DNA of 49,359 bases, taken from positions 1 to 49,359 of the IMG/VR virus record IMGVR_UViG_3300037242_000102. The stretch is one strand, 5' to 3'. Source of the stretch: a virus. Under the pieces are notes generated by a model. That model did not search any database. It worked only from the letters and a program-made list of their open reading frames with translations, and was not told where the DNA came from. Position numbers and translations under genes: made by a program. Shown one piece after another: positions 1 to 49,359 of the stretch (within the stretch, counting starts at the first letter, position 1; the number at the start of each line of letters is the position of its first letter).

Positions 1-1
1 G

Positions 2-649
2 AAGTACGAGGGCCTCAAGCTCAAATACCAGATGGACGTTGACCAACTCGTCTACATCGGTGACAGCCTCATCGGCACAACCGGTTTGTTCACCCAGGCA
101 ACGGGCGGCGGTTATACCGTTACGCCAACTGTGGTTAGCAACGTTGCGAACGTCGCCAATGGCGCCGCCGCTTCGCCGCTGTGGGCCAACAAGACCCCCG
201 ACGAAATCCTTGCTGACATCAACGAGGTCCTCACCTCGGTTTGGGCGGCTTCCGGCTGGGCACAGATGCCTGACCGCATCCTGCTTCCTCCGACACGGTT
301 CGGCTACATCACCACGATGAAGGTCTCGGAAGCTGGCAACACCTCGATCCTGACTTACCTGCTCGAAAACAACATCACCAAAGAGCAGACCGGCCAGAAC
401 CAGCTGAAAATCCTTCCCGCCAAGTGGGCAATCGGCATGGGTGCCGGTGGCACACAGGGCACCGACACGACCCCCGGTCGCTTGATCGCGTACTCGAAGA
501 ACAAGAACCGCGTCCGCTTCCCGCTGACGCCGCTTCAAAAGACCCCGCTGGAATATCGGTCCATCTATCAGATGACCAACTATTTCGGACGGCTCGGCCA
601 AGTTGAAGTTGTCTATCCGGAGACTTTGGCGTACCGCGATGGACTTTGA
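2..649 (+). CDS. Major capsid protein, C-terminal part (DUF2184-like)
   Basis: The open frame runs in from the left edge, so the N-terminus is missing; the ATG at 32 is internal. The visible 216 residues have the pattern of the DUF2184 capsid family: a segment ending in LLPPTRFGYI, then a tract with GRLIAYSKNKNRVRF, and a conserved tail ending in GQVEVVYPETLAYRDGL. The product would be the HK97-fold subunit of the icosahedral shell. Its place ahead of the DUF4054 and neck genes agrees with this. The family call is from memory of the alignment pattern. Confidence 0.8.
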   Translation, partial: KYEGLKLKYQMDVDQLVYIGDSLIGTTGLFTQATGGGYTVTPTVVSNVANVANGAAASPLWANKTPDEILADINEVLTSVWAASGWAQMPDRILLPPTRFGYITTMKVSEAGNTSILTYLLENNITKEQTGQNQLKILPAKWAIGMGAGGTQGTDTTPGRLIAYSKNKNRVRFPLTPLQKTPLEYRSIYQMTNYFGRLGQVEVVYPETLAYRDGL

Positions 650-784
650 TTACATAACGAATTGATTGAAAAATCAAAGAGTTATGACACTTTGTGGTTT
701 TGCCTGATATTCACTTAGCGAATTGACTTGCAATCTTTGGGTTATCGTGATACGAATGTTTCTAAGGGAAAGGAGCACTCAATC

Positions 785-1504
785 ATGATGATCACTAGCA
801 GAGCGACAGCTAAGCTACTTGGGTTGAAACGATATTTCACAGGTGAACCCTGCATCTACGGACACGTTTCTGAACGGCGCACACACAACGGTGTGTGCAT
901 CGCATGTGAGGCGTTACCCAAAAATAGACAGCGGGCGATTGTCAACGCAAACAATGCAAAGGATCGAAATCGCAAAAAGGACCACGAAGGGTTTAAATCT
1001 TATCAAGCGCGGCTCGCCCGTGAAAGGCGAGCCGTCCTTAAGATCGAAAATCCCGAAATGATCAAGGCACGTGATGCGCGTACATGGGCGCAACGCGATA
1101 AAGAAGCGTCGCAAGAATATATGCGCAAGTGGCGTGCTGATAATGCTGACCACATCCGCGAAGCCGATCGCGAACACCAAAAGCGCGAACGTGCCGAAAA
1201 CATCAATGCGCATCTAAGCCAAAATCTTAGGAACCGTCTCAATCGAGCAATCAAACGAAACTCGGCAGCAGGTTCCGCAGTCCGCGATCTAGGTTGCTCA
1301 ATCGAGCAACTTAAAATCCATCTCGAAGCCCAATTCGCTCCCGGTATGTCCTGGGACAATTGGGGCGAGTGGCACATCGATCATATCAAGCCCTTGTCTG
1401 CTTTCGATCTCACCGATCGTGCGCAGTTCCTAGCGGCCTGCAACTATTCGAACTTGCAACCCCTATGGGAGGCGGAGAACCTTCGCAAATCCAACAAGGT
1501 TTAA
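785..1504 (+). CDS. HNH homing-type endonuclease
   Basis: 239 residues. The start is the first of two adjacent ATGs, 9 bases after AAAGGAG (769-775); a longer in-frame start at the TTG at 728 has no ribosome-binding site. The N-terminal part has a likely zinc-binding patch (CIYGH, then CIAC). The middle is highly charged and helical. The C-terminus carries the HNH core: WHIDHIKPLSAFD, then NYSNLQPLWEAENLRKSNK, with the Asp-His pair and the downstream Asn/His-like positions expected of the fold. It lies alone between capsid and small head genes, with its own terminator, which is typical of a free-standing phage homing endonuclease. Confidence 0.85.
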   Translation: MMITSRATAKLLGLKRYFTGEPCIYGHVSERRTHNGVCIACEALPKNRQRAIVNANNAKDRNRKKDHEGFKSYQARLARERRAVLKIENPEMIKARDARTWAQRDKEASQEYMRKWRADNADHIREADREHQKRERAENINAHLSQNLRNRLNRAIKRNSAAGSAVRDLGCSIEQLKIHLEAQFAPGMSWDNWGEWHIDHIKPLSAFDLTDRAQFLAACNYSNLQPLWEAENLRKSNKV

Positions 1505-1526
1505 GTTGCATTTTCGTCTACCGAAG

Positions 1527-1553
1527 AAAGGGCCGCTTAGCGGCCTTTTTCTT
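1527..1553 (+). terminator. Rho-independent terminator
   Basis: GGCCGC (1531-1536), loop TTA, GCGGCC (1540-1545), extended by AAAG on the left and TTTTT on the right and followed by CTTT. It lies 22 bases after the HNH stop codon and so closes that gene or the capsid transcript. Confidence 0.8.
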
Positions 1554-1614
1554 TGCCTGAGCACTGCGCTCACAGATGACCGGTCTTTCCGGCCCTCACA
1601 TAAGGTGTAATACA

Positions 1615-1977
1615 ATGGCATACATTCTAGTTTCCCAGCCGTTCCATTTCAAGTTTCGGAACCGCAGCAAAGAAGTCACGCGTGGCAATGGCATGCCGGT
1701 TCAAATCATGATTGACACCATGCACTTCAACATGGGTCAACAGGAAATCCCCGACGATCTCGCTTTCGAGGTCGATCCCGCGACCGGCAAGAACCGGTTG
1801 CACTGGTACATCGCGGCACACGCGCAACTGATTGACCGGATCACCCGGATCGTTCAACCGCGCAAGTCACGCATCATCAAACCAAAACCGGTCGAGATCG
1901 AGGCGGTTAAGGCCACCAAGACACGGACCAAGAAGGAAGCGGCACCAGTCCCGGTCACTGCTTATCCCGTCGCCTAA
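1615..1977 (+). CDS. Hypothetical head-region protein
   Basis: 120 residues, not recognised. The ATG at 1615 follows AAGGTG (1602-1607) with 7-base spacing; an earlier in-frame ATG at 1576 has no such site. The first 80 residues look globular with aromatic beta-type segments (FHFKFRNR, NRLHWYIAAHAQ). The last 35 residues are rich in Lys, Arg, Pro and Ala, suggesting a disordered basic tail that could contact DNA or a shell. Its position just after the capsid gene suggests a head accessory protein (inference). Confidence 0.7.
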   Translation: MAYILVSQPFHFKFRNRSKEVTRGNGMPVQIMIDTMHFNMGQQEIPDDLAFEVDPATGKNRLHWYIAAHAQLIDRITRIVQPRKSRIIKPKPVEIEAVKATKTRTKKEAAPVPVTAYPVA

Positions 1978-1992
1978 TTAAGGAACACGACA

Positions 1993-2199
1993 ATGCCGCT
2001 CACCGAAAAGGGCAACGAAATTAAGGCCAATATGGAAAAAGAATACGGCGAAAAGAAGGGCGAAGAGGTCTTCTACGCCAGCCGTAACAAGGGCACCATC
2101 TCCGGCGTTGACGCTCGTTTCGGTGGGCATCCCGAGTTCGTGAAGTCGGCCGACTGCGCCCTGTCGCACAAGGACATTTTGGGGTGGAAAAAGCCGTAG
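1993..2199 (+). CDS. Small conserved phage head-region protein
   Basis: 68 residues beginning MPLTEKGNEIKANMEKEYG and continuing with KKGEEVFYASRNKGTISG. This pattern, in which a helix with KKGE is followed by VFYASxNKG, recurs in small proteins near capsid genes of many tailed phages; the function is unknown to me. AAGGA sits 10 bases upstream of the ATG. It follows the preceding gene by 15 bases in the same operon. Confidence 0.75.
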   Translation: MPLTEKGNEIKANMEKEYGEKKGEEVFYASRNKGTISGVDARFGGHPEFVKSADCALSHKDILGWKKP

Positions 2200-2266
2200 C
2201 CGTTCGACAGCTGCGGGAACTAGGCGAACGGCATCGACGCGAAGGTCAATTAGAAAGGGTGCGGCT

Positions 2267-2626
2267 ATGGCCAACACAGAAGACAAACACAGTTTCTCGA
2301 AAAAGGGGCGGCACAACCTCCCGGGTCACTTCACGGGTCACCACGTGAGAAAGTTGCTCAGTAAAATCAAAGGGCATGACGAAGCCCCTAGTGAAGCGGA
2401 GAAACGGCACGAGCACGTTCGACACGTGGCCGAGGCCAGCACCAAACTTCCCGCACACGACGCCAACCCGAACGCGGTGAAACCGAGCCTGACTGAGGCC
2501 AACGCGTTCACCCCGGGCGGTCGCAAGACGCGTGACGATGTGACAACTGGCGAGGGCCTGAGCGATGCAAACTCGCTTGATTTTGGTACTATAGATAATA
2601 TACGGTCTTGGAGGCCTAACCCATGA
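2267..2626 (+). CDS. Hypothetical hydrophilic protein
   Basis: 119 residues, very rich in His, Lys and charged residues (GHFTGHHVRKLLSKIKGHDE) and without hydrophobic segments; probably largely disordered. The ATG follows GAAAGGG. Its last codons overlap the DUF4054 gene by ATGA, so translation of that gene is probably coupled to it. Its C-terminal ANSLDFGTIDNIRSW loosely recalls the C-terminus of the small protein at 13328-13540 (AESLDSIKEWTP); this resemblance is weak. Confidence 0.7.
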   Translation: MANTEDKHSFSKKGRHNLPGHFTGHHVRKLLSKIKGHDEAPSEAEKRHEHVRHVAEASTKLPAHDANPNAVKPSLTEANAFTPGGRKTRDDVTTGEGLSDANSLDFGTIDNIRSWRPNP

Positions 2627-3093
2627 CAGTCACCGTCGCACAATTCCGCCAGGGCTTCACGGCATTCCAAAACCCAGACATCTATCCCGACGCCATGGTG
2701 AATTTTTGGCTGACGCTCGGCTACGTTCTGTGCTCGCCTGAAGTTTGGAACGAAGACCTTGTGGACGCGGGTGCGCAACTTTACGCCGCACACAACTGCG
2801 TCCTTGAGGCGCAGGCCGCGCGCGTCGCCAAGGCTGGTGGCATCCCGACTGGTGGAACCGGCGCAATCTCAAGCAAGAGCGGCGACGGCCTGAGCGTCTC
2901 ATTCGACACCGCCAAAGCGGCGATGGATGGATGGGGTCCATACAACCTCACGAACTACGGCTCGCGCCTCGCGCAGCTGGCGGAGATCGTGGGCATCACC
3001 CTGATCGGTGTCAGTGGCACCGGACCACTCGGCCCCGTCGAGGCCGTGGTCTTCGGCGTCGATGTGAGCGGCCAAAACATGATGAGCGGCTGA
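2623..3093 (+). CDS. Head-tail adaptor protein (DUF4054 family)
   Basis: 156 residues. It begins with the family signature FRQGFTAFQNPDIYPDAMV, followed by a helix with AGAQLYAAHNCVLEAQAAR, then GAISSKSGDGLSVSFDTA and the C-terminal LTNYGSRLAQLAEIVG helix. DUF4054 proteins occupy the neck of contractile and siphovirus-like particles, bridging portal and stopper. It overlaps its upstream neighbour by ATGA and is followed at once by the gp10-like neck gene, the usual order. Confidence 0.85.
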   Translation: MTVTVAQFRQGFTAFQNPDIYPDAMVNFWLTLGYVLCSPEVWNEDLVDAGAQLYAAHNCVLEAQAARVAKAGGIPTGGTGAISSKSGDGLSVSFDTAKAAMDGWGPYNLTNYGSRLAQLAEIVGITLIGVSGTGPLGPVEAVVFGVDVSGQNMMSG

Positions 3094-3096
3094 CAA

Positions 3097-3636
3097 ATGG
3101 GCGTTAAAAGAGGGCGTGATAATTACGATGAAATTTTAGTCAAAGGCATTAACAAACTTCTCTCCTCTCGCCTCTATGTCGGCATCCCATCGGAGAACAG
3201 CGCACGCGATGACGACAGCGGCGTCACCAACGCGCAACTCGGGTGGATCAATGAGAAGGGGTCACCGCTGCAAAATATTCCAGCGAGGGCGTTCCTCGAA
3301 CCTGGCGTGCGGTCAGTTAAAAATGACATCATAGCCGCGCTCAAAAAGATCGGAGCGGAGGCCCTAGGAACCAAAGAGAATAAAGAGGCGCGCGTTCAAC
3401 AGGGGCTCACTGCCTTGGGGTTGCACGTCGCGGGCGCGGTCCAAGAGTATATGAGCGACCCGGGGCACTTCGAACCGCTGGCCGAGGCAACCATCGAAGC
3501 GCGCAAGCGCAAGGGCATGGTTGCACCGTTCGCGCCGCTAAAGGAAACCGGGCAGATGTGGCGCTCGATCAAACCGGTGATACGCCCGAAGACGCCCGCC
3601 AACCCACTAAAGAAACGCGAAGACGAGGGGTTTTGA
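3097..3636 (+). CDS. Neck/tail-completion protein (HK97 gp10-like)
   Basis: 179 residues with the landmarks of the virion-morphogenesis/gp10 group: YVGIPSENSARD near residue 30, LGWINEKGSPLQNIPARAFLEPGV near residue 50, a helical middle, and LKETGQMWRSIKP near the C-terminus. These proteins form part of the connector between head and tail. Only 3 bases separate it from the DUF4054 gene. Confidence 0.8.
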   Translation: MGVKRGRDNYDEILVKGINKLLSSRLYVGIPSENSARDDDSGVTNAQLGWINEKGSPLQNIPARAFLEPGVRSVKNDIIAALKKIGAEALGTKENKEARVQQGLTALGLHVAGAVQEYMSDPGHFEPLAEATIEARKRKGMVAPFAPLKETGQMWRSIKPVIRPKTPANPLKKREDEGF

Positions 3637-3637
3637 T

Positions 3638-4161
3638 ATGTGGATGAAACGCGTTCTGCTTTTCGTGATGGCACTGTGCTGCTTGCCGCTCCCGCCTTCG
3701 CAATTCCAAACCGGCCAATCGTTATCCACAACAGTCCAGGCGGCTATGTGACGGTGTTTGCCGATAAGGTGAAAAGATCACGCAACCGGCCCGTCATCAT
3801 CGATGGCTTGTGCGCGTCGTCTTGCACGTTGTTCCTTGGTCACCCGAAGGTGTGTGCTACACCAAATGCCCGCATCGGTTTCCATCAAGCATGGAATACC
3901 GTGGCCGACCCGGTGTTGGTGAACACGCCCGTATGGTGGCATACGCAAACATACATGACCATACAAAATGAAAAGATTGTCGATGCCAATAAGGGCACGA
4001 ACATCATGTGGTCTTTCTACCCGCAACCCGTCCGTGACTGGATTGCACGCAACGGCGGGATGCCAAACGTATCTGAAGGACGCCCGGGTGCACCACTCTG
4101 GCTAGAGGGCAACGACCTTCAATGGATCGTGCCGATGTGCCACAGCGAGGTGGCCCCATAA
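3638..4161 (+). CDS. ClpP/crotonase-like secreted protein, signal peptide split by a frameshift
   Basis: Translation should start at the ATG at 3638, which follows GAGGGG by 8 bases and encodes MWMKRVLLFVMALC, the basic and hydrophobic parts of a signal peptide. That frame ends at 3751. The other frame continues with LLAAPAFA then IPNRPIV, a signal-peptidase site followed by the mature domain. Joining the two by a -1 shift near 3690 gives one perfect leader. The mature part has SPGGYV, a Ser-containing DGLCASSCTLFLG loop, GFHQAW and a C-terminal VRDWIARNGGMP, as in ClpP-like periplasmic proteins of alphaproteobacteria (family recalled, not searched). It sits between neck genes, where secreted cargo is unexpected. 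A base deletion, sequencing error or recoding could each explain the break. Confidence 0.55.
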
Positions 4162-4541
4162 TGCCCAATCTTGATTTTAGCGAAGTCTACTGTGACTCAG
4201 TAGAGTTCATCGACGTGTTCTCAGTGAAGCGTTCAATACAGACGGTCGATGATCACGGGCGCGCGGTCAATACACCAAAGACATACCCCCACGTTTTTGG
4301 TATTGTGCGAACAAGTGACTCAGGCGTCCAGCATTATTTCCCCGAGGCCGAAAACCTTTCGGGTAAAATAGTGATCATCACCAAGTGGCGCCTCACCGAC
4401 AGGCGGGGTACAGCCGGTATCGACACAGACATTGTGAGATGGAACGGAAGAGATTATACCGTCATGAACGTGTCTGACTATTCTAGGCTCGGCACGGGCT
4501 ATGTCATAGCATTGTGTGAACTCCGAGACGTAAATCAATAA
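4161..4541 (+). CDS. Putative head-closure (stopper) protein
   Basis: 126 residues. The ATG at 4161 overlaps the previous stop (TAATG) and follows GAGGTGG by 8 bases; an in-frame ATG at 4122 has no site. The fold looks all-beta, with HYFPEAENLSGKIVIITKWRL and VRWNGRDYTVMNVSDYSRLG, the kind of sequence seen in neck proteins between gp10-like and tail-terminator genes. Assignment rests mainly on position. Confidence 0.6.
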   Translation: MPNLDFSEVYCDSVEFIDVFSVKRSIQTVDDHGRAVNTPKTYPHVFGIVRTSDSGVQHYFPEAENLSGKIVIITKWRLTDRRGTAGIDTDIVRWNGRDYTVMNVSDYSRLGTGYVIALCELRDVNQ

Positions 4542-4555
4542 AAAGGGGAAACCAA

Positions 4556-5533
4556 GTGAATGATAGTTCAACTGGAGGTTTCCTACTTCCACTCATCCCG
4601 CCACCGGCGCCGCTTGAAGACGACGCACTGGACGACTTTCTGCAAGCGTGGGTAACCGGGCTTACGGGGTTACCTCCTGAGATGGTTCGACCACGTTGGC
4701 AAACACCGACACCTACCCGCCCACAATCAACAACCGACTGGGTAGCTATTGGAATAACTGACGAGCAACCAGAGTATGGTTTCGTTACATGGCATCATGG
4801 AGGCCAGAAAGCTTTCGGAGGGATTACCTTTCCATCCAACCCATCACCCGGTGATACGATAAACGTCAACGGGTTTCAATTCACGTTTACGAACATCGCA
4901 CCGACCGATGACAGTCAGGTCGCAATCGGGTCTTCGCTCGGCATGACGCTGTTCAATCTGCTAGTCAATATCGATCATCAAACCGATGCACGGCTGACGG
5001 TCATGGACTACCAAGTCCTTGGCAGTAGGTTTATGTGCACAGCTACAGTGTCCGGCACAACGGGCAACACATACACCCTAGCGGCATCAGCCGCAACGGT
5101 ATCAGCCGACACGTTGTTCGGTGGTGATAGCGATGGCTTCGACGAATACCAGCGCCACGAAGACGTAACAGTGCTGGCAACATTCTACGGGCCGCACTCG
5201 CGCGGCAACGCAAAGACGTTCCGCGACGGGATGTCAATCCCACAAAATCGCGAAATTCTGCAGTTGAATTATATGAACCTTGCTTCGACAAACTGCAAGG
5301 TCCGGCATATCCCAGAGTTGTACAATCAAACATGGTTCCACCGCAGCGACATTGAATTTTGCCTGAGGGTTGCGATCGATCGCTGCTACGCGGTTAAGAA
5401 CTTGCTGTCCGCGCCAATCCAACTATTTACTGATATCGGCCTTATTACGCAAGGAATGGCAGGCCCGGCTCAGCCGGTTCGTCAAAACGATTATCCGCCA
5501 GTACCTGCCCCACTTCCGTTTCCAAGAGGATAA
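4556..5533 (+). CDS. Tail terminator/neck protein (LIC_12616-like) with inserted domain
   Basis: 325 residues from a GTG preceded by AAAAGGGG. Residues 15-85 carry the neck-terminator signature: PLEDDALDDFLQAWVTGLTG, RPRWQ, then DWVAIGI. The rest of that domain resumes near residue 200 with EDVTVLATFYGPHSRGNA and runs to FCLRVAIDRCY. Between them, residues 88-195, sits an extra beta-rich domain (GDTINVNGFQFTF, IGSSLGMTLFNLLVNI, GNTYTLAASAATVSADTLFGG) that is not part of the usual fold. A similar domain is inserted in the next gene. The protein should cap the tail tube at the head side. Confidence 0.75.
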   Translation: MNDSSTGGFLLPLIPPPAPLEDDALDDFLQAWVTGLTGLPPEMVRPRWQTPTPTRPQSTTDWVAIGITDEQPEYGFVTWHHGGQKAFGGITFPSNPSPGDTINVNGFQFTFTNIAPTDDSQVAIGSSLGMTLFNLLVNIDHQTDARLTVMDYQVLGSRFMCTATVSGTTGNTYTLAASAATVSADTLFGGDSDGFDEYQRHEDVTVLATFYGPHSRGNAKTFRDGMSIPQNREILQLNYMNLASTNCKVRHIPELYNQTWFHRSDIEFCLRVAIDRCYAVKNLLSAPIQLFTDIGLITQGMAGPAQPVRQNDYPPVPAPLPFPRG

Positions 5534-5539
5534 AATAAA

Positions 5540-7393
5540 ATGACTGTAAACATCGGACCACAAGGCCTGCCCTTGCAGGAGGTCGTCAACGTTCAGGTCA
5601 ATCTCTCGCCCTTGGCTGCGCAGATGCGCAACTTCGGCGCCATGATGTGCGTTGGCCCCACTGACGTCATCGACGTCAACGAGCGCATCCGCGAATACAC
5701 TTCGCTCACGGCAGTAGCCAACGACTTCGGCACGCTCGCACCCGAATATGAGGCCGCTGCGCTTCACTTTGGTCAGAGCCCGCAGCCCTCGATCTATTAC
5801 GTCGGCCGCTTCGCGCAAACGGCGAGCCACGCCACGCTTCGTTGCGGCGTCATGGCCCCCGGTATGCAGGCTATCGACAATTTCACCGGCATCTCGAACG
5901 GCGGCTTCTATGTCATGCTTGACGGCGTGCCATATGCCATCGCCTCGATCGATATGGTTGGCGGCACCGTCACCAATCTCAATGGCGTCGCGACATTAAT
6001 CCAAGACGCAATCAACGCGGTCTATACCCCAGGCGGCGCCACCGTAGCGTGGAATGCACCCGATCAGCAATTTGTGGTCGAGAGCGGCACCACCGGCGTG
6101 ACAAGCACGATTTCGTATCTTAACCTGCCGACAGCGGTGGGTAACTTCCACTACACCGGGAATATGACCGACACCTCAAACACCATCGTGGTGAACGGCG
6201 ACACGTGGACCTATGTTTCGGGCACCGCGACCGGATTGCAAATCTACATCGGCACCGACCTTCCAACCACACTGACGAACACCGTCGCCGCGTTGAACGC
6301 GAGCACCTCGGCCAACACACAAAAGATGACCTACGTGACCGATGGCGCCGCATATGTCTATGCAATTGCGGCTGCACCCGGCGTCGATGGTGACAACCTG
6401 ACCCTCTCAGTCGGCGGTTCCAACGTCGCCGCTTCCGGCGCCACCCTCTTAGGCGGCAACGCAACCGACATTTCAACCCTGATCTATGGGAACGAAGCCA
6501 CTGCGGAAGCACCGGCTGATGGCATTGCAGCGGAAACCCCGCTTGCGTGCATCGAGCTGCTCGACGATTTGGCTGGCGGTCTCTGGTACGGTTCGTACTT
6601 CGCTGCAACCATCACGAACTCCGATCACACCGGCGTCGCTGGCTACATCCAAGGTTCGCCGTGGTCGCATGTTTATGGCATCACCACGAATGATCCGCAG
6701 CTGTTCAATGCGGGCAGCACCACGGACATCGCTGCATCGTTGCAGACGCTGCAGTATTTCCGTTCGTTCGTCCAATATGCTGGCAGCACTGACTACGCAG
6801 TCGCGAGCGCGTTTGCTCGCTGCGCCACGATCAACTTTAGTGCGCAGAACTCGACCCTCACCCTGAAATTCAAACAGATGATTGGGGTCATGGGCGAGTA
6901 TATGACATCCTCGCAACAGGCGGTCCTCGAAGGCAAGAATGCAAACGTATACGTTTACTACAACGTTGGGCTCTCAAACCAAGCGATCGAAGAGCAGGGC
7001 GTCATGTCGAACGGGTACTTCTTTGACGAGGTGCAAAACTGCGACTGGTTGCAGAACTACATCCAAATCAACGTGTGGAATGTCCTCTACGGCGCCCTCA
7101 CGAAAATCCCACAGACCGACCCCGGTATCGCAACGTTGGTGAACGCGTGTAACTTCTCGATGAACATGGCCGTCTATAACGGCATGTGCGCGCCAGGCCA
7201 ATGGAACGTAGCTGGCTTCGGTCAGTTGAACCAGGGCGACTACCTGAACGAAGGTTATTATTGCTGGGTTATGCCGGTACGGCAACAGGCCCAGGCGGAT
7301 CGTGAAGCCCGCAAGGCGCCCCCGATCCAAGTCGCGGCCAAGTTGGCTGGCGCCGTGCACTTTGCATACGTCATCGTCACCGTCAACCGCTAA
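5540..7393 (+). CDS. Contractile tail sheath protein (DUF3383 family)
   Basis: 617 residues, longer than the roughly 450-500 typical of DUF3383 sheath proteins. The N-terminus (LQEVVNVQVNLSP, MCVGPTDVID, ERIREYTSLTAVANDFG) and C-terminus (FNEGYYCWVMP-like region, IQVAAKLAGAVHFAYVIVTVNR) match the family. The extra length is mainly a domain at about residues 200-306 (GNMTDTSNTIVVNGDTW ... GDNLTLSVGGSNVAASGATLLGG) resembling the insert in the upstream terminator protein. The sheath gene shows that the phage has a contractile tail. A GC-rich hairpin follows it. Confidence 0.9.
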   Translation: MTVNIGPQGLPLQEVVNVQVNLSPLAAQMRNFGAMMCVGPTDVIDVNERIREYTSLTAVANDFGTLAPEYEAAALHFGQSPQPSIYYVGRFAQTASHATLRCGVMAPGMQAIDNFTGISNGGFYVMLDGVPYAIASIDMVGGTVTNLNGVATLIQDAINAVYTPGGATVAWNAPDQQFVVESGTTGVTSTISYLNLPTAVGNFHYTGNMTDTSNTIVVNGDTWTYVSGTATGLQIYIGTDLPTTLTNTVAALNASTSANTQKMTYVTDGAAYVYAIAAAPGVDGDNLTLSVGGSNVAASGATLLGGNATDISTLIYGNEATAEAPADGIAAETPLACIELLDDLAGGLWYGSYFAATITNSDHTGVAGYIQGSPWSHVYGITTNDPQLFNAGSTTDIAASLQTLQYFRSFVQYAGSTDYAVASAFARCATINFSAQNSTLTLKFKQMIGVMGEYMTSSQQAVLEGKNANVYVYYNVGLSNQAIEEQGVMSNGYFFDEVQNCDWLQNYIQINVWNVLYGALTKIPQTDPGIATLVNACNFSMNMAVYNGMCAPGQWNVAGFGQLNQGDYLNEGYYCWVMPVRQQAQADREARKAPPIQVAAKLAGAVHFAYVIVTVNR

Positions 7394-7406
7394 TCAGAAC
7401 TTTCAG

Positions 7407-7425
7407 CGGGGGCCATCAGCCCCCG
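7407..7425 (+). terminator. GC-rich hairpin after the sheath gene
   Basis: Perfect 7-bp stem CGGGGGC / GCCCCCG with a 5-base loop, 14 bases after the sheath stop. Only TCTTC follows, so it may slow or partly terminate transcription, or protect the very abundant sheath message. Confidence 0.6.
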
Positions 7426-7452
7426 TCTTCACATATACAGGAGATTTGCAAA

Positions 7453-7926
7453 ATGACCTTCGTTAGACAATGGGCTAACGGCCAGGTTGTCGAAGTCTAC
7501 CATCCGTTCTGGCCACTGAGCCCTTGGGCTGTTGGGCCGGTGTGGATACCGGCTATCGTGACAAACCTTGCCTCGAACCCAGACACAGACACAGGCGTGC
7601 TGGAAACTTACACCGTCGCTTTACCCGATGGGTCATTAAGACCGTTCGACGTCCGCTATATTAGACCCCGCGATCCGAAGTTACCGGTGCCTCCGGCAAG
7701 ACCCATCCCTGCCGTTGTCTTTACACGGACGTTCCCCGATGCCGCGAGCGTGAAGGTGTTCTATCAACCGGTGGTGAGCTGGGGCTGGTCAAGCCCGCAG
7801 TGGGTCTACGGGCATGTTGTAGGCCTTTATAGCCAACCGGGGCTGCTTGTGCCGGAACAATATTACGTGGTTCTCGACAACGGGATGATGAGCGTTTTTG
7901 ACGTCGCATTACTTCGCTGGCGCTGA
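7453..7926 (+). CDS. Tandem SH3/Tudor-like repeat protein
   Basis: 157 residues, no known family. It is an internal duplication: residues 10-77 read VVEVYHPFW ... PVWIPAIVTN ... YTVALPDGSLRPFDVRYIRP, and residues 98-156 read VKVFYQPVVSW ... PQWVYGHVVGLY ... YYVVLDNGMMSVFDVALLRW. Both halves look like small five-strand barrels. AGGAG precedes the ATG by 10 bases. Its first residues, MTFVRQWANGQVVEV, match the start of an early gene at 34684-34962 (MAFVRTYGDGTPVEV), so the phage carries paralogues in late and early modules. It lies between sheath and tube genes and may be a tail accessory protein. Confidence 0.75.
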   Translation: MTFVRQWANGQVVEVYHPFWPLSPWAVGPVWIPAIVTNLASNPDTDTGVLETYTVALPDGSLRPFDVRYIRPRDPKLPVPPARPIPAVVFTRTFPDAASVKVFYQPVVSWGWSSPQWVYGHVVGLYSQPGLLVPEQYYVVLDNGMMSVFDVALLRWR

Positions 7927-7946
7927 GAGAAGAGGAAAGCAAGATA

Positions 7947-8432
7947 ATGGCCATTCAAGTCTATTCATTCCTTGACGTATCGGCCACCATCCAAGGCCCA
8001 AATGGAAGTTTTATTTTGGGCGTTGGTGCGGCGGTAGCGGAGGAAGGGATCACAACGGACTACAGCATCGACAGCGAAACGATGAACATCGGCGCTGACG
8101 GCACACCAATGCATTCGTTGCACGCGTCGAAGGGCGGCATGATTGGCGTCAAGCTGCAAAAGACATCGCCGACGAACTCGAACCTCATGACGATGTGGAA
8201 GGCTGACCGTGCGAACGGCTCGCAAGATTGGGGCCAGAACACGCTCACGATCACGAACACCGCGCGCGGCGACACCATTGTCGCTCAATCGGTTGCATTC
8301 CGCAAACCACCGGCGAACGTTAACGCGCAAGACGGCGGCATCATGGATTGGATTTTCAACTGCGGCACCATCGACGAGACAATCGGCGACGGCAATCCAA
8401 CCAGCAATGCAATTTCGCAGGGCGCTGGCTAA
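7947..8432 (+). CDS. Tail tube protein (DUF3277 family)
   Basis: 161 residues. Family landmarks: YSFLDVSATIQGPNGSFILG at the start, GAAVAEEGITTDY, GADGTPMHSLHASKGG, LQKTSPTNSNL and the C-terminal VAFRKPPANVNAQDGG with DWIFNCGTID. DUF3277 proteins form the inner tube of Pam3-like and related contractile tails. The sheath-tube order is standard. Confidence 0.9.
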   Translation: MAIQVYSFLDVSATIQGPNGSFILGVGAAVAEEGITTDYSIDSETMNIGADGTPMHSLHASKGGMIGVKLQKTSPTNSNLMTMWKADRANGSQDWGQNTLTITNTARGDTIVAQSVAFRKPPANVNAQDGGIMDWIFNCGTIDETIGDGNPTSNAISQGAG

Positions 8433-8452
8433 CCAGATAGGGGTGTGAAACA

Positions 8453-8839
8453 ATGCTACCGACATTAAAAGAATTTGCGGTGGGAGATAAGACATACCAT
8501 TGCACCGTGATTGACCTGCTCAAACAGGTTGACCTCATGCAAGCCCTGTCTCCCATTCTCCCGGTTCTCATTGAAGCGTTTGCCGGGATGGGAGAAGCAA
8601 AGAACAACGAGGAAGCGACCAAGTTTGCGCTTCCCGTTATGACGGCACTTCACACAATCCCGAACGAGCGACTGCATTTTATTATCGATGAGTGCATGTC
8701 AGTGTGCGAGCGCCTCAATGATAATAGTCAATGGTCCAAGATATGGGTTGCGAAGTCTCCGCAATTCATGGACATCAACCTTGGCGTAATGACGAAGATC
8801 GTCATCAATGTTCTGCGCGCCAACTTGATGGATTTTTAA
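8453..8839 (+). CDS. Tail assembly chaperone, short form
   Basis: 128 residues, mostly helical, located between the tube gene and the tape measure, where the G-type chaperone belongs. AGGGGTG precedes the ATG. Its last codons are GAT TTT TAA in a run of five T; a -1 slip there would continue into a frame that is open to 9078. Chaperones of this type bind the tape measure during tail assembly. Confidence 0.75.
   Translation: MLPTLKEFAVGDKTYHCTVIDLLKQVDLMQALSPILPVLIEAFAGMGEAKNNEEATKFALPVMTALHTIPNERLHFIIDECMSVCERLNDNSQWSKIWVAKSPQFMDINLGVMTKIVINVLRANLMDF
8833..8837 (+). promoter_or_regulatory. Candidate -1 ribosomal frameshift site
   Basis: A run of five T spans the last sense codon (TTT) and the first base of the TAA stop of the chaperone gene. 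A tRNA-Phe in the P site can re-pair with TTT after slipping back one base, which puts TTA in the next position and avoids the stop. It is not the textbook seven-base slippery site (six T would be needed), so slippage would be helped by the slow stop codon. Confidence 0.5.
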
Positions 8840-9078
8840 TACGCGTTCCCTTGAGATTTCAGAGTGTGGTGCCGTCCCTGAACTTCGTTGCAGTTGGCTT
8901 CCCAAACAAAATGCTCGACTGGCTCCTTCGACCGGTGGCGAAGGGGAAATGCACACTGAATGAACTTCGAGACGGCACGTACTCTTTATGTGATGTTGCG
9001 ATGATGAATGAGGTCATCGATATCGACATGGAAAATACCTACCGCGCTCACAAGGCCATGGAAGGGAACGCGAAATGA
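8836..9078 (+). CDS. Tail assembly chaperone, frameshift extension (GT-type)
   Basis: About 80 residues in the -1 frame with no credible start of its own: candidates such as TTG at 8851 lack a ribosome-binding site. It contains KMLDWLLRPVAKGKCTLNEL, then RDGTYSLCDVAMMNEVIDID, a pattern I associate with small proteins following tail chaperones in related phages. By analogy with lambda G/GT it is made as an extension of the upstream protein. It ends by ATGA overlap with the next small gene. Confidence 0.65.
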   Translation, partial: LIRVPLRFQSVVPSLNFVAVGFPNKMLDWLLRPVAKGKCTLNELRDGTYSLCDVAMMNEVIDIDMENTYRAHKAMEGNAK

Positions 9079-9206
9079 AGTGGCACACCCCGGTAATTGA
9101 AGTGGTGGCGGAAGGGGCCGCAAATGTAAAGAAGTTTTTGGGTGCCATGTACCAAAGAAAACAATATGCGACTCATAAAGAAACGATGCAAAAAAAAGGA
9201 GCGTGA
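9075..9206 (+). CDS. Small hypothetical protein
   Basis: 43 residues (MKWHTPVIEVVAEGAANVKK...), starting in an ATGA overlap with the frameshift extension. No family recognised. Its 3' part overlaps the start of the HNH gene in another frame, so its C-terminus may have been altered when the endonuclease gene arrived. Confidence 0.5.
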   Translation: MKWHTPVIEVVAEGAANVKKFLGAMYQRKQYATHKETMQKKGA

Positions 9207-9561
9207 AAGGGGGCGCAAAAGACGCGAAGAACATCCTTGGAAGGGGATTTTACGCCAGGTAAAATATCGTTCGTCGATCAAGGGTATCGACTTTGCGCTT
9301 ACCGAAGATCAAATGAATGCCATCACGCCAGACGTTTGCCCCGTTCTTGGCATGAAATTAGAATGGTCTAATGGCAAGGGGCCTTTGCAAGACGATTCAC
9401 CATCGATTGATCGTGTCAACCCACACGGCGGCTACACTATCGACAATGTTCAAGTAATATCTTGGCGAGCAAACCATCTGAAATCAGATGCCACACTCGA
9501 CGAGCTTGAAAAGATCACTTCTTACTACAGAGCGCATAAGGTTCTCGACAGCAACAAATAG
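9166..9561 (+). CDS. HNH homing-type endonuclease
   Basis: 131 residues from the ATG at 9166; a GTG at 9142 is also in frame, and neither has a strong ribosome-binding site. A very basic N-terminus (KKRCKKKERERGRKRR) precedes a helical segment and the HNH core: CPVLGMKLEW, then SPSIDRVNPHGGYTIDNVQVISWRANHLKSDAT. This matches the group of phage HNH proteins with SxDRxxPxxGY and N-V-xxxSxRAN. It separates tail chaperone and tape measure genes. Confidence 0.85.
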   Translation: MRLIKKRCKKKERERGRKRREEHPWKGILRQVKYRSSIKGIDFALTEDQMNAITPDVCPVLGMKLEWSNGKGPLQDDSPSIDRVNPHGGYTIDNVQVISWRANHLKSDATLDELEKITSYYRAHKVLDSNK

Positions 9562-9570
9562 GGGTGTACA

Positions 9571-9900
9571 GTGCGTGCGGTAAAACTTTCGAGGTTCCCG
9601 TGGGCGGCGGATACGAAACACTCGCCCGTCTACCCCAATCATGTGGACCCCAACCCATATGTTTCAACATATCAACAACCGATCTTCACGGCGGGGAGTT
9701 TCGAGCAGATTGCAGAAGGCTGCTTGAAGCGCACCCGCTGCGCGATCACACACGGCATCGAGAAAAGGAGTTCAAAACGATTGGTCTTCCCTTTCGTCTT
9801 TAGCGACATGACCCTGATGTTTATCATGTGGGCTCTAGGCCCGGTATGGTTCCTGTTGTTATGGGCCGTGGCCCACCTGTCATCGCATACGCCACTCTAA
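9571..9900 (+). CDS. Hypothetical membrane protein
   Basis: 109 residues from a GTG preceded by AGGGGTG (9560-9566). The first 80 residues are polar; the C-terminus has one strong membrane segment (LMFIMWALGPVWFLLLWAVA). No family recognised. It lies between an HNH gene and a terminator, just before the tape measure region. Confidence 0.55.
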   Translation: MRAVKLSRFPWAADTKHSPVYPNHVDPNPYVSTYQQPIFTAGSFEQIAEGCLKRTRCAITHGIEKRSSKRLVFPFVFSDMTLMFIMWALGPVWFLLLWAVAHLSSHTPL

Positions 9901-9927
9901 ACTTAACACAGACGCCGAGACTTAATA

Positions 9928-9957
9928 TAAGGCGACCTTTAAGGCCGCCTTAATTTT
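9928..9957 (+). terminator. Rho-independent terminator
   Basis: TAAGGCG (9928-9934) pairs with CGCCTTA (9946-9952), and ATTTTT follows. It ends the chaperone-endonuclease transcript before the tape measure gene. Confidence 0.75.
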
Positions 9958-9971
9958 TGAAGGGTGGTGTG

Positions 9972-10100
9972 ATGACTGTCACCGGTAAAATTCGAGGCTT
10001 ACTATGTCACCATTGCAACACCGCACTTGGGAATGCAAAAGACAGCGTCGGCGTGTTAAGTAAAATGATAGATTATTTGAAGGAGCACGCCAATGCCTGA
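9972..10100 (+). pseudogene. Endonuclease VII C-terminal relic
   Basis: A 42-residue frame, MTVTGKIRGLLCHHCNTALG then KDSVGVLSKMIDYLKEH. This matches the C-terminal end of the endonuclease VII family: the RGLLCxxCNxxLG zinc knuckle and the closing helix. The intact genes at 29330-29707 and 32139-32426 show the same motif. The first CxxC and the catalytic DHDH part are missing, so nuclease activity is unlikely. Its final codons contain the ribosome-binding site and start of the tape measure gene, so it may survive because of translational coupling. Confidence 0.65.
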
Positions 10101-12618
10101 AAGCTCAATCTTGACCGAGTTCCTCGTAGAAATTGGCTGGAACACGAACGAGCAGGCCCAAAAAAAATTCATCGGAGCCATTAGGGAAGGTTCGTTCGAG
10201 GCGGACTTGATGGCATCCGCCGTTGAAAAGGCGGCCGGATCGATTGTTCACTTTGCCCAAGAGATGCAGATTCATTTTGAAAATTTGTTTCTTCAAAGCA
10301 AAGAGCTTCATACATCTGCCAACAACATTGAGGCCTTCGGCAAAGGGTTTGAAATCGTTGGCGTCAAGATGGATACGGCGCGCGGCGGTCTTGAGTCATT
10401 TGCAACAGCAATTAGGAAACTCCCCGGCTACCTTACAGAGTTGCAAGAAAGGTTCAACATCGATCCAAAAGCGGACCGGGTAGAACAATATAAACGGCTC
10501 CTTGTAAAACTTCACGAGATGAAGTTTAGCGGTGACAAAAATCAGGTCGCGCTTGCAGAACGGTATCAGCAACAGTTTGGTATCCCCGAGCAACTTATAA
10601 CTCAGATCGACGAGGCCATTCCGAAGATTGAGGAACTGCAAAAGCAACTCAATTCCCTGTTCGGCCCCGAGCATGCAAAACATTTACACGAATTGGGGAC
10701 CGCCTTCAGAGATGCCAAAGATCAACTCGAGCATTTTGCTGATGCTGCTCTCGACGGGTCGTGGGGAGAGGCATTAACGAAAACCATCAAGGGCATCACT
10801 AAAGCGATGCAAGAGGAAAGCCCACATTGGAAGGAGAACCTTTCAAATTTGGGCAGCCGCATATATGATATATTCGGTCTTCTGGTCCCCGGTAAATATG
10901 GAGATCAAGCGCGAAAAGACTTCGATCAGGCCGACTTTAAAAAGATTGCCAAGCAGGTGGTCGGGAAACTCAGCGCTGCATTTGAGGCTATCGCTGGGGA
11001 AACACCAAACAGCTGGTTCCAAAATTGGATCGTGCCAAGCAACTGGGATGATACAATCAAGCCAAAGCTAAAACAAATAGCGGATGGTTTTAAAGCCCTG
11101 GTGTTAGACCCCATCAAAGGTGACATGACCGATCTGAAACAGAATTTCACACAACTTGGCAATTGGATCACTGACCATTGGGTGCCCACACTCCTCCAAG
11201 CCTGGAAACAGCTTGGCGAGGCGTGGACAAACCTTCTAAAGCTCTTCGGCTTTGGCGCTTCCGCTGCAACCACCTCTGGCGGCATGGGCGGCGGCTCGGG
11301 CGGCGGCGCAGGCGGCGGCGCAGGCGGCGGCGCAGGCGGCGGCGCAGGCGGCGGCCACGGCGGCGCAGGCGGCGGCCACGGCGGCGCAGGCGGTCAAGGA
11401 AGCGGCGACGGCCAGCCGGGCGGCTGGTGGACCAAAGACAGGATCGACCACGCCGAAGACTATCTGCAAAAGAATGGCGGACTATCCGAGGCAGGTGCGA
11501 AGGCTCTCGTTGCACGATGGTCCGGCGTTGAGTCCGGCGCCGGTCCAGGCTCACAGAACGCGCGCCATTTTGGTATCGCGCAAATGGAGCAAAGCCGTCT
11601 TGATGCCTCGGGCCTCAAATGGGGCGACACCGACATCGACCATCAGCTCGCCGCAGTTGTCAAAGACTTGAACGCACCCGATCAAAAGACCGCTCTCGAA
11701 ACTTTGAAAGCGGCCAAGGATGCACGCTCAGCCGCGATCGGTGCCGCACAATATGAGCGCGGCGAAGGTTATCACGGCAACAACCCCGGCGCCGGTGACA
11801 TGTGGGTTGATAAAACCCTCAAAGCGATGAAATGGAACGACGTTATGAGACGGGGCGTCCCCGGTGCAACAGGCGGCGGCAAGCTCTCCATCGCCAAAGG
11901 TAAAGAGGGTGAGTGGGCCGGAGTTGATCCGAACCTACGCGCCGTCTATGAGGCGGCGGCCAAACATCTGCCCGAAGGTTGGCAAGCTCGCGTTACATCG
12001 GGTTACAGCTCGACGCATGGCGACCCCGGTTCTATGCATCGCCAGCACAAGGCCGTTGATGTTGAACTTGTTGGGCCGAATGGTGCCGTGCGTAATCGTG
12101 GGCAAGATACCACGGGCATGTACGAAACCTTCGATCGCCACCTCGAAGGCGAAAGCGAAGCGCGCTTTGGTCGCCACATGGGGTTCGGTATCAACTTCCC
12201 AACACACAACGGCGAGCCCGATCTTATGCATGGTGATTGGGGAAGGCCTGGACGCGGACACCTTGGGCCACATATCACACCGGTGCCCGGCGAAGCGTAT
12301 GGCGATCAATACGACACCCAACGGGAAAAATACAAGGAGTTGAACAAGGGGCTGCGGCGTCCGCATCAAGACCACAAATGGAATGATCTATCTGGGAAGC
12401 ATGCCGGTGGTTATGGTGGCAGCAACGTTGACCCACACGCATTTGCGGCGAACATCACGAATAACGGCGGCGGCGACACCAACAACACACACAACCAACA
12501 TGTGACGATCCACGTGAATGGTGCAGAAGACGCACATAAAGTTGCTCAGCTTGTACACCATGAAATCCAAACAGCACATGCTAGAGCCGTGCGCAACATG
12601 ATTGGGAATGTTGCTTAA
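10093..12618 (+). CDS. Tape measure protein with tail-lysozyme and peptidase domains
   Basis: 841 residues; ATG 7 bases after AAGGAG (10080-10085). Residues 1-395 are helical and coiled-coil-like, as in tape measure proteins. Residues 396-437 form a Gly/Ala/His linker. Residues 445-560 (GLSEAGAKALVARWSGVESG, ARHFGIAQMEQSRL) resemble the phage tail lysozyme domain. Residues 610-735 look like an M15-type zinc peptidase (VTSGYSSTHG, MHRQHKAVDVELV, PDLMHGDWG), with His, Asp and His as expected ligands. It would set tail length and open the cell wall at entry. Confidence 0.8.
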   Translation: MPESSILTEFLVEIGWNTNEQAQKKFIGAIREGSFEADLMASAVEKAAGSIVHFAQEMQIHFENLFLQSKELHTSANNIEAFGKGFEIVGVKMDTARGGLESFATAIRKLPGYLTELQERFNIDPKADRVEQYKRLLVKLHEMKFSGDKNQVALAERYQQQFGIPEQLITQIDEAIPKIEELQKQLNSLFGPEHAKHLHELGTAFRDAKDQLEHFADAALDGSWGEALTKTIKGITKAMQEESPHWKENLSNLGSRIYDIFGLLVPGKYGDQARKDFDQADFKKIAKQVVGKLSAAFEAIAGETPNSWFQNWIVPSNWDDTIKPKLKQIADGFKALVLDPIKGDMTDLKQNFTQLGNWITDHWVPTLLQAWKQLGEAWTNLLKLFGFGASAATTSGGMGGGSGGGAGGGAGGGAGGGAGGGHGGAGGGHGGAGGQGSGDGQPGGWWTKDRIDHAEDYLQKNGGLSEAGAKALVARWSGVESGAGPGSQNARHFGIAQMEQSRLDASGLKWGDTDIDHQLAAVVKDLNAPDQKTALETLKAAKDARSAAIGAAQYERGEGYHGNNPGAGDMWVDKTLKAMKWNDVMRRGVPGATGGGKLSIAKGKEGEWAGVDPNLRAVYEAAAKHLPEGWQARVTSGYSSTHGDPGSMHRQHKAVDVELVGPNGAVRNRGQDTTGMYETFDRHLEGESEARFGRHMGFGINFPTHNGEPDLMHGDWGRPGRGHLGPHITPVPGEAYGDQYDTQREKYKELNKGLRRPHQDHKWNDLSGKHAGGYGGSNVDPHAFAANITNNGGGDTNNTHNQHVTIHVNGAEDAHKVAQLVHHEIQTAHARAVRNMIGNVA
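11281..11403 (+). repeat. GGC-rich tandem repeat coding a Gly linker
   Basis: Four tandem copies of the 12-base unit GGCGGCGGCGCA, followed by two copies of a longer GGC/CAC variant. They encode (GGGA)n and (GGHGGAG)n. The unit length is a multiple of three, so slippage would change linker length without breaking the frame. Confidence 0.85.
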
Positions 12619-12659
12619 ATTGCAAAAAAAATGATCAATCATCTAAAGGATCGTTCATA

Positions 12660-13328
12660 ATGGGCGCCGCAGTTTTCATCCAAGGAACGACATCGATCGG
12701 TTACATCATCCCCGACATTGTGTTGGAGAACATCGGAACCGATCGAACGGTCACCACACAGAACCCGATCGAAGTCGGGACGCCGAGTTGCGATCATGCG
12801 TATCGGCTTCCCGCTGAAATCCTAATGCGTGTCGGCTGGTCTAACGCCACCCACCAACAAGATGGTTATGTGCAACAGGTGTATGGTGCCCTGATCGCAC
12901 TAAAAAACTCGTATCAACTTATTGAGGTGATGACCGCTAAACGGTCATACTCCAACATGCTAATCGATAGTTGCATCCTACACGATGATGTGACGACACC
13001 CTTTGCCGCCATGTGCACCATCAGCTGCAAGGAAATCTTGATTACGTCCGGCAGCAACGCGGGCGGCGGTTCGGATAGCGGCACCGGCGACGGGAACAAT
13101 CCTGCCGCGGCACCGGCTGATCCCTCGCAAGCGGGCGCAGTAATCGACACATCAGCGGGCGCGGGCATCTCTCAGGGCATCGGTGACTACTCTGCCTCTC
13201 AATTCGGACAAGTCGGCGGTCTAACAAACACTTCTACCCCGGCGCTTGGAAGCGTACCAGGCAATGCGTTCACCGGGCAGTACGTTCCACAGGCTGGATA
13301 TCCAGCAAATGTTACAGGAGCATCTTAA
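12660..13328 (+). CDS. Dit-like baseplate/tail protein
   Basis: 222 residues; AAAGGAT precedes the ATG. Residues 1-125 match the Dit-like phage N-terminal domain: GYIIPDIVLENIGTDRTVTT, NPIEVGTPSCDHAYRLPAE, LMRVGWS, LIEVMTAKRSYSNMLI and a final CKEILIT strand. Residues 130-222 are Gly/Ala/Ser/Thr-rich and probably disordered. It would form part of the hub interface between tube and baseplate. It overlaps the next gene by TAATG. Confidence 0.75.
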   Translation: MGAAVFIQGTTSIGYIIPDIVLENIGTDRTVTTQNPIEVGTPSCDHAYRLPAEILMRVGWSNATHQQDGYVQQVYGALIALKNSYQLIEVMTAKRSYSNMLIDSCILHDDVTTPFAAMCTISCKEILITSGSNAGGGSDSGTGDGNNPAAAPADPSQAGAVIDTSAGAGISQGIGDYSASQFGQVGGLTNTSTPALGSVPGNAFTGQYVPQAGYPANVTGAS

Positions 13329-13540
13329 TGGCCAATCCATATACCGAAAAATTTAACGTCGAAGCACCTGCAGGCCGTGCTGGCGAAGGCACGTCCGGCG
13401 AGAAGGAAGGCATCAAGGGCATCGGCAACGCATCCGGCGCAAACGTCGAACCGAAAGAAAACGTGGCCAGCACCGATCGGTGCGCGACCGCAGAAAGTCT
13501 CGACTCAATAAAGGAATGGACACCGCTACATAGGCGCTAA
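13328..13540 (+). CDS. Small hydrophilic protein
   Basis: 70 residues, Gly- and Glu-rich, likely disordered; the start codon overlaps the previous stop (TAATG). No family recognised. The C-terminus AESLDSIKEWTPLHRR is the only hydrophobic patch. Confidence 0.6.
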   Translation: MANPYTEKFNVEAPAGRAGEGTSGEKEGIKGIGNASGANVEPKENVASTDRCATAESLDSIKEWTPLHRR

Positions 13541-13545
13541 CGCCC

Positions 13546-13725
13546 ATGCGCCAAAACCAGCGCCCTATCCCTCTCAATCTCGACAATGAAATCGCGCGAC
13601 TTGTACAACGGGTCGCGCGACTTTCAATAGACAGCCGTAAGCCCGAAGACTTCTATATCGAGCGAGGCGAAATCAGCCATAGGCTTGCGATGCTTTCAAG
13701 GATGGTGCCACATGCAAAAATTTAA
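13546..13725 (+). CDS. Small helical protein
   Basis: 59 residues, MRQNQRPIPLNLDNEIARL then VQRVARLSIDSRKPEDFY, ending in a second helix (EISHRLAMLSRM). It begins 5 bases after the preceding stop without a clear ribosome-binding site, so coupling is likely. Two amphipathic helices joined by a short loop are visible; the function is unknown. Its last codons overlap the start of the GIY-YIG gene. Confidence 0.55.
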   Translation: MRQNQRPIPLNLDNEIARLVQRVARLSIDSRKPEDFYIERGEISHRLAMLSRMVPHAKI

Positions 13726-14263
13726 TTGCGGTGTATATCAGATTGTGTCGCCATCCGATAAAATGTATATTGGAAGTAGTGTGGACATTACAAGGCGATT
13801 AAGAACTCATAAACGCACACTTCGAACGGGCACACATCATTGTGTAGCGCTACAACGCGCCTATGATAAATATGGTGAAGATGGTCTTCAATTTAAAACC
13901 TTGTTCGTGTGCGAACCTAAATATCGCATTGAGTATGAACAATTATGCCTCGATCGTTTTAGACAATGGCTTTATAATTCGTCGATGACTGCGGTAATCG
14001 GACCAACAACGGGACACAAATGTTCTATAGAGACACGCGCTAAAATGAGTGCTTCCCATAAAGGGTTGATACGCTCGCCCGAGCATTGCGCAAACATAAG
14101 TGCAGGCAGAAAGGGGATCAAAACGGGACCATTTTCTCCCGAAGCGCGCGCTAATATGAGCGCAGCTTCCAAAGGTAGAAAATTTTCTGCCGAAACTCGT
14201 GCCAAAATTAGTGCTTCGGAAAAATTATCGAAAGCTCGGGGAGGTCGATGTGCAGAAATTTGA
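13712..14263 (+). CDS. GIY-YIG homing-type endonuclease with NUMOD3 repeats
   Basis: 183 residues from the ATG at 13712, 9 bases after AAGGA. GIY-YIG core at the N-terminus: CGVYQIVSPSDKMYIGSS, then DITRRLRTHKRTL (Arg of the catalytic helix) and a later Glu region. Residues 105-180 contain repeated DNA-binding NUMOD3-type units (SIETRAKMSASHKG, SPEHCANISAGRKG, SPEARANMSAASKG, SAETRAKISASEK). Its base composition is more AT-rich than its neighbours, suggesting separate transfer. Its end overlaps the plug gene by 14 bases. Confidence 0.9.
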   Translation: MQKFNCGVYQIVSPSDKMYIGSSVDITRRLRTHKRTLRTGTHHCVALQRAYDKYGEDGLQFKTLFVCEPKYRIEYEQLCLDRFRQWLYNSSMTAVIGPTTGHKCSIETRAKMSASHKGLIRSPEHCANISAGRKGIKTGPFSPEARANMSAASKGRKFSAETRAKISASEKLSKARGGRCAEI

Positions 14264-14576
14264 AATCCCGTTATCCTCCCAAAACCAGCAATTCATGTTC
14301 GACCTGGGCGGAACCACCTATTGGCTCCGCTTCTTGTACAATCAGGTCCAAGATGATCGGTCATGCTGGTTGCTCGACATCAGCGACGTTGACAAGAACC
14401 CGATCGTAACCGGCCTCCAACTCGTGACCGGCGTGGACCTGCTTGGGCAGTTCAAGTACCTCAATTTCAACGTCATCCTCTATTGCTGGTCTGACGGTGC
14501 CAATCCGTATGCCACGCCGACGTTCGATAATCTCGGTTCCGCGTCGCACGTCTATTACGAGGTGTTGAACTCATGA
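14250..14576 (+). CDS. Baseplate plug protein (Pam3 gp18/DUF6983-like)
   Basis: 108 residues from the GTG at 14250, preceded by GGGGAGG (14238-14244). The pattern matches the plug family: QQFMFDLGGTTYWLRFLYN, WLLDISDVDKNPIVTGLQLV, TGVDLLGQF, and a final PTFDNLGSASHVYYEV. The product plugs the tail tube end at the baseplate. It overlaps the hub gene by ATGA. Confidence 0.8.
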   Translation: MQKFEIPLSSQNQQFMFDLGGTTYWLRFLYNQVQDDRSCWLLDISDVDKNPIVTGLQLVTGVDLLGQFKYLNFNVILYCWSDGANPYATPTFDNLGSASHVYYEVLNS

Positions 14577-15562
14577 GCCAACATTGGATGCGCACGTGGT
14601 CGATGCAAATCGGCGACATTCAAATGGACCCTGAACTTCGTATAAAGTTTCATTCAACCTCACTGGTGCATGACAACCCTGCGGTTTTGGTTGCAACGAT
14701 TTTAAATGTGGAGCGCAGCAAAGCCGCATCCGTCAAGAAGCAAATGAATAAGGTGGTTACCCTCAATGCCGGTTATCAGGACAACTGCGGTTTGATTTTT
14801 AAGGGTGAGGTCTACGGGGTTCAAACACTTGGGCGCGAGACACCGGTGGACACCTATGTGCGTATCGAGGCGCAGAATAGCGACGAAAACTATAACCACG
14901 CCTACACGAGTGCAACCCTCAAAGCCGGATCAACCGGCAAGGATGTGCTTGACACCCTCATGAAATCCTACAAGGGTGTCAACATCGGAAGCATTCCTAC
15001 CCAACTTTTACAGCAGCTGAAATATCCACGTTCGCGGATGCTCTATGGTCCCACAAGTATGCTGTTACGCGAGCTATCGCGCAGCGTCGGCGCCACTCAC
15101 TACATCGACCAGTTTATGCAACTGAATATGCGGACCATAGATGGCAAACCGAATAGCGGGTCCGCCGACAGCGGCGTTCGCGATCTCAATTCAAACAACG
15201 GGCTTCTCGGGATGCCGGTGCAAACCGAGCTGGGTGTGATTGCCCGCTGCAACATGGACCCGTCGTGGCGCATCGGCGACAACGTGCACATCGACCAAAG
15301 CCTGATACGCGAGGCGGTTCCTCTGACACCTACTCCTCGCGGTAGCATCAATCCAAGTCAAACTGTCGTAATGCCACCTACATCAGCGGATGGAAACTAT
15401 ACCATTATTGCCATTGCCAACGACGGCGACAGCCGAGGCATGGGTATGGACTGGTGGACCGAGTTGACCTGCTACAATGCAAGTGCGGCACCAAGTCAGG
15501 GTCAAATGAGTCAATTCCCAGCTATTCCATCGCAGGGCGGTCAACAGAGTGGGTCACAATGA
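14573..15562 (+). CDS. Baseplate hub protein (gp27/Pam3 gp19-like)
   Basis: 329 residues. It contains beta-rich barrels with KVVTLNAGYQDNCGLIFKGEVYGV and TYVRIEAQNSDENYN, then a helical lysin-groove-like segment (TGKDVLDTLMKSYKG) as in late-control/gpD-like hub proteins, and a Gln/Ser-rich tail. It follows the plug gene and precedes the spike gene, each by ATGA overlap, the usual hub context. Confidence 0.75.
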   Translation: MSQHWMRTWSMQIGDIQMDPELRIKFHSTSLVHDNPAVLVATILNVERSKAASVKKQMNKVVTLNAGYQDNCGLIFKGEVYGVQTLGRETPVDTYVRIEAQNSDENYNHAYTSATLKAGSTGKDVLDTLMKSYKGVNIGSIPTQLLQQLKYPRSRMLYGPTSMLLRELSRSVGATHYIDQFMQLNMRTIDGKPNSGSADSGVRDLNSNNGLLGMPVQTELGVIARCNMDPSWRIGDNVHIDQSLIREAVPLTPTPRGSINPSQTVVMPPTSADGNYTIIAIANDGDSRGMGMDWWTELTCYNASAAPSQGQMSQFPAIPSQGGQQSGSQ

Positions 15563-17472
15563 GCGTAGACGTCTTAGAAGCCTGTAGAAATACAAGCGTC
15601 GTCGAGTCAATTCGAGCAGCCATCGAGGCACAGCATCAAAGCCTATGGCACATGATGCCCTGCATTGTCAACGAGGATACGACGGATGGCCACGTCGGTT
15701 CTCTGCAGCCTGCCATTATGGGCACGGTTCAGGGCAGCGACGGGAAAACGACGAGTGTGAACTACCCGCTCTTGAATGATGCGCCGATCACCAACCATCA
15801 GGGCGGTGACATGGTTCACACGATGCCGCTCAAAAAGGGTGACGAGGTGATGGCGTTGCTGTCATCGCGCCCGATCGATAACTGGTGGACGGCCGGTGGC
15901 TCAAAGAACACGCCGATTGACGTGCGCGTGAACTCGATGAGCGACCCCATCATCCTGCGCGGCATGCGCTCGAACCCCCGCAAACTGAAGTGGGTGAACA
16001 ACACCGCGTCACACGTGCGCTCGGTCGATGCGAAAAATACAACCGAGCATCACCCCACAACCGGCTTCCACAGCAAACACGTGGACCCGGGCGACACAAG
16101 TGCGGACAATGATGACGGCGGCGACAACTCGAAGGGGCCGTTCAACAACGCCGAGAAGTTCTTTGATCATACGATCCACCCAACGAACGGCCATGCTCAC
16201 AATTTCATCGACAACAGCGATGACAATAACAAGATCGCGCACACCGTTTCGCTCAATAACTCGACGCACTCCATAAGCATGTTCAACGGTGACCATACAC
16301 GAGTGGTCACCGAGGGCGGCATCACAGATAGCACAAAGAATAGCCATACCACTACAGCGTCAGATGCAATCTCTCGTACATCACAAAACAACAATATCAC
16401 CGATACAGCAAAGAACCTAATCCACAATGGGCCAACGAATGTCAACGGCACACTTGGCATCTCGCAACTTCTGACCGCAGCGCAGGGGATTACCTCGAAT
16501 GGGCTATCAAGTTTCACGGGGGGGCTCAGCACCGGCGCCCTCGAAGTAGCACCCGATGACGAAGGTGGGCTCGTTCAAGCGACCATGGGTCTCGAGGTGG
16601 TCGGTGGCATCACGACTGACACATTGAAGCTCGGTCAAATTTCCGTAGCATATGCCAATGACACCGATGCCACAAATGCCGGTGTCCCGCTCTATGGGCT
16701 CTATGTCAACACCACCGGAGGGTTGCAGGTTAACGGCTTCGGTTCGCTGCCTCCCGGGCCTCCAGTCGTACCAAACAATATCGCATTCAATCTTTGGGGT
16801 CCAATTACGGGAATGGACTCATTGCAAATGTACCCGGGCAATTGGGCGCCGCCTGCCGACATCCCACCAACCGATTGGGTTGTGGCGGTTGTCTCAATCG
16901 TCGCACCAGATACGGGGTTTACCTTTTCAAGTGTCGATCCAAGCGGGCTATGGAACATTACGCAACAAATAGGGGTAGGCGGGCAGACCGCCTTTATGGT
17001 ATTGACCGGACCGCCAGGCAACGACTTGCCACTGCTTGAAGCATCCTGCGGCCAGGGCGAGGTCCGGGTCGGCGTCACGTTCACCACACAGGTGTTCACC
17101 GTCTCAGGCACCAATGCCACTAGGCCAATTGGAAACCTTAGTCCCTTCGCAGTTGGTGGCCCCAATGACCCGATACGTTCTGTCCCGATCAACGCTTTAG
17201 GGACAAGTTCAATGGCTTGCCTGATCACAATCGAAAATATTGGTTACCTCTACACTAACCCTCCAACAATACCCATGGGCTGGAGCCCACAATTCGGAGG
17301 CGCAGGCTGGGGGCAGTCTGCCGAAGGTGAAGTAACAGGTTTGGCCCAAGTTGGGATTAGCGTCGGCTCGGTGGCGCTAGGTGCCGTAGGGTCTGTAACA
17401 CCTGACTCGACCGTGCTCGACAGCGTGCTCCTCGATTGGGCACAGATCCAATTTGAACTCATGACAGCTTAA
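15559..17472 (+). CDS. Central baseplate spike protein (gp138/gpV-like)
   Basis: 637 residues, starting in the ATGA overlap at 15559. Residues 30-150 resemble the gp138-type OB-fold: MPCIVNEDTTDG, LQPAIMGTVQGSDGK, PLLNDAPITNHQGGDMVHTM, KKGDEVMALLSSRPIDNWW. The middle (residues 150-330) is rich in Asn, Asp, Thr and His in a pattern expected of a triple beta-helix spike. The C-terminal 280 residues are beta-rich, unlike compact spikes, and could be an added carbohydrate- or receptor-contacting part. Confidence 0.75.
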   Translation: MSVDVLEACRNTSVVESIRAAIEAQHQSLWHMMPCIVNEDTTDGHVGSLQPAIMGTVQGSDGKTTSVNYPLLNDAPITNHQGGDMVHTMPLKKGDEVMALLSSRPIDNWWTAGGSKNTPIDVRVNSMSDPIILRGMRSNPRKLKWVNNTASHVRSVDAKNTTEHHPTTGFHSKHVDPGDTSADNDDGGDNSKGPFNNAEKFFDHTIHPTNGHAHNFIDNSDDNNKIAHTVSLNNSTHSISMFNGDHTRVVTEGGITDSTKNSHTTTASDAISRTSQNNNITDTAKNLIHNGPTNVNGTLGISQLLTAAQGITSNGLSSFTGGLSTGALEVAPDDEGGLVQATMGLEVVGGITTDTLKLGQISVAYANDTDATNAGVPLYGLYVNTTGGLQVNGFGSLPPGPPVVPNNIAFNLWGPITGMDSLQMYPGNWAPPADIPPTDWVVAVVSIVAPDTGFTFSSVDPSGLWNITQQIGVGGQTAFMVLTGPPGNDLPLLEASCGQGEVRVGVTFTTQVFTVSGTNATRPIGNLSPFAVGGPNDPIRSVPINALGTSSMACLITIENIGYLYTNPPTIPMGWSPQFGGAGWGQSAEGEVTGLAQVGISVGSVALGAVGSVTPDSTVLDSVLLDWAQIQFELMTA

Positions 17473-17481
17473 GGTGACACG

Positions 17482-17892
17482 ATGCGCGTTCGCAAAATGA
17501 AACTCCCGCCTTCCAACACGATCGTCTACACGCTGGACGGCGGCGATTGGATTTTTGGCCACGGCTCACAGGACTACTTCATCGACGTGCCCGACGCGGT
17601 GGCACAGGTTTGCCTCACCCGTCTCGCCCTCAATCGAGGCGAGTGGTTCCTTGATACAAGCGATGGTACACCCTGGAACACACAGGTACTCGGGAAATTT
17701 ACGGGCAACGTGCGCGATCTCATAATTCAATCTCGCATCAATGGCACGCCGGGGCTCGCACCCAATGGAATTACCTCCTATTCGTCATCCCTCGGCGCAT
17801 CGGTTCCGCGTCAGTACCTCGTCAACGCTAGTCTGACAACGATCTATTCAGCTAATCAGGTTGGTATTGCGGGCACGATATCACAGCCGTGA
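17482..17892 (+). CDS. Baseplate wedge protein (gp25-like)
   Basis: 136 residues; AAGGTGAC precedes the ATG. Signature: DVPDAVAQVCLTRLALNRGEW, FLDTSDGTPWNTQVLGK, then IIQSRINGTPGLAPNGI. These proteins initiate sheath polymerisation at the baseplate. Its last 12 bases are also the end of an antisense HNH gene. Confidence 0.8.
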   Translation: MRVRKMKLPPSNTIVYTLDGGDWIFGHGSQDYFIDVPDAVAQVCLTRLALNRGEWFLDTSDGTPWNTQVLGKFTGNVRDLIIQSRINGTPGLAPNGITSYSSSLGASVPRQYLVNASLTTIYSANQVGIAGTISQP

Positions 17893-18300
17893 TCGTTTCC
17901 AAAACATCGCCTTACATGTTCGGCATTCTCGGCTTCCCGCTGGGTTGATATATGTATTCTCTCGCGTGTACTCGTGGCCACGAGGGCAGTGGGTTTTGTT
18001 TCTATTGATGTCGCCCACCTTTTGTCCGAGCCCCCTTCTAAGGTTTTCTCCACGCGTGACAGCCTCAAGGTGGTCTGGGTTGACACATTGGTGATTGCGG
18101 CAAAGGTGATCGATATCAAATCCATCTGGGATTTGGACCTTGTAAAGCTCGTATGACACCCTGTGAGCATGCGGCTTCTTTAGACCTACTCGAAATCGCC
18201 CGTAACCCTTGTGGTTTACGTCGGCAAGCCAAAGCCAGCACCCGCTGTTCGGCTCTGGAATGAATTTCTCTTCAAACCGTTCTAAGAGGGTTTTTCTCAT
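17881..18300 (-). CDS. HNH homing-type endonuclease, antisense within the baseplate operon
   Basis: 139 residues, MRKTLLERFEEKFIPEPNS onward. Core: SGCWLWLADVNHKGYGRF, AHRVSYELYK, then FDIDHLCRNHQCVNPDHL and an additional zinc knuckle (CPRGHEYTRENTY, CRTCK). It fills the whole gap between gp25-like and Baseplate J genes on the opposite strand. Its ATG and the ATG of the Baseplate J gene share the palindrome CATG at 18298-18301. The Baseplate J ribosome-binding site therefore lies within its coding region. Confidence 0.85.
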   Translation of the reverse strand: MRKTLLERFEEKFIPEPNSGCWLWLADVNHKGYGRFRVGLKKPHAHRVSYELYKVQIPDGFDIDHLCRNHQCVNPDHLEAVTRGENLRRGLGQKVGDINRNKTHCPRGHEYTRENTYINPAGSRECRTCKAMFWKRSRL

Positions 18301-19525
18301 GTCTGGCAACACCCCGATCTGCGTGATAAGTGCTACTGGTCTCAATAGGCCGACATTCGCCGCGTGTCAAGCATATTTTACCACCGGCTTCCAAATCATC
18401 TATGGTGCCGACACTTATCTCGGGAATGATTGCCAGGATGGGCAATTTGTTGGCCTTCTCGCCACCGCCCTCGACGACTGTAACGGCGAAACCGTAGCCG
18501 CGTACAATAGTTTTATACCGGACCAATCGGTGGGCACCGGCCTCTCCTCGCTCGTCAAACTCAATGGCATCGCACGCTTCAACCCGAGCTATTCAACGGC
18601 GCCCGTCGTCATCATCGGTCAAGGCAACACGGACATCATCAACGGCTATGCTGTTGATCCCGCTGGTAACCAGTGGGCTCTCCCGCCGCTCGTCACCATC
18701 CCCGGTGGTGGCGAGGTTGACTCAATCGTGACCTGTGCCACACAAGGCGCAATCCAAGCGGCGCCGGGTGATATCAGCACGATCGGAAATGCGCAACTGG
18801 GGTGGCAGTCGATCACAAACACCACGGCCGCAATTCCCGGGGCTCCCGTAGAAACAGACGGCCAACTGCGGGCTCGCCGGGATGATAGCACCGAGCTATC
18901 TGCCCTGTCGATGCTGCAGGCCCTACAGGGCGGCCTAGAGGCCATTGCCGGAAATGGGAACGTTTGGGTCTACCAAAATGACACCGCAGTCGTCAACGCT
19001 TTGGGCATTCCGGCCAACTGCATAGCTTGTGTTATCAACAATCTCTCGGTCACGCAGGCGCTCATCGGCGGCATCATTTATCAGTACAAGCCCCCGGGGA
19101 TGCCGACATTCGGCAACACGTCTATCATCGTCAACGATCCAATTTCGGGCGTGCCGGATGTGATCAATTATTCGACGGTCACGCCGGAACAAATCCTCGT
19201 AACCGTACAAGTGCACCCACTGAATGGTTGGAGCACCACGATCCAAACAAATATCGCCAACGCAATCGCCGCATGGATCAATGCCCTGCCTCCCGGCACG
19301 GGTTTCTCTGTGTCCGATCTGTTCATGCCAAGCCTCGTGAATGGCTCTACGGCGCTGGGCTTTGGCACCTATTCAATCCCCATGAATGGCATAGCAGCAG
19401 CGATCTCTCCGGCGACCCCCGGCGTGGCGGACATCGCGGTGGCGTACAACCAGCAATGCGCGGCCACTGAGAGCCCGGTAGGGAACACGACCTACCCTGG
19501 AAACATCACTTTCACGCTAATTTAA
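18299..19525 (+). CDS. Baseplate J-like wedge protein
   Basis: 408 residues from the ATG at 18299, 8 bases after AAGAGGG. Pattern of the Baseplate J/gp47 family: an N-terminal helix-rich region (LGNDCQDGQFVGLLATALDD), IPGGGEVDSIVTCATQGAIQ, an extended arm ending in ETDGQLRARRDDSTELSALS, and a C-terminal part with INALPPGTGFSVSDLFM. It forms the wedge that joins hub and fibres. Confidence 0.8.
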   Translation: MSGNTPICVISATGLNRPTFAACQAYFTTGFQIIYGADTYLGNDCQDGQFVGLLATALDDCNGETVAAYNSFIPDQSVGTGLSSLVKLNGIARFNPSYSTAPVVIIGQGNTDIINGYAVDPAGNQWALPPLVTIPGGGEVDSIVTCATQGAIQAAPGDISTIGNAQLGWQSITNTTAAIPGAPVETDGQLRARRDDSTELSALSMLQALQGGLEAIAGNGNVWVYQNDTAVVNALGIPANCIACVINNLSVTQALIGGIIYQYKPPGMPTFGNTSIIVNDPISGVPDVINYSTVTPEQILVTVQVHPLNGWSTTIQTNIANAIAAWINALPPGTGFSVSDLFMPSLVNGSTALGFGTYSIPMNGIAAAISPATPGVADIAVAYNQQCAATESPVGNTTYPGNITFTLI

Positions 19526-19542
19526 CACGGGAAAGTTAGAAA

Positions 19543-20394
19543 ATGCGCTTACCCAGCGACTACTTGTCGAAGCTCACAAGTCTGAACTCACCGGAGAAGG
19601 CACCAAACTTCAACGCCGTAATTCAGATGGTAATGCAACCCTTTTCTGATTTACAAGGGTTCCTAAAAGATTTGCCCCAGGCGTTCGATCTCGACAAGGC
19701 GATCGGTGTCCAGCTGGACATCGATGGTCAATGGGTGGGCCGCTCGCGCCACATAGCGGTGAACGTCCCCATCCCATATTTTTCCTTTGGCGTGCCCAAT
19801 TACGGTTTTGGCAGCGGGGCGCCTTTCCACAACCCCGGGCAACCCAGATGTTCGGTTGTCACCTATGACCTGCCGGATGACGCGGATGCCGGTTATGGCG
19901 GCTTCGCCTCCTACCGCAATTTGCTTCGTGCCAAGATCAAAGCGAATAGCTGGGATGGCACGAACCTCGGCGCCGTGGACGCACTCACGGCGTACTTCAC
20001 GGATTGTCAAATCTTTGTGGCGGACGATCCATATAGAAAACTCAATGTGAATGTGATCTTCCCGTGGGCAAGCGCCCAGAGCATGGCCATCCCCGACTTC
20101 GCGATCTTCTCTTCGGCTTCCATCCCGGTCAAAACGGCGGGCGTGAACTTCAACTACCGCATGGCCGTGAAGGGTCCCGTTTTCGGGTTCGGCATGAATA
20201 ACGACTACTGCAGCGGGTTTGGCAACGGCTGTTGGGGTGCCGACCCGCAACTCTACATCGATCGATGGTTTGGTTACAACAGACCACTAAGTGCTTCCGG
20301 TTCGTGTTCCCTGTGTGGCAGCACGACCGCTCTCAAGGGTATAGTTCAACTAGGCGCCTCGGTGTTGACGACACTGAAGGGCAAACTCAAATAA
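19543..20394 (+). CDS. Baseplate protein (DUF2612 family)
   Basis: 283 residues. DUF2612 signature: FDLDKAIGVQLDIDGQWVG, a YFSFGVPNYGFGSGAPF loop, then DLPDDADAGYGGFASYRNLL with RAKIKANSWDGTN. Such proteins follow Baseplate J and sit at the wedge-fibre junction. Cys-rich loops near the C-terminus (SCSLCGS) are notable. Confidence 0.8.
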   Translation: MRLPSDYLSKLTSLNSPEKAPNFNAVIQMVMQPFSDLQGFLKDLPQAFDLDKAIGVQLDIDGQWVGRSRHIAVNVPIPYFSFGVPNYGFGSGAPFHNPGQPRCSVVTYDLPDDADAGYGGFASYRNLLRAKIKANSWDGTNLGAVDALTAYFTDCQIFVADDPYRKLNVNVIFPWASAQSMAIPDFAIFSSASIPVKTAGVNFNYRMAVKGPVFGFGMNNDYCSGFGNGCWGADPQLYIDRWFGYNRPLSASGSCSLCGSTTALKGIVQLGASVLTTLKGKLK

Positions 20395-20405
20395 GGTGAT
20401 GCGAA

Positions 20406-23400
20406 ATGTCCTACACAAATGAATTTCTTCCTGTCGCAACCGGAAACGGCGCCAATGTTAGGGATCAAGCAGACTTTGCCGGATCAGCAATCCAACTGAC
20501 AGGTTTCGAAGATGGCCCGGCCGAAGCCCCTGACGCTAACAAGGTGTGGCGTCAGTCAAGCACGTGGGCCGCAACCCTCGGGCAGATCATTGCCGACTTC
20601 GGCGGCACCGACGCCCTTGATGACGGCAACGTTGCCAGCCTCGAAACCGAGTTCATCGCCGCCATCGAAGGCGCATTGAACGGCGTCTTGGTGCACGTTG
20701 CCCTTGCCGACACCGGAACCCAGAACAACGTTGTCATTGCAACCACACCGTCGTTCACCAATGTTACGGCGCCATGTCTAATCGTGTTCAAGCCAGCGTA
20801 CCTGAACAACGGCGCGTGCACGGTTGATCCAAACGGCACCGGCCCGTTCTCGCTCGTCAACACAAACCAAACCCCGTTGAACACCGGGCAGCTCTATTCA
20901 AACGGGCTCGCAATCGCAGCCTTCGATGGCACCAACTTCGAGTTGCTCTTCTCGACGCCCTCGAACACGCTCGACTTCTCCGGCAACGCGGGCACCTTCC
21001 CCGCTGGCTTAGGCGTAATTCTCGCGCAAGACCCCGTTGGCGTCGGTGGCCCCGGCAACCAGCTGTACACCACCACGGTGTCTGACTACGCCGGTATCAC
21101 CGCACCAAACACCATTAAGGATGCCACGAATGCATTCACGGCAACAAACGGGATCGGCGGCGGCGCGCGCTGGCCAATCGTGCAAGACAGCCTGAAGGCT
21201 TACTACGTCTTCGGCGTCAACTTCACGACCACGGCTATGGTGTGGAAGTATGACCCAAATGGGAATTTCCTTGGTGCAACCACGATCGATGCCGCGGCCG
21301 CGGGCCTGCTCTATGCTCCGCGCATGTTCACGCTATCCAATAGTGACATCTGTTGCGTCTGGGCTGAGGCATCTGGCGCCCTCTATTATGCGATCATCGA
21401 CACCGCGTTGAACGTGGTTGTGGCGGCGACCCCGATTGACACCACATACGCTTCAAGTAGCGTCACATATCCGTATGCGATACCACTGTCCACCGGTGGT
21501 TTTGCGATTGCCTATCAAAGCGCAGCTGCAACGGCAATCAATCTTGCAACCTACGGAAATAACGGCGTGCAAACTCTTGCGCCCACACCGATACAGGTTC
21601 TCACAAGCACCGCCGCGATCGCCTATATCCGCATGGAAGAGCTGAGCAACCACAACCTCGTGGTTGCCTTCCGCACAATCATGTCGCCGAATGGCACTTC
21701 GTTCACCGTGCGTAATCCAACAACTGGCGCTGGGGTGGTTGCCAGCACGGTGATCGATACCACGGCGCTCGGGGGCTTCATCGATCTTAAGGTTGTTCCC
21801 GCTGGCTTCTTTGCCGTCTCCGTCCCGAATGGCACCAACATGATCGTCGGTGTCTATAGCAACGCGGGCGCGCTGCAAGGATCGAAATATTCGGCGGCTC
21901 ACACCTCAAACCCCACGACATATATTCACCATCGGTTGCTCACCGACACTGTTGGTTTCTTTGTGGTCTATGCCGATGGCAGCGGCAACTACATAGATGT
22001 CGGGCCAATCCCGACAGCCGGAGGTGGCGTCGAAACGAAGTGCGCGGCCACGATTGGAACAGGTTGTGCCCTTGATGCAACGATCACCAATGGTGTCATC
22101 AGTGTCATAGCGGCAAGCAACAGCACGGGCGGCCAGACGTGGACAACCATCGGCATGCCGAACACGGCACTCGCCATTGCTCTTCCCTATACGAGGGTTT
22201 CACCCACCGAAATGGGCAACACCTCCCGACAGAACGGCGCGGCCTTCCCTCGCATCTTTAATGCGGGCGATTGGGTCAACATTATGCTTTACGAGAACCT
22301 CTCGGCTGGCACCGTGTCGATGATGATCCAAAAGATTGAAGCTTCGTCGTTCATGGGCGTCGCCGAAACCGGTTGCGGCGCCGTGTCACCTGGCACGCTC
22401 ATCGCCGTGCTCGTCGGCCCCGGCACCTATCCGTGCAACACGGTTGGCGGCACCACCGGTCAACTTTATGATCAGAGCGTCGCAAACCCCGCTGGTAACA
22501 GCGTCGGCTTTTACACCAACACGGTTATCCTTAAAGGCATTATACCGACCGCAGTTACCCCGTCGTTAACGGTTAATTCATATGGTTCGATTGGCCAGGG
22601 ACAACCTGTTCAACTCGGTCCAGATCACACTGTCTATTCGACGCAGGTTACAAACTATGCCGCTGTGACGAATGCGGGTACAGTGATTGTGAATGAAACC
22701 ACGGTAACGACGCAAACATTCTCGACGAACGCCTACGGTCCGCTACCAGTCGTTACCGTAAAAACCACCGGCGACGTTATCGTCGTTGGCGCGGCAGCTG
22801 GGCCTCACCTGTATCTATATCGATACAATGCAGGCGGCACATTCAAAAACTTCATTGTCGTGGATGCATCGGCTGTTATCTATGACCCGCACCTCGACAC
22901 ACTGCCCAACGGCAACGTCGTCACCAGCTGGTCTGACGGCACGAACGTGAATTTCGCAATCTATGACAACCTTCTGCAAACGCAGGTGGTTGCCAAGACC
23001 CCCATCGAAGCTCAGTACACCTCGAACTTCCAGCACCACATGCGCGTGCATCCAAACGGAAGCATCGTGTTGGCTTACCAACTTTCGACCAAGGTGTCTC
23101 GCCTCGCGGCCTATGATATGAACGGAGTATTGGTCGTGTCGCCAGTAACGATATCGACATGGAGTACGTCGCCCGGGAATGTCTGCCATGGTTTGGACTT
23201 TTTCCCAAGCGGTAACATTCTAGTCCACGCAATCTCACCGGCCTACGGCGCATCCTTTGGTATCTATTCGCCAATCGGTGCCACCGTCACGGCGTGGACA
23301 AACTGGTATGGGTCTGCAATTTCGATGTCCTATCGCTACCTTCCTCCGATGGCTTGCGTAGCGGGCAATTTTGCCGTTGCACTGTATGACGGTTCTCATC

Positions 23401-24077
23401 ATCGGGCTCGCGTTTATAACGAGGCGGGGATTATCATCGGTAGTGAATTGACCAAGACAGCCACCTCATATTTGACGTGCCCAATCTTGGTTGCAGATAG
23501 GGCGAGGTCATTGTTCTGGCTACAGGCCGATGGCTTCTCGACCGTCAACTACCTCGATCTGTATAAGTTGCCAATCGGTGGTGCAAACCTGTTCACCCTA
23601 TACCCAAATGTTTATTCACTCGGTTGGGTCTCGGGCGTCCTTTACCCGTCTGCCTTCTATGAGAATGGATATTTGGTGACGACATGGGCGTTGCTTTCAT
23701 ACTGCTATTATGCGGTATGGAACACGGTTGACTACTCTGTTTATGCACCTCCTACCGTTGTGTCCACACACGCGACGCCATATTGGCCGAACGCTATGCC
23801 CGGTGGTGACTTCACCCTGGTGCACACACTTTGCACCTCGACGTCGCACTACCTCACGGTTATCAAGTACGCGAATACCGCAATCCTTGGTGTCGCGAAT
23901 GGCACGTATGTGGCTGGCGGTGTCATCCGCGTCAACAACTTCCCTGCAACGTACCTTGTCCCGAAACAACTCGCGGGGCAATTCACGTCCACCTTTGATC
24001 ACACGGTTAACACCTGTAACATCTATGGCAATAAGGGAAGCTTCGTCGGCAACAACCTAATCATCAGGGGTATGTAA
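20406..24077 (+). CDS. Tail fibre / receptor-binding protein with two propeller-like domains
   Basis: 1223 residues. Residues 1-100 (FLPVATGNGANVRDQADFAG, VWRQSSTWAATLGQII) look like a fibre attachment domain. Two large similar segments follow, from about residue 220 (TTVSDYAGITAPN) and about residue 742 (TQVTNYAAVTNAG). Each has repeated strands in which FATL-like turns alternate with YDPNG/YDMNG turns, as in beta-propeller or sialidase-like folds. Short linkers with CGAVSPGTLIAVL and LKGIIPTAVT separate them. Direct location after the baseplate genes supports host recognition. Confidence 0.75.
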   Translation: MSYTNEFLPVATGNGANVRDQADFAGSAIQLTGFEDGPAEAPDANKVWRQSSTWAATLGQIIADFGGTDALDDGNVASLETEFIAAIEGALNGVLVHVALADTGTQNNVVIATTPSFTNVTAPCLIVFKPAYLNNGACTVDPNGTGPFSLVNTNQTPLNTGQLYSNGLAIAAFDGTNFELLFSTPSNTLDFSGNAGTFPAGLGVILAQDPVGVGGPGNQLYTTTVSDYAGITAPNTIKDATNAFTATNGIGGGARWPIVQDSLKAYYVFGVNFTTTAMVWKYDPNGNFLGATTIDAAAAGLLYAPRMFTLSNSDICCVWAEASGALYYAIIDTALNVVVAATPIDTTYASSSVTYPYAIPLSTGGFAIAYQSAAATAINLATYGNNGVQTLAPTPIQVLTSTAAIAYIRMEELSNHNLVVAFRTIMSPNGTSFTVRNPTTGAGVVASTVIDTTALGGFIDLKVVPAGFFAVSVPNGTNMIVGVYSNAGALQGSKYSAAHTSNPTTYIHHRLLTDTVGFFVVYADGSGNYIDVGPIPTAGGGVETKCAATIGTGCALDATITNGVISVIAASNSTGGQTWTTIGMPNTALAIALPYTRVSPTEMGNTSRQNGAAFPRIFNAGDWVNIMLYENLSAGTVSMMIQKIEASSFMGVAETGCGAVSPGTLIAVLVGPGTYPCNTVGGTTGQLYDQSVANPAGNSVGFYTNTVILKGIIPTAVTPSLTVNSYGSIGQGQPVQLGPDHTVYSTQVTNYAAVTNAGTVIVNETTVTTQTFSTNAYGPLPVVTVKTTGDVIVVGAAAGPHLYLYRYNAGGTFKNFIVVDASAVIYDPHLDTLPNGNVVTSWSDGTNVNFAIYDNLLQTQVVAKTPIEAQYTSNFQHHMRVHPNGSIVLAYQLSTKVSRLAAYDMNGVLVVSPVTISTWSTSPGNVCHGLDFFPSGNILVHAISPAYGASFGIYSPIGATVTAWTNWYGSAISMSYRYLPPMACVAGNFAVALYDGSHHRARVYNEAGIIIGSELTKTATSYLTCPILVADRARSLFWLQADGFSTVNYLDLYKLPIGGANLFTLYPNVYSLGWVSGVLYPSAFYENGYLVTTWALLSYCYYAVWNTVDYSVYAPPTVVSTHATPYWPNAMPGGDFTLVHTLCTSTSHYLTVIKYANTAILGVANGTYVAGGVIRVNNFPATYLVPKQLAGQFTSTFDHTVNTCNIYGNKGSFVGNNLIIRGM

Positions 24078-24078
24078 C

Positions 24079-24465
24079 ATGGCAGCGATTATAAACATAG
24101 AAACAGGCGAACTGATAACGGTCGCTCAAGACCCCCTGCATGTGCAGGGAGTTTGGGAATGTGGTGATCAGCGTTTCACTGACCCATCAATGAATTTGTT
24201 TGAGGCCGTTGCCACGGTCTCTGACCCTTGCGCCGTGACGGACTTTTGGGAGTTGTTCACCGTTGAAGAGGAGATTGCAATCCGGCAGAAAGGGACAACC
24301 GACGTGCTTGTCTCGACGTGGTTGGGTCGTCTCGACGATCAGCGAACCACATCAATAAGCATAACCCTCCCATCGGTTATCGGTGCGATCACGTATGTTG
24401 CCGGGGATATTCCGCTTGCAGATGGCAGACTTGAACAAATCCTAGCGGGGATACCAGCATTATGA
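24079..24465 (+). CDS. Hypothetical fibre-linked protein
   Basis: 128 residues, one base after the fibre stop and overlapping the next gene by ATGA. It has FWELFTVEEEIAIRQKGTTD and LVSTWLGRLDDQRTT, a helical segment seen in small proteins next to fibre genes. A chaperone or accessory role for the fibre is possible, but I do not recognise the family. Confidence 0.6.
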   Translation: MAAIINIETGELITVAQDPLHVQGVWECGDQRFTDPSMNLFEAVATVSDPCAVTDFWELFTVEEEIAIRQKGTTDVLVSTWLGRLDDQRTTSISITLPSVIGAITYVAGDIPLADGRLEQILAGIPAL

Positions 24466-24920
24466 CCCTTTACACCCTTACACAAATTGCAGTCGCAAAA
24501 GAAAGTTGGGAATTTTGGCGCCTTTTGGTTCCAGCCGACTTTCACTCAGCGGCACTCCTCGGCAACGAGGACGGCGAAACGAGCTTCATTGTTCATATTG
24601 CCGGGGACGAAGGCTACGCCAAAGGAATATTCCAGTGGTGGCCCGCACGACGCGCGGACATCCTGAAAGGAACAGGTATCGACGTTGCCACGGCGCCACA
24701 CCTAGATCAATTGAAAGGCGCCTATTGGGAGATGACACAATCGAAGGTCTACAAGAAGGTTTGGTCATCTTTGGTTGCAGCCACCTCACTCGAAGAGGCG
24801 GTTACCGTACTCGTCAAAGACTATGAAAGATCAGCTAACCAGTCAAGAGACGTCGCGCGGCGCCTAACGCTTGGCACCTATTGGCTCGACTACGCACAAA
24901 AGAATTGGGGTGCACAATGA
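24462..24920 (+). CDS. Tail-lysozyme-like muramidase (candidate endolysin)
   Basis: 152 residues. ALLGNEDGETSFIVHIAGDE, GYAKGIFQWWPARRADIL and a C-terminal DYERSANQSRDVARRL match the phage tail lysozyme group, with Glu in the NEDGE segment as the likely acid. A related domain occurs in the tape measure protein. It overlaps its neighbours on both sides by ATGA and sits directly beside an amidase, so both probably act in lysis. No signal peptide is visible. Confidence 0.7.
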   Translation: MTLYTLTQIAVAKESWEFWRLLVPADFHSAALLGNEDGETSFIVHIAGDEGYAKGIFQWWPARRADILKGTGIDVATAPHLDQLKGAYWEMTQSKVYKKVWSSLVAATSLEEAVTVLVKDYERSANQSRDVARRLTLGTYWLDYAQKNWGAQ

Positions 24921-25507
24921 CACCAATACTTACACAGGCGGGACCCTATAAGGTCAACTGGGTTCCATGCCCGTTCTCCCGCAAACGCGTGCAACTCGAC
25001 TTACCGCGCGCTGGCATACTCCACACGACGGAAGGTGGTTTCGAAGGGTCGCTCGAAGTCTTCGAGCAGCACGACGCGCCACACTTCGAGGTGGGCCTGG
25101 ACAAGGGCGTTCCACGCATCAACCAACTCGTGAAAGTTGGCTACATCGGTTCGGCCTGCCGGGCACACAATGATAAAGCCATCGTGCAAATTGAGATGGT
25201 TGCTTTCTCGAAGGAAACACCGTGGTTCCCCGACGACAAAACGGCAGATGCTCTCGCTCACCTTATGGTAGCAATCGAAGCGGAATATGGCGTGCCGCTG
25301 TCGCATCCGTTTGCGGATGATGACTGGCCACGCGCAGGTCACAACCCGCATCGTAATGCGGGTAAATTTGGGAAGATCGCGGGGTGGTATGGGCATGGTG
25401 ACATGCCAGACCCCGATGTGCATTGGGACCCCGGACATTTTTTGTATTCTGTGCTATTTAAGAAGTGTCAGGAGATAAAAGATGGATCAACCGAAAGCGT
25501 AAAATGA
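24917..25507 (+). CDS. N-acetylmuramoyl-L-alanine amidase (Amidase_2 type)
   Basis: 196 residues from the ATG at 24917. Zinc ligands expected of the family are visible: AGILHTTEGG, then GWYGHGDMPDPDVHWDPG with His and Asp positions, and APHFEVGLDKG as the central strand. This would cleave the glycan-peptide bond of peptidoglycan. It is the stronger of two adjacent endolysin candidates. Confidence 0.85.
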   Translation: MTPILTQAGPYKVNWVPCPFSRKRVQLDLPRAGILHTTEGGFEGSLEVFEQHDAPHFEVGLDKGVPRINQLVKVGYIGSACRAHNDKAIVQIEMVAFSKETPWFPDDKTADALAHLMVAIEAEYGVPLSHPFADDDWPRAGHNPHRNAGKFGKIAGWYGHGDMPDPDVHWDPGHFLYSVLFKKCQEIKDGSTESVK

Positions 25508-25746
25508 TGGGGGCTTTATCACTGTTTGGCTCGCCCATCATATATCCGGCCATTGTAGCCATCCTATTATCGATCCAACCGATACACCCTCACATCAGCT
25601 CGGGATGTAACACTAACCCGCATCACTACGGCTGGCAAATCCCGAACAATAGTAGTGGCGCCCATTGGGGGCGCCCGAAATGCTCGGACAAACGGGGCAA
25701 TGTTGTGTGGTGCGATGAGTATTGCCACAGAAGGAATAAACCATGA
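25504..25746 (+). CDS. Small secreted or membrane Cys-rich protein
   Basis: 80 residues starting in the ATGA overlap. Residues 5-25 are hydrophobic (FGSPIIYPAIVAILLSI), followed by a polar domain with four Cys (SSGCN, PKCSDK, VWCDEYC) suited to disulfides in the periplasm. Its place in the lysis region suggests a spanin-like or lysis accessory role; this is inference. Confidence 0.55.
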   Translation: MMGALSLFGSPIIYPAIVAILLSIQPIHPHISSGCNTNPHHYGWQIPNNSSGAHWGRPKCSDKRGNVVWCDEYCHRRNKP

Positions 25747-26150
25747 CAGATCCAACCCCGGCGCCCATCGTGACGCCTCCTGCAACGGGTGACAAGGTTT
25801 TACAGGCGATTGTAGCCTTTGTGACCACATCTATGCCAGACGTTCAAAACGCATTGGACATGGCGACGAAAAACAACAATCTTGTCACCATACAAGCGTG
25901 GACGGCGTTACTCGCATTCATGCAAAAGGTGACTACAATCAACACCAGCCTTCCCGCAGTCCATCTCGCGACTGACATTGAGCTGTTGACTCAGCTCATC
26001 CAAGACCTCCAACCAGGTTCACCACTTGTTACTTCGTTCGCGGCCCTAGCCGCTTACCAGGGGCAACAAGCCAGCTCTATGGTATTTGGCATCGTGACAG
26101 GTGTAACAGCTTTGGGGAAATTGATACCGATGCTCCCCGTCATCCCGTAA
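25743..26150 (+). CDS. Hypothetical protein
   Basis: 135 residues, Ala/Thr/Pro-rich start, helices with QIDL-like repeats in the middle and a hydrophobic C-terminus (SSMVFGIVTGVTALGKLIPM). It overlaps its upstream neighbour by ATGA. Family unknown; the end could be a weak membrane anchor. Confidence 0.55.
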   Translation: MTDPTPAPIVTPPATGDKVLQAIVAFVTTSMPDVQNALDMATKNNNLVTIQAWTALLAFMQKVTTINTSLPAVHLATDIELLTQLIQDLQPGSPLVTSFAALAAYQGQQASSMVFGIVTGVTALGKLIPMLPVIP

Positions 26151-26155
26151 TCTCA

Positions 26156-26338
26156 ATGGACGAGGGAGAGAAAATATTTGGCTCTCCCTTCGCATTCTTT
26201 GAGAATATTATAGGGGTAGTATCGGACGCTGTTAAAGTCGCCGTAGACGAGAACGGGTTTTTAATCGACGGCTGGCTGAAATGGGTAAAGGCCAAACGTG
26301 TAGCGCATTACGATCCAAACACTGGGCAATTCAAATAA
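26156..26338 (+). CDS. Small hypothetical protein
   Basis: 60 residues with an amphipathic helix (FAFFENIIGVVSDAVKVAVD) and a basic end. No clear ribosome-binding site; it begins 5 bases after the previous stop. Confidence 0.45.
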   Translation: MDEGEKIFGSPFAFFENIIGVVSDAVKVAVDENGFLIDGWLKWVKAKRVAHYDPNTGQFK

Positions 26339-26344
26339 TGGGAT

Positions 26345-26515
26345 ATGGAAATGACGAAAGAAGAAGCTCTCAAAGCCGTGATTGAACCGTTGCTCGACAA
26401 GGTTCCTCTATTTTTCCGAAACGAGGCGGCGGCCGGTATTCCAGTGTTGGTTGATGCAATCATCAATGACCTGCCCAAGTATGGTTACGATATTCAAGTT
26501 GTGAAAGGTTCTTAA
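26345..26515 (+). CDS. Small hypothetical helical protein
   Basis: 56 residues, MEMTKEEALKAVIEPLLDK, then a helix with AAAGIPVLVDAIINDLPKYG. It is one base from the next gene. A second in-frame ATG is at 26351. Unknown function. Confidence 0.5.
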   Translation: MEMTKEEALKAVIEPLLDKVPLFFRNEAAAGIPVLVDAIINDLPKYGYDIQVVKGS

Positions 26516-26516
26516 C

Positions 26517-27269
26517 ATGGCAATCATTTTTAACGGACGTGAGGTAAAACTTGGCCGGAACCCCGGCATTATCGATCCACGGCGCGTTATGTTGCTTTCT
26601 GAGCACACGCAAGACTTGCCGCCGCCTCCGGTGACAGTCGATTATACCCACGGACAAAAGCCCTGGGGTATGATGAAAAACGACACGCTAGGAGACTGTA
26701 CGGCGGCTGGTGTTGGCCATGCATTTCAGGTATGGACAAAGAATGCCTGTACACACGAATGGACGCCAACCGACAAGCAGGTTGTCGAGTTCTATTCAAA
26801 AACTACAGGGTACAACCCAAGACTGCCGTGGACAGACCGCGGCGGCGATGAACCCACCGTGTTGGATTGGCTTCAGAGGCACGGCTATTTTGGCTGGACT
26901 ATCGATGCCTGGGGGACCATGAAAAATATTCATGATCACACCAAGGTTAAACAGCTGATTGACGCCTTTGGCGGCCTCTACATCGGGTTCCAAGTGCCGA
27001 AAGGTATCCCAGAAGAGCCCGGCTCCGTGTGGGACATGCCCGCTGGCCTCGAGATCGAAGGTGGACACTGTGTGTTTGTTCCTGGCTATCTCCCCAACGG
27101 CAATTACATCGTCATCACGTGGGGTGAAGTTGTTTACATGACACCCGCGTTCTGGGATGCCTACAACGAGGAAGCACATGCCATTTTGGCGGGCGCATGG
27201 TTCAAAGATGGCAAGAGCCCGACAGGTCTCGACCGAGCGGCCCTTAGGGCCGCCGCAGCGGCACTCTAA
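26517..27269 (+). CDS. Papain-like cysteine peptidase
   Basis: 250 residues. The catalytic Cys is in NDTLGDCTAAGVGHAFQ (about residue 62); the His is in GGHCVFVPGYL (about residue 182); YIVITWGEVVYM supplies the third region. This arrangement is recurrent in phage-borne papain-fold proteins. No signal peptide or prodomain is visible. The stop overlaps the next gene by TAATG, and that gene encodes a second cysteine peptidase. Confidence 0.7.
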   Translation: MAIIFNGREVKLGRNPGIIDPRRVMLLSEHTQDLPPPPVTVDYTHGQKPWGMMKNDTLGDCTAAGVGHAFQVWTKNACTHEWTPTDKQVVEFYSKTTGYNPRLPWTDRGGDEPTVLDWLQRHGYFGWTIDAWGTMKNIHDHTKVKQLIDAFGGLYIGFQVPKGIPEEPGSVWDMPAGLEIEGGHCVFVPGYLPNGNYIVITWGEVVYMTPAFWDAYNEEAHAILAGAWFKDGKSPTGLDRAALRAAAAAL

Positions 27270-27856
27270 TGCCACTGATCGTTCCTCTGCCTCCAAAAAA
27301 CGTAGCGCGTTTACGCTTCGTTGATGGCGGCACGTGGACGTCAAAAGCGATCGAAGCTCGCTCCGGTGCCGACATAAGCCACGTTGAAGCGGTTATGGCA
27401 GATGGAACGATCGTCGCCTCACTTATTGACATCGGCGTTCAGCGTTTTGCAAACGACTATGACACCACGTCAACCATGCAAGTGTTCATCGATATCCCTA
27501 TGGATGAGCACATGTATGACCAGTGGACATATTTTCTATGGGACGCCTGTGGCGCCACATACGATACCGAAGACCTCTATGGAGACATCTTTGATCTAAA
27601 TTTGCATACCCGAGGAGCCTACATATGCTCGGCGGTGCAAGTTGCTGCGGAGAGGCATTGTGGATGGCTTGAGCATCGGTTGGCACTTCAATTTTCGGAA
27701 GTGACGCCAGCCATACTGCTCATGATGCATCTTGCGCAACCAAGAGGGCGGGTGAATATCCACTCGCCTGAATACGTGCCACAAAGTAGGAGGGTATATG
27801 ACATACTTCAAGCGCCACCACACTCCAAAGCTTCCAATTATCAAGGAGGGCCATGA
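27269..27856 (+). CDS. Permuted NlpC/P60 (YiiX-type) cysteine peptidase candidate
   Basis: 195 residues. The His comes first (DISHVEAVMADGTIVAS) and the Cys later (TRGAYICSAVQVAAERH), the order seen in circularly permuted papain-fold proteins such as YiiX/YaeF. Substrates could be peptidoglycan peptides or amide bonds in proteins or lipids; the sequence does not decide. It is cotranscribed with the preceding papain-like gene. Confidence 0.6.
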   Translation: MPLIVPLPPKNVARLRFVDGGTWTSKAIEARSGADISHVEAVMADGTIVASLIDIGVQRFANDYDTTSTMQVFIDIPMDEHMYDQWTYFLWDACGATYDTEDLYGDIFDLNLHTRGAYICSAVQVAAERHCGWLEHRLALQFSEVTPAILLMMHLAQPRGRVNIHSPEYVPQSRRVYDILQAPPHSKASNYQGGP

Positions 27857-27983
27857 GGATGTATTGAAAGGTCTCGATATACTTCGCGACCCACGTTTCG
27901 AAACTAAGCCAAAGCCTGTTGTGATTGACCCATTGGCCAAATGGGATGACCTATGGGCGAAGGTTGTAGGGTGGTTTAAATGA
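27798..27983 (+). CDS. Small hypothetical protein
   Basis: 61 residues; a strong AGGAGGG lies just before the ATG, inside the end of the preceding gene, which it overlaps by 59 bases. The Pro-rich and basic N-terminus is followed by an amphipathic helix (WDDLWAKVVGWFK). Function unknown. Confidence 0.55.
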   Translation: MTYFKRHHTPKLPIIKEGHEDVLKGLDILRDPRFETKPKPVVIDPLAKWDDLWAKVVGWFK

Positions 27984-28213
27984 CACTAGAACAATCTCTT
28001 GCTGAAATCGAAAGCCTGAAGGGGGCGCTCGGCCTATATGCAAACCCAGACAACTGGAGAGCCCCGCCAACCCCGCCAGGAACCTACGAGGCGTTCCCGA
28101 TGCGTTACTTTATAGCTCAATACGGCGAGCCGCAAATGGCACCGGGTTGGCTTGCGGCATCGGAAGCTCTTTTGAAAAATCCGGGTGGTGAGCCCTATAA
28201 CGAAGGACAATAA
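27980..28213 (+). CDS. Small hypothetical protein
   Basis: 77 residues, starting in an ATGA overlap. A short helix (LEQSLAEIESLKGAL) is followed by a Pro/Gly-rich part with YFIAQYGEPQ. No family recognised. Confidence 0.5.
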   Translation: MTLEQSLAEIESLKGALGLYANPDNWRAPPTPPGTYEAFPMRYFIAQYGEPQMAPGWLAASEALLKNPGGEPYNEGQ

Positions 28214-28215
28214 AA

Positions 28216-28407
28216 ATGGAAAAATGGAAACAAGTGGCCGCCTACATGGTTGATCGGCTGAGAGAACCTAGTTCTGGTGCCGGTGCCGCTATTTTGGGTG
28301 TGCTGGTCATTCTTGGTGTGCCAAGTACGCTTGCTGGAGCCATTATCACCGTGGTCACTGCGCTGGCTGGCGTGGCTGCCATCCTGTTGCCTGAGAAGGC
28401 TAAATAA
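28216..28407 (+). CDS. Holin-like membrane protein
   Basis: 63 residues: a polar start with DRLREPSS, then two hydrophobic segments (AAILGVLVILGV and TLAGAIITVVTALAGVAAILL) separated by a short turn, and a basic end. REPSS before two membrane segments resembles small phage holins. It would time release of the endolysins encoded at 24.5-25.5 kb. Confidence 0.6.
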   Translation: MEKWKQVAAYMVDRLREPSSGAGAAILGVLVILGVPSTLAGAIITVVTALAGVAAILLPEKAK

Positions 28408-28408
28408 G

Positions 28409-28555
28409 GTGGCTAAGATCATAGCAGATTTGGAATTGCTCGCTCTCAATTGGAGACCTACCATAATTGGAGCGATCGACGCCTCCAAAGAGCTTTTGCT
28501 TTTACAGGTGGATGTTTGGAGGATAGCATATGCCCGAAGAGGTCCCAAAGGTTAA
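28409..28555 (+). CDS. Small hypothetical protein
   Basis: 48 residues from a GTG (VAKIIADLELLALNWRP...), 9 bases after GAGAAGG and one base after the holin stop. It forms a single long helix and overlaps the next gene by 26 bases. No family; a modest call. Confidence 0.4.
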   Translation: MAKIIADLELLALNWRPTIIGAIDASKELLLLQVDVWRIAYARRGPKG

Positions 28556-29324
28556 TGTCCACCTAAGCCAGGACATCAACATACCTCTTCAACAATATGT
28601 GGATCAGCGGTTCAACGAAAGTAATCGGGCCGCTGATTTTCGCGTAAAGTTTGCTGAGGAAATTCTTGAACGTGTCGAGAAAAGGGCTGAGGTTGAATAC
28701 GCCAAGTTTGACGGTCTTATGCCGCGCGACACGTTCAATGTTTATGTTGGCCGTGTGACGAATGATTTCAATAATGTTCATGAAGAGGTGAAACACCTCA
28801 ACGAGAAAATTACCAACGTCCACGAAGACCTGAAGGAAAACCTTTCAAAATTGGAACTTCGGATTGTTTGCAAGGAAATTTTTGCTGCATATGTGCAACG
28901 GGCGGCAGACGACCTTTCCAAAGCAAAAGAGGAAATTCAAGAGGCCACTAAGCTTGCCGTGAGCGTGAGAGAGGCAGCTACGAAGGCGTTGGCCGATAGC
29001 TCCTTGGCGAACACCCAAACAGATAATACTCGATTTGAAGAGATAAATGCGCGAATTATTAGTGCAAGGACGGCTACGTCAGAAGAGATCAAGGAAGCGA
29101 CAAAACACCCGTGGCACCTTTGGTTAATGGCGGCCGGTGTAGCAGTAGGTATACTAACCGCCCTTTCTAGCGGGTTTTACTCCTTTGTGCTTTCGCCGAT
29201 GCAAGCGAAGGACACGGCTTTAGAACAGCGGATAACAACACTGGAAACCCAAAATAGCAAAAACATTGATCGCACTTATGATGCTATCCAACAGATACTG
29301 AAAAAATTAGACACACACAAGTGA
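28530..29324 (+). CDS. Coiled-coil protein with C-terminal membrane anchor
   Basis: 264 residues; GGAGGAT precedes the ATG. Residues 20-185 are almost continuous coiled coil (EEVKHLNEKITNVHEDLKEN, DDLSKAKEEIQEATKLA). A membrane segment follows at about 190-212 (WLMAAGVAVGILTALSSGFY), then a short coiled tail. Last gene of the late operon. It could be a lysis regulator or membrane-tethered scaffold; the sequence does not show which. Confidence 0.65.
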   Translation: MPEEVPKVNVHLSQDINIPLQQYVDQRFNESNRAADFRVKFAEEILERVEKRAEVEYAKFDGLMPRDTFNVYVGRVTNDFNNVHEEVKHLNEKITNVHEDLKENLSKLELRIVCKEIFAAYVQRAADDLSKAKEEIQEATKLAVSVREAATKALADSSLANTQTDNTRFEEINARIISARTATSEEIKEATKHPWHLWLMAAGVAVGILTALSSGFYSFVLSPMQAKDTALEQRITTLETQNSKNIDRTYDAIQQILKKLDTHK

Positions 29325-29329
29325 AAACC

Positions 29330-29707
29330 TTAAGGGGTTTCCTCTAGGTAGGTTGCAGCGGCGCGACAAATTTTGGGGTCGTCACGTAAAAACCCTATGC
29401 CTAAATTACACCCGGCACACAGTAGCCCACGCGGCCACCCGGTAGCATGGTTGTGATCGGTATGCGTGGATCGATCGTCGGCAATTGGTACACCGCAAAT
29501 GGCACATTTATTGTCTTGTGCATCGAGCATGAAGTAAAACTCTTCCTTACCGACACCGCGCTTTTTTTTCCGACGTTTATTCCGATTTATTTCGGGATGT
29601 GCGTGTGCGTACACGCGATTGCGGGCATTAACCTCTTCCTTATGGTCTGAGTAATATTTTTGGCCGTAAGCCTTTCGTTCGGCTTTGTTTTCTGAATAAT
29701 ATGTCAT
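29330..29707 (-). CDS. Endonuclease VII-family protein
   Basis: 125 residues from the ATG at 29707 (AGGTG upstream); a GTG at 29716 is also in frame. A basic helical N-terminus leads to the zinc and catalytic core: DNKCAICGVPI, THTDHNHATGWPRGLLCAGC, NLGIGFLRDDPK and a final helix. The complete CxxC...DHNH...CxxC set predicts an active nuclease, either a Holliday-junction resolvase-like enzyme or a homing endonuclease. It faces the end of the late operon and lies between that operon and a terminator. Confidence 0.85.
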   Translation of the reverse strand: MTYYSENKAERKAYGQKYYSDHKEEVNARNRVYAHAHPEINRNKRRKKKRGVGKEEFYFMLDAQDNKCAICGVPIADDRSTHTDHNHATGWPRGLLCAGCNLGIGFLRDDPKICRAAATYLEETP

Positions 29708-29723
29708 TTTAAACACCTAAAAA

Positions 29724-29758
29724 GGCCCTTCCTTTTCGGAAGGGCCGTTTCTTTTTTT
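29724..29758. terminator. Bidirectional Rho-independent terminator
   Basis: Perfect 9-bp stem GGCCCTTCC / GGAAGGGCC (29724-29746) with loop TTTTC. On the + strand it is followed by GTTTCTTTTTTT; on the - strand by TTTTT. It can end the late operon from the left and the small-gene operon from the right. Confidence 0.85.
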
Positions 29759-29780
29759 GCCTTTTTGATGCGGGTACAAG

Positions 29781-30104
29781 CTACCAAATCGCGAGTACCA
29801 ACGCACAGAGAGCGAGACCCGCGAGAACAAACCACGTGTAGTTCCTCGGAGGCGGCTCGACTGCGCCGATGGCACGAGCCAGCTGTTCGTGTGTCCGTCT
29901 CTTCTCCATCAATGCGGCTCTCTTCGCCTTCTCCGCGCGGTGACGCGCCGGTTCCTCGACGATGGCTCCGATTAGGGCCGCTACGCCCGCGATCAGCAGC
30001 CACGCGACGAAAAAGACCGCCCCCAATATCATCGTTGGGAGTGGTGCAACAAGGAAAAAGAAAGCGAATACGATGCCTATCGCAACACAGAAAATGAGTT
30101 TCAT
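29781..30104 (-). CDS. Small multi-pass membrane protein
   Basis: 107 residues; GGAGGAGGTG upstream of the ATG. Two N-terminal membrane segments (FCVAIGIVFAFFFLVAPL, AVFFVAWLLIAGVAALIG), a basic helical part and a third segment at the end (WFVLAGLALCALVLAIW). Unknown function. An overlapping longer frame is discarded because this one has the ribosome-binding site and clear membrane pattern. Confidence 0.65.
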   Translation of the reverse strand: MKLIFCVAIGIVFAFFFLVAPLPTMILGAVFFVAWLLIAGVAALIGAIVEEPARHRAEKAKRAALMEKRRTHEQLARAIGAVEPPPRNYTWFVLAGLALCALVLAIW

Positions 30105-30119
30105 TATTCACACCTCCTC

Positions 30120-30143
30120 CCCATTTTACTGTAGCAAAATGGG
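30120..30143 (-). promoter_or_regulatory. Inverted repeat before the membrane-protein gene
   Basis: CCCATTTT (30120-30127) and AAAATGGG (30136-30143) form a perfect 8-bp palindrome with an 8-base loop, just upstream of the ribosome-binding site of the 29781-30104 gene. Possible operator or mRNA hairpin. I see no gene in 30144-30226. Confidence 0.4.
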
Positions 30144-30226
30144 TGGCTGTACGGGTGTATGACACATTGGTCATCCATATCACAGACCTTGTAACTTCGG
30201 TATATCTGTTCACCCTTGTCACCCAA

Positions 30227-30271
30227 GCTTTGCATGTATGCGGCGCACTAGGCGTCGCATAGGTTCAAAGC
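30227..30271 (-). repeat. Intercistronic hairpin repeat, copy 1
   Basis: GCTTTGCATGTATG ... CATAGGTTCAAAGC; outer arms GCTTTG/CAAAGC and inner arms ATGCGGCGC/GCGTCGCAT can pair. The element begins at the stop codon of the 30265-30468 gene (TCA 30265-30267). A second copy at 31225-31268 has the same position relative to a stop codon. Confidence 0.7.
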
Positions 30272-30468
30272 GCGAGACGTCCGTTCTCCCACGTATTTTC
30301 CGCGTAGAACTCCGCGTCCAAATCTTTCTGATAGGCGTTATAGAGTTGCCTGGTGCCAGCCAAGAAAGCGGCATCCGCAATCTCTTCACGGTCGCGACGG
30401 CGCTTTAGGGCGGCGACAGCGGCCTCATAAACGCGTTGAATGGCGCGTTCGCGGTTGGTTAGCAACAT
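30265..30468 (-). CDS. Small helical early protein
   Basis: 67 residues from the ATG at 30468, two bases after the previous stop. Basic helices (RERAIQRVYEAAVAALKRR, EIADAAFLAGTRQLYNAYQK). No family. A longer in-frame start at 30588 is rejected because it overlaps the upstream small gene. Confidence 0.6.
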   Translation of the reverse strand: MLLTNRERAIQRVYEAAVAALKRRRDREEIADAAFLAGTRQLYNAYQKDLDAEFYAENTWENGRLAL

Positions 30469-30470
30469 TG

Positions 30471-30632
30471 TCACACCATAGCGTTCAGGACAAAATACAC
30501 GGCGACCATCGCCGCATATGTCCAATAGTAAAATACCCACGCCGCAAGCGGATGCGGCGTAGTTGTGTAAACAAACAGCGCGCAACATCCAATCGCGGCT
30601 CGGCGCACATCGGCCTTCTCGATCGGTTTCAT
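30471..30632 (-). CDS. Small membrane protein
   Basis: 53 residues, MKPIEKADVRRAAIGCC, then two hydrophobic stretches (ALFVYTT, WVFYYWTYAAMVAVYFVLNA). It starts in an ATGA overlap with the upstream gene. Too short for a default gene caller, but the coupling and codon pattern support it. Confidence 0.55.
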   Translation of the reverse strand: MKPIEKADVRRAAIGCCALFVYTTTPHPLAAWVFYYWTYAAMVAVYFVLNAMV

Positions 30633-30814
30633 TTTACCTTCACCTCTTCGGCTTCAGACTTTTCCATCCACTCAGCCACTTCGGCATCAGGGATGCACTT
30701 GAACGAGAAGTAGGGGTTACCGTATACCTTGATCACGCCGTGTTCGATCAACCCACACATGAGAGTGTAGACGATCCACGGCACGAACAACGGGATTAAA
30801 AGAAACGTTGTCAC
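30629..30814 (-). CDS. Small membrane protein
   Basis: 61 residues from a GTG at 30814, 9 bases after GGAGG and overlapping the upstream stop (GTGA). One N-terminal membrane segment (TTFLLIPLFVPWIVYTLMCG) and an acidic C-terminus. Unknown. Confidence 0.6.
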   Translation of the reverse strand: MTTFLLIPLFVPWIVYTLMCGLIEHGVIKVYGNPYFSFKCIPDAEVAEWMEKSEAEEVKVK

Positions 30815-30954
30815 GGTCGTAAAGCCTCCATAATGAAGGCGCAACGCGCCTTGTTCTCCTCTTTCAGGGCGGCCTTAGTCGCCCTGATGCCTTTCGCTTC
30901 GTCGAGTTTTTTGCGGGCCTTCACCCACGCCTGATAGGCTTCCTCGTGCGTCAT
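30811..30954 (-). CDS. Small charged helical protein
   Basis: 47 residues, MTHEEAYQAWVKARKKLDEA, then ATKAALKEENKAQRAF. It starts in a TAATG overlap with the upstream gene and ends in a GTGA overlap with the downstream one. A single amphipathic helix. Confidence 0.6.
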   Translation of the reverse strand: MTHEEAYQAWVKARKKLDEAKGIRATKAALKEENKARCAFIMEALRP

Positions 30955-31187
30955 TAGCAGGCACCCCACTCAGTTCGTTTGGTGCCGCAGTTCCAATGGA
31001 CGCCCTGGTCGCCACCGGTGTAATTCCGCACCGGCGCGCGGTCTTCGCCCTTAAACTCGTCGATGGCTTTGCAAGCTTTCGTCAGGCTTTGATACCCGCC
31101 GCCGCCTTGCCACCAATAGGTCGCTTGTTCCCTATCGAACAGGATTTGGAAACCGCGGTATTTTGCTCTGTATTCATGTTTGGTCAT
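30954..31187 (-). CDS. Small early protein
   Basis: 77 residues; AGAGGAG precedes the ATG. It has YRAKYRGFQILFDREQATYWWQ, a Gly tract and a basic C-terminus with two Cys. No family recognised. First gene of a five-gene overlapping set running to 30265. Confidence 0.6.
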   Translation of the reverse strand: MTKHEYRAKYRGFQILFDREQATYWWQGGGGYQSLTKACKAIDEFKGEDRAPVRNYTGGDQGVHWNCGTKRTEWGAC

Positions 31188-31224
31188 AACCTACTCCTCT
31201 ACCCTTCGGTCATCTGCGCAAATT

Positions 31225-31268
31225 GCTTTGCGTGTATGAGGCGCTTGCGCGCCGCATAGGCTCAAAGC
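31225..31268 (-). repeat. Intercistronic hairpin repeat, copy 2
   Basis: GCTTTGCGTGTATG ... CATAGGCTCAAAGC, with inner arms GGCGC/GCGCC and outer arms GCTTTG/CAAAGC. It starts at the stop of the 31262-31360 gene. Compared with copy 1 the loop differs while pairing is mostly kept. Confidence 0.7.
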
Positions 31269-31360
31269 TTCGGGAACAAGGTTCCCTGTTTAACTAGCTC
31301 AATCACGAACTGACCAACAATTGCGGGCCATGTCCATACCAATAAAAACCACGATGCCAT
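31262..31360 (-). CDS. Very small membrane protein
   Basis: 32 residues, MASWFLLVWTWPAIVGQFV then IELVKQGTLFPKL; AGGAAGG lies 8 bases upstream of the ATG. One membrane helix with a short polar tail, the size of a microprotein. Confidence 0.5.
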   Translation of the reverse strand: MASWFLLVWTWPAIVGQFVIELVKQGTLFPKL

Positions 31361-31373
31361 TTTTGGAACCTTC

Positions 31374-31475
31374 CTACTTGCGGTAGCTCCAAAATTGGCG
31401 CCACGCGAAAAAGTGTGCCGTCTGTAAGATACGCTCAGACAGCCACATCATATATTCAAACTGGCGGTCAGTCAC
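31374..31475 (-). CDS. Very small basic/aromatic protein
   Basis: 33 residues from a GTG preceded by AAGGAAGG with 7-base spacing: VTDRQFEYMMWLSERIL then QTAHFFAWRQFWSYRK. A longer in-frame reading up to 31706 is rejected because it runs into the structured non-coding block and lacks a ribosome-binding site. Confidence 0.5.
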   Translation of the reverse strand: MTDRQFEYMMWLSERILQTAHFFAWRQFWSYRK

Positions 31476-32138
31476 TGTACCTTCCTTATGCGTCTTGTCG
31501 CTCCCAGACGAAGAGTTGAACTTCGTTTTACACCCACCGTTTAACAACGGCCGTTCCGCGATACCTCTAGGGCAAGGGCCTCGCGCCGGGGCAGGGAGGG
31601 ATAAGACGCATTGTAAATTGAAGCATGACCCCATGTCGCACAGACATGCTAACCGGAGCACGTTCACCACGTGACGATATGGATTTTCTAGGTCTACCTG
31701 AACCATGCTTCGATTTAAAATGGTCGCGGGAGGCGGATCATAGAGGCGACCACGATCGGGTTTTAACCGCGTTTGGATTTATGTCTCGATCATGCAGGCT
31801 CCCGCTCAAGAAGTGACTAAAGGAGAGCATCGCCCGTTTCATAGCTTGTAAAGCTTTTGCGCCACTGCGCATTGCGTGCTCTCTTTTAGTCTCTCCAAAC
31901 GTCAAAGGTGTGTCATCCGCCTCAGCGCGTGACAAATCGCCTGAACCATGCGGCACCCTTGACGTTTGCTGGCATCTCTCGATGTGCCCTATAAGAGACT
32001 ACAGAGCATCAGGCCGATCCGCTCGTCTAACATTGAGCTCGGCGAAACTTTTCAAAAAGTGTGCCTGCCCTTCGGCGCGTGTTGATTGTACCTGATGCCG
32101 TGTAGTATCTCGTTTTACCATTGCGGACTTTATCGCAC

Positions 32139-32426
32139 TTATTCGCCGCAGGAGTTGCGGAGATAATCAACGGCCGCTTCCGCCCCGGCAAGATCGTCGC
32201 CGAGAGCCGATAGCCCGTTGTTACATTTGCTGCATAAAATCCCACGAACCCTTCCGGTCACGTGGTCATGGTCTAAGTTCCATTTACGTGCGGCAGTCAC
32301 TCCGCACAATGCGCACGAATATCCTTGCTTCTCGAAGAGGGTAAAAACTTCATCCATTGATATATTGTATCGATGTTTGAAGCTTAGACCTCCGGGACGC
32401 CTATTGATTTCATGCCAGTCTTGCAT
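32139..32426 (-). CDS. Endonuclease VII-family protein inside the structured block
   Basis: 95 residues from the ATG at 32426; AAAGGGCG precedes it. Core: YSCALCGVTAARKWNLDHDH, then VTGRVRGILCSKCNNGLSAL, with both CxxC pairs and the DHDH catalytic segment present. The frame stays open for a further 91 codons upstream without a ribosome-binding site; that part is non-coding. The gene splits the inverted-repeat-rich stretch into two blocks, as a homing gene inserted into an RNA locus would. Confidence 0.8.
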   Translation of the reverse strand: MQDWHEINRRPGGLSFKHRYNISMDEVFTLFEKQGYSCALCGVTAARKWNLDHDHVTGRVRGILCSKCNNGLSALGDDLAGAEAAVDYLRNSCGE

Positions 32427-32443
32427 GTTCGCCCTTTCTCTTA

Positions 32444-32549
32444 AGAAACTATGTGAGCCGCTTGCCCCGCAGAACCCTATCGCGCTCAGTCCTGCGTTTG
32501 TCGTCAAGCTCTTCCTTGCGCCGTGCAACGTGCGGCTCACATAGTTTCT
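32444..32549. repeat. 18-bp perfect inverted repeat with 70-base loop
   Basis: AGAAACTATGTGAGCCGC at 32444-32461 and its exact complement at 32532-32549. It lies just upstream of the endonuclease VII ribosome-binding site. As RNA it would make one of the most stable stems of the region. Confidence 0.85.
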
Positions 32550-33042
32550 CAAAGCATATATGTGAAGACGTTTGGCTTCTCTCGCACCTCCCTCGCTCGA
32601 CCCGTTAACTAAGCTCCACTCGCCTTCCGGGCTCGCTTCGCAGCTTCGCAATGTCAAGTCGCGGCCTCGATGCAATGTATCCGTCCACTGTCGTGGCACG
32701 TCTTCGCATATATGCTCAATGGCTTAGATCGTGTGAACGTTTGCTATTGGGCTTGCATCGGTCTTTTCAGGCCTTTCGGCGCCGGGCCTCCCTTCGCATG
32801 GTAGCTAAGAAGTTTCACTAAGCGGTTTGTTCCGCCGCCGCGCAGCCGATGTGCCATGCAAGCGTTCGCATGATCTAAACTATTTTGCTTGTACCCTTAG
32901 GACGGCTCTGCGCCGCCCCCGCACTGTGGCGGGTGGCTTGCGGCCTTTTCTCGGCGCTTTTGGAAGGCGCTGGGCGGCTCTCACTACCTTTTCCCCTTTT
33001 ACCGGAGGACCGGGTGGAAGCTTGCTTGACCCCTTCCTGGGT

Positions 33043-33076
33043 ACCCATCTAATATAGGAAGTCTTGATGGGTTTTT
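33043..33076 (+). terminator. Terminator-like hairpin, rightward
   Basis: ACCCATC (33043-33049) pairs with GATGGGT (33066-33072), followed by TTTT. The 16-base loop is long. The same bases carry the -10 and -35 of a leftward promoter, so the pairing may instead be an operator. Confidence 0.4.
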
Positions 33077-33079
33077 CAA
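33051..33079 (-). promoter_or_regulatory. Leftward sigma70-type promoter P1
   Basis: Read on the - strand: TTGAAA (33079-33074), 17 bases, TATATT (33056-33051). The 11-base block ATCTAATATAG around the -10 is identical to that of P2. The start point would be near 33044, at the edge of the structured block. Confidence 0.6.
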
Positions 33080-33100
33080 GTGGATGGTGGATTTTTTTGG

Positions 33101-33123
33101 TGCCCCTCGGGGCCTTTTCTTGG
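33101..33123 (+). terminator. Terminator-like hairpin, rightward
   Basis: GCCC-CTCG-GGGC tetraloop hairpin followed by CTTTTCTT on the + strand. Nothing obviously transcribed rightward precedes it, except possible antisense RNA from the structured block. Confidence 0.45.
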
Positions 33124-33149
33124 GAGGGGTTCCTTTCTCCCTCTAATCT

Positions 33150-33178
33150 AATATAGTCACTGTTTGACTAAATTACAA
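33150..33178 (-). promoter_or_regulatory. Leftward sigma70-type promoter P2
   Basis: Read on the - strand: TTGTAA (33178-33173), 17 bases, TATATT (33155-33150), with the same -10 neighbourhood as P1. No gene is visible between 33179 and 33231. Confidence 0.6.
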
Positions 33179-33231
33179 GGGGTCTTTTTGAAATTTGTGG
33201 AATATCAATGGGTTAAGGCTCATATTAAATT

Positions 33232-33432
33232 TTATGAAATTCCGTCACTTTTTCCAAATTCTTCAATGATTTCTTGTTTTCCCTCGGCCGCTCGCGCAGC
33301 GAGTATTTGCCTGTTGTCGGCCTCGCGCCGCAGTTTCTTGCAAACCTGCTTCGCTTCGGCCCGCTTTCCCCAATAACCGCCACCGTTTTTGGCACCCCCG
33401 TGCTCGGTGCGCGTGTGCTTTCCCTCACTCAT
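33232..33432 (-). CDS. Small basic conserved-looking phage protein
   Basis: 66 residues; starts in an ATGA overlap. EHGGAKNGGGYWGKRAEAK is a pattern I have seen in small early phage proteins; the rest is Lys/Arg/Glu-rich helix. A competing frame at 33225-33428 lacks this and is discarded. Confidence 0.6.
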   Translation of the reverse strand: MSEGKHTRTEHGGAKNGGGYWGKRAEAKQVCKKLRREADNRQILAARAAEGKQEIIEEFGKSDGIS

Positions 33433-33632
33433 AGTCGATAAAACTCCTCGATTATCTCGTCGAATAGCTCGCCCTCGGCCGCTTGCGCGATGAACTTACG
33501 CTTTAGCTCGATCCGATTGCTCAAGCTCGCGACGACGGACGAGGCAATGAGAAGCTTGCGCTCTAGCACCTCGACCTCTTGCTCCATGTTCTGCTTAAGT
33601 TGGCGTAGCAGGTCCGCGTCCATATAGGTCAT
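33429..33632 (-). CDS. Small coiled-coil protein
   Basis: 67 residues, almost all heptad-like helix (LLRQLKQNMEQEVEVLERK, SLSNRIELKRKFIAQ). ATGA overlaps on both sides place it in one operon with its neighbours. Confidence 0.6.
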   Translation of the reverse strand: MTYMDADLLRQLKQNMEQEVEVLERKLLIASSVVASLSNRIELKRKFIAQAAEGELFDEIIEEFYRL

Positions 33633-33898
33633 TGTCTCGTTTCTCCCGGTTGAAGTTCAAGTCTCTGCCGTATCTTCTCGCGCTCGACCGCCTCGATGCC
33701 GATCGCGTGGATTAGGCGCGTCTCGGCTCGGTCAACCACCTGCCACGCGAAGCGGGCGGCCTCGGCCGCCAGTTCCTTGTCTATGGCGGCAAGGGCTTTG
33801 TCCACGCGCCGGGTTGACTTGATCGCGATCGCGGTTGCCGTCTCCCACACTTGGTGAGCGATGGCACGATTGGTGACAAGCTTGCCATACTTTTTCAT
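33629..33898 (-). CDS. Small helical early protein
   Basis: 89 residues, Ala/Lys/Glu-rich helices (AAIDKELAAEAARFAWQVVD, EREKIRQRLELQPGE). GAGG lies 6 bases before the ATG. No family. Confidence 0.6.
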   Translation of the reverse strand: MKKYGKLVTNRAIAHQVWETATAIAIKSTRRVDKALAAIDKELAAEAARFAWQVVDRAETRLIHAIGIEAVEREKIRQRLELQPGETRQ

Positions 33899-33926
33899 GA
33901 CAGCCTCACGCCGCTAGAAGGAACAA

Positions 33927-34226
33927 TCATGGAACTTTCCTTAAAAATGTGATGTTGTAGAGGCCCTCTTTGTTTGAGCGCATCGGCGAATTGTTCCAAT
34001 AATCGTTCGGATTTTTCGGCCCAGACGGCGGATTGTAGACCGAACGCTCGGGTGCCCGCAATATTTCGAAAGCGGACGTCGCGGGCTGGCTGAAGTAGCC
34101 CTGCCAATAGAGAAAGCCGACCAGGCCCGCAGGCGGCGCGGCAACGATCGCCGCGTAAAGCGCGATGGCGAGGTATCGACGCCACCGGCTCGGTGCACGT
34201 TGTAACGGGCTGTTAAAGAATGTCAT
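33927..34226 (-). CDS. Single-pass membrane protein
   Basis: 99 residues from the ATG at 34226, behind GGGAGAAGGGTG. A basic N-terminus (RAPSRWRRYLAIALYAAIVA) leads into a membrane segment ending in GLVGFLYW; the C-terminal 60 residues are Pro/Asn-rich and probably outside. A competing frame (33895-34185) is discarded. Confidence 0.6.
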   Translation of the reverse strand: MTFFNSPLQRAPSRWRRYLAIALYAAIVAAPPAGLVGFLYWQGYFSQPATSAFEILRAPERSVYNPPSGPKNPNDYWNNSPMRSNKEGLYNITFLRKVP

Positions 34227-34446
34227 CACCCTTCTCCCACATAACTGACAGTGACCCGTCGAGATGCCACTTTGCGACAATCTGATGCCCACCCTCGACG
34301 AGGTAGCGCATGGTTAGACAATCGTTCTTATCTGCCGACTTCGGATAAATTTCGAAGGCGACAAACCAACCGGCAAACAGTGTTGCCGCAAGGGGGAAGT
34401 ATGCGTCCACTGCCGCGAGCCATGCCCAAATCCCACAGTCGATCAT
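34213..34446 (-). CDS. Small early protein with hydrophobic N-terminus
   Basis: 77 residues from the ATG at 34446, directly behind AGGAGGAAAGG. Residues 3-32 are hydrophobic (WAWLAAVDAYFPLAATLFAG); the rest is polar with beta character. It overlaps the next gene by 14 bases. Confidence 0.6.
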   Translation of the reverse strand: MIDCGIWAWLAAVDAYFPLAATLFAGWFVAFEIYPKSADKNDCLTMRYLVEGGHQIVAKWHLDGSLSVMWEKGDDIL

Positions 34447-34456
34447 CCTTTCCTCC

Positions 34457-34687
34457 TCATGGTAGGCCGGTCCACGCACGCCACGCGTCATAGTCGGCAT
34501 CGTTCTCGCGCAGCACATAGAGGCGCCAAATGTGAAAGCGTATCTCCCATTGCTGCGCGTAGGTTAACACCGGCCACGTGTGGATGTATTGCGGCTGATA
34601 GGTGCTCATTTTTTGCCCTTCCTCGGGGAGGCCGCGCAGGCGCATATTCCACACCTGCGCGAAATTGGCAACCGGCCGGGATTTCAT
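34457..34687 (-). CDS. Small early protein with two possible starts
   Basis: 76 residues from the ATGA overlap at 34687, or 50 residues from the ATG at 34609 (MSTYQPQYIHTWPVLTYAQQ). Both starts are preceded by the identical block GGAAGGGCAAAAAATGA, a duplicated translation-initiation segment. The C-terminal part has aromatic helices. The duplication suggests that two small genes may once have stood here. Confidence 0.55.
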   Translation of the reverse strand: MKSRPVANFAQVWNMRLRGLPEEGQKMSTYQPQYIHTWPVLTYAQQWEIRFHIWRLYVLRENDADYDAWRAWTGLP

Positions 34688-34962
34688 TTTTTGCCCTTCC
34701 GCGGGAAGATCGAGCGGCCCATCTGCTTTTTGGGTTGCGGCGCGCGCATGTGGCCGGTGTCAAACTCGCCATTCGAGCCGTCAGTGAAACTGACCAGATA
34801 GCTCTCTTGGATAATTGGCCCCTGCGCGGTCGCGCTCGGCGCGCGCATCAACTTGACGATGACGCCGGGCATCCAAATCTTCTCGCTCTGCATCGGAGCC
34901 TTGTATCTGTTGCGCAGGACTTCGACCGGGGTTCCGTCGCCGTAGGTTCTCACGAATGCCAT
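34684..34962 (-). CDS. SH3-like protein, paralogue of the late tandem-repeat protein
   Basis: 92 residues from the ATG at 34962, after AAGGGAAAG. MAFVRTYGDGTPVEVL, then KIWMPGVIVKLMRAP and YLVSFTDGSNGEFDTGHMR match, in order, MTFVRQWANGQVVEV, PVWIPAIVTN and YTVALPDGSLRPFDVRYIR of the 7453-7926 protein. One barrel domain plus a basic tail (FPRKGKK). A role in binding protein tails, RNA or DNA is possible but unshown. Confidence 0.65.
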   Translation of the reverse strand: MAFVRTYGDGTPVEVLRNRYKAPMQSEKIWMPGVIVKLMRAPSATAQGPIIQESYLVSFTDGSNGEFDTGHMRAPQPKKQMGRSIFPRKGKK

Positions 34963-34963
34963 A

Positions 34964-35137
34964 TCAATCTTTCCCTTCATCAACGATTTCGTTCAGCCTT
35001 TTTCGGCCGTCCTGCCAGCCCCTCGCCCACACATTGTGAAGAGGATCAACTGGCCAATAGGGGTTGTAGGCATATGGAACGCGGCACGAGAACCCCGCCC
35101 ACAGGCCGTCTAGGTAGGTTAGAACTTCAGTTTTCAT
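34964..35137 (-). CDS. RMF-like small protein (ribosome modulation factor type)
   Basis: 57 residues: YLDGLWAGFSCRVPYAYNPY, then HNVWARGWQDGRKRLNEI. A GxxAG helix, an NPY turn and a WxxGWxxGR helix are the landmarks of RMF and RMF-like small proteins. In bacteria RMF dimerises and silences ribosomes; a phage copy could affect translation. It lies within overlapping early genes (11-base overlap upstream, 1-base gap downstream). Confidence 0.5.
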   Translation of the reverse strand: MKTEVLTYLDGLWAGFSCRVPYAYNPYWPVDPLHNVWARGWQDGRKRLNEIVDEGKD

Positions 35138-35342
35138 GCTTCACCGATTTAGTAGGCCTTAACCATCCACCGGCATTCCAGAAGTTGACATACCGGGCCA
35201 CCTGATTGAGGGTCCGGCGCGAACCAATCCATTCGCCATCGACGAAAATGTCGATACCCTGTCTGGCGCTGTTGTCCTTGGCGTAGTAAGGCCGGATTTC
35301 GACAATGATCTCCGGCCCCGCGGAACCATAGAAGCCTTTCAT
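35127..35342 (-). CDS. Small early protein
   Basis: 71 residues from the ATGA overlap at 35342. EIIVEIRPYYAKDNSARQGI, FVDGEWIGSRRTLNQVARYV indicate an alpha/beta domain of unknown family. The longer in-frame reading to 35507 overlaps the upstream gene and is rejected. Confidence 0.6.
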   Translation of the reverse strand: MKGFYGSAGPEIIVEIRPYYAKDNSARQGIDIFVDGEWIGSRRTLNQVARYVNFWNAGGWLRPTKSVKHEN

Positions 35343-35998
35343 TTCACGACCTCGGGCATATTCTCCTCGGCCCACTTCAGGCAGTCTTCGCACAGGCCGG
35401 AGCGCACGTGTTTGTCCGCATACTCGAATGTCGAAAATTGGAAGTTTGGCCCCATACAATTGGGATTGCGGGTGATCTCGGTAGGTGGTTTCCCGCAACC
35501 GACGCACGTTGTGTATTTGAAGATATTCAACCCGGACGCCACGACGAACGGTCGCTCCGCGTTTTCCAATTCAGGCTCGGTGGTCTTCTCGCGGTCCTTG
35601 AACTTCTCTTCGGCGTATTTGCCATGCGCTTCCAACATGCGCTCAAAGTTCTCCTCGTCGAGACGAAAGAACAAGGCCACGTAGCGTTCAAACTCGACGT
35701 CTGAAACTCGTGAGGCGCGCTTGATGGCATAGGCCACGCGAAGCAATTGCGAAATTGCATACGAAGCCCGTGTGGCACTGTTGCCCAACAAGGCCTTATA
35801 TTCGTCGGGCCCATGGCCGAGGACCATGCAATACAGGTCATAGTTGCGATCGAGGGCGGCGTGAATGTCGCCCTGCGCCTTGTTGAAAATGTCGGTTAGC
35901 ATCTGCGTATCGTTGACACCAAGGTTCGCCTTGATGTGCTCTCTCATTTCCTCTTGAGACATGTTCAGCATCTCTTCGGTCATTAGTTCATCGCTCAT
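35339..35998 (-). CDS. Helical protein with C-terminal zinc ribbon
   Basis: 219 residues. Residues 1-150 are acidic helices (SDELMTEEMLNMSQEEMREH, EFERYVALFFRLDEENFER). The C-terminus has CVGCGKPP and, about 35 residues later, CEDCLKW, a probable zinc site. No family recognised. It overlaps both neighbours. Confidence 0.65.
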   Translation of the reverse strand: MSDELMTEEMLNMSQEEMREHIKANLGVNDTQMLTDIFNKAQGDIHAALDRNYDLYCMVLGHGPDEYKALLGNSATRASYAISQLLRVAYAIKRASRVSDVEFERYVALFFRLDEENFERMLEAHGKYAEEKFKDREKTTEPELENAERPFVVASGLNIFKYTTCVGCGKPPTEITRNPNCMGPNFQFSTFEYADKHVRSGLCEDCLKWAEENMPEVVK

Positions 35999-36167
35999 TG
36001 CTCACCTGTGGTACGAACACCCAGTCATGTGACCGCTTGTTCCAGTAGTCGATCAAGGCAATAAATGCCTCACGGTTGGGCATGGTGATTTCGCATGCCA
36101 TTGTTCGGTTCCATATCACCAGCTGCGGAGCACCGATGAGCACTCGCAGATACCTGAAGCGTTTCAT
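35988..36167 (-). CDS. Small early protein
   Basis: 59 residues from the ATG at 36167, behind GGGAGGATG. LRVLIGAPQLVIWNRTM and IALIDYWNKRSHDWVFVP suggest a compact alpha/beta unit. Unknown. Confidence 0.55.
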   Translation of the reverse strand: MKRFRYLRVLIGAPQLVIWNRTMACEITMPNREAFIALIDYWNKRSHDWVFVPQVSNER

Positions 36168-36289
36168 AGCATCCTCCCAATCGCCAGGGCCGGAAGCCAC
36201 AAACATAGGAAGGCGGCCAGTGGCAAGTAAAACCGCCAGTGATACCGAGCGTACCACCATGCGGCATGCTGTACGAAAAACAGGGTCAC
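36164..36289 (-). CDS. Small membrane protein
   Basis: 41 residues from a GTG that overlaps the upstream stop (GTGA); AAAGGTGG precedes it. An aromatic start (FFVQHAAWWYARYHW) is followed by one membrane helix (YLPLAAFLCLWLPALAIG). Confidence 0.5.
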   Translation of the reverse strand: MTLFFVQHAAWWYARYHWRFYLPLAAFLCLWLPALAIGRML

Positions 36290-36531
36290 GACGCTACCCA
36301 CCTTTCCAGTTTGCGAACGGCGACGCCGAGCCACGCATGCGCCACGTGCATGACGAAGAGCACAGACCACGCGGCCACGGCCTTATGGAGCCCCGGCTGC
36401 ATCACGTTGTGAAAGAGGGCCTCGGCTGGCTCTTGTTCCTCGAACCATCCGCGCCCGTTGCATTCCCCACACAGGTAGCGGCCTTGAAGGGCGGTGCCCT
36501 TGCAGGCACCGCAAATAATACGCCTGGTCAT
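36286..36531 (-). CDS. DnaJ-type zinc-finger protein with membrane segment
   Basis: 81 residues from the ATGA overlap at 36531. CGACKGTALQGRYLCGECNG is a single CxxCxG...CxxCxG finger like half of the DnaJ cysteine-rich domain. A helix with VLFVMHVAHAWLGVAV follows. Such lone fingers occur in small phage proteins; a link to chaperones is speculation. Confidence 0.55.
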   Translation of the reverse strand: MTRRIICGACKGTALQGRYLCGECNGRGWFEEQEPAEALFHNVMQPGLHKAVAAWSVLFVMHVAHAWLGVAVRKLERWVAS

Positions 36532-36776
36532 CCACCGTTCCCTTCGTCGTCTTGCTGGACACTGACGGCGACCTTGCCGCCAGAAATTTCGATAGTGGAA
36601 CGTCCGTCGCTCACGACACAATGAAGATTGCCGCCGCTCAGAAGCGCCCGGGCCATCTTGGTGCCGATAGCTTGCTCGTGAATTGCGTGAGCATTATCTT
36701 CGACGGCCTTAAACCTAGTCATGATTGCCGCGGCGTCACAGGTGGCGACCGTTACGGCCTTTGATTTGCGTGCCAT
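36528..36776 (-). CDS. Small early protein
   Basis: 82 residues; GAGGAGA before the ATG. A helix (TRFKAVEDNAHAIHEQAIGT) is followed by beta strands (LHCVVSDGRSTIEISGGKVA). Function unknown. The 51 bases upstream (36777-36827) hold only its ribosome-binding site. Confidence 0.6.
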   Translation of the reverse strand: MARKSKAVTVATCDAAAIMTRFKAVEDNAHAIHEQAIGTKMARALLSGGNLHCVVSDGRSTIEISGGKVAVSVQQDDEGNGG

Positions 36777-36827
36777 TACAATTCTCCTCGATATGTTATG
36801 TGTGATGGATGCAATACCCGGTCTCGA

Positions 36828-37163
36828 TCAGATGCGCGGCAGTGCGTCCGTAATGTCCTGCAGCGTCCAAGCGAGGCCGCTGTCGATTAAGTCTTGGAAA
36901 AAGGACACGATGTCCTCTTGTTCCATGTCGCCTTGTTCGTATGCGATGATGCGATCATACATCGCTATCAGTTTCGGGTCAGGGCGGCAATTCAAATTTA
37001 CGGTGCCGTCAGGACCCTTGATGTTGCATTCGACGTCGGTGAACGTGTATTTGGTGGCCATCTTCTGACCCTTTCGATCATAAACCTTACCGGACTTGAC
37101 GATGCGAGGCCGGAACCTTGGGGTTCTAACGGCCTTCGCGATGGGGTTTTTCCGGTTTCTCAT
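36828..37163 (-). CDS. Early protein with basic N-terminal peptide
   Basis: 111 residues from the ATG at 37163, or 77 residues from the ATG at 37061, which has GAAAGGG at good distance. The upstream part, MRNRKNPIAKAVRTPRFRP, is a basic peptide pattern that I recall as a separate tiny protein in many phages; here it runs in frame into the acidic helical protein (MATKYTFTDVECN...). Either the two are fused or the second start is also used. The promoter at 37170-37198 would give a transcript starting at or very near 37163, which favours the inner start. Confidence 0.5.
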   Translation of the reverse strand: MRNRKNPIAKAVRTPRFRPRIVKSGKVYDRKGQKMATKYTFTDVECNIKGPDGTVNLNCRPDPKLIAMYDRIIAYEQGDMEQEDIVSFFQDLIDSGLAWTLQDITDALPRI

Positions 37164-37169
37164 ACACCC

Positions 37170-37198
37170 TATGTAGGGATCAGGGCGAAGAGTGTCAA
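37170..37198 (-). promoter_or_regulatory. Leftward sigma70-type promoter
   Basis: Read on the - strand: TTGACA (37198-37193), 17 bases, TACATA (37175-37170). A consensus -35 with a modest -10. It would feed the small-gene operon left of 37163. Confidence 0.4.
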
Positions 37199-37338
37199 GG
37201 CCTTTGCGCGGTTTTAAGTTGCCACGCGCGGCACCGGTCACGGTTTCGAGTGCACCAGCGCCCCTGTAGGCCCCCGAGGGAGATTTGCGACCAGGGCGAC
37301 CACCGATGGAAGCCAAGCCAGCATAGGATGGTTTTCAC
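37195..37338 (-). CDS. Small DUF1660-like protein
   Basis: 47 residues from a GTG behind GGGAGGGGG. VKTILCWLGFHRWSPW followed by Arg/Cys-rich residues (RWCTRNRDRCR) resembles small phage proteins with a CxxGFHRW start and a Cys knuckle. The longer in-frame reading to 37395 lacks a ribosome-binding site. Confidence 0.5.
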   Translation of the reverse strand: MKTILCWLGFHRWSPWSQISLGGLQGRWCTRNRDRCRAWQLKTAQRP

Positions 37339-37420
37339 AGCTGCGCCCCCTCCCACCTTTCCCGCCTGTGGCGACGCCACCCAGACTAAGGCCAAAGCCT
37401 TGAATCAGCTTCAAAAAATG

Positions 37421-39166
37421 TCATTTCACACCTCCAAGTAGTTTCTCCATTTCGGGATCGATCACCGTGTCGCCACCTTCGGCGGCCGGGTTCTCAATCG
37501 CTCGGCGTATTTCGTCGAACGTCAAACTCGCAATGTCCTTCCGGTGGCGCAGGACCCTCAATATCTTGGCGTCAACGGTGTTCATCCCGATCAAATCATG
37601 GATCGTGAGCGTCCCCTTCATGCCGCCACGGTGTCCACGATCTTCCGCTTGAACGCGCTCGATGTAATTGAACGAGTTGGAGAAAAAGATCATGGTCTGG
37701 GCGACCTGAAGACCGTCGAGACCGGTGCCGCCCATTTGAGCGTTAGAGACAAAGAAGCGGCGTTGACCGCTCACAAACATCTGCTTATTTTTGGCGTTCA
37801 CTTCGGCCGCATTCAAACCGTAATAAGTCGCGACCGTGTGCCTGCCAAACTCGACTTCGAGGCGCTTGGTGATGGTCTCGATGTCGTGAGTGAAGCGCCC
37901 CCAGATGACAACCTGCCCCTGAGATTGCTTCACGATGTCAATCATGGCGTCGAGCCGCTCACCCTTCCCGATCTCGACAAGGCCGCTACCATCTGGCGCA
38001 GGTAGAAACCCACACGTGATTTGCTGCAGGCGCATCATCGCCGTCATGGCATTTTTGACATCTAGTTTTTGATCGGGTGCGAGGTTCACCATCCACGTCT
38101 CGCGCAGTTCATCGTATTTGGCGCGCGTCTCCGGTGCCAGCTGGAACCGGCGCTGCGCATAGATTTTCGGTGGCAGCTGCAGGTTCGTCTCCGCTTTTGT
38201 GAGGCGATCTGTATAGGGTGCCACAAGCGCCCAAAACTCCTCGGTGTTCTTTTGGTCGATTGGGGTGCGGCCATCGTAACCACCGAGCACACAGAAGTGG
38301 CCGATGAACGACGTCACATAGCGGTAGCCGAGGATTTTCCAGTTCAGAAAATAGAACTGGCTCCAACAGCCGAGCGCATCGCCGGGTGAGCCCGTCATGA
38401 TCCGCTTATAGCGGATCAGGTCCACGAGACCTTCAACCTTTTGCTTGCTGCTCGACCAGCCAATCAGTTTCTTAGTGCGGTCGCTCTCGTGACGCCGAAA
38501 CCGGTGTGCCTCGTCGATGACGCAAAACATCTTGTTTGGGCCGTGTGCGAGCGCGAAGTCTTTCAGCGTCTCGAACATCTTTGAGCGCAGCATGTCGGTG
38601 GTGCCGACAACGAGCGTGAAGCCCTTGTTCACGTAGTCGAACCTTTTCTGCTTGCGCAACAGGATCGTGGTGATCGGAAATGAACGATCCCAATACATGG
38701 GCAGCTGTTCGTCAATCCACTGAGCGTCAACGCCGATCGGCGCAATCACGATGCCGCCTGTTATGAGGCCCGCGGCATGGAGCATCCCCATATTGACGAT
38801 TGCCAGGGAAGTTTTGCCCAATCCACATTCATGAAAGTAGGCGCGGGCTTCGTCACCCCAATGCTCCCGGAGTGTCGCCTTGTGAAAGTCATACATGGGT
38901 CCTGGGTAAATGAACTCGGGCGGCGCCTCCGGCGCGTCCGGCATGCCGACGCGGGCGAGCCCGTCAATTGTGCTCGTCTCGCCAACGAAGTCAAACTCAA
39001 GATCGGATGCGTGTAGAATGCGCAGGTTCGAGGGAGATGCCTCGAAACGGCATCCCCCCTCGCCCCACGACTTTCTACCACTAAGTTGGGTGGCAAGGGA
39101 GAGCCATCTAATAGGAAGTGGCCCGACCGCCACAGCATGGTCCTTTCCAATAATAACCTTGATCAT
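37421..39166 (-). CDS. SNF2-family helicase
   Basis: 581 residues, the right size for a minimal phage SF2 translocase. Motif I ECGLGKTSLA (about residue 112), motif II VIDEAHRFRRH, motif III TGSPGDALG, a motif IV region at QVVIWGRFTHDIE, motif V with GGTGLDGLQVA and motif VI QAEDRGHRGG. Phage members act in replication, recombination or genome remodelling. It starts in an ATGA overlap with a DNA-binding protein gene. Confidence 0.85.
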   Translation of the reverse strand: MIKVIIGKDHAVAVGPLPIRWLSLATQLSGRKSWGEGGCRFEASPSNLRILHASDLEFDFVGETSTIDGLARVGMPDAPEAPPEFIYPGPMYDFHKATLREHWGDEARAYFHECGLGKTSLAIVNMGMLHAAGLITGGIVIAPIGVDAQWIDEQLPMYWDRSFPITTILLRKQKRFDYVNKGFTLVVGTTDMLRSKMFETLKDFALAHGPNKMFCVIDEAHRFRRHESDRTKKLIGWSSSKQKVEGLVDLIRYKRIMTGSPGDALGCWSQFYFLNWKILGYRYVTSFIGHFCVLGGYDGRTPIDQKNTEEFWALVAPYTDRLTKAETNLQLPPKIYAQRRFQLAPETRAKYDELRETWMVNLAPDQKLDVKNAMTAMMRLQQITCGFLPAPDGSGLVEIGKGERLDAMIDIVKQSQGQVVIWGRFTHDIETITKRLEVEFGRHTVATYYGLNAAEVNAKNKQMFVSGQRRFFVSNAQMGGTGLDGLQVAQTMIFFSNSFNYIERVQAEDRGHRGGMKGTLTIHDLIGMNTVDAKILRVLRHRKDIASLTFDEIRRAIENPAAEGGDTVIDPEMEKLLGGVK

Positions 39167-39531
39167 ATGTCGAGCCTTTTTGCGAAACTATGAAATTGAT
39201 GGCAGGCGGTTTCGGAGGAAGCAAAACCAAACCGGTCTGCAACGTTCTCCCAATCGACCTGTCTCGTACCGCCAGCCGCTTCGATTGCCACCCTCATGCG
39301 ACGATGACGCGCCTGATACCATTCGGGAATTGCCCTATGGGCCGGGCGTGGGAGACGCACGGGCGTCAGACCATGGTAGTTGACATACCGTGAATAGATG
39401 CTCGCCGTGACCCACGGGTATTGGGCTGTGATCTCTTTCCACATCAAGCCGCTTTTGCGCAGCTCGGTGATGCGGTCAAAGTTCTCAGCCCAACGCTTTG
39501 CATCCGTATAAGCCTTCCTTCGCTCAGTCAC
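39163..39531 (-). CDS. Small DNA-binding-type (HTH) protein
   Basis: 122 residues from a GTG at 39531, 8 bases after GGAGAA. FDRITELRKSGLMWKEITAQ and YPWVTASIYSRYVNYHGL form a helix-turn-helix-like segment; a second is at VDWENVADRFGFASSETACH. It sits between the zinc-finger protein and the helicase and may regulate or load replication proteins (inference). Confidence 0.55.
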   Translation of the reverse strand: MTERRKAYTDAKRWAENFDRITELRKSGLMWKEITAQYPWVTASIYSRYVNYHGLTPVRLPRPAHRAIPEWYQARHRRMRVAIEAAGGTRQVDWENVADRFGFASSETACHQFHSFAKRLDI

Positions 39532-39868
39532 CGTCAAGTTCTCCGAAATGTGGATCGTCGATTGCTTCCGGCGCGCGCTCGATGACTTCCGGCAGTCCGG
39601 GGTCCGGCTCGACCTCGAAGGTGTCGAGAACCTCCGATAGTCTCGACACCTCACTGGTCAACGCATCAATGATACCCTTCTGCTCCTCGAAGGCAATTGC
39701 GTCTTTCATCACGTTGCGCAGCCCTTCCATGCGCTGCTCGATAGATTGCCTTTCGAGCACCAGCACCGCCAGCTGAACACAGTCATCGCAAATGAGCAAG
39801 CCGGTGTTGCTACCCACCAACGTCTTCCACCCGTGGCTTCTGCCACAGAAGTTGCACTTATCAGCCAT
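39524..39868 (-). CDS. Stand-alone ClpX-type zinc-finger protein
   Basis: 114 residues from the ATG at 39868, behind GAGGAGA. Residues 5-40, CNFCGRSHGWKTLVGSNTG followed by ICDDCVQLAVLVLE, match the ClpX N-terminal zinc-binding domain, with its four Cys and the ICDxCV pattern. The rest is coiled coil (LTSEVSRLSEVLDTF) and an acidic end; no AAA+ part is present. In ClpX this domain dimerises and docks adaptors and some substrates, so the protein could act on host ClpXP. Confidence 0.7.
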   Translation of the reverse strand: MADKCNFCGRSHGWKTLVGSNTGLLICDDCVQLAVLVLERQSIEQRMEGLRNVMKDAIAFEEQKGIIDALTSEVSRLSEVLDTFEVEPDPGLPEVIERAPEAIDDPHFGELDGD

Positions 39869-40052
39869 CGTACTTTTCTCCTCTTGATTGATATGCGGCG
39901 CGCAGGCGCCGCTTGGCGCAGTCCTTGCAGTAGGGGCCGTAGCTTTCATTGCCCGGCCCGCGCAGCACTCCCGCGGCCGGTTTGCTGCACCGATTGCACG
40001 ACATGTTGAGAGTTTCGTCGAACCATCGTACCGGGTCCACCCCACCCATCAA
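39861..40052 (-). CDS. Small zinc-ribbon protein
   Basis: 63 residues, or 47 from the ATG at 40004. CNRCSKPAAGVLRGPGNESY and YCKDCAKRRLRAAYQSRG give two CxxC pairs 26 residues apart and a basic end. Neither start has a convincing ribosome-binding site. Overlaps the ClpX-finger gene by 8 bases. Confidence 0.5.
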   Translation of the reverse strand: MMGGVDPVRWFDETLNMSCNRCSKPAAGVLRGPGNESYGPYCKDCAKRRLRAAYQSRGEKYDG

Positions 40053-40061
40053 GCTTTGAGT

Positions 40062-40280
40062 TCATTTTCTTGCCCTCATGATCCGCAGCTTCAATTCACC
40101 GGCCCACTGCTCCGCTTCCAAGGGGGATGCTCCGCGGATATTGATCAACGCTGTAACGTGTTTTTGGGGGAAATCGATGGCGAGAACGTCATCGCCGAGC
40201 ACCCACGCATTTGCTGGCTGTCCATATGCCTCAATGGCTTCTTCGATCGTTTCCCCAATTGATTTTAACTCTCTTGTCAT
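40062..40280 (-). CDS. Small early protein
   Basis: 72 residues starting in an ATGA overlap with the HNH-AP2 gene. ETIEEAIEAYGQPANAWV, VLAIDFPQKHVTALINIRG, LEAEQWAGELKLRIM suggest an alpha/beta domain. Unknown. Confidence 0.6.
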   Translation of the reverse strand: MTRELKSIGETIEEAIEAYGQPANAWVLGDDVLAIDFPQKHVTALINIRGASPLEAEQWAGELKLRIMRARK

Positions 40281-40798
40281 GCCAAATCCCCTACATCATT
40301 AAGGGTCGCCCATTCCCCAAAGGCCTCGATTGCGGCTGTGTTATAGGCAAGAGCCGCTTGACGTTCATCGGCGAACCGGCCTAGAGATTTCTTATGTCTA
40401 TTAATCTGAATTTGAGCCCTCCATTTGCCCCTTTCTTTTTCATAGGTGACACCCTTGAATATACTAGACCCCTTTTGATGTCTACGCCCTTGACAGTTTA
40501 CGAGGTGAGAGACTTCGTGCAAATTATCCGGGTGATTATTTAATCCATCGTGGTCAGGATGATGTGCCACGTCCATTCCAAGCAACGGCCATCGACCATG
40601 CACCATACTCCAAACAATTTCATGAGCAAAATGCAATCGACCATTGACCCTAACCTCACGATAAAAGGTTCGACCATTAGCCTTAACACATCCCGCCACG
40701 TCACCGACCTTTATGACATTTGAACGTGCTATTTTCCAACGGAGAATGCCATTTCCGTCAAGGTAAAATAATTCTCTCAATTGTTCAACGGTTGTCAT
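40277..40798 (-). CDS. HNH-AP2 homing-type endonuclease
   Basis: 173 residues from the ATGA overlap at 40798. A short N-terminal helix and WKIARSNVIKVGDVAGC lead to an HNH core (HFAHEIVWSMVHGRWPLLG, DVAHHPDHDGLNNHPDNL). The C-terminal 60 residues form an AP2-type DNA-binding domain (SSIFKGVTYEKERGKWRAQI, ADERQAALAYNTAAIEAFGE). It is the gene immediately downstream of the polymerase and is coupled to it. Confidence 0.9.
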   Translation of the reverse strand: MTTVEQLRELFYLDGNGILRWKIARSNVIKVGDVAGCVKANGRTFYREVRVNGRLHFAHEIVWSMVHGRWPLLGMDVAHHPDHDGLNNHPDNLHEVSHLVNCQGRRHQKGSSIFKGVTYEKERGKWRAQIQINRHKKSLGRFADERQAALAYNTAAIEAFGEWATLNDVGDLA

Positions 40799-42981
40799 GA
40801 AAGCTCCCCGACAAAGAGGCAACCTTTAACATCTAGCATACGGAAACCTTCAGGACAACACCCCTTGAAACACCACACCGATTTCCCCACATTGCAATGA
40901 TCTAATATTGCAGGTGCAAGTCGCTCGAAATCAAACCTTCCAATCTTGAAAAAGATTTCGCCGCTATCATCCATTATCCACCCCTGTAACGCTCTTGTGG
41001 GGCCTCGAAACTCTCGTCCGTGGCGTTTTGCCACCCGGGCGGCTTCATTTTCATCTATAGTAACACACTTGTTTATTTTTCCAACACACATAACCTGGCC
41101 GCGCGTGTCGCCGGGGTGAACATCTGCAATTGCCGTGTCCGGCGTCGCGATGTTCAAATTGGGCTTGGCGCGCTTGTAGAAGGTCATGACCGGGAACAAA
41201 TCATCGATCTCGGTCTTCGCCTCGGTAAGCTTTTTCATAAGACTGTCCCTTAAAGGTGTCTTATTCACGCGGTGTGAAAGGATTTCACAAACGGCGGCCG
41301 GTCCTATCCCTTTGATGGCGGTAAGCGGCCCAACCAATTGCTGATGACCGTCAGCGTCAAGACCCACTGACCAGCGATCAACACTATTGGATGGATCAAC
41401 AGAAACATAGTTCACTCCTTCGCGATATAGCTCGCGCAAAATTGTCAGCTGTTTGTCGGGCTCGGTTCCTTCCTTGTCCAATGTCGCGGCGGCGAAAGGT
41501 GTCGGAAAGTGAGCCTTTAGGTACATGCAATAGTAAGAGACGATAGCATAAGCTACAGCGTGACTTCTATTGAATGAATAATTGCCATGGAACACAATTT
41601 CGTCGAACGTCTTATTGGCGATGACGGTATTCACCCCATTGGCCTGCGCGCCGGTCACGAACATCTCACGATACTTGTTGATCACGTCCGCGCCGAATTT
41701 TTTACTTATAGCCTTGCGGAGCTTGGTGACATCCTCCCAGCTCATGCCCCCAATTTCACGGGCAATACGCATGATCTGTTCTTGATAGACGAGGCAGCCT
41801 AGCGTCGGTGCAAGGATCGGTTCAAATAGCGGGTGAGGGTACGCAACCTCTTCCTCACCATTCTTACGGCGAACCCAGATTGTCGCTTCGCCCGAATTAG
41901 TTGGCCCTGGGCGGACCAGGGCGGTGAGCGCTGCCAGGTCTTCAATGTTCTCAATATGGACCTGTCGTGCGAGCGCTTGTGACGCTCCCCCTTGAAACTG
42001 GAATACACCTGAAAATCTCCCTCGGTTAATGACGTCGAAAGCAGCTGGATCGTCAAGTGGAAGCGTTTCGAAATATCCGCTGTTCGAGCAGACTTTCATG
42101 CATGGATCAATTATCTCTAAGCATCGCTCGAAGATCGATAATTGCGAGAGGCCTAAAACGTCAACCTTGAGCAAGTTGAACTCTGTCGCATCTTGTCCGT
42201 CACACATGGTGGTTCCACTACCACTTAAGGCTGTGTAATCCATGATTGGGCCATTAGTCAGCACAAGACCACATGCGTGCGTCCCTTGCGTGAATGGGTG
42301 CCCCTCTATCTTCGTCACGACAACAGCTTCGGGATGTTTAGCAATAAAGGCTTGTCCAATTGGCACCGTGTCAAACGTTTCTTCGAGTACCGGCCGATCA
42401 TCACCAGACGACCTCTCAATCACGGCGGCGGCAACGGCATCAGTTTCATATTTCGGAATGCGAAGACTTTGATTGACCACAACGTTCAAAGCGGAATGGC
42501 TACGTAAGTAAGTTACCGTGCCAAGCCGCGCTACGCGATCGCTACCGTATTTGCGGCTCACATAGTTGAAGAGGCTGCACCTTGGGAAGGCGGGATTGTC
42601 CCTACGTTCTTCACTGACATCGCTGTCGATATCCGGGAAGTCCGAACGATTCAAATCGAGGAAACGTTCAAAGAGCAAATCCCACTTGATCGGGTCCACA
42701 GTCGTAATTCCGAGCAAGTAGCAAACCAAGCTACCGGCCGACGATCCCCGACCAGGGCCAACTAACATCTCACTCTTTGCAAATCTAATCAGGTCATACA
42801 CGATAAAAAAGTACGGTGCGAAGTTTTTAGCCTCGATCACTTCAAGCTCACGATTGAAACGTGCTTCATAAACGGGATCGTTCCAAACACACGTTAGGAC
42901 GCTATTGTAGTATTCTTCCCAATGGCAGAGCCCCATACGAACGGCTCGCATTTCGCACAGTTTCCGTAGGGTAACTTTCAT
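40795..42981 (-). CDS. dnaE: DNA polymerase III alpha-type polymerase, polymerase part
   Basis: 728 residues from the ATG at 42981, 9 bases after GGGGAG. C-family polymerase landmarks: GPGRGSSAGSLVCYLLGIT, the catalytic pair in SDFPDIDSDV, LLKVDVLGLSQL with the third Asp, GVFQFQGG, TALVRPGPTNSG, CLVYQEQIMRIA and GNYSFNRSHAVAYA, with a helix-hairpin-helix part (AIKGIGPAAV). The N-terminal PHP domain is absent and is encoded by a separate gene just upstream (43106-43882). The two are colinear with ordinary DnaE. It should copy the phage genome together with the DnaQ-type exonuclease. Confidence 0.85.
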   Translation of the reverse strand: MKVTLRKLCEMRAVRMGLCHWEEYYNSVLTCVWNDPVYEARFNRELEVIEAKNFAPYFFIVYDLIRFAKSEMLVGPGRGSSAGSLVCYLLGITTVDPIKWDLLFERFLDLNRSDFPDIDSDVSEERRDNPAFPRCSLFNYVSRKYGSDRVARLGTVTYLRSHSALNVVVNQSLRIPKYETDAVAAAVIERSSGDDRPVLEETFDTVPIGQAFIAKHPEAVVVTKIEGHPFTQGTHACGLVLTNGPIMDYTALSGSGTTMCDGQDATEFNLLKVDVLGLSQLSIFERCLEIIDPCMKVCSNSGYFETLPLDDPAAFDVINRGRFSGVFQFQGGASQALARQVHIENIEDLAALTALVRPGPTNSGEATIWVRRKNGEEEVAYPHPLFEPILAPTLGCLVYQEQIMRIAREIGGMSWEDVTKLRKAISKKFGADVINKYREMFVTGAQANGVNTVIANKTFDEIVFHGNYSFNRSHAVAYAIVSYYCMYLKAHFPTPFAAATLDKEGTEPDKQLTILRELYREGVNYVSVDPSNSVDRWSVGLDADGHQQLVGPLTAIKGIGPAAVCEILSHRVNKTPLRDSLMKKLTEAKTEIDDLFPVMTFYKRAKPNLNIATPDTAIADVHPGDTRGQVMCVGKINKCVTIDENEAARVAKRHGREFRGPTRALQGWIMDDSGEIFFKIGRFDFERLAPAILDHCNVGKSVWCFKGCCPEGFRMLDVKGCLFVGELS

Positions 42982-43094
42982 GGGCAGAACTCCCCAAATA
43001 GTTTCTTTGCGCGTGAAATGCGCCACGCAATGGCCTCTTCTAACGTTTTACAATATTTACGAGCCCGTTTGCCTTGAATTGTGACGTACGCCAT
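42978..43094 (-). pseudogene. AP2-domain relic between the polymerase halves
   Basis: 38 residues, MAYVTIQGKRARKYCKTLEE then AIAWRISRAKKLFGEF. The pattern (a KY-x-K-T-LEEAI-x-x-R helix ending in KLFGEF) is the end of an AP2 domain as found in HNH-AP2 endonucleases such as the one at 40277-40798. It ends in the ATGA that starts the polymerase gene. I read it as the last remnant of an endonuclease gene inserted in dnaE. Confidence 0.55.
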
Positions 43095-43105
43095 AAAAGG
43101 CTCGC

Positions 43106-43882
43106 TCAGTAGTCAGCGTCATCTACTTCCCAATCTACTTGTGGTAACGTCGCTCGTTTCAAAGAAACGTTGCAACGCGCAAGCGCTGCGTCTCGATTTG
43201 CGAAAGCTTCATTTAACACCGTAGTAGGAACCCACGATAATTCAACCCTTAATTCATCATCCGTCATAAGATATTGGGCATAGGTTTGGGTACTCGCCCG
43301 CGCGCCTCTTTTCCCAAGGGTCCCTAACTCGCATCTGTATAGTTCCTTGTCTTCGGGCCGTAAAAATACATTGTCGCTCGTTATCATCATGGGCATCCCG
43401 GTAGCGGCGGCGCGCTGATAGAGAGAACGCGGCACAGATGGCGAGAGCCCAAAATAACATTCGTGTGGCCATGATTGATCCTTGTTCGTTAATTCGAAGA
43501 GATTGTCCAGCAACAGCGCGTTGCCCATAATCTTGATGACGCCGGGTGCGCTGATGGCCTCACGATAGGTGAGGCATGCCGTGGGGCGCGCAGTCGCCTG
43601 CGCGATCAATTCGTGAAGCGGGCGCAGGTCATCGATGGCATAGAATGTCCACCAATCGCGCACCGTCTTTTTGGCACCGGCACTTGGGCTCACACCCAAC
43701 TCGACGCCGAAGACCGGCTTGATGTGGGCCTTCGCACAAAGGTCCGCCCACTTTCTATAGGCGAAGGTTGACTCACGATCACTAATGCTGGCCGCTCCCC
43801 AACCTAGTTCTTTCACCCGTTCAAATACATCTGGCAATTTGCCAAACGCGTAGCGGAAGCTATAGCCCGACCGTACCCTCAT
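43106..43882 (-). CDS. DNA polymerase III alpha-type PHP domain, separate gene
   Basis: 258 residues from the ATG at 43882 (ATGA overlap); an ATG at 43891 is also in frame. It matches the DnaE N-terminal part: MRVRSGYSFRYAFGKL, GWGAASISDRESTFAYRKW, KAHIKPVFGVELGV, YFGLSPSVPRSLYQRAAA, and the end NRDAALARCNVSLKRATLP. The metal-binding His and Asp of the first strand (HSD in E. coli) are replaced here by RSG, so PHP catalysis is probably lost. It must pair with the polymerase encoded downstream. Confidence 0.8.
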   Translation of the reverse strand: MRVRSGYSFRYAFGKLPDVFERVKELGWGAASISDRESTFAYRKWADLCAKAHIKPVFGVELGVSPSAGAKKTVRDWWTFYAIDDLRPLHELIAQATARPTACLTYREAISAPGVIKIMGNALLLDNLFELTNKDQSWPHECYFGLSPSVPRSLYQRAAATGMPMMITSDNVFLRPEDKELYRCELGTLGKRGARASTQTYAQYLMTDDELRVELSWVPTTVLNEAFANRDAALARCNVSLKRATLPQVDWEVDDADY

Positions 43883-44022
43883 TTCATCCATCCGCGAAGG
43901 AAGGTCCGTGCCACTTCACGCACCACCGCAGTCCAAAACCACAGGATGCAGGCCAGAATGAAAGCCATCACGATGACGGCTGTGCCGCCTGCAACCAGCG
44001 TGCTCCAAAATTCCGTTGTCAT
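43879..44022 (-). CDS. Small membrane protein
   Basis: 47 residues from the ATG at 44022, behind GGAGGTG. One membrane segment (TAVIVMAFILACILWFWTAV), then a basic amphipathic end. ATGA overlaps join it to genes on both sides. Confidence 0.6.
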   Translation of the reverse strand: MTTEFWSTLVAGGTAVIVMAFILACILWFWTAVVREVARTFLRGWMK

Positions 44023-44162
44023 AGGTCCACCTCCAATGTGCCGGGGACAAGCCAGCAACAAGCTGACGGTCCGCCAAAATACAGAACCCACCACCCGCGC
44101 TCGACGCGACTTGACTGGTCCTTAGGGTCAAAGTAAAAATCGTGGTAACAGGTTAGGGTCAC
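44019..44162 (-). CDS. Small early protein
   Basis: 47 residues from a GTG overlapping the exonuclease stop (GTGA): TLTCYHDFYFDPKDQSSR, then VERGWWVLYFGGPSACCW. Beta-rich and Cys-containing; no family. It ends in the ATGA of the next gene. Confidence 0.55.
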   Translation of the reverse strand: MTLTCYHDFYFDPKDQSSRVERGWWVLYFGGPSACCWLVPGTLEVDL

Positions 44163-44698
44163 GATAGAACCCCCTCTTGATATAGTTTGACGGCGCAACG
44201 GATCAAGGCCTGCGTATCGCTCTTTGCCCGGTGGGCTTCCTTGAACTTTGCGCCGAAGAGCGTCTCGTGCAACTCCTGCAGCGAGAGCCGATACCCTTTA
44301 AGATGCATTGTTTGTTCAACTGAACAAATTATGCGCGGGAAATGAATGTGCATGCCGACACGTTCAAACGCAATGTCCAAGATTTCAACATCGAAAGCGG
44401 CGTTATGGGCGATCACGTTTGGGCACCGTTCCTCCAAGATTTTCTTGATGCCCTCGGCATATCGGTCGAATGTTAAACAGTCTCTTACCATCTCTTGTGT
44501 TATGCCGTGAACCTTCTCTGCTTCCTCAGACCATTGAAGCGTTGGATGGAATAATTGATCCCAATCGTCGATGATCTCGCCGGTGGCCAGGTCAACATCG
44601 GCCATGTACAAATCTAACACCTCCGGCTGCTTGGCGAGCGGCAAGATGCGGTTAAGTATGAGGCCCGACGTCTCGCAATCTAGGGCTAGGATACGCAT
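44159..44698 (-). CDS. dnaQ: DnaQ-type 3'-5' exonuclease
   Basis: 179 residues from the ATG at 44698, behind GGGGAGGG. All DEDDh motifs are present: LALDCETSG (Exo I), NVIAHNAAFDVEILD (Exo II), and AHRAKSDTQAL (Exo III, His and Asp). It would proofread for the C-family polymerase encoded two small genes and a PHP gene away. Confidence 0.85.
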   Translation of the reverse strand: MRILALDCETSGLILNRILPLAKQPEVLDLYMADVDLATGEIIDDWDQLFHPTLQWSEEAEKVHGITQEMVRDCLTFDRYAEGIKKILEERCPNVIAHNAAFDVEILDIAFERVGMHIHFPRIICSVEQTMHLKGYRLSLQELHETLFGAKFKEAHRAKSDTQALIRCAVKLYQEGVLS

Positions 44699-45135
44699 TT
44701 TTTTTTCCCTCCCCAATGTTCTGGACCCATCGCTCTTTGTTTAGTCGCGCGCCAAGTACACCATTCTTGTCGCTCTTCAAGTGACATTCTATCCCAGCGT
44801 TGTTTTGAGCCTTGTCCGGCGCGCTGCGCGCCTTCAATTAAAAGTTCTTTAGCGCGTGGGTGTCGTTCCATAAAATCGCGTCGATTATCTTTCTTTGTGC
44901 CGGGTACTAAGTGATCCGGCCGGATGCAACGTCGATTATCACACGTATGGCGCAGAATTTTTCCTTCCGGTATTGGCCCCACAAAACACTCGTATGAAGC
45001 GTGATGCGCGGGCCATGATCGACAGTTATATTCTGCAGTACCATATGTGTCAGTTCCATCTCGCGTATCCCAGACCCAACACCCATTGGGTCCCATTACA
45101 ATTTTATTGAGAAGGTATTCTTTAAGAGTTTTCAT
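44686..45135 (-). CDS. HNH homing-type endonuclease
   Basis: 149 residues from the ATG at 45135, which overlaps the stop of the upstream SH3-like gene (ATGA). Core: GPNGCWVWDTRDGTDTYGTA, PAHHASYECFVGPIPEG, then RHTCDNRRCIRPDHLVPG, followed by a helical DNA-binding tail (KDNRRDFMERHPRAKELL). Its end overlaps the exonuclease start by 13 bases, so it is wedged into the replication operon. Confidence 0.85.
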   Translation of the reverse strand: MKTLKEYLLNKIVMGPNGCWVWDTRDGTDTYGTAEYNCRSWPAHHASYECFVGPIPEGKILRHTCDNRRCIRPDHLVPGTKKDNRRDFMERHPRAKELLIEGAQRAGQGSKQRWDRMSLEERQEWCTWRATKQRAMGPEHWGGKKKCVS

Positions 45136-45389
45136 GGCCGTCTCAATTGTCCGGTGGGCACCGCGTAGGTTGTAAGCAAACCATCGACAGTCTGCACGGC
45201 GGCAATTCAATAGGACCAATTGATAGCCAGGATCACAACCCCGATGCTCTCGCCTTGTAGCGTGTCGCGATCATTGTATGGATCACGGAAGGAGCCCCAC
45301 CCGCTTGGGAAATAGAGCACCAATTCGCCCACCTCCAACGGAATGATCTTCTCTTTGGCCTTCATTACGAAGTCAGCATTCTCGCTCAT
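45132..45389 (-). CDS. SH3-like protein interrupted by an in-frame UGA
   Basis: 60 residues (PLEVGELVLYFPSGWGSF ... SIGVVILAINWSY) end at TGA 45207-45209, but the same frame continues for 24 codons (IAAVQTVDGLLTTYAVPTGQ) to a second TGA that is the ATGA coupling point for the HNH gene. The full reading resembles one barrel of the SH3-like proteins at 7453 and 34684. Start by ATGA overlap at 45389. A nonsense mutation, readthrough or a sequencing error would each explain this. Confidence 0.55.
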
Positions 45390-45583
45390 TTGAGCCTCCG
45401 AGGAAAGTTCACCACCCCCTTATAGAGGGCCTCAAGCGCCAACAGAACAAGCATGGCGACACCAGCCAAAAGCATGAAGGCGAATGTCGCCAACACGCTG
45501 CCAATCCACAGTAGCAGCGGCGCGATGACGATTAGAAACGCGCCGAGTATGGCGAGAGAAACAAAAGACAATCCACCGATCAT
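45386..45583 (-). CDS. Small two-pass membrane protein
   Basis: 65 residues; AGGAGGG before the ATG. Two long hydrophobic segments (SLAILGAFLIVIAPLLLWIG, FAFMLLAGVAMLVLLALEAL) and a basic end. Unknown role. Confidence 0.65.
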   Translation of the reverse strand: MIGGLSFVSLAILGAFLIVIAPLLLWIGSVLATFAFMLLAGVAMLVLLALEALYKGVVNFPRRLK

Positions 45584-45592
45584 GATACCCTC

Positions 45593-46450
45593 CTATGTGA
45601 GGCAAGCCTTCCTGTAGTCGTCATAGTCGTCTTGGTTTGTGCGCTTATAGGGCTTCAGCCACTTGTATTCCACCGAGAAGACCATGCCGTTCTTTTCGAA
45701 TTGCACCCCGGCAAAATCCCCGCCGTTCCCGAGGCTCATGATGATGCCCTTTGTTCCGTTCGGGAAAGACTTGCCGAAGTCACAGTGCAAGACGCCGCTT
45801 GGCGCGTCCAGTTCAACCTCTTGGCCGATGTCCAGTGTGGACGCGCGAAACTTAGGCGCCCCGCTGCCTGCGCCCTTGAAGGCCCAATTGGGATCAAGTT
45901 GTCCGCCACCACCGGCACCACCTTCAGGCTTACCGGCAACCACCTCCCGGTTACGTGCGCAGTTTCCGGCGCCCGGGTAGTAGGTTTTGAAGGTATCTTC
46001 CTTCGGGTCCGGCTTCAAGGTGACGTTCACCGTAACGATGTCATCGGCCTTTGCGCGGGCGGCCTCGATCTCCAGTTGAAGGATTGCCAGCGCGCGCCAG
46101 GCCACCTTGCCGGAGTGCCGCACCCGATCGGTATCGATCTTGCCGCGATCAACGAAGTGACGCATGAGACAGTCGGCGTGATCGGCGCTCTTCTCGCGGC
46201 TCCAACGCAGCGGCTCACCGGGGTTGTGCTTCTCGTTGCCAGTCCACGAAAGTTTCGCAACCTCGATCAAAGCGTCTGGAAAATAGTCTATCACCCCGGT
46301 GGCAATGGCGATCTTCTTACGCTCGGCGCTGTCTGATATAACCTTGTCGATGTTTGGGTGTTCGTCGCCGAAGGTGTCTTTGGCGACGCGCGCAATACGT
46401 TCGGCCCAATTCTCGCGACCGTTTTTGTCAGCCCTGATCTCATTTTGCAT
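45593..46450 (-). CDS. DUF5664 / dATP-dGTP diphosphohydrolase-like protein with SH3-like tail
   Basis: 285 residues from the ATG at 46450, behind GGAGAG. Residues 45-120 match the N-terminal domain of the dATP/dGTP diphosphohydrolase (DUF5664) group: VIDYFPDALIEVAKLSWTGN, KHNPGEPLRWSREKSADHAD, RHSGKVAWRALAILQLEIEA. Then follow a Gly-rich linker and a C-terminal SH3/KOW-like barrel (LDIGQEVELDAPSGVLHCDF, SVEYKWLKPYKR). Such enzymes adjust purine dNTP pools in phages, some with modified genomes. The family name is recalled, not searched. Confidence 0.6.
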   Translation of the reverse strand: MQNEIRADKNGRENWAERIARVAKDTFGDEHPNIDKVISDSAERKKIAIATGVIDYFPDALIEVAKLSWTGNEKHNPGEPLRWSREKSADHADCLMRHFVDRGKIDTDRVRHSGKVAWRALAILQLEIEAARAKADDIVTVNVTLKPDPKEDTFKTYYPGAGNCARNREVVAGKPEGGAGGGGQLDPNWAFKGAGSGAPKFRASTLDIGQEVELDAPSGVLHCDFGKSFPNGTKGIIMSLGNGGDFAGVQFEKNGMVFSVEYKWLKPYKRTNQDDYDDYRKACLT

Positions 46451-46946
46451 AGCAACTCTCCAATACGGCCTGTGCCCGTTGTTCGTTTGTGAGATGCGGG
46501 CGGCGATCGTTGCGCGCCCAGACCTGTAAAACGTTGACACCCATCTCGCGATAGGCGTTGATAATCTCTTCGTTGTCATCGATGGCAAACGCGATCACCT
46601 CGTGCGGTTCATTCGGCGCGCAAAGGGTTTTGATTTGTTCCACCTTTTGCTGCCAACTCGGGCGATAGTCACCGTTTGGACGCATGATGATTTCACTGAT
46701 ATTCAGATGATGGAGTTGACACCATTGCAACGTAAGATGCCGCCATTTTTCATCCCTAGCTGTGTGGCCCACCACCCTATACCCGAGGAGGCTAAGACCG
46801 TTCACAAGTCTCACTACGTCTTCGACGGGGTGATCGTCAATGGAGGCGGTATGGTAGTCATCCCATGTCTGCAAGGGTATCATCCAATCTCTCCAATGTG
46901 CCTCAGAGAGTGTATGATCAAAATCGACCGTGACAAGAGTTCTCAT
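46440..46946 (-). CDS. HAD-family phosphatase
   Basis: 168 residues. Motif I VDFDHTLSEAHWRD, motif II region RVVGHTARDEKW (T as the nucleophile-side residue), and the C-terminal FAIDDNEEIINAYREMGV with the acidic pair. These fit a small HAD phosphatase, like the 3'-phosphatase half of polynucleotide kinase or a nucleotidase. It overlaps the preceding HNH relic by ATGA. Confidence 0.75.
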   Translation of the reverse strand: MRTLVTVDFDHTLSEAHWRDWMIPLQTWDDYHTASIDDHPVEDVVRLVNGLSLLGYRVVGHTARDEKWRHLTLQWCQLHHLNISEIIMRPNGDYRPSWQQKVEQIKTLCAPNEPHEVIAFAIDDNEEIINAYREMGVNVLQVWARNDRRPHLTNEQRAQAVLESCYAK

Positions 46947-47080
46947 GGTTTTCTATGCTCCAAATACCACTTGTGTACAGGTCCGGTCCAAATCCAACAC
47001 CCGCTGTTCGGTTCCGGGATAAACTTCGCCTGGAACCGATCGCTTTCAAAAAGGACCTTTGCTTCCGCTTGATCAATCAT
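46943..47080 (-). pseudogene. HNH endonuclease N-terminal relic
   Basis: 45 residues, MIDQAEAKVLFESDRFQ then AKFIPEPNSGCWIWTGPVHK. The KFIPEPNSGCWxW segment is the same as in the intact HNH gene at 17881-18300, but all of the HNH core is missing. It starts and ends in ATGA overlaps, so it is still translated as a link in the operon. Confidence 0.6.
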
Positions 47081-47250
47081 CCCAGCCACGCCACCAAAAA
47101 GAGAAGGATGCCAACAAGGGCAAAGTCCGCGATGATCAACCGCTTCACAAATTTCGTGTTGGTTTTCCAGTGATCGATGGCGCCTTGCACGGCGTCAGCG
47201 ATGATGGCCACGTGAAAGATGGCCCACCACCTTGGAGAGATTACTTTCAT
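47077..47250 (-). CDS. Small membrane protein
   Basis: 57 residues; AGGAGG before the ATG. WWAIFHVAIIADAVQGA and LIIADFALVGILLFLVAWLG give two hydrophobic segments. ATGA overlaps on both sides. Confidence 0.55.
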   Translation of the reverse strand: MKVISPRWWAIFHVAIIADAVQGAIDHWKTNTKFVKRLIIADFALVGILLFLVAWLG

Positions 47251-47459
47251 GTCAGCCTCCTGTTTTGTTCGTTTGCGGCGTCCGCTATCTCCCTTAGAGC
47301 GTTGCTCAATTTAGCGAGGAGGATGTCGCAAAATTCATCATACTCTTTGTCGGTTTGCCCGGGCGACGACACAACCACCTGTGGGTTATTGAGTGCCCGT
47401 GCGATGACGCGGAGCAAGTATGTCCGCGTCCCTTCTGTGAGTGTGAGCCGGGTCATGTC
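47247..47459 (-). CDS. Small early protein
   Basis: 70 residues from the ATG at 47459. TYLLRVIARALNNPQVVVSS and FCDILLAKLSNALREIADA are amphipathic helices. Longer in-frame starts to 47735 are shadows of the neighbour. Confidence 0.55.
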   Translation of the reverse strand, partial: DMTRLTLTEGTRTYLLRVIARALNNPQVVVSSPGQTDKEYDEFCDILLAKLSNALREIADAANEQNRRLT

Positions 47460-47680
47460 GCTATGCCTTTTCGATCCGGCTCCAAACGTTTGCCCTGGTC
47501 GAGCAAGTAAGCCTTCAACTCGTCGGCCTCCCAATCGGCGCCGGGGTTCACGATGTATTTGAACTTCGGCGGTGGCGGCCCTTTTTTGAGGGCCTTCGCG
47601 AGAGTGCGGTTGAACCACACCGGTGCGACAACTCCAGTGAGCACGACGAAACCGAACACAACTGCAATGAGCAATGGCAT
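47453..47680 (-). CDS. Small membrane protein
   Basis: 75 residues from the ATG at 47680, after GAAGAGGAG. N-terminal membrane segment (PLLIAVVFGFVVLTGVVAPV), then a polar part with Pro tract and acidic helix. Unknown. Confidence 0.6.
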   Translation of the reverse strand: MPLLIAVVFGFVVLTGVVAPVWFNRTLAKALKKGPPPPKFKYIVNPGADWEADELKAYLLDQGKRLEPDRKGIAT

Positions 47681-47682
47681 GT

Positions 47683-47859
47683 TCACTCCTCTTCCCTCTC
47701 GATCCGAGCGTTTTCGCGGGCGACCGTATCGGCATAATCCCAATCGTATTTGTTGACGGTCTTGCGCGGGTTCAAGTCATCGTTTTTAAGTGCATTCACG
47801 GCGATGGCGATGCCAGTGGCAAAGCCAACGACGAGCAGGGACAACATCGCGTACATCAT
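47683..47859 (-). CDS. Small membrane protein
   Basis: 58 residues from the ATG at 47859 (next ATG 47856 in frame). YAMLSLLVVGFATGIAIAVN is a membrane segment; the rest is acidic and polar, ending in REEE. GGAG lies upstream. Confidence 0.55.
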   Translation of the reverse strand: MMYAMLSLLVVGFATGIAIAVNALKNDDLNPRKTVNKYDWDYADTVARENARIEREEE

Positions 47860-47862
47860 GGG

Positions 47863-48078
47863 TTACTCCTCCAAGATTTGATTGTTCGGGAAGGCGAAAA
47901 TGGTTTCCACTTCGGTCATCTCTCGCCACGGGTCTATGACAAGCTCGGTGGGCTTGTCGATTTCGACACGGTATTTGGTTGCCCAGCGCTCCGCATCTGC
48001 CATCGAGGGGGCGGAACAATAAACGAGGTAGGTTTTCGTTTCCGTCACCTTTTTGATATAGTTATTACGGTTCGCCAC
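47863..48078 (-). CDS. Small early protein
   Basis: 71 residues from a GTG behind GGAAGGGGTGA. TKTYLVYCSAPSMADAERWA and VIDPWREMTEVETIFAFP give an alpha/beta unit. Unknown. Confidence 0.6.
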   Translation of the reverse strand: MANRNNYIKKVTETKTYLVYCSAPSMADAERWATKYRVEIDKPTELVIDPWREMTEVETIFAFPNNQILEE

Positions 48079-48082
48079 GGCG

Positions 48083-48820
48083 TCACCCCTTCCGTCTGCC
48101 GACCTTCATCTTTTTCTCGCCGGTCCACGGCCTCACATCGACGATGGACCTTACATAGGCATTCGCCTTGTCGAAATCAAGATCGTGATCGCGTTCCGCC
48201 TTCTCCCGACAAAATTTATTGAAGGTGCCGGGGTGAATATCTTCGTCTTCCTTGAAGTCCAAGTCTTGTTCCCGCAGGAAGGTCTTGACGATCGTGCCCT
48301 GGTTGTCGCCCTTGATCGGAACGGTGATGACATTTTTGATCAAGCCGGACCCGCCATTCTCACGGACGTACTCGATCACACCCTTGCGCTTGCCGTCGTC
48401 ACGTTTTGGAAGCGTGGAAATCAACTCCTCATTGAGTTTGAGTTCCATCAGGTTGTCGGTGACAAGTTCCTGCCGCCGTGCGGTCCGCATGGCGTCCACC
48501 AGGCGGACCGTCTCAAGCTGATAGAGGAGTTTCCTTTTTGCTTTCAACTCGGTTTCGAGGTAATCAATCTCCATCGCGAGTTTTTCGTGCTCGTCAACGA
48601 GCATGTCGATGGTCGCGGCCTCACCTTCGCTCGGTGTCTCTTCGCCGTCGAGCATAGAGACGATATCGCCCCACGTGGGCGACGCGGCCGGAAAGGTGAT
48701 GGTCTTTTTGTCGGACGACAATTGAGCAACGTCACTGACGGCCGGAGGGGTTGCCCCCTCCGACGTCACCTGATCCATCACCGCGTTGTTTCGTTTCATG
48801 TCGTCAGAACGCGTTGCCAT
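48083..48820 (-). CDS. Hypothetical early protein
   Basis: 245 residues; GAGGTGA before the ATG. Residues 70-125 form a coiled coil (VDEHEKLAMEIDYLETELKA); the C-terminal 80 residues are charged alpha/beta with KGVIEYVRENGGSGLIKNVI. It overlaps the upstream gene by 17 bases. Its position next to the partial gene at the edge suggests a replication or recombination role, but no family is recognised. Confidence 0.6.
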   Translation of the reverse strand: MATRSDDMKRNNAVMDQVTSEGATPPAVSDVAQLSSDKKTITFPAASPTWGDIVSMLDGEETPSEGEAATIDMLVDEHEKLAMEIDYLETELKAKRKLLYQLETVRLVDAMRTARRQELVTDNLMELKLNEELISTLPKRDDGKRKGVIEYVRENGGSGLIKNVITVPIKGDNQGTIVKTFLREQDLDFKEDEDIHPGTFNKFCREKAERDHDLDFDKANAYVRSIVDVRPWTGEKKMKVGRRKG

Positions 48821-49358
48821 CGGTCACCTCGTTGTCCATCTTAGAGGTGTCGAGTTGGATCAGCCCCTCTTTGGCTTCCCGGGCGAACGCTTGCGCGATT
48901 TCGAGCAACTTGTTCGTCGGGTCCAATTCGAGGATGTTCGGGCCGGAGGTGAACTTCCAACCGAACCAATCGTGCCCCTTGCCGCTTTCGTCGCAGGCCT
49001 CGGTCAACCACGAACGCCAATAAAGCGGCGCCTGGAACTTGGTGTGATCGGAGCGTTCCAGTTTTTCGATCGTGATTTGATCCATCCACCGTTTGGCCCG
49101 TTTCACTTGGCTCGAAATGAGCGGGATGAAACCGCGGCGGCCGGTGACCGGCTCAGTCATATTCAAAACATAGTAAGTGGGCGTCTCGACGATCAAATTG
49201 CCGTCAGGCGTCCGCCACGCACCGGGTTTCTTGGGGTCATCGAGCTTCAACCCACGCGTGACCGTGGCATCGAGGCCGTGGTTGGCCTGCAGCCCGTCGC
49301 CTTGCTCCGGCCCCCATTCGAGGAAAATCCGTGCAAAATAACAGGGGATGACGGCGAT
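48804..49358 (-). CDS. Hypothetical early protein, N-terminus outside window
   Basis: The frame is open to the right edge, so 184 residues are visible. It includes YFARIFLEWGPEQGDG, PVTGRRGFIPLISSQVKRAK, QAPLYWRSWLTEACDESGKG and a helical C-terminus. The pattern looks like a conserved phage early protein, but I cannot name it. Confidence 0.6.
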   Translation of the reverse strand: MAVIPCYFARIFLEWGPEQGDGLQANHGLDATVTRGLKLDDPKKPGAWRTPDGNLIVETPTYYVLNMTEPVTGRRGFIPLISSQVKRAKRWMDQITIEKLERSDHTKFQAPLYWRSWLTEACDESGKGHDWFGWKFTSGPNILELDPTNKLLEIAQAFAREAKEGLIQLDTSKMDNEVTDGNAF

Positions 49359-49359
49359 G

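Follow-up and report, generated by a model that had tools for sequence, protein, structure and literature searches.

The block at 31488-33047 is probably the gene of an orphan giant phage non-coding RNA (ncRNA), predicted to be read from the - strand, to carry an HNH homing gene as a passenger and to belong to none of the GOLLD, ROOL, ICP1 or phage K families. This reading, drawn from the sequence, is given a probability of roughly two in three. As sequence anatomy, a large, structured, non-coding block housing a homing-type gene is well supported, and the long gene-free stretch with folding beyond chance on both strands is what characterises large structured phage ncRNAs as a class. The window, that is the whole stretch of DNA analysed, is the complete IMG/VR virus record IMGVR_UViG_3300037242_000102 (49,359 bases), which may itself be a fragment. 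Genes for tail sheath, tape measure protein, baseplate wedge, DNA polymerase III alpha and an SNF2-type helicase are present on it, and the contig is therefore attributed to a myovirus-like tailed phage. A tRNA search of the 49-kb contig found none.

Layout of the structured block

The limits that fit the block best are 31488-33047 (~1.6 kb), and only one clear gene lies within them. An earlier note on this DNA had described a structured, inverted-repeat-rich and nearly gene-free block at 31500-33044; stem counts, shuffled sequences and a codon model bear out the block, while its limits are corrected here. It is composed of ten adjoining hairpin domains in tandem, closed mostly by stems of 14-27 positions, with a nearly gapless tiling and with stems mutually unrelated in sequence. 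Compared with shuffled sequences, nine of the ten domains reach z values of -2.4 to -8.2 on the - strand. Read along that strand, the features are as follows.

32885-33047, - strand: D10, the 5' domain, multi-branched, GUACCC/GGGUAC closing; z -1.7, the weakest among the ten
32718-32884, - strand: D9, interrupted closing stem of 27 positions, branched interior, GAAA tetraloop hairpin; z -3.7
32553-32716, - strand: D8, closing stem of 19 nt with 1 mismatch, long structured interior; z -5.6
32441-32552, - strand: D7, closing stem of 21 nt, its end 14 nt upstream of the HNH start codon; z -8.2
32139-32426, - strand: endonuclease VII-type HNH gene, 95 aa, with an AAAGGG ribosome-binding-like site upstream
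31993-32111, - strand: D6, closing stem of 20-24 bp, interior with three hairpins; z -4.0
31969-31992, - strand: small linker hairpin with a GAGA tetraloop, GGCACAUCGAGAGAUGCC, from the predicted fold
31896-31968, - strand: D5, closing stem of 15 bp; z -5.8
31815-31891, - strand: D4, closing stem of 17-18 bp, interior with two hairpins; z -5.5
31726-31805, - strand: D3, closing stem of 7 bp; z -2.4
31614-31717, - strand: D2, closing stem of 14 bp; z -2.5
31488-31611, - strand: D1, the 3' domain, closing stem of 16-18 bp; z -3.6

The earlier count of at least six long stems agrees with the eight listed below, whose arms span 15-27 positions.

32441-32461/32532-32552: stem arms of 21 nt, 1 mismatch
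32553-32571/32698-32716: stem arms of 19
32718-32744/32858-32884: stem arms of 27, 5 mismatches
31488-31505/31594-31611: stem arms of 18
31609-31627/31704-31722: stem arms of 19
31812-31829/31877-31894: stem arms of 18
31994-32013/32091-32110: stem arms of 20
31896-31910/31954-31968: stem arms of 15

Of the smaller elements pointed out earlier, the GAAA tetraloop is present in D9 on the - strand. The 12-base repeat CCTGAACCATGC does occur at 31697 and 31940 but is unremarkable, since two more exact 12-mer pairs lie within the same 2.6 kb. D4 (31811-31895) and D6 (31993-32111) show weak similarity on the - strand (E=0.039, covariance model R1, see below), and the two are possibly an old duplication of one hairpin unit.

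Stem density and folding compared with chance

Stems were counted as perfect or near-perfect local stems, a measure which is independent of strand and of energy model. By this strand-neutral count, of the seven local stems that rank strongest in the whole 49-kb contig, six fall inside the block, and across 166 related viral loci (~9,200 windows of 1.5 kb) the maximum is two strong stems per window. When the stem threshold is lowered, the block reaches 38.5, and the 99.9th percentile of 10,031 windows is 18.5. Two loci obtained by other routes, L243 and L227, outscore it on account of simple repeats or of a single palindrome present in several copies; unlike theirs, the stems of the block are all different from one another.

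Several of the stem-rich loci have features of their own. L243, a viral contig that also has a gene for tRNA-Gln, harbors at 4070-4600 clustered TGTTTCACGTGAAACAT palindromes, similar to partition sites. Loci L169 and L170 were considered as relatives and rejected, their stems being the GGAGGCCTCC repeat. L341 and L343, stem-rich flanks of HNH relatives, were discarded as similar blocks because they are repeat arrays: at ~1250-1580, the intergenic DNA of each carries arrayed repeats of 22-43 bp that include palindromes (GTACTGTACC...GTAGGGTATGC), and an HNH gene and a terminase-like gene lie downstream of them.

These comparisons bear on a reading at the level of DNA, in which the block would be a cluster of palindromes (a site for replication or packaging, or mobile inverted-repeat elements nested in one another) with no RNA function. 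Such a cluster would fit stem mismatches that show no G-U bias on the promoter-bearing strand, as well as the frequency of homing-type genes in this phage. However, palindrome clusters elsewhere (L243, L341, L343) repeat one unit, whereas the stems here are unrelated and tiled almost without gaps; furthermore, the G+C content of the block equals the genome mean, no GC-skew switch occurs at it and the stem interiors are structured on the - strand. A purely DNA-level role is thus considered improbable.

Folding of the two halves joined gives a minimum free energy per nucleotide of -0.392 on the - strand and -0.388 on the + strand, against -0.342 and -0.334 for shuffles (sd 0.007). The fold z values of the two halves were -5.0 and -7.6, and -6.2 and -5.3 in a repeat run. 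In a 300-base energy scan, the segment 31801-32100 takes second place on the + strand and fourth on the - strand among 328 windows. Several coding windows also score low, and for this reason the energy scan alone would not pick out the block; what singles it out is its length together with its stems. The minimum z of the 300-base folding scan (-5.3) belongs to 27301-27600 (+), which lies within an ORF weakly matching an enoyl-CoA hydratase-like PHROG.

Coding potential

A codon model was trained on genes of the phage itself. It gives 31540-32079 scores of -0.18 to -0.24, no higher than the shuffled mean (-0.16), and nowhere in either half does the score rise to the genome coding mean (0.284). 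A protein-coding reading of the block is rejected by this model, and the ORFs 31374-31706 and 31738-31956 are without a Pfam match. One possible small gene is situated directly past D1.

31374-31475, - strand: possible small gene with a AAGGAAGG site and a GTG start (MTDRQFEYMM...); codon score 0.117, weak

The HNH gene and other homing-type genes

The sole protein match in the block is that of the HNH protein encoded at 32139-32426, to Pfam PF02945 (Endonuclease_7, E=1.6e-18). Its reading frame is intact, with the zinc cysteines C38, C41, C65 and C68 and a DHDH motif present, while its codon score (0.021 versus the genome coding mean of 0.284) indicates atypical codon usage. The gene is positioned in the linker separating the complete domains D6 and D7. 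When the halves are joined without it only a weak 7-bp helix arises (p 0.24), so that the gene does not visibly split a helix, and no helix split by it was found. The endonuclease VII gene described earlier is confirmed.

Three endonuclease VII/HNH-type genes are present on the contig, at 728-1504 (+), 29330-29716 (-) and 32139-32426 (-), with atypical codon usage in at least the two - strand genes; these share 38% identity over 73 residues. DNA polymerase III alpha occupies two frames, a PHP part and a catalytic part (43106-43891 and 40795-43026), where relatives have one frame of ~950-1000 aa. Between the two parts, 42978-43094 (-) encodes an HNH endonuclease C-terminal piece (PHROG 99, E=1.3e-6) and is probably a degraded homing gene. 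The two further HNH/EndoVII-type genes, in addition to the HNH remnant in the polymerase gap, support the view that homing-type genes invade this phage. The HNH gene of the block is best read as a homing passenger; no allele of the block free of the gene came to light in the searches.

The HNH gene and the RNA could in principle constitute one system, as IscB does with its guide RNA (HEARO). A nuclease gene on the same strand, enclosed by structured RNA, is the arrangement such a system would present. The protein, however, is a 95-aa endonuclease VII-type HNH and not IscB, HEARO gives no match, and the flanks of 80 HNH-gene relatives contain neither a match to covariance models R1 or R2 nor a comparable block of distinct stems, which leaves a joint system very improbable indeed. 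A group I or II intron was likewise rejected, with no catalytic-core match and no split frame around the block; searches up to E=10 with the intron families and HEARO found no match in the block.

Promoters and the transcribed strand

Two sigma70-type promoters lie upstream of D10.

33051-33079, - strand: proximal sigma70-type promoter, TTGAAA-17-TATATT, then AGAT; consensus 10/12
33150-33178, - strand: distal sigma70-type promoter, TTGTAA-17-TATATT, then AGAT; consensus 9/12

Both contain the exact motif TATATTAGAT, which the rest of the contig lacks; the full pattern TTGNNN-17-TATATTAGAT has two matches in the contig, both of them here, where 0 are expected (100 shuffles). The proximal site, 33079-33051, is the top promoter-like site within 29000-37500 and predicts a transcript start at ~33045. 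Two near-identical promoters pointing into the block had been recognised earlier, and both are confirmed (33079-33051 and 33178-33150, - strand).

The earlier use of these promoters in favour of the - strand is supported, alongside gene direction and stem-interior folding: the HNH gene and the flanking genes are all on the - strand, and stem interiors folded without the long stems are equalled by 4/200 shuffles on the - strand and 38/200 on the +. Purine-rich loops, also brought forward for the - strand, proved a weak argument (45% unpaired A, versus 46% in same-composition shuffles), and A-rich loops are dropped because shuffles give equal unpaired A. Total fold energies are a near tie between the strands.

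The RNA could alternatively be read from the + strand, on which these stems form as they do on the -, with the - strand promoters serving the HNH gene and downstream genes alone. G-U over A-C mismatches in the strand-neutral stems number 8 for + and 4 for -, which upholds the lean previously noted although the count is too small to decide; seven of the ten domains have a small energy advantage on +, and the z of half A is stronger on + in one pair of runs. Half B, on the other hand, folds better on -, and on the + strand there is no promoter-like site within 30500-33025, no terminator-like site just beyond 33047 and no advantage of stem interiors over shuffles, while the neighbouring genes are on -. 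Transcription from the + strand is consequently seen as unlikely, and the odds that the transcribed strand is the - strand are put at about four to one.

Search for relatives

The closest IMG/VR relatives of the DNA polymerase have 42-49% identity. Polymerase scans yielded loci L002-L081, plus L088-L183 with alignments A1 and A2, and the RNA block was not found in polymerase-relative loci by blastn or nhmmer, syntenic loci included; the best blastn piece (38 nt, E=0.008, one of 40 records) was taken as chance. Blastn of the block in collections of phages (50,697 records) and plasmids (72,556 records) gave no relative. Single-sequence covariance models were built for D6 (R1), D4 with D5 (R2) and D9 (R3), models which distant homologues can escape. 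R2 and R3, run on 59 viral records in their full length, matched nothing. HNH scans supplied 86 loci, an HNH scan of genomes returned none and a helicase scan for relatives returned nothing. Probing 2.9 million viral contigs with 15-mer loop sequences gave 69 loci, rejected as similarity ends at the probe and a few bases, and a 22-mer match in a Tenacibaculum contig was set aside for lack of extension past the probe. The search for relatives of the intergenic region that had been proposed thus ended without one by blastn, nhmmer or covariance models, and in the collections searched the block is, by sequence comparison, an orphan.

Proposed transcript and its processing

For an orphan giant ncRNA on the - strand, the following course is proposed. 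Transcription of the - strand would start from a pair of host-type (sigma70-like) promoters in tandem, at 33178 and 33079, and the transcript would fold into ten adjacent hairpin domains, forming an RNA of ~1.27 kb without the insert. The adjacency of the ten domains suggests that they may act as one molecule. The free-standing HNH gene would have settled in the D6-D7 linker, disturbing no domain, and would be translated off the same transcript as the predicted RNA. No - strand terminator was seen close past D1, and for this reason the RNA would probably be released by cleavage from a longer operon transcript, with RNase III acting on the long stems as a plausible agent. By analogy with the most abundant ncRNAs of ICP1 and phage K and with GOLLD and ROOL, it may be an abundant scaffold or sponge during infection.

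The lack of a - strand terminator directly past D1 would also suit a reading of the block as a long, structured 5' leader to the operon that follows it (31475 to ~29750), composed of separate regulatory hairpins, as would the small frame with its AAGGAAGG site just after D1 and the strong terminator downstream at 29746-29724. To our knowledge, however, all known leaders are far below the ~1.5 kb and ten domains of this block, which in addition encloses the HNH gene and has no Rfam riboswitch or leader match; a leader is accordingly held to be quite unlikely. The element at 29724-29746, 3' of the downstream genes (-), is a perfect 9-bp hairpin with T tracts flanking each side, likely a bidirectional terminator separating convergent operons.

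Whether the giant ncRNA gene represents the first known member of a new family of giant phage RNAs, with ten long-stemmed domains, tandem promoters and a linker colonised by a homing endonuclease, is given about even odds. We know of few bacterial or phage RNA classes of such size. If the reading is true, another, unrelated giant RNA would exist, of different architecture and independent of tRNA islands; big structured RNAs would then be a recurrent phage strategy, and the HNH insert would naturally mark domain boundaries at which an insertion is tolerated.

Comparison with known RNA families and transcribed phage RNAs

The Rfam search that had been suggested matched no family: at gathering scores, Rfam 15 gives no match on the entire contig, and relaxing the search of 31200-33300 to E=10 yields three matches far below curated scores (fstAT and two plant microRNA families). 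Neither the GOLLD (RF02032) nor the ROOL (RF03087) model has a match up to E=10, and single-model searches likewise have none, with the caveat that the control genomes gave no match in them either. Possible membership of GOLLD or ROOL, raised in the earlier note, is not upheld by these results, nor by the contig's lack of tRNA.

GOLLD is a giant structured ncRNA of phages and prophages, often >800 nt and sometimes with tRNAs in a linker (PMC12286853). The predicted RNA would resemble it as a giant structured phage RNA with a gene-like insert in a linker, but the insert here is an HNH gene where that of GOLLD is tRNAs, the contig is without tRNA and the model gives no match. GOLLD is often located in tRNA islands, which is typical rather than strictly defining, and forms a homo-oligomeric nanocage. 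For GOLLD and ROOL, whose cage structures have been solved, we know of no function. The likeness to ROOL is that of a large ornate phage RNA without assigned function; the block, however, has no match to it and no tRNA neighbours, and is about twice as long as the ROOL model, which has 574 positions. HEARO and OMEGA RNAs share with it a structured RNA adjoining an HNH gene, but the HNH here is of endonuclease VII type, without IscB domains, and there is no model match.

The most abundant transcript of ICP1 is an ~800-nt RNA from a gene-free gap, in a phage without tRNAs (PMC7567579), and RNA-seq of phage K detected two long RNAs adjoining tRNAs, lnc001 and lnc002 (PMC9241854). Apart from the tRNAs near the phage K RNAs, these match no Rfam family, so unclassified giant phage RNAs do exist. 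By the same fold measure, the block halves reach -6.2 and -5.3, the ICP1 region -2.4 and lnc002 -8.9; long stems number eight in the block, one in the ICP1 region, one in lnc001 and four in lnc002. The ICP1 RNA thus differs in its much weaker fold and single long stem, and model R1 does not match it, while the likeness lies in an unclassified phage RNA with no Rfam match, in a gene-free gap of a tRNA-less phage. The phage K RNAs are AT-rich, tRNA-adjacent, without an annotated gene inside and not matched by R1, but they too are long RNAs outside Rfam, lnc002 having a very stable fold.

Follow-up and report, generated by a model that had tools for sequence, protein, structure and literature searches.

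A phage DNA polymerase III alpha gene in two pieces, with the tail of an HNH-AP2 endonuclease in the break

In the virus record IMGVR_UViG_3300037242_000102, the C-family replicative DNA polymerase (DnaE) is specified by two genes, one for the N-terminal PHP domain and one for the palm, fingers and C-terminal part, and the 38-codon open reading frame (ORF) lying between them codes for the end of an HNH-AP2 homing endonuclease. The reading that best accommodates this arrangement, and to which we assign a probability of about three in four, is that such an endonuclease inserted in the PHP-palm linker, thereby splitting dnaE, and subsequently decayed to its tail, with the two halves of the polymerase most likely reassembling as proteins.

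Genomic context of the split gene

The window, i.e., the whole stretch of 49,359 nucleotides that was analyzed, derives from a virus with genes for a tail sheath, a tape measure and a baseplate hub, making it myovirus-like. The genes around the break, in their order of transcription, are:

45219-44686, minus strand: second gene for an HNH endonuclease, ahead of the exonuclease gene (HNH_3 5.1e-12; phrog_826 1.7e-25)
44716-44159, minus strand: gene for a DnaQ-like 3'-5' exonuclease, preceding the PHP gene (RNase_T 5.4e-16; phrog_192 3e-33)
44094-43879, minus strand: small membrane-like ORF between the exonuclease gene and the PHP gene
43891-43106, minus strand: PHP gene, encoding a separate 261-aa protein that corresponds to the N-terminal (PHP) domain of DnaE (Pfam PHP 7.2e-9; phrog_405, DNA polymerase, 47-330)
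43094-42978, minus strand: 38-codon ORF for what remains of the C-terminus of an HNH-AP2 homing endonuclease of T5 type (phrog_99 1.3e-6; tblastn 8e-4)
42981-40795, minus strand: polymerase gene, whose 728-aa product comprises the palm, the fingers and the C-terminal part of DnaE (Pfam DNA_pol3_alpha 1.1e-55, DNA_pol3_finger 4.7e-42)
40798-40277, minus strand: intact HNH-AP2 endonuclease gene (HNH_3 1.5e-8; AP2 2.1e-6; phrog_99 1.6e-46)

For the polymerase gene, the start is placed at an internal ATG and not at the GTG of position 43026. The exonuclease gene is found directly upstream of a one-piece dnaE in the phages Pluto, Kyle, Carpasina and Ka2, and the order in the window is alike. A promoter scan returned nothing above chance level. 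A search of a phage collection recovered no DNA-level relatives of positions 25001-49359, while single-protein scans for closer relatives yielded one distant locus with the polymerase and none with either the PHP protein or the helicase. A scan of genome contigs with the same aim returned a bacterial dnaE.

The two products together make up a DnaE without loss

The polymerase product retains the catalytic aspartates, namely the D117/D119/D121 motif and D274, all in invariant alignment columns, and its model matches DnaE structures in the PDB. With a palm and fingers bearing these aspartates, and the PHP domain on a separate gene, the pair belongs to the C-family DNA polymerases. The AlphaFold model of the PHP product (pLDDT 80.5) finds its best PDB match in the PHP domain of E. 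coli DnaE (Foldseek 8.5e-13); the entries concerned, 4gx8 and 4gx9, hold chimeras of DNA polymerase III alpha and epsilon that are just ~310 residues long.

An initial sequence-only reading had held that the PHP gene ends and the polymerase gene begins at adjacent positions of the standard DnaE protein, and the alignments bear this out. The PHP product aligns to the N-terminal ~250 residues of one-piece phage DnaE proteins and the polymerase product to the remainder, with a gap of a few residues: for example, against the protein of BcepF1, residues 3-257 of the PHP product align with 5-246 and residues 10-702 of the polymerase product with 253-923. Two short stretches next to the break set the window apart from its relatives:

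43132-43109, minus strand: WEVDDADY, the final 8 residues of the PHP product, surplus when the linker is compared with that in one-piece relatives
42927-42889, minus strand: CHWEEYYNSVLTC, a 13-residue stretch near the N-terminus of the polymerase product, missing in close relatives

In a linker alignment with 141 relatives, one of which has no residue aligned at the linker, the distance from the conserved L at the end of the PHP domain to the TLRK motif is 15 residues in the window, against 7 in 117 of the 141, 5 in 22 and 8 in one. Since the linker is thus longer than the 5-8 residues of its relatives, nothing has been lost at the break and about eight residues (WEVDDADY) have been gained, rather than a large segment having gone missing between the halves. 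In the same alignment, the stretch from TLRK to a conserved Y spans 34 residues in the window polymerase, versus typically 21 in relatives.

A conceivable way for such halves to be rejoined would be splicing at the RNA or protein level, by a group I intron or a split intein, and some precedent exists in the form of an intein-like insert in the dnaE of one related locus (L081) and a split intein in the polymerase B of phage MIJ3 (PMC6892783). The spacer, however, amounts to just ~125 nt, and we consider this the least probable of the explanations weighed here. Introns of group I or II were rejected as candidates: no Rfam intron family matches the window at gathering scores, and the junction has no intron-like feature. 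Likewise, a split intein was set aside, as the sole Pfam domains on the two halves are those of PHP and DnaE, with no intein domain on either, and the DnaE alignments of both products stop just a few residues short of the break.

The ORF in the break is the end of an AP2 domain

The 38-codon ORF begins 11 nt past the stop of the PHP gene and has an intact start and stop of its own. Its product matches the HNH endonuclease profile phrog_99 over positions 228-264, whereas the intact HNH-AP2 gene downstream spans 108-269; thus, it represents just the latter part of the AP2 domain, at the end of the stretch matched by the intact protein. It is identical at 17 of 33 positions to an F-TflVI-type protein of the Tequintavirus GEC_vB_N7 (z 19 over shuffles), and at 18 of 30 to the HNH-AP2 protein of phage Sugarland, again far over shuffles; near-identical tails occur in other T5-like phages in proteins annotated as F-TflVI. 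Similarly, with a custom HNH-AP2 profile it scores 18.4 bits, as opposed to a maximum of 11.2 bits among 100,000 shuffles. The Pfam AP2 model gives no match on so short a piece, and Pfam finds no HNH domain in the 38-residue product. These matches substantiate the earlier proposal that the frame encodes the end of an AP2 domain, with no competing family emerging, while the frame upstream of the ORF is PHP-coding DNA with stops.

The intact start and stop, and the compact packing of the ORF with its neighbors, might also be expected of a small AP2-type DNA-binding protein that was recruited to this place and is functional, and satellites are known to co-opt the DNA-binding domains of endonucleases (PMC10448857). 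A search for a second copy of the ORF found none, and its product lacks the beginning of the AP2 fold; a functional protein of this kind accordingly appears very unlikely, and the ORF is better seen as a relic.

The intact HNH-AP2 gene that follows the polymerase gene, to which the sequence-only reading had drawn attention, is real, but it lends no direct support to an insertion in the break. The possibility that the relic is a copy of this gene was rejected, given that the similarity of the two is within the range of shuffles; they are thus separate arrivals, from different branches of the family.

Anatomy of the overlaps

The TGA of the 38-codon ORF overlaps the ATG of the polymerase gene in the form ATGA, and an ATGA is likewise shared by the stop of the polymerase gene and the start codon of the intact HNH-AP2 gene. 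Within the relic, in the codons for FGEF, lies a candidate ribosome site for the polymerase gene:

42995-42990, minus strand: GGGGAG, Shine-Dalgarno-like, 8 nt upstream of the polymerase ATG

Its duplex energy with the anti-Shine-Dalgarno sequence is -8.0 kcal/mol, compared to a median of -3.9 for random 20-mers, which is good and not exceptional. A parallel is seen in the T5-type HNH-AP2 genes of N7 and Sugarland, which overlap the start of the next gene as TAATG, and genes of this family in T5-like phages sit between other genes, e.g., between nrdA and nrdB in Sugarland. Such an overlap with the next gene was present in 7 of the 13 HNH-AP2 genes inspected and is thus common, not universal.

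This anatomy also bears on whether the break might be an artefact of metagenome assembly or sequencing. The record is a single one of an uncultured virus, without reads, and the dnaE of another record (L005) is frameshifted. However, a simple indel cannot make 125 nt of AP2-coding DNA ending in a clean ATGA overlap, and a chimera would need to have joined the right order, strand and domain boundary, leaving an artefact with a probability slighter even than that of a working AP2 protein.

Unsplit relatives and the order of events

Comparison with 156 related dnaE loci, drawn from IMG/VR and annotated phages and partly redundant, so that the counts do not equal independent events, shows the junction between PHP domain and palm to be unsplit in 152. 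In 149 of the 156, the PHP and polymerase matches fall within one ORF, and three further loci (L003, L074 and L101) missed by the automatic rule are nevertheless unsplit at the junction and counted among the 152. Among the remainder, two are on contigs that are cut off, and the dnaE of L005 is shattered by frameshifts. The sole other locus broken at this junction is L066, which has lost 29 residues from the end of the PHP part and whose two ORFs overlap. The one-piece gene being the form in 152 of 156 loci, the split in the window is derived, and the unsplit relatives proposed as a check by the sequence-only reading do exist. A relative with the full endonuclease at the exact site, proposed alongside, did not turn up: none of the 156 dnaE loci has one there, and no relic was found at this site in relatives. 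Scanning with a degenerate DNA pattern derived from the AP2 tail recovered genes of T5-like phages, none of them with a dnaE neighbor. The nearest polymerases are just 45-49% identical to that of the window, and the exact point of insertion is unreadable on this account.

The main rival to an insertion is that the gene was split first, by a small deletion or frameshift at a tolerant PHP-palm linker, with the endonuclease invading the gap later and then decaying. The breakage of L066 at the same linker by its 29-residue deletion, and the split at that linker in the Microbacterium phages of the genus Krampusvirus, both with no relic or other trace of an endonuclease, indicate that such a split need not stem from an insertion; moreover, for phage 25 gene 43 versus 44RR, reviewers leave the order equally open (PMC2988022). 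Against this, L066 lost residues, whereas the window lost none and gained about eight, which favors the insertion, and a split-first history would require two events instead of one. Hence, we regard it as improbable, albeit less so than the other alternatives. The reading of the locus as an insertion by a homing endonuclease, which split dnaE and then decayed, was already advanced from the sequence alone and is now supported by the colinearity of the halves, the AP2 identity of the relic and the unsplit relatives, with insertion before the split as the probable order of events.

A possible path from insertion to a two-part polymerase

If the insertion came first, a free-standing HNH-AP2 gene of the T5 F-TflVI type would have entered dnaE at the PHP-palm linker, converting it to two genes. 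As an element with its own 3' ribosome site and start codon, it could have split the gene while leaving the downstream half translatable. Deletion would then have removed the HNH part of the endonuclease together with half of the AP2 domain, and the remaining 38-codon tail, holding the ribosome site and the stop/start overlap, would probably have been retained as an expression element of the polymerase. In its strictest form, namely that a homing endonuclease cut a C-family polymerase exactly at the PHP-palm boundary and that its dead tail has been kept because the polymerase half takes its ribosome site and start codon from it, this scenario is tentative, and we place it a little short of even odds. 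Were it true, the 3' end of a selfish gene would both make gene splitting survivable and later turn into a regulatory element of the phage.

As for the products, the halves are complete and cut at a domain boundary, and probably reassemble into an active C-family polymerase, most likely by mutual binding; the PHP protein might perhaps also dock the neighboring proofreading exonuclease. Such a natural two-part DnaE would offer a means of testing the role of the PHP domain, i.e., structure and exonuclease docking as against catalysis, by mixing the separate proteins.

Comparison with known split genes

Insertion-split phage genes have been reviewed, including nrdA of Aeh1, the T4 topoisomerase gene 60/39 and the family B gene 43 of phage 25, and those of Aeh1 and phage 25 stay functional though split (PMC2988022). 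HNH-AP2 genes, for their part, are often near DNA polymerase genes (29%) (PMC10448857). The locus in the window is, on good support, a clear new example of this known type of event, extending it to a C-family replicative polymerase at a late stage in which the endonuclease is almost gone. A literature search that lacked most subscription journals turned up no published case of a split dnaE containing a relic of an endonuclease.

The closest parallels each share a part of the arrangement. In Aeh1 nrdA/mobE, an HNH homing endonuclease lies inside an essential replication-related gene that has become two complementary pieces, but the gene is one for ribonucleotide reductase, the endonuclease is mobE and not an HNH-AP2 protein, and experiments have shown the split enzyme to be functional (PMC2988022). 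Similarly, gene 43A/43B of Aeromonas phage 25 is a two-piece replicative DNA polymerase with an endonuclease at the break and an ambiguous order of events; it differs in being a family B polymerase with a seg-type endonuclease, and its halves co-purify with activity (PMC2988022). The T5 F-TflVI (hegF) or HNH-AP2 (IPA-HNH) endonucleases correspond to the relic in their C-terminal AP2 part and in the stop/start overlap with the next gene, but the relic, with no HNH domain and half of an AP2 domain, cannot be an active endonuclease. In the group 2.2 jumbo phages, too, Pol III alpha is made as two proteins; there, however, the cut is in the catalytic core, the genes are far apart, the other Pol III domains are all missing and a family B polymerase is present alongside (PMC7824862).

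The likeness in the position of the cut is greatest in Krampusvirus (the Microbacterium phages Krampus, Erudite and relatives), where two adjacent genes divide DnaE at its PHP-palm boundary and each carries the annotation DnaE-like polymerase III alpha (e.g., gp55 and gp56 of Erudite). Among the matches listed, this two-gene arrangement is annotated in all 30 of the 30 Microbacterium records, which are of isolated phages, and PHP and polymerase parts as separate adjacent genes are therefore compatible with a viable phage. The differences are that the Krampusvirus genes are 10 nt apart with no trace of an endonuclease, that the PHP piece has a long extra tail and that the polymerase belongs to a distant branch of DnaE. 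In light of this, the late-stage relic in the window suggests how gapless split genes such as those of Krampusvirus could have arisen.

Endonuclease genes around the polymerase module

Several distant phages have an HNH gene immediately or a short way downstream of dnaE:

L002 (compared phage locus), 4138-4671, HNH gene
L003 (Ss1), 6476-6919, HNH gene
L134 (compared phage locus), 4663-4977, HNH gene
window, 40277-40798, HNH gene

Both the window and Ss1 have a further HNH gene upstream of the exonuclease (2261-2770 in the latter). The surroundings of the polymerase module are a recurrent endonuclease hot spot.

The window also carries a third intact HNH endonuclease gene, on the minus strand within the structural gene block of the plus strand:

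17881-18345, minus strand, HNH endonuclease gene (phrog_826)

Divided and interrupted dnaE genes in other phages

The PHP-palm linker, where the window's gene is divided, is also the site of a separate, independent split in the viral locus L066 (IMGVR_UViG_3300033153_002881, 5288-8040), in which 29 residues are deleted, the PHP and polymerase ORFs overlap by ATGGTAA, and no endonuclease trace was found at the split. Elsewhere in dnaE, an insert of ~260 residues at the conserved FNKSHS motif of IMGVR_UViG_3300005343_000043 (5248-8250) resembles an intein that contains an HNH motif. In Bacillus phage Jayan (PQ299153), ~270 nt (2774-3043) break the gene precisely at its catalytic PDIDTD motif; the annotation gives two polymerase genes, separated by a 76-aa ORF. 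This interruption has the appearance of an intron or another kind of insertion, but it had no Rfam match. In another locus (L101), one in-frame stop (7588-7590) breaks the polymerase past the fingers, reflecting an error, a pseudogene or readthrough.

Among the PHROG families matched by window proteins, 11165, which has no PHP match, and 7513 and 13169, both ending just inside the palm, resemble fragments of split DnaE, hinting that split dnaE might be commoner in phages than described so far. In the Krampusvirus isolates, as in Microbacterium phage Erudite (OR434018, 1312-4660), PHP and polymerase are two neighbouring genes; both Krampusvirus genes carry a DnaE-like annotation, and the PHP piece has a low-complexity tail of ~45 residues that may represent out-of-frame linker sequence.
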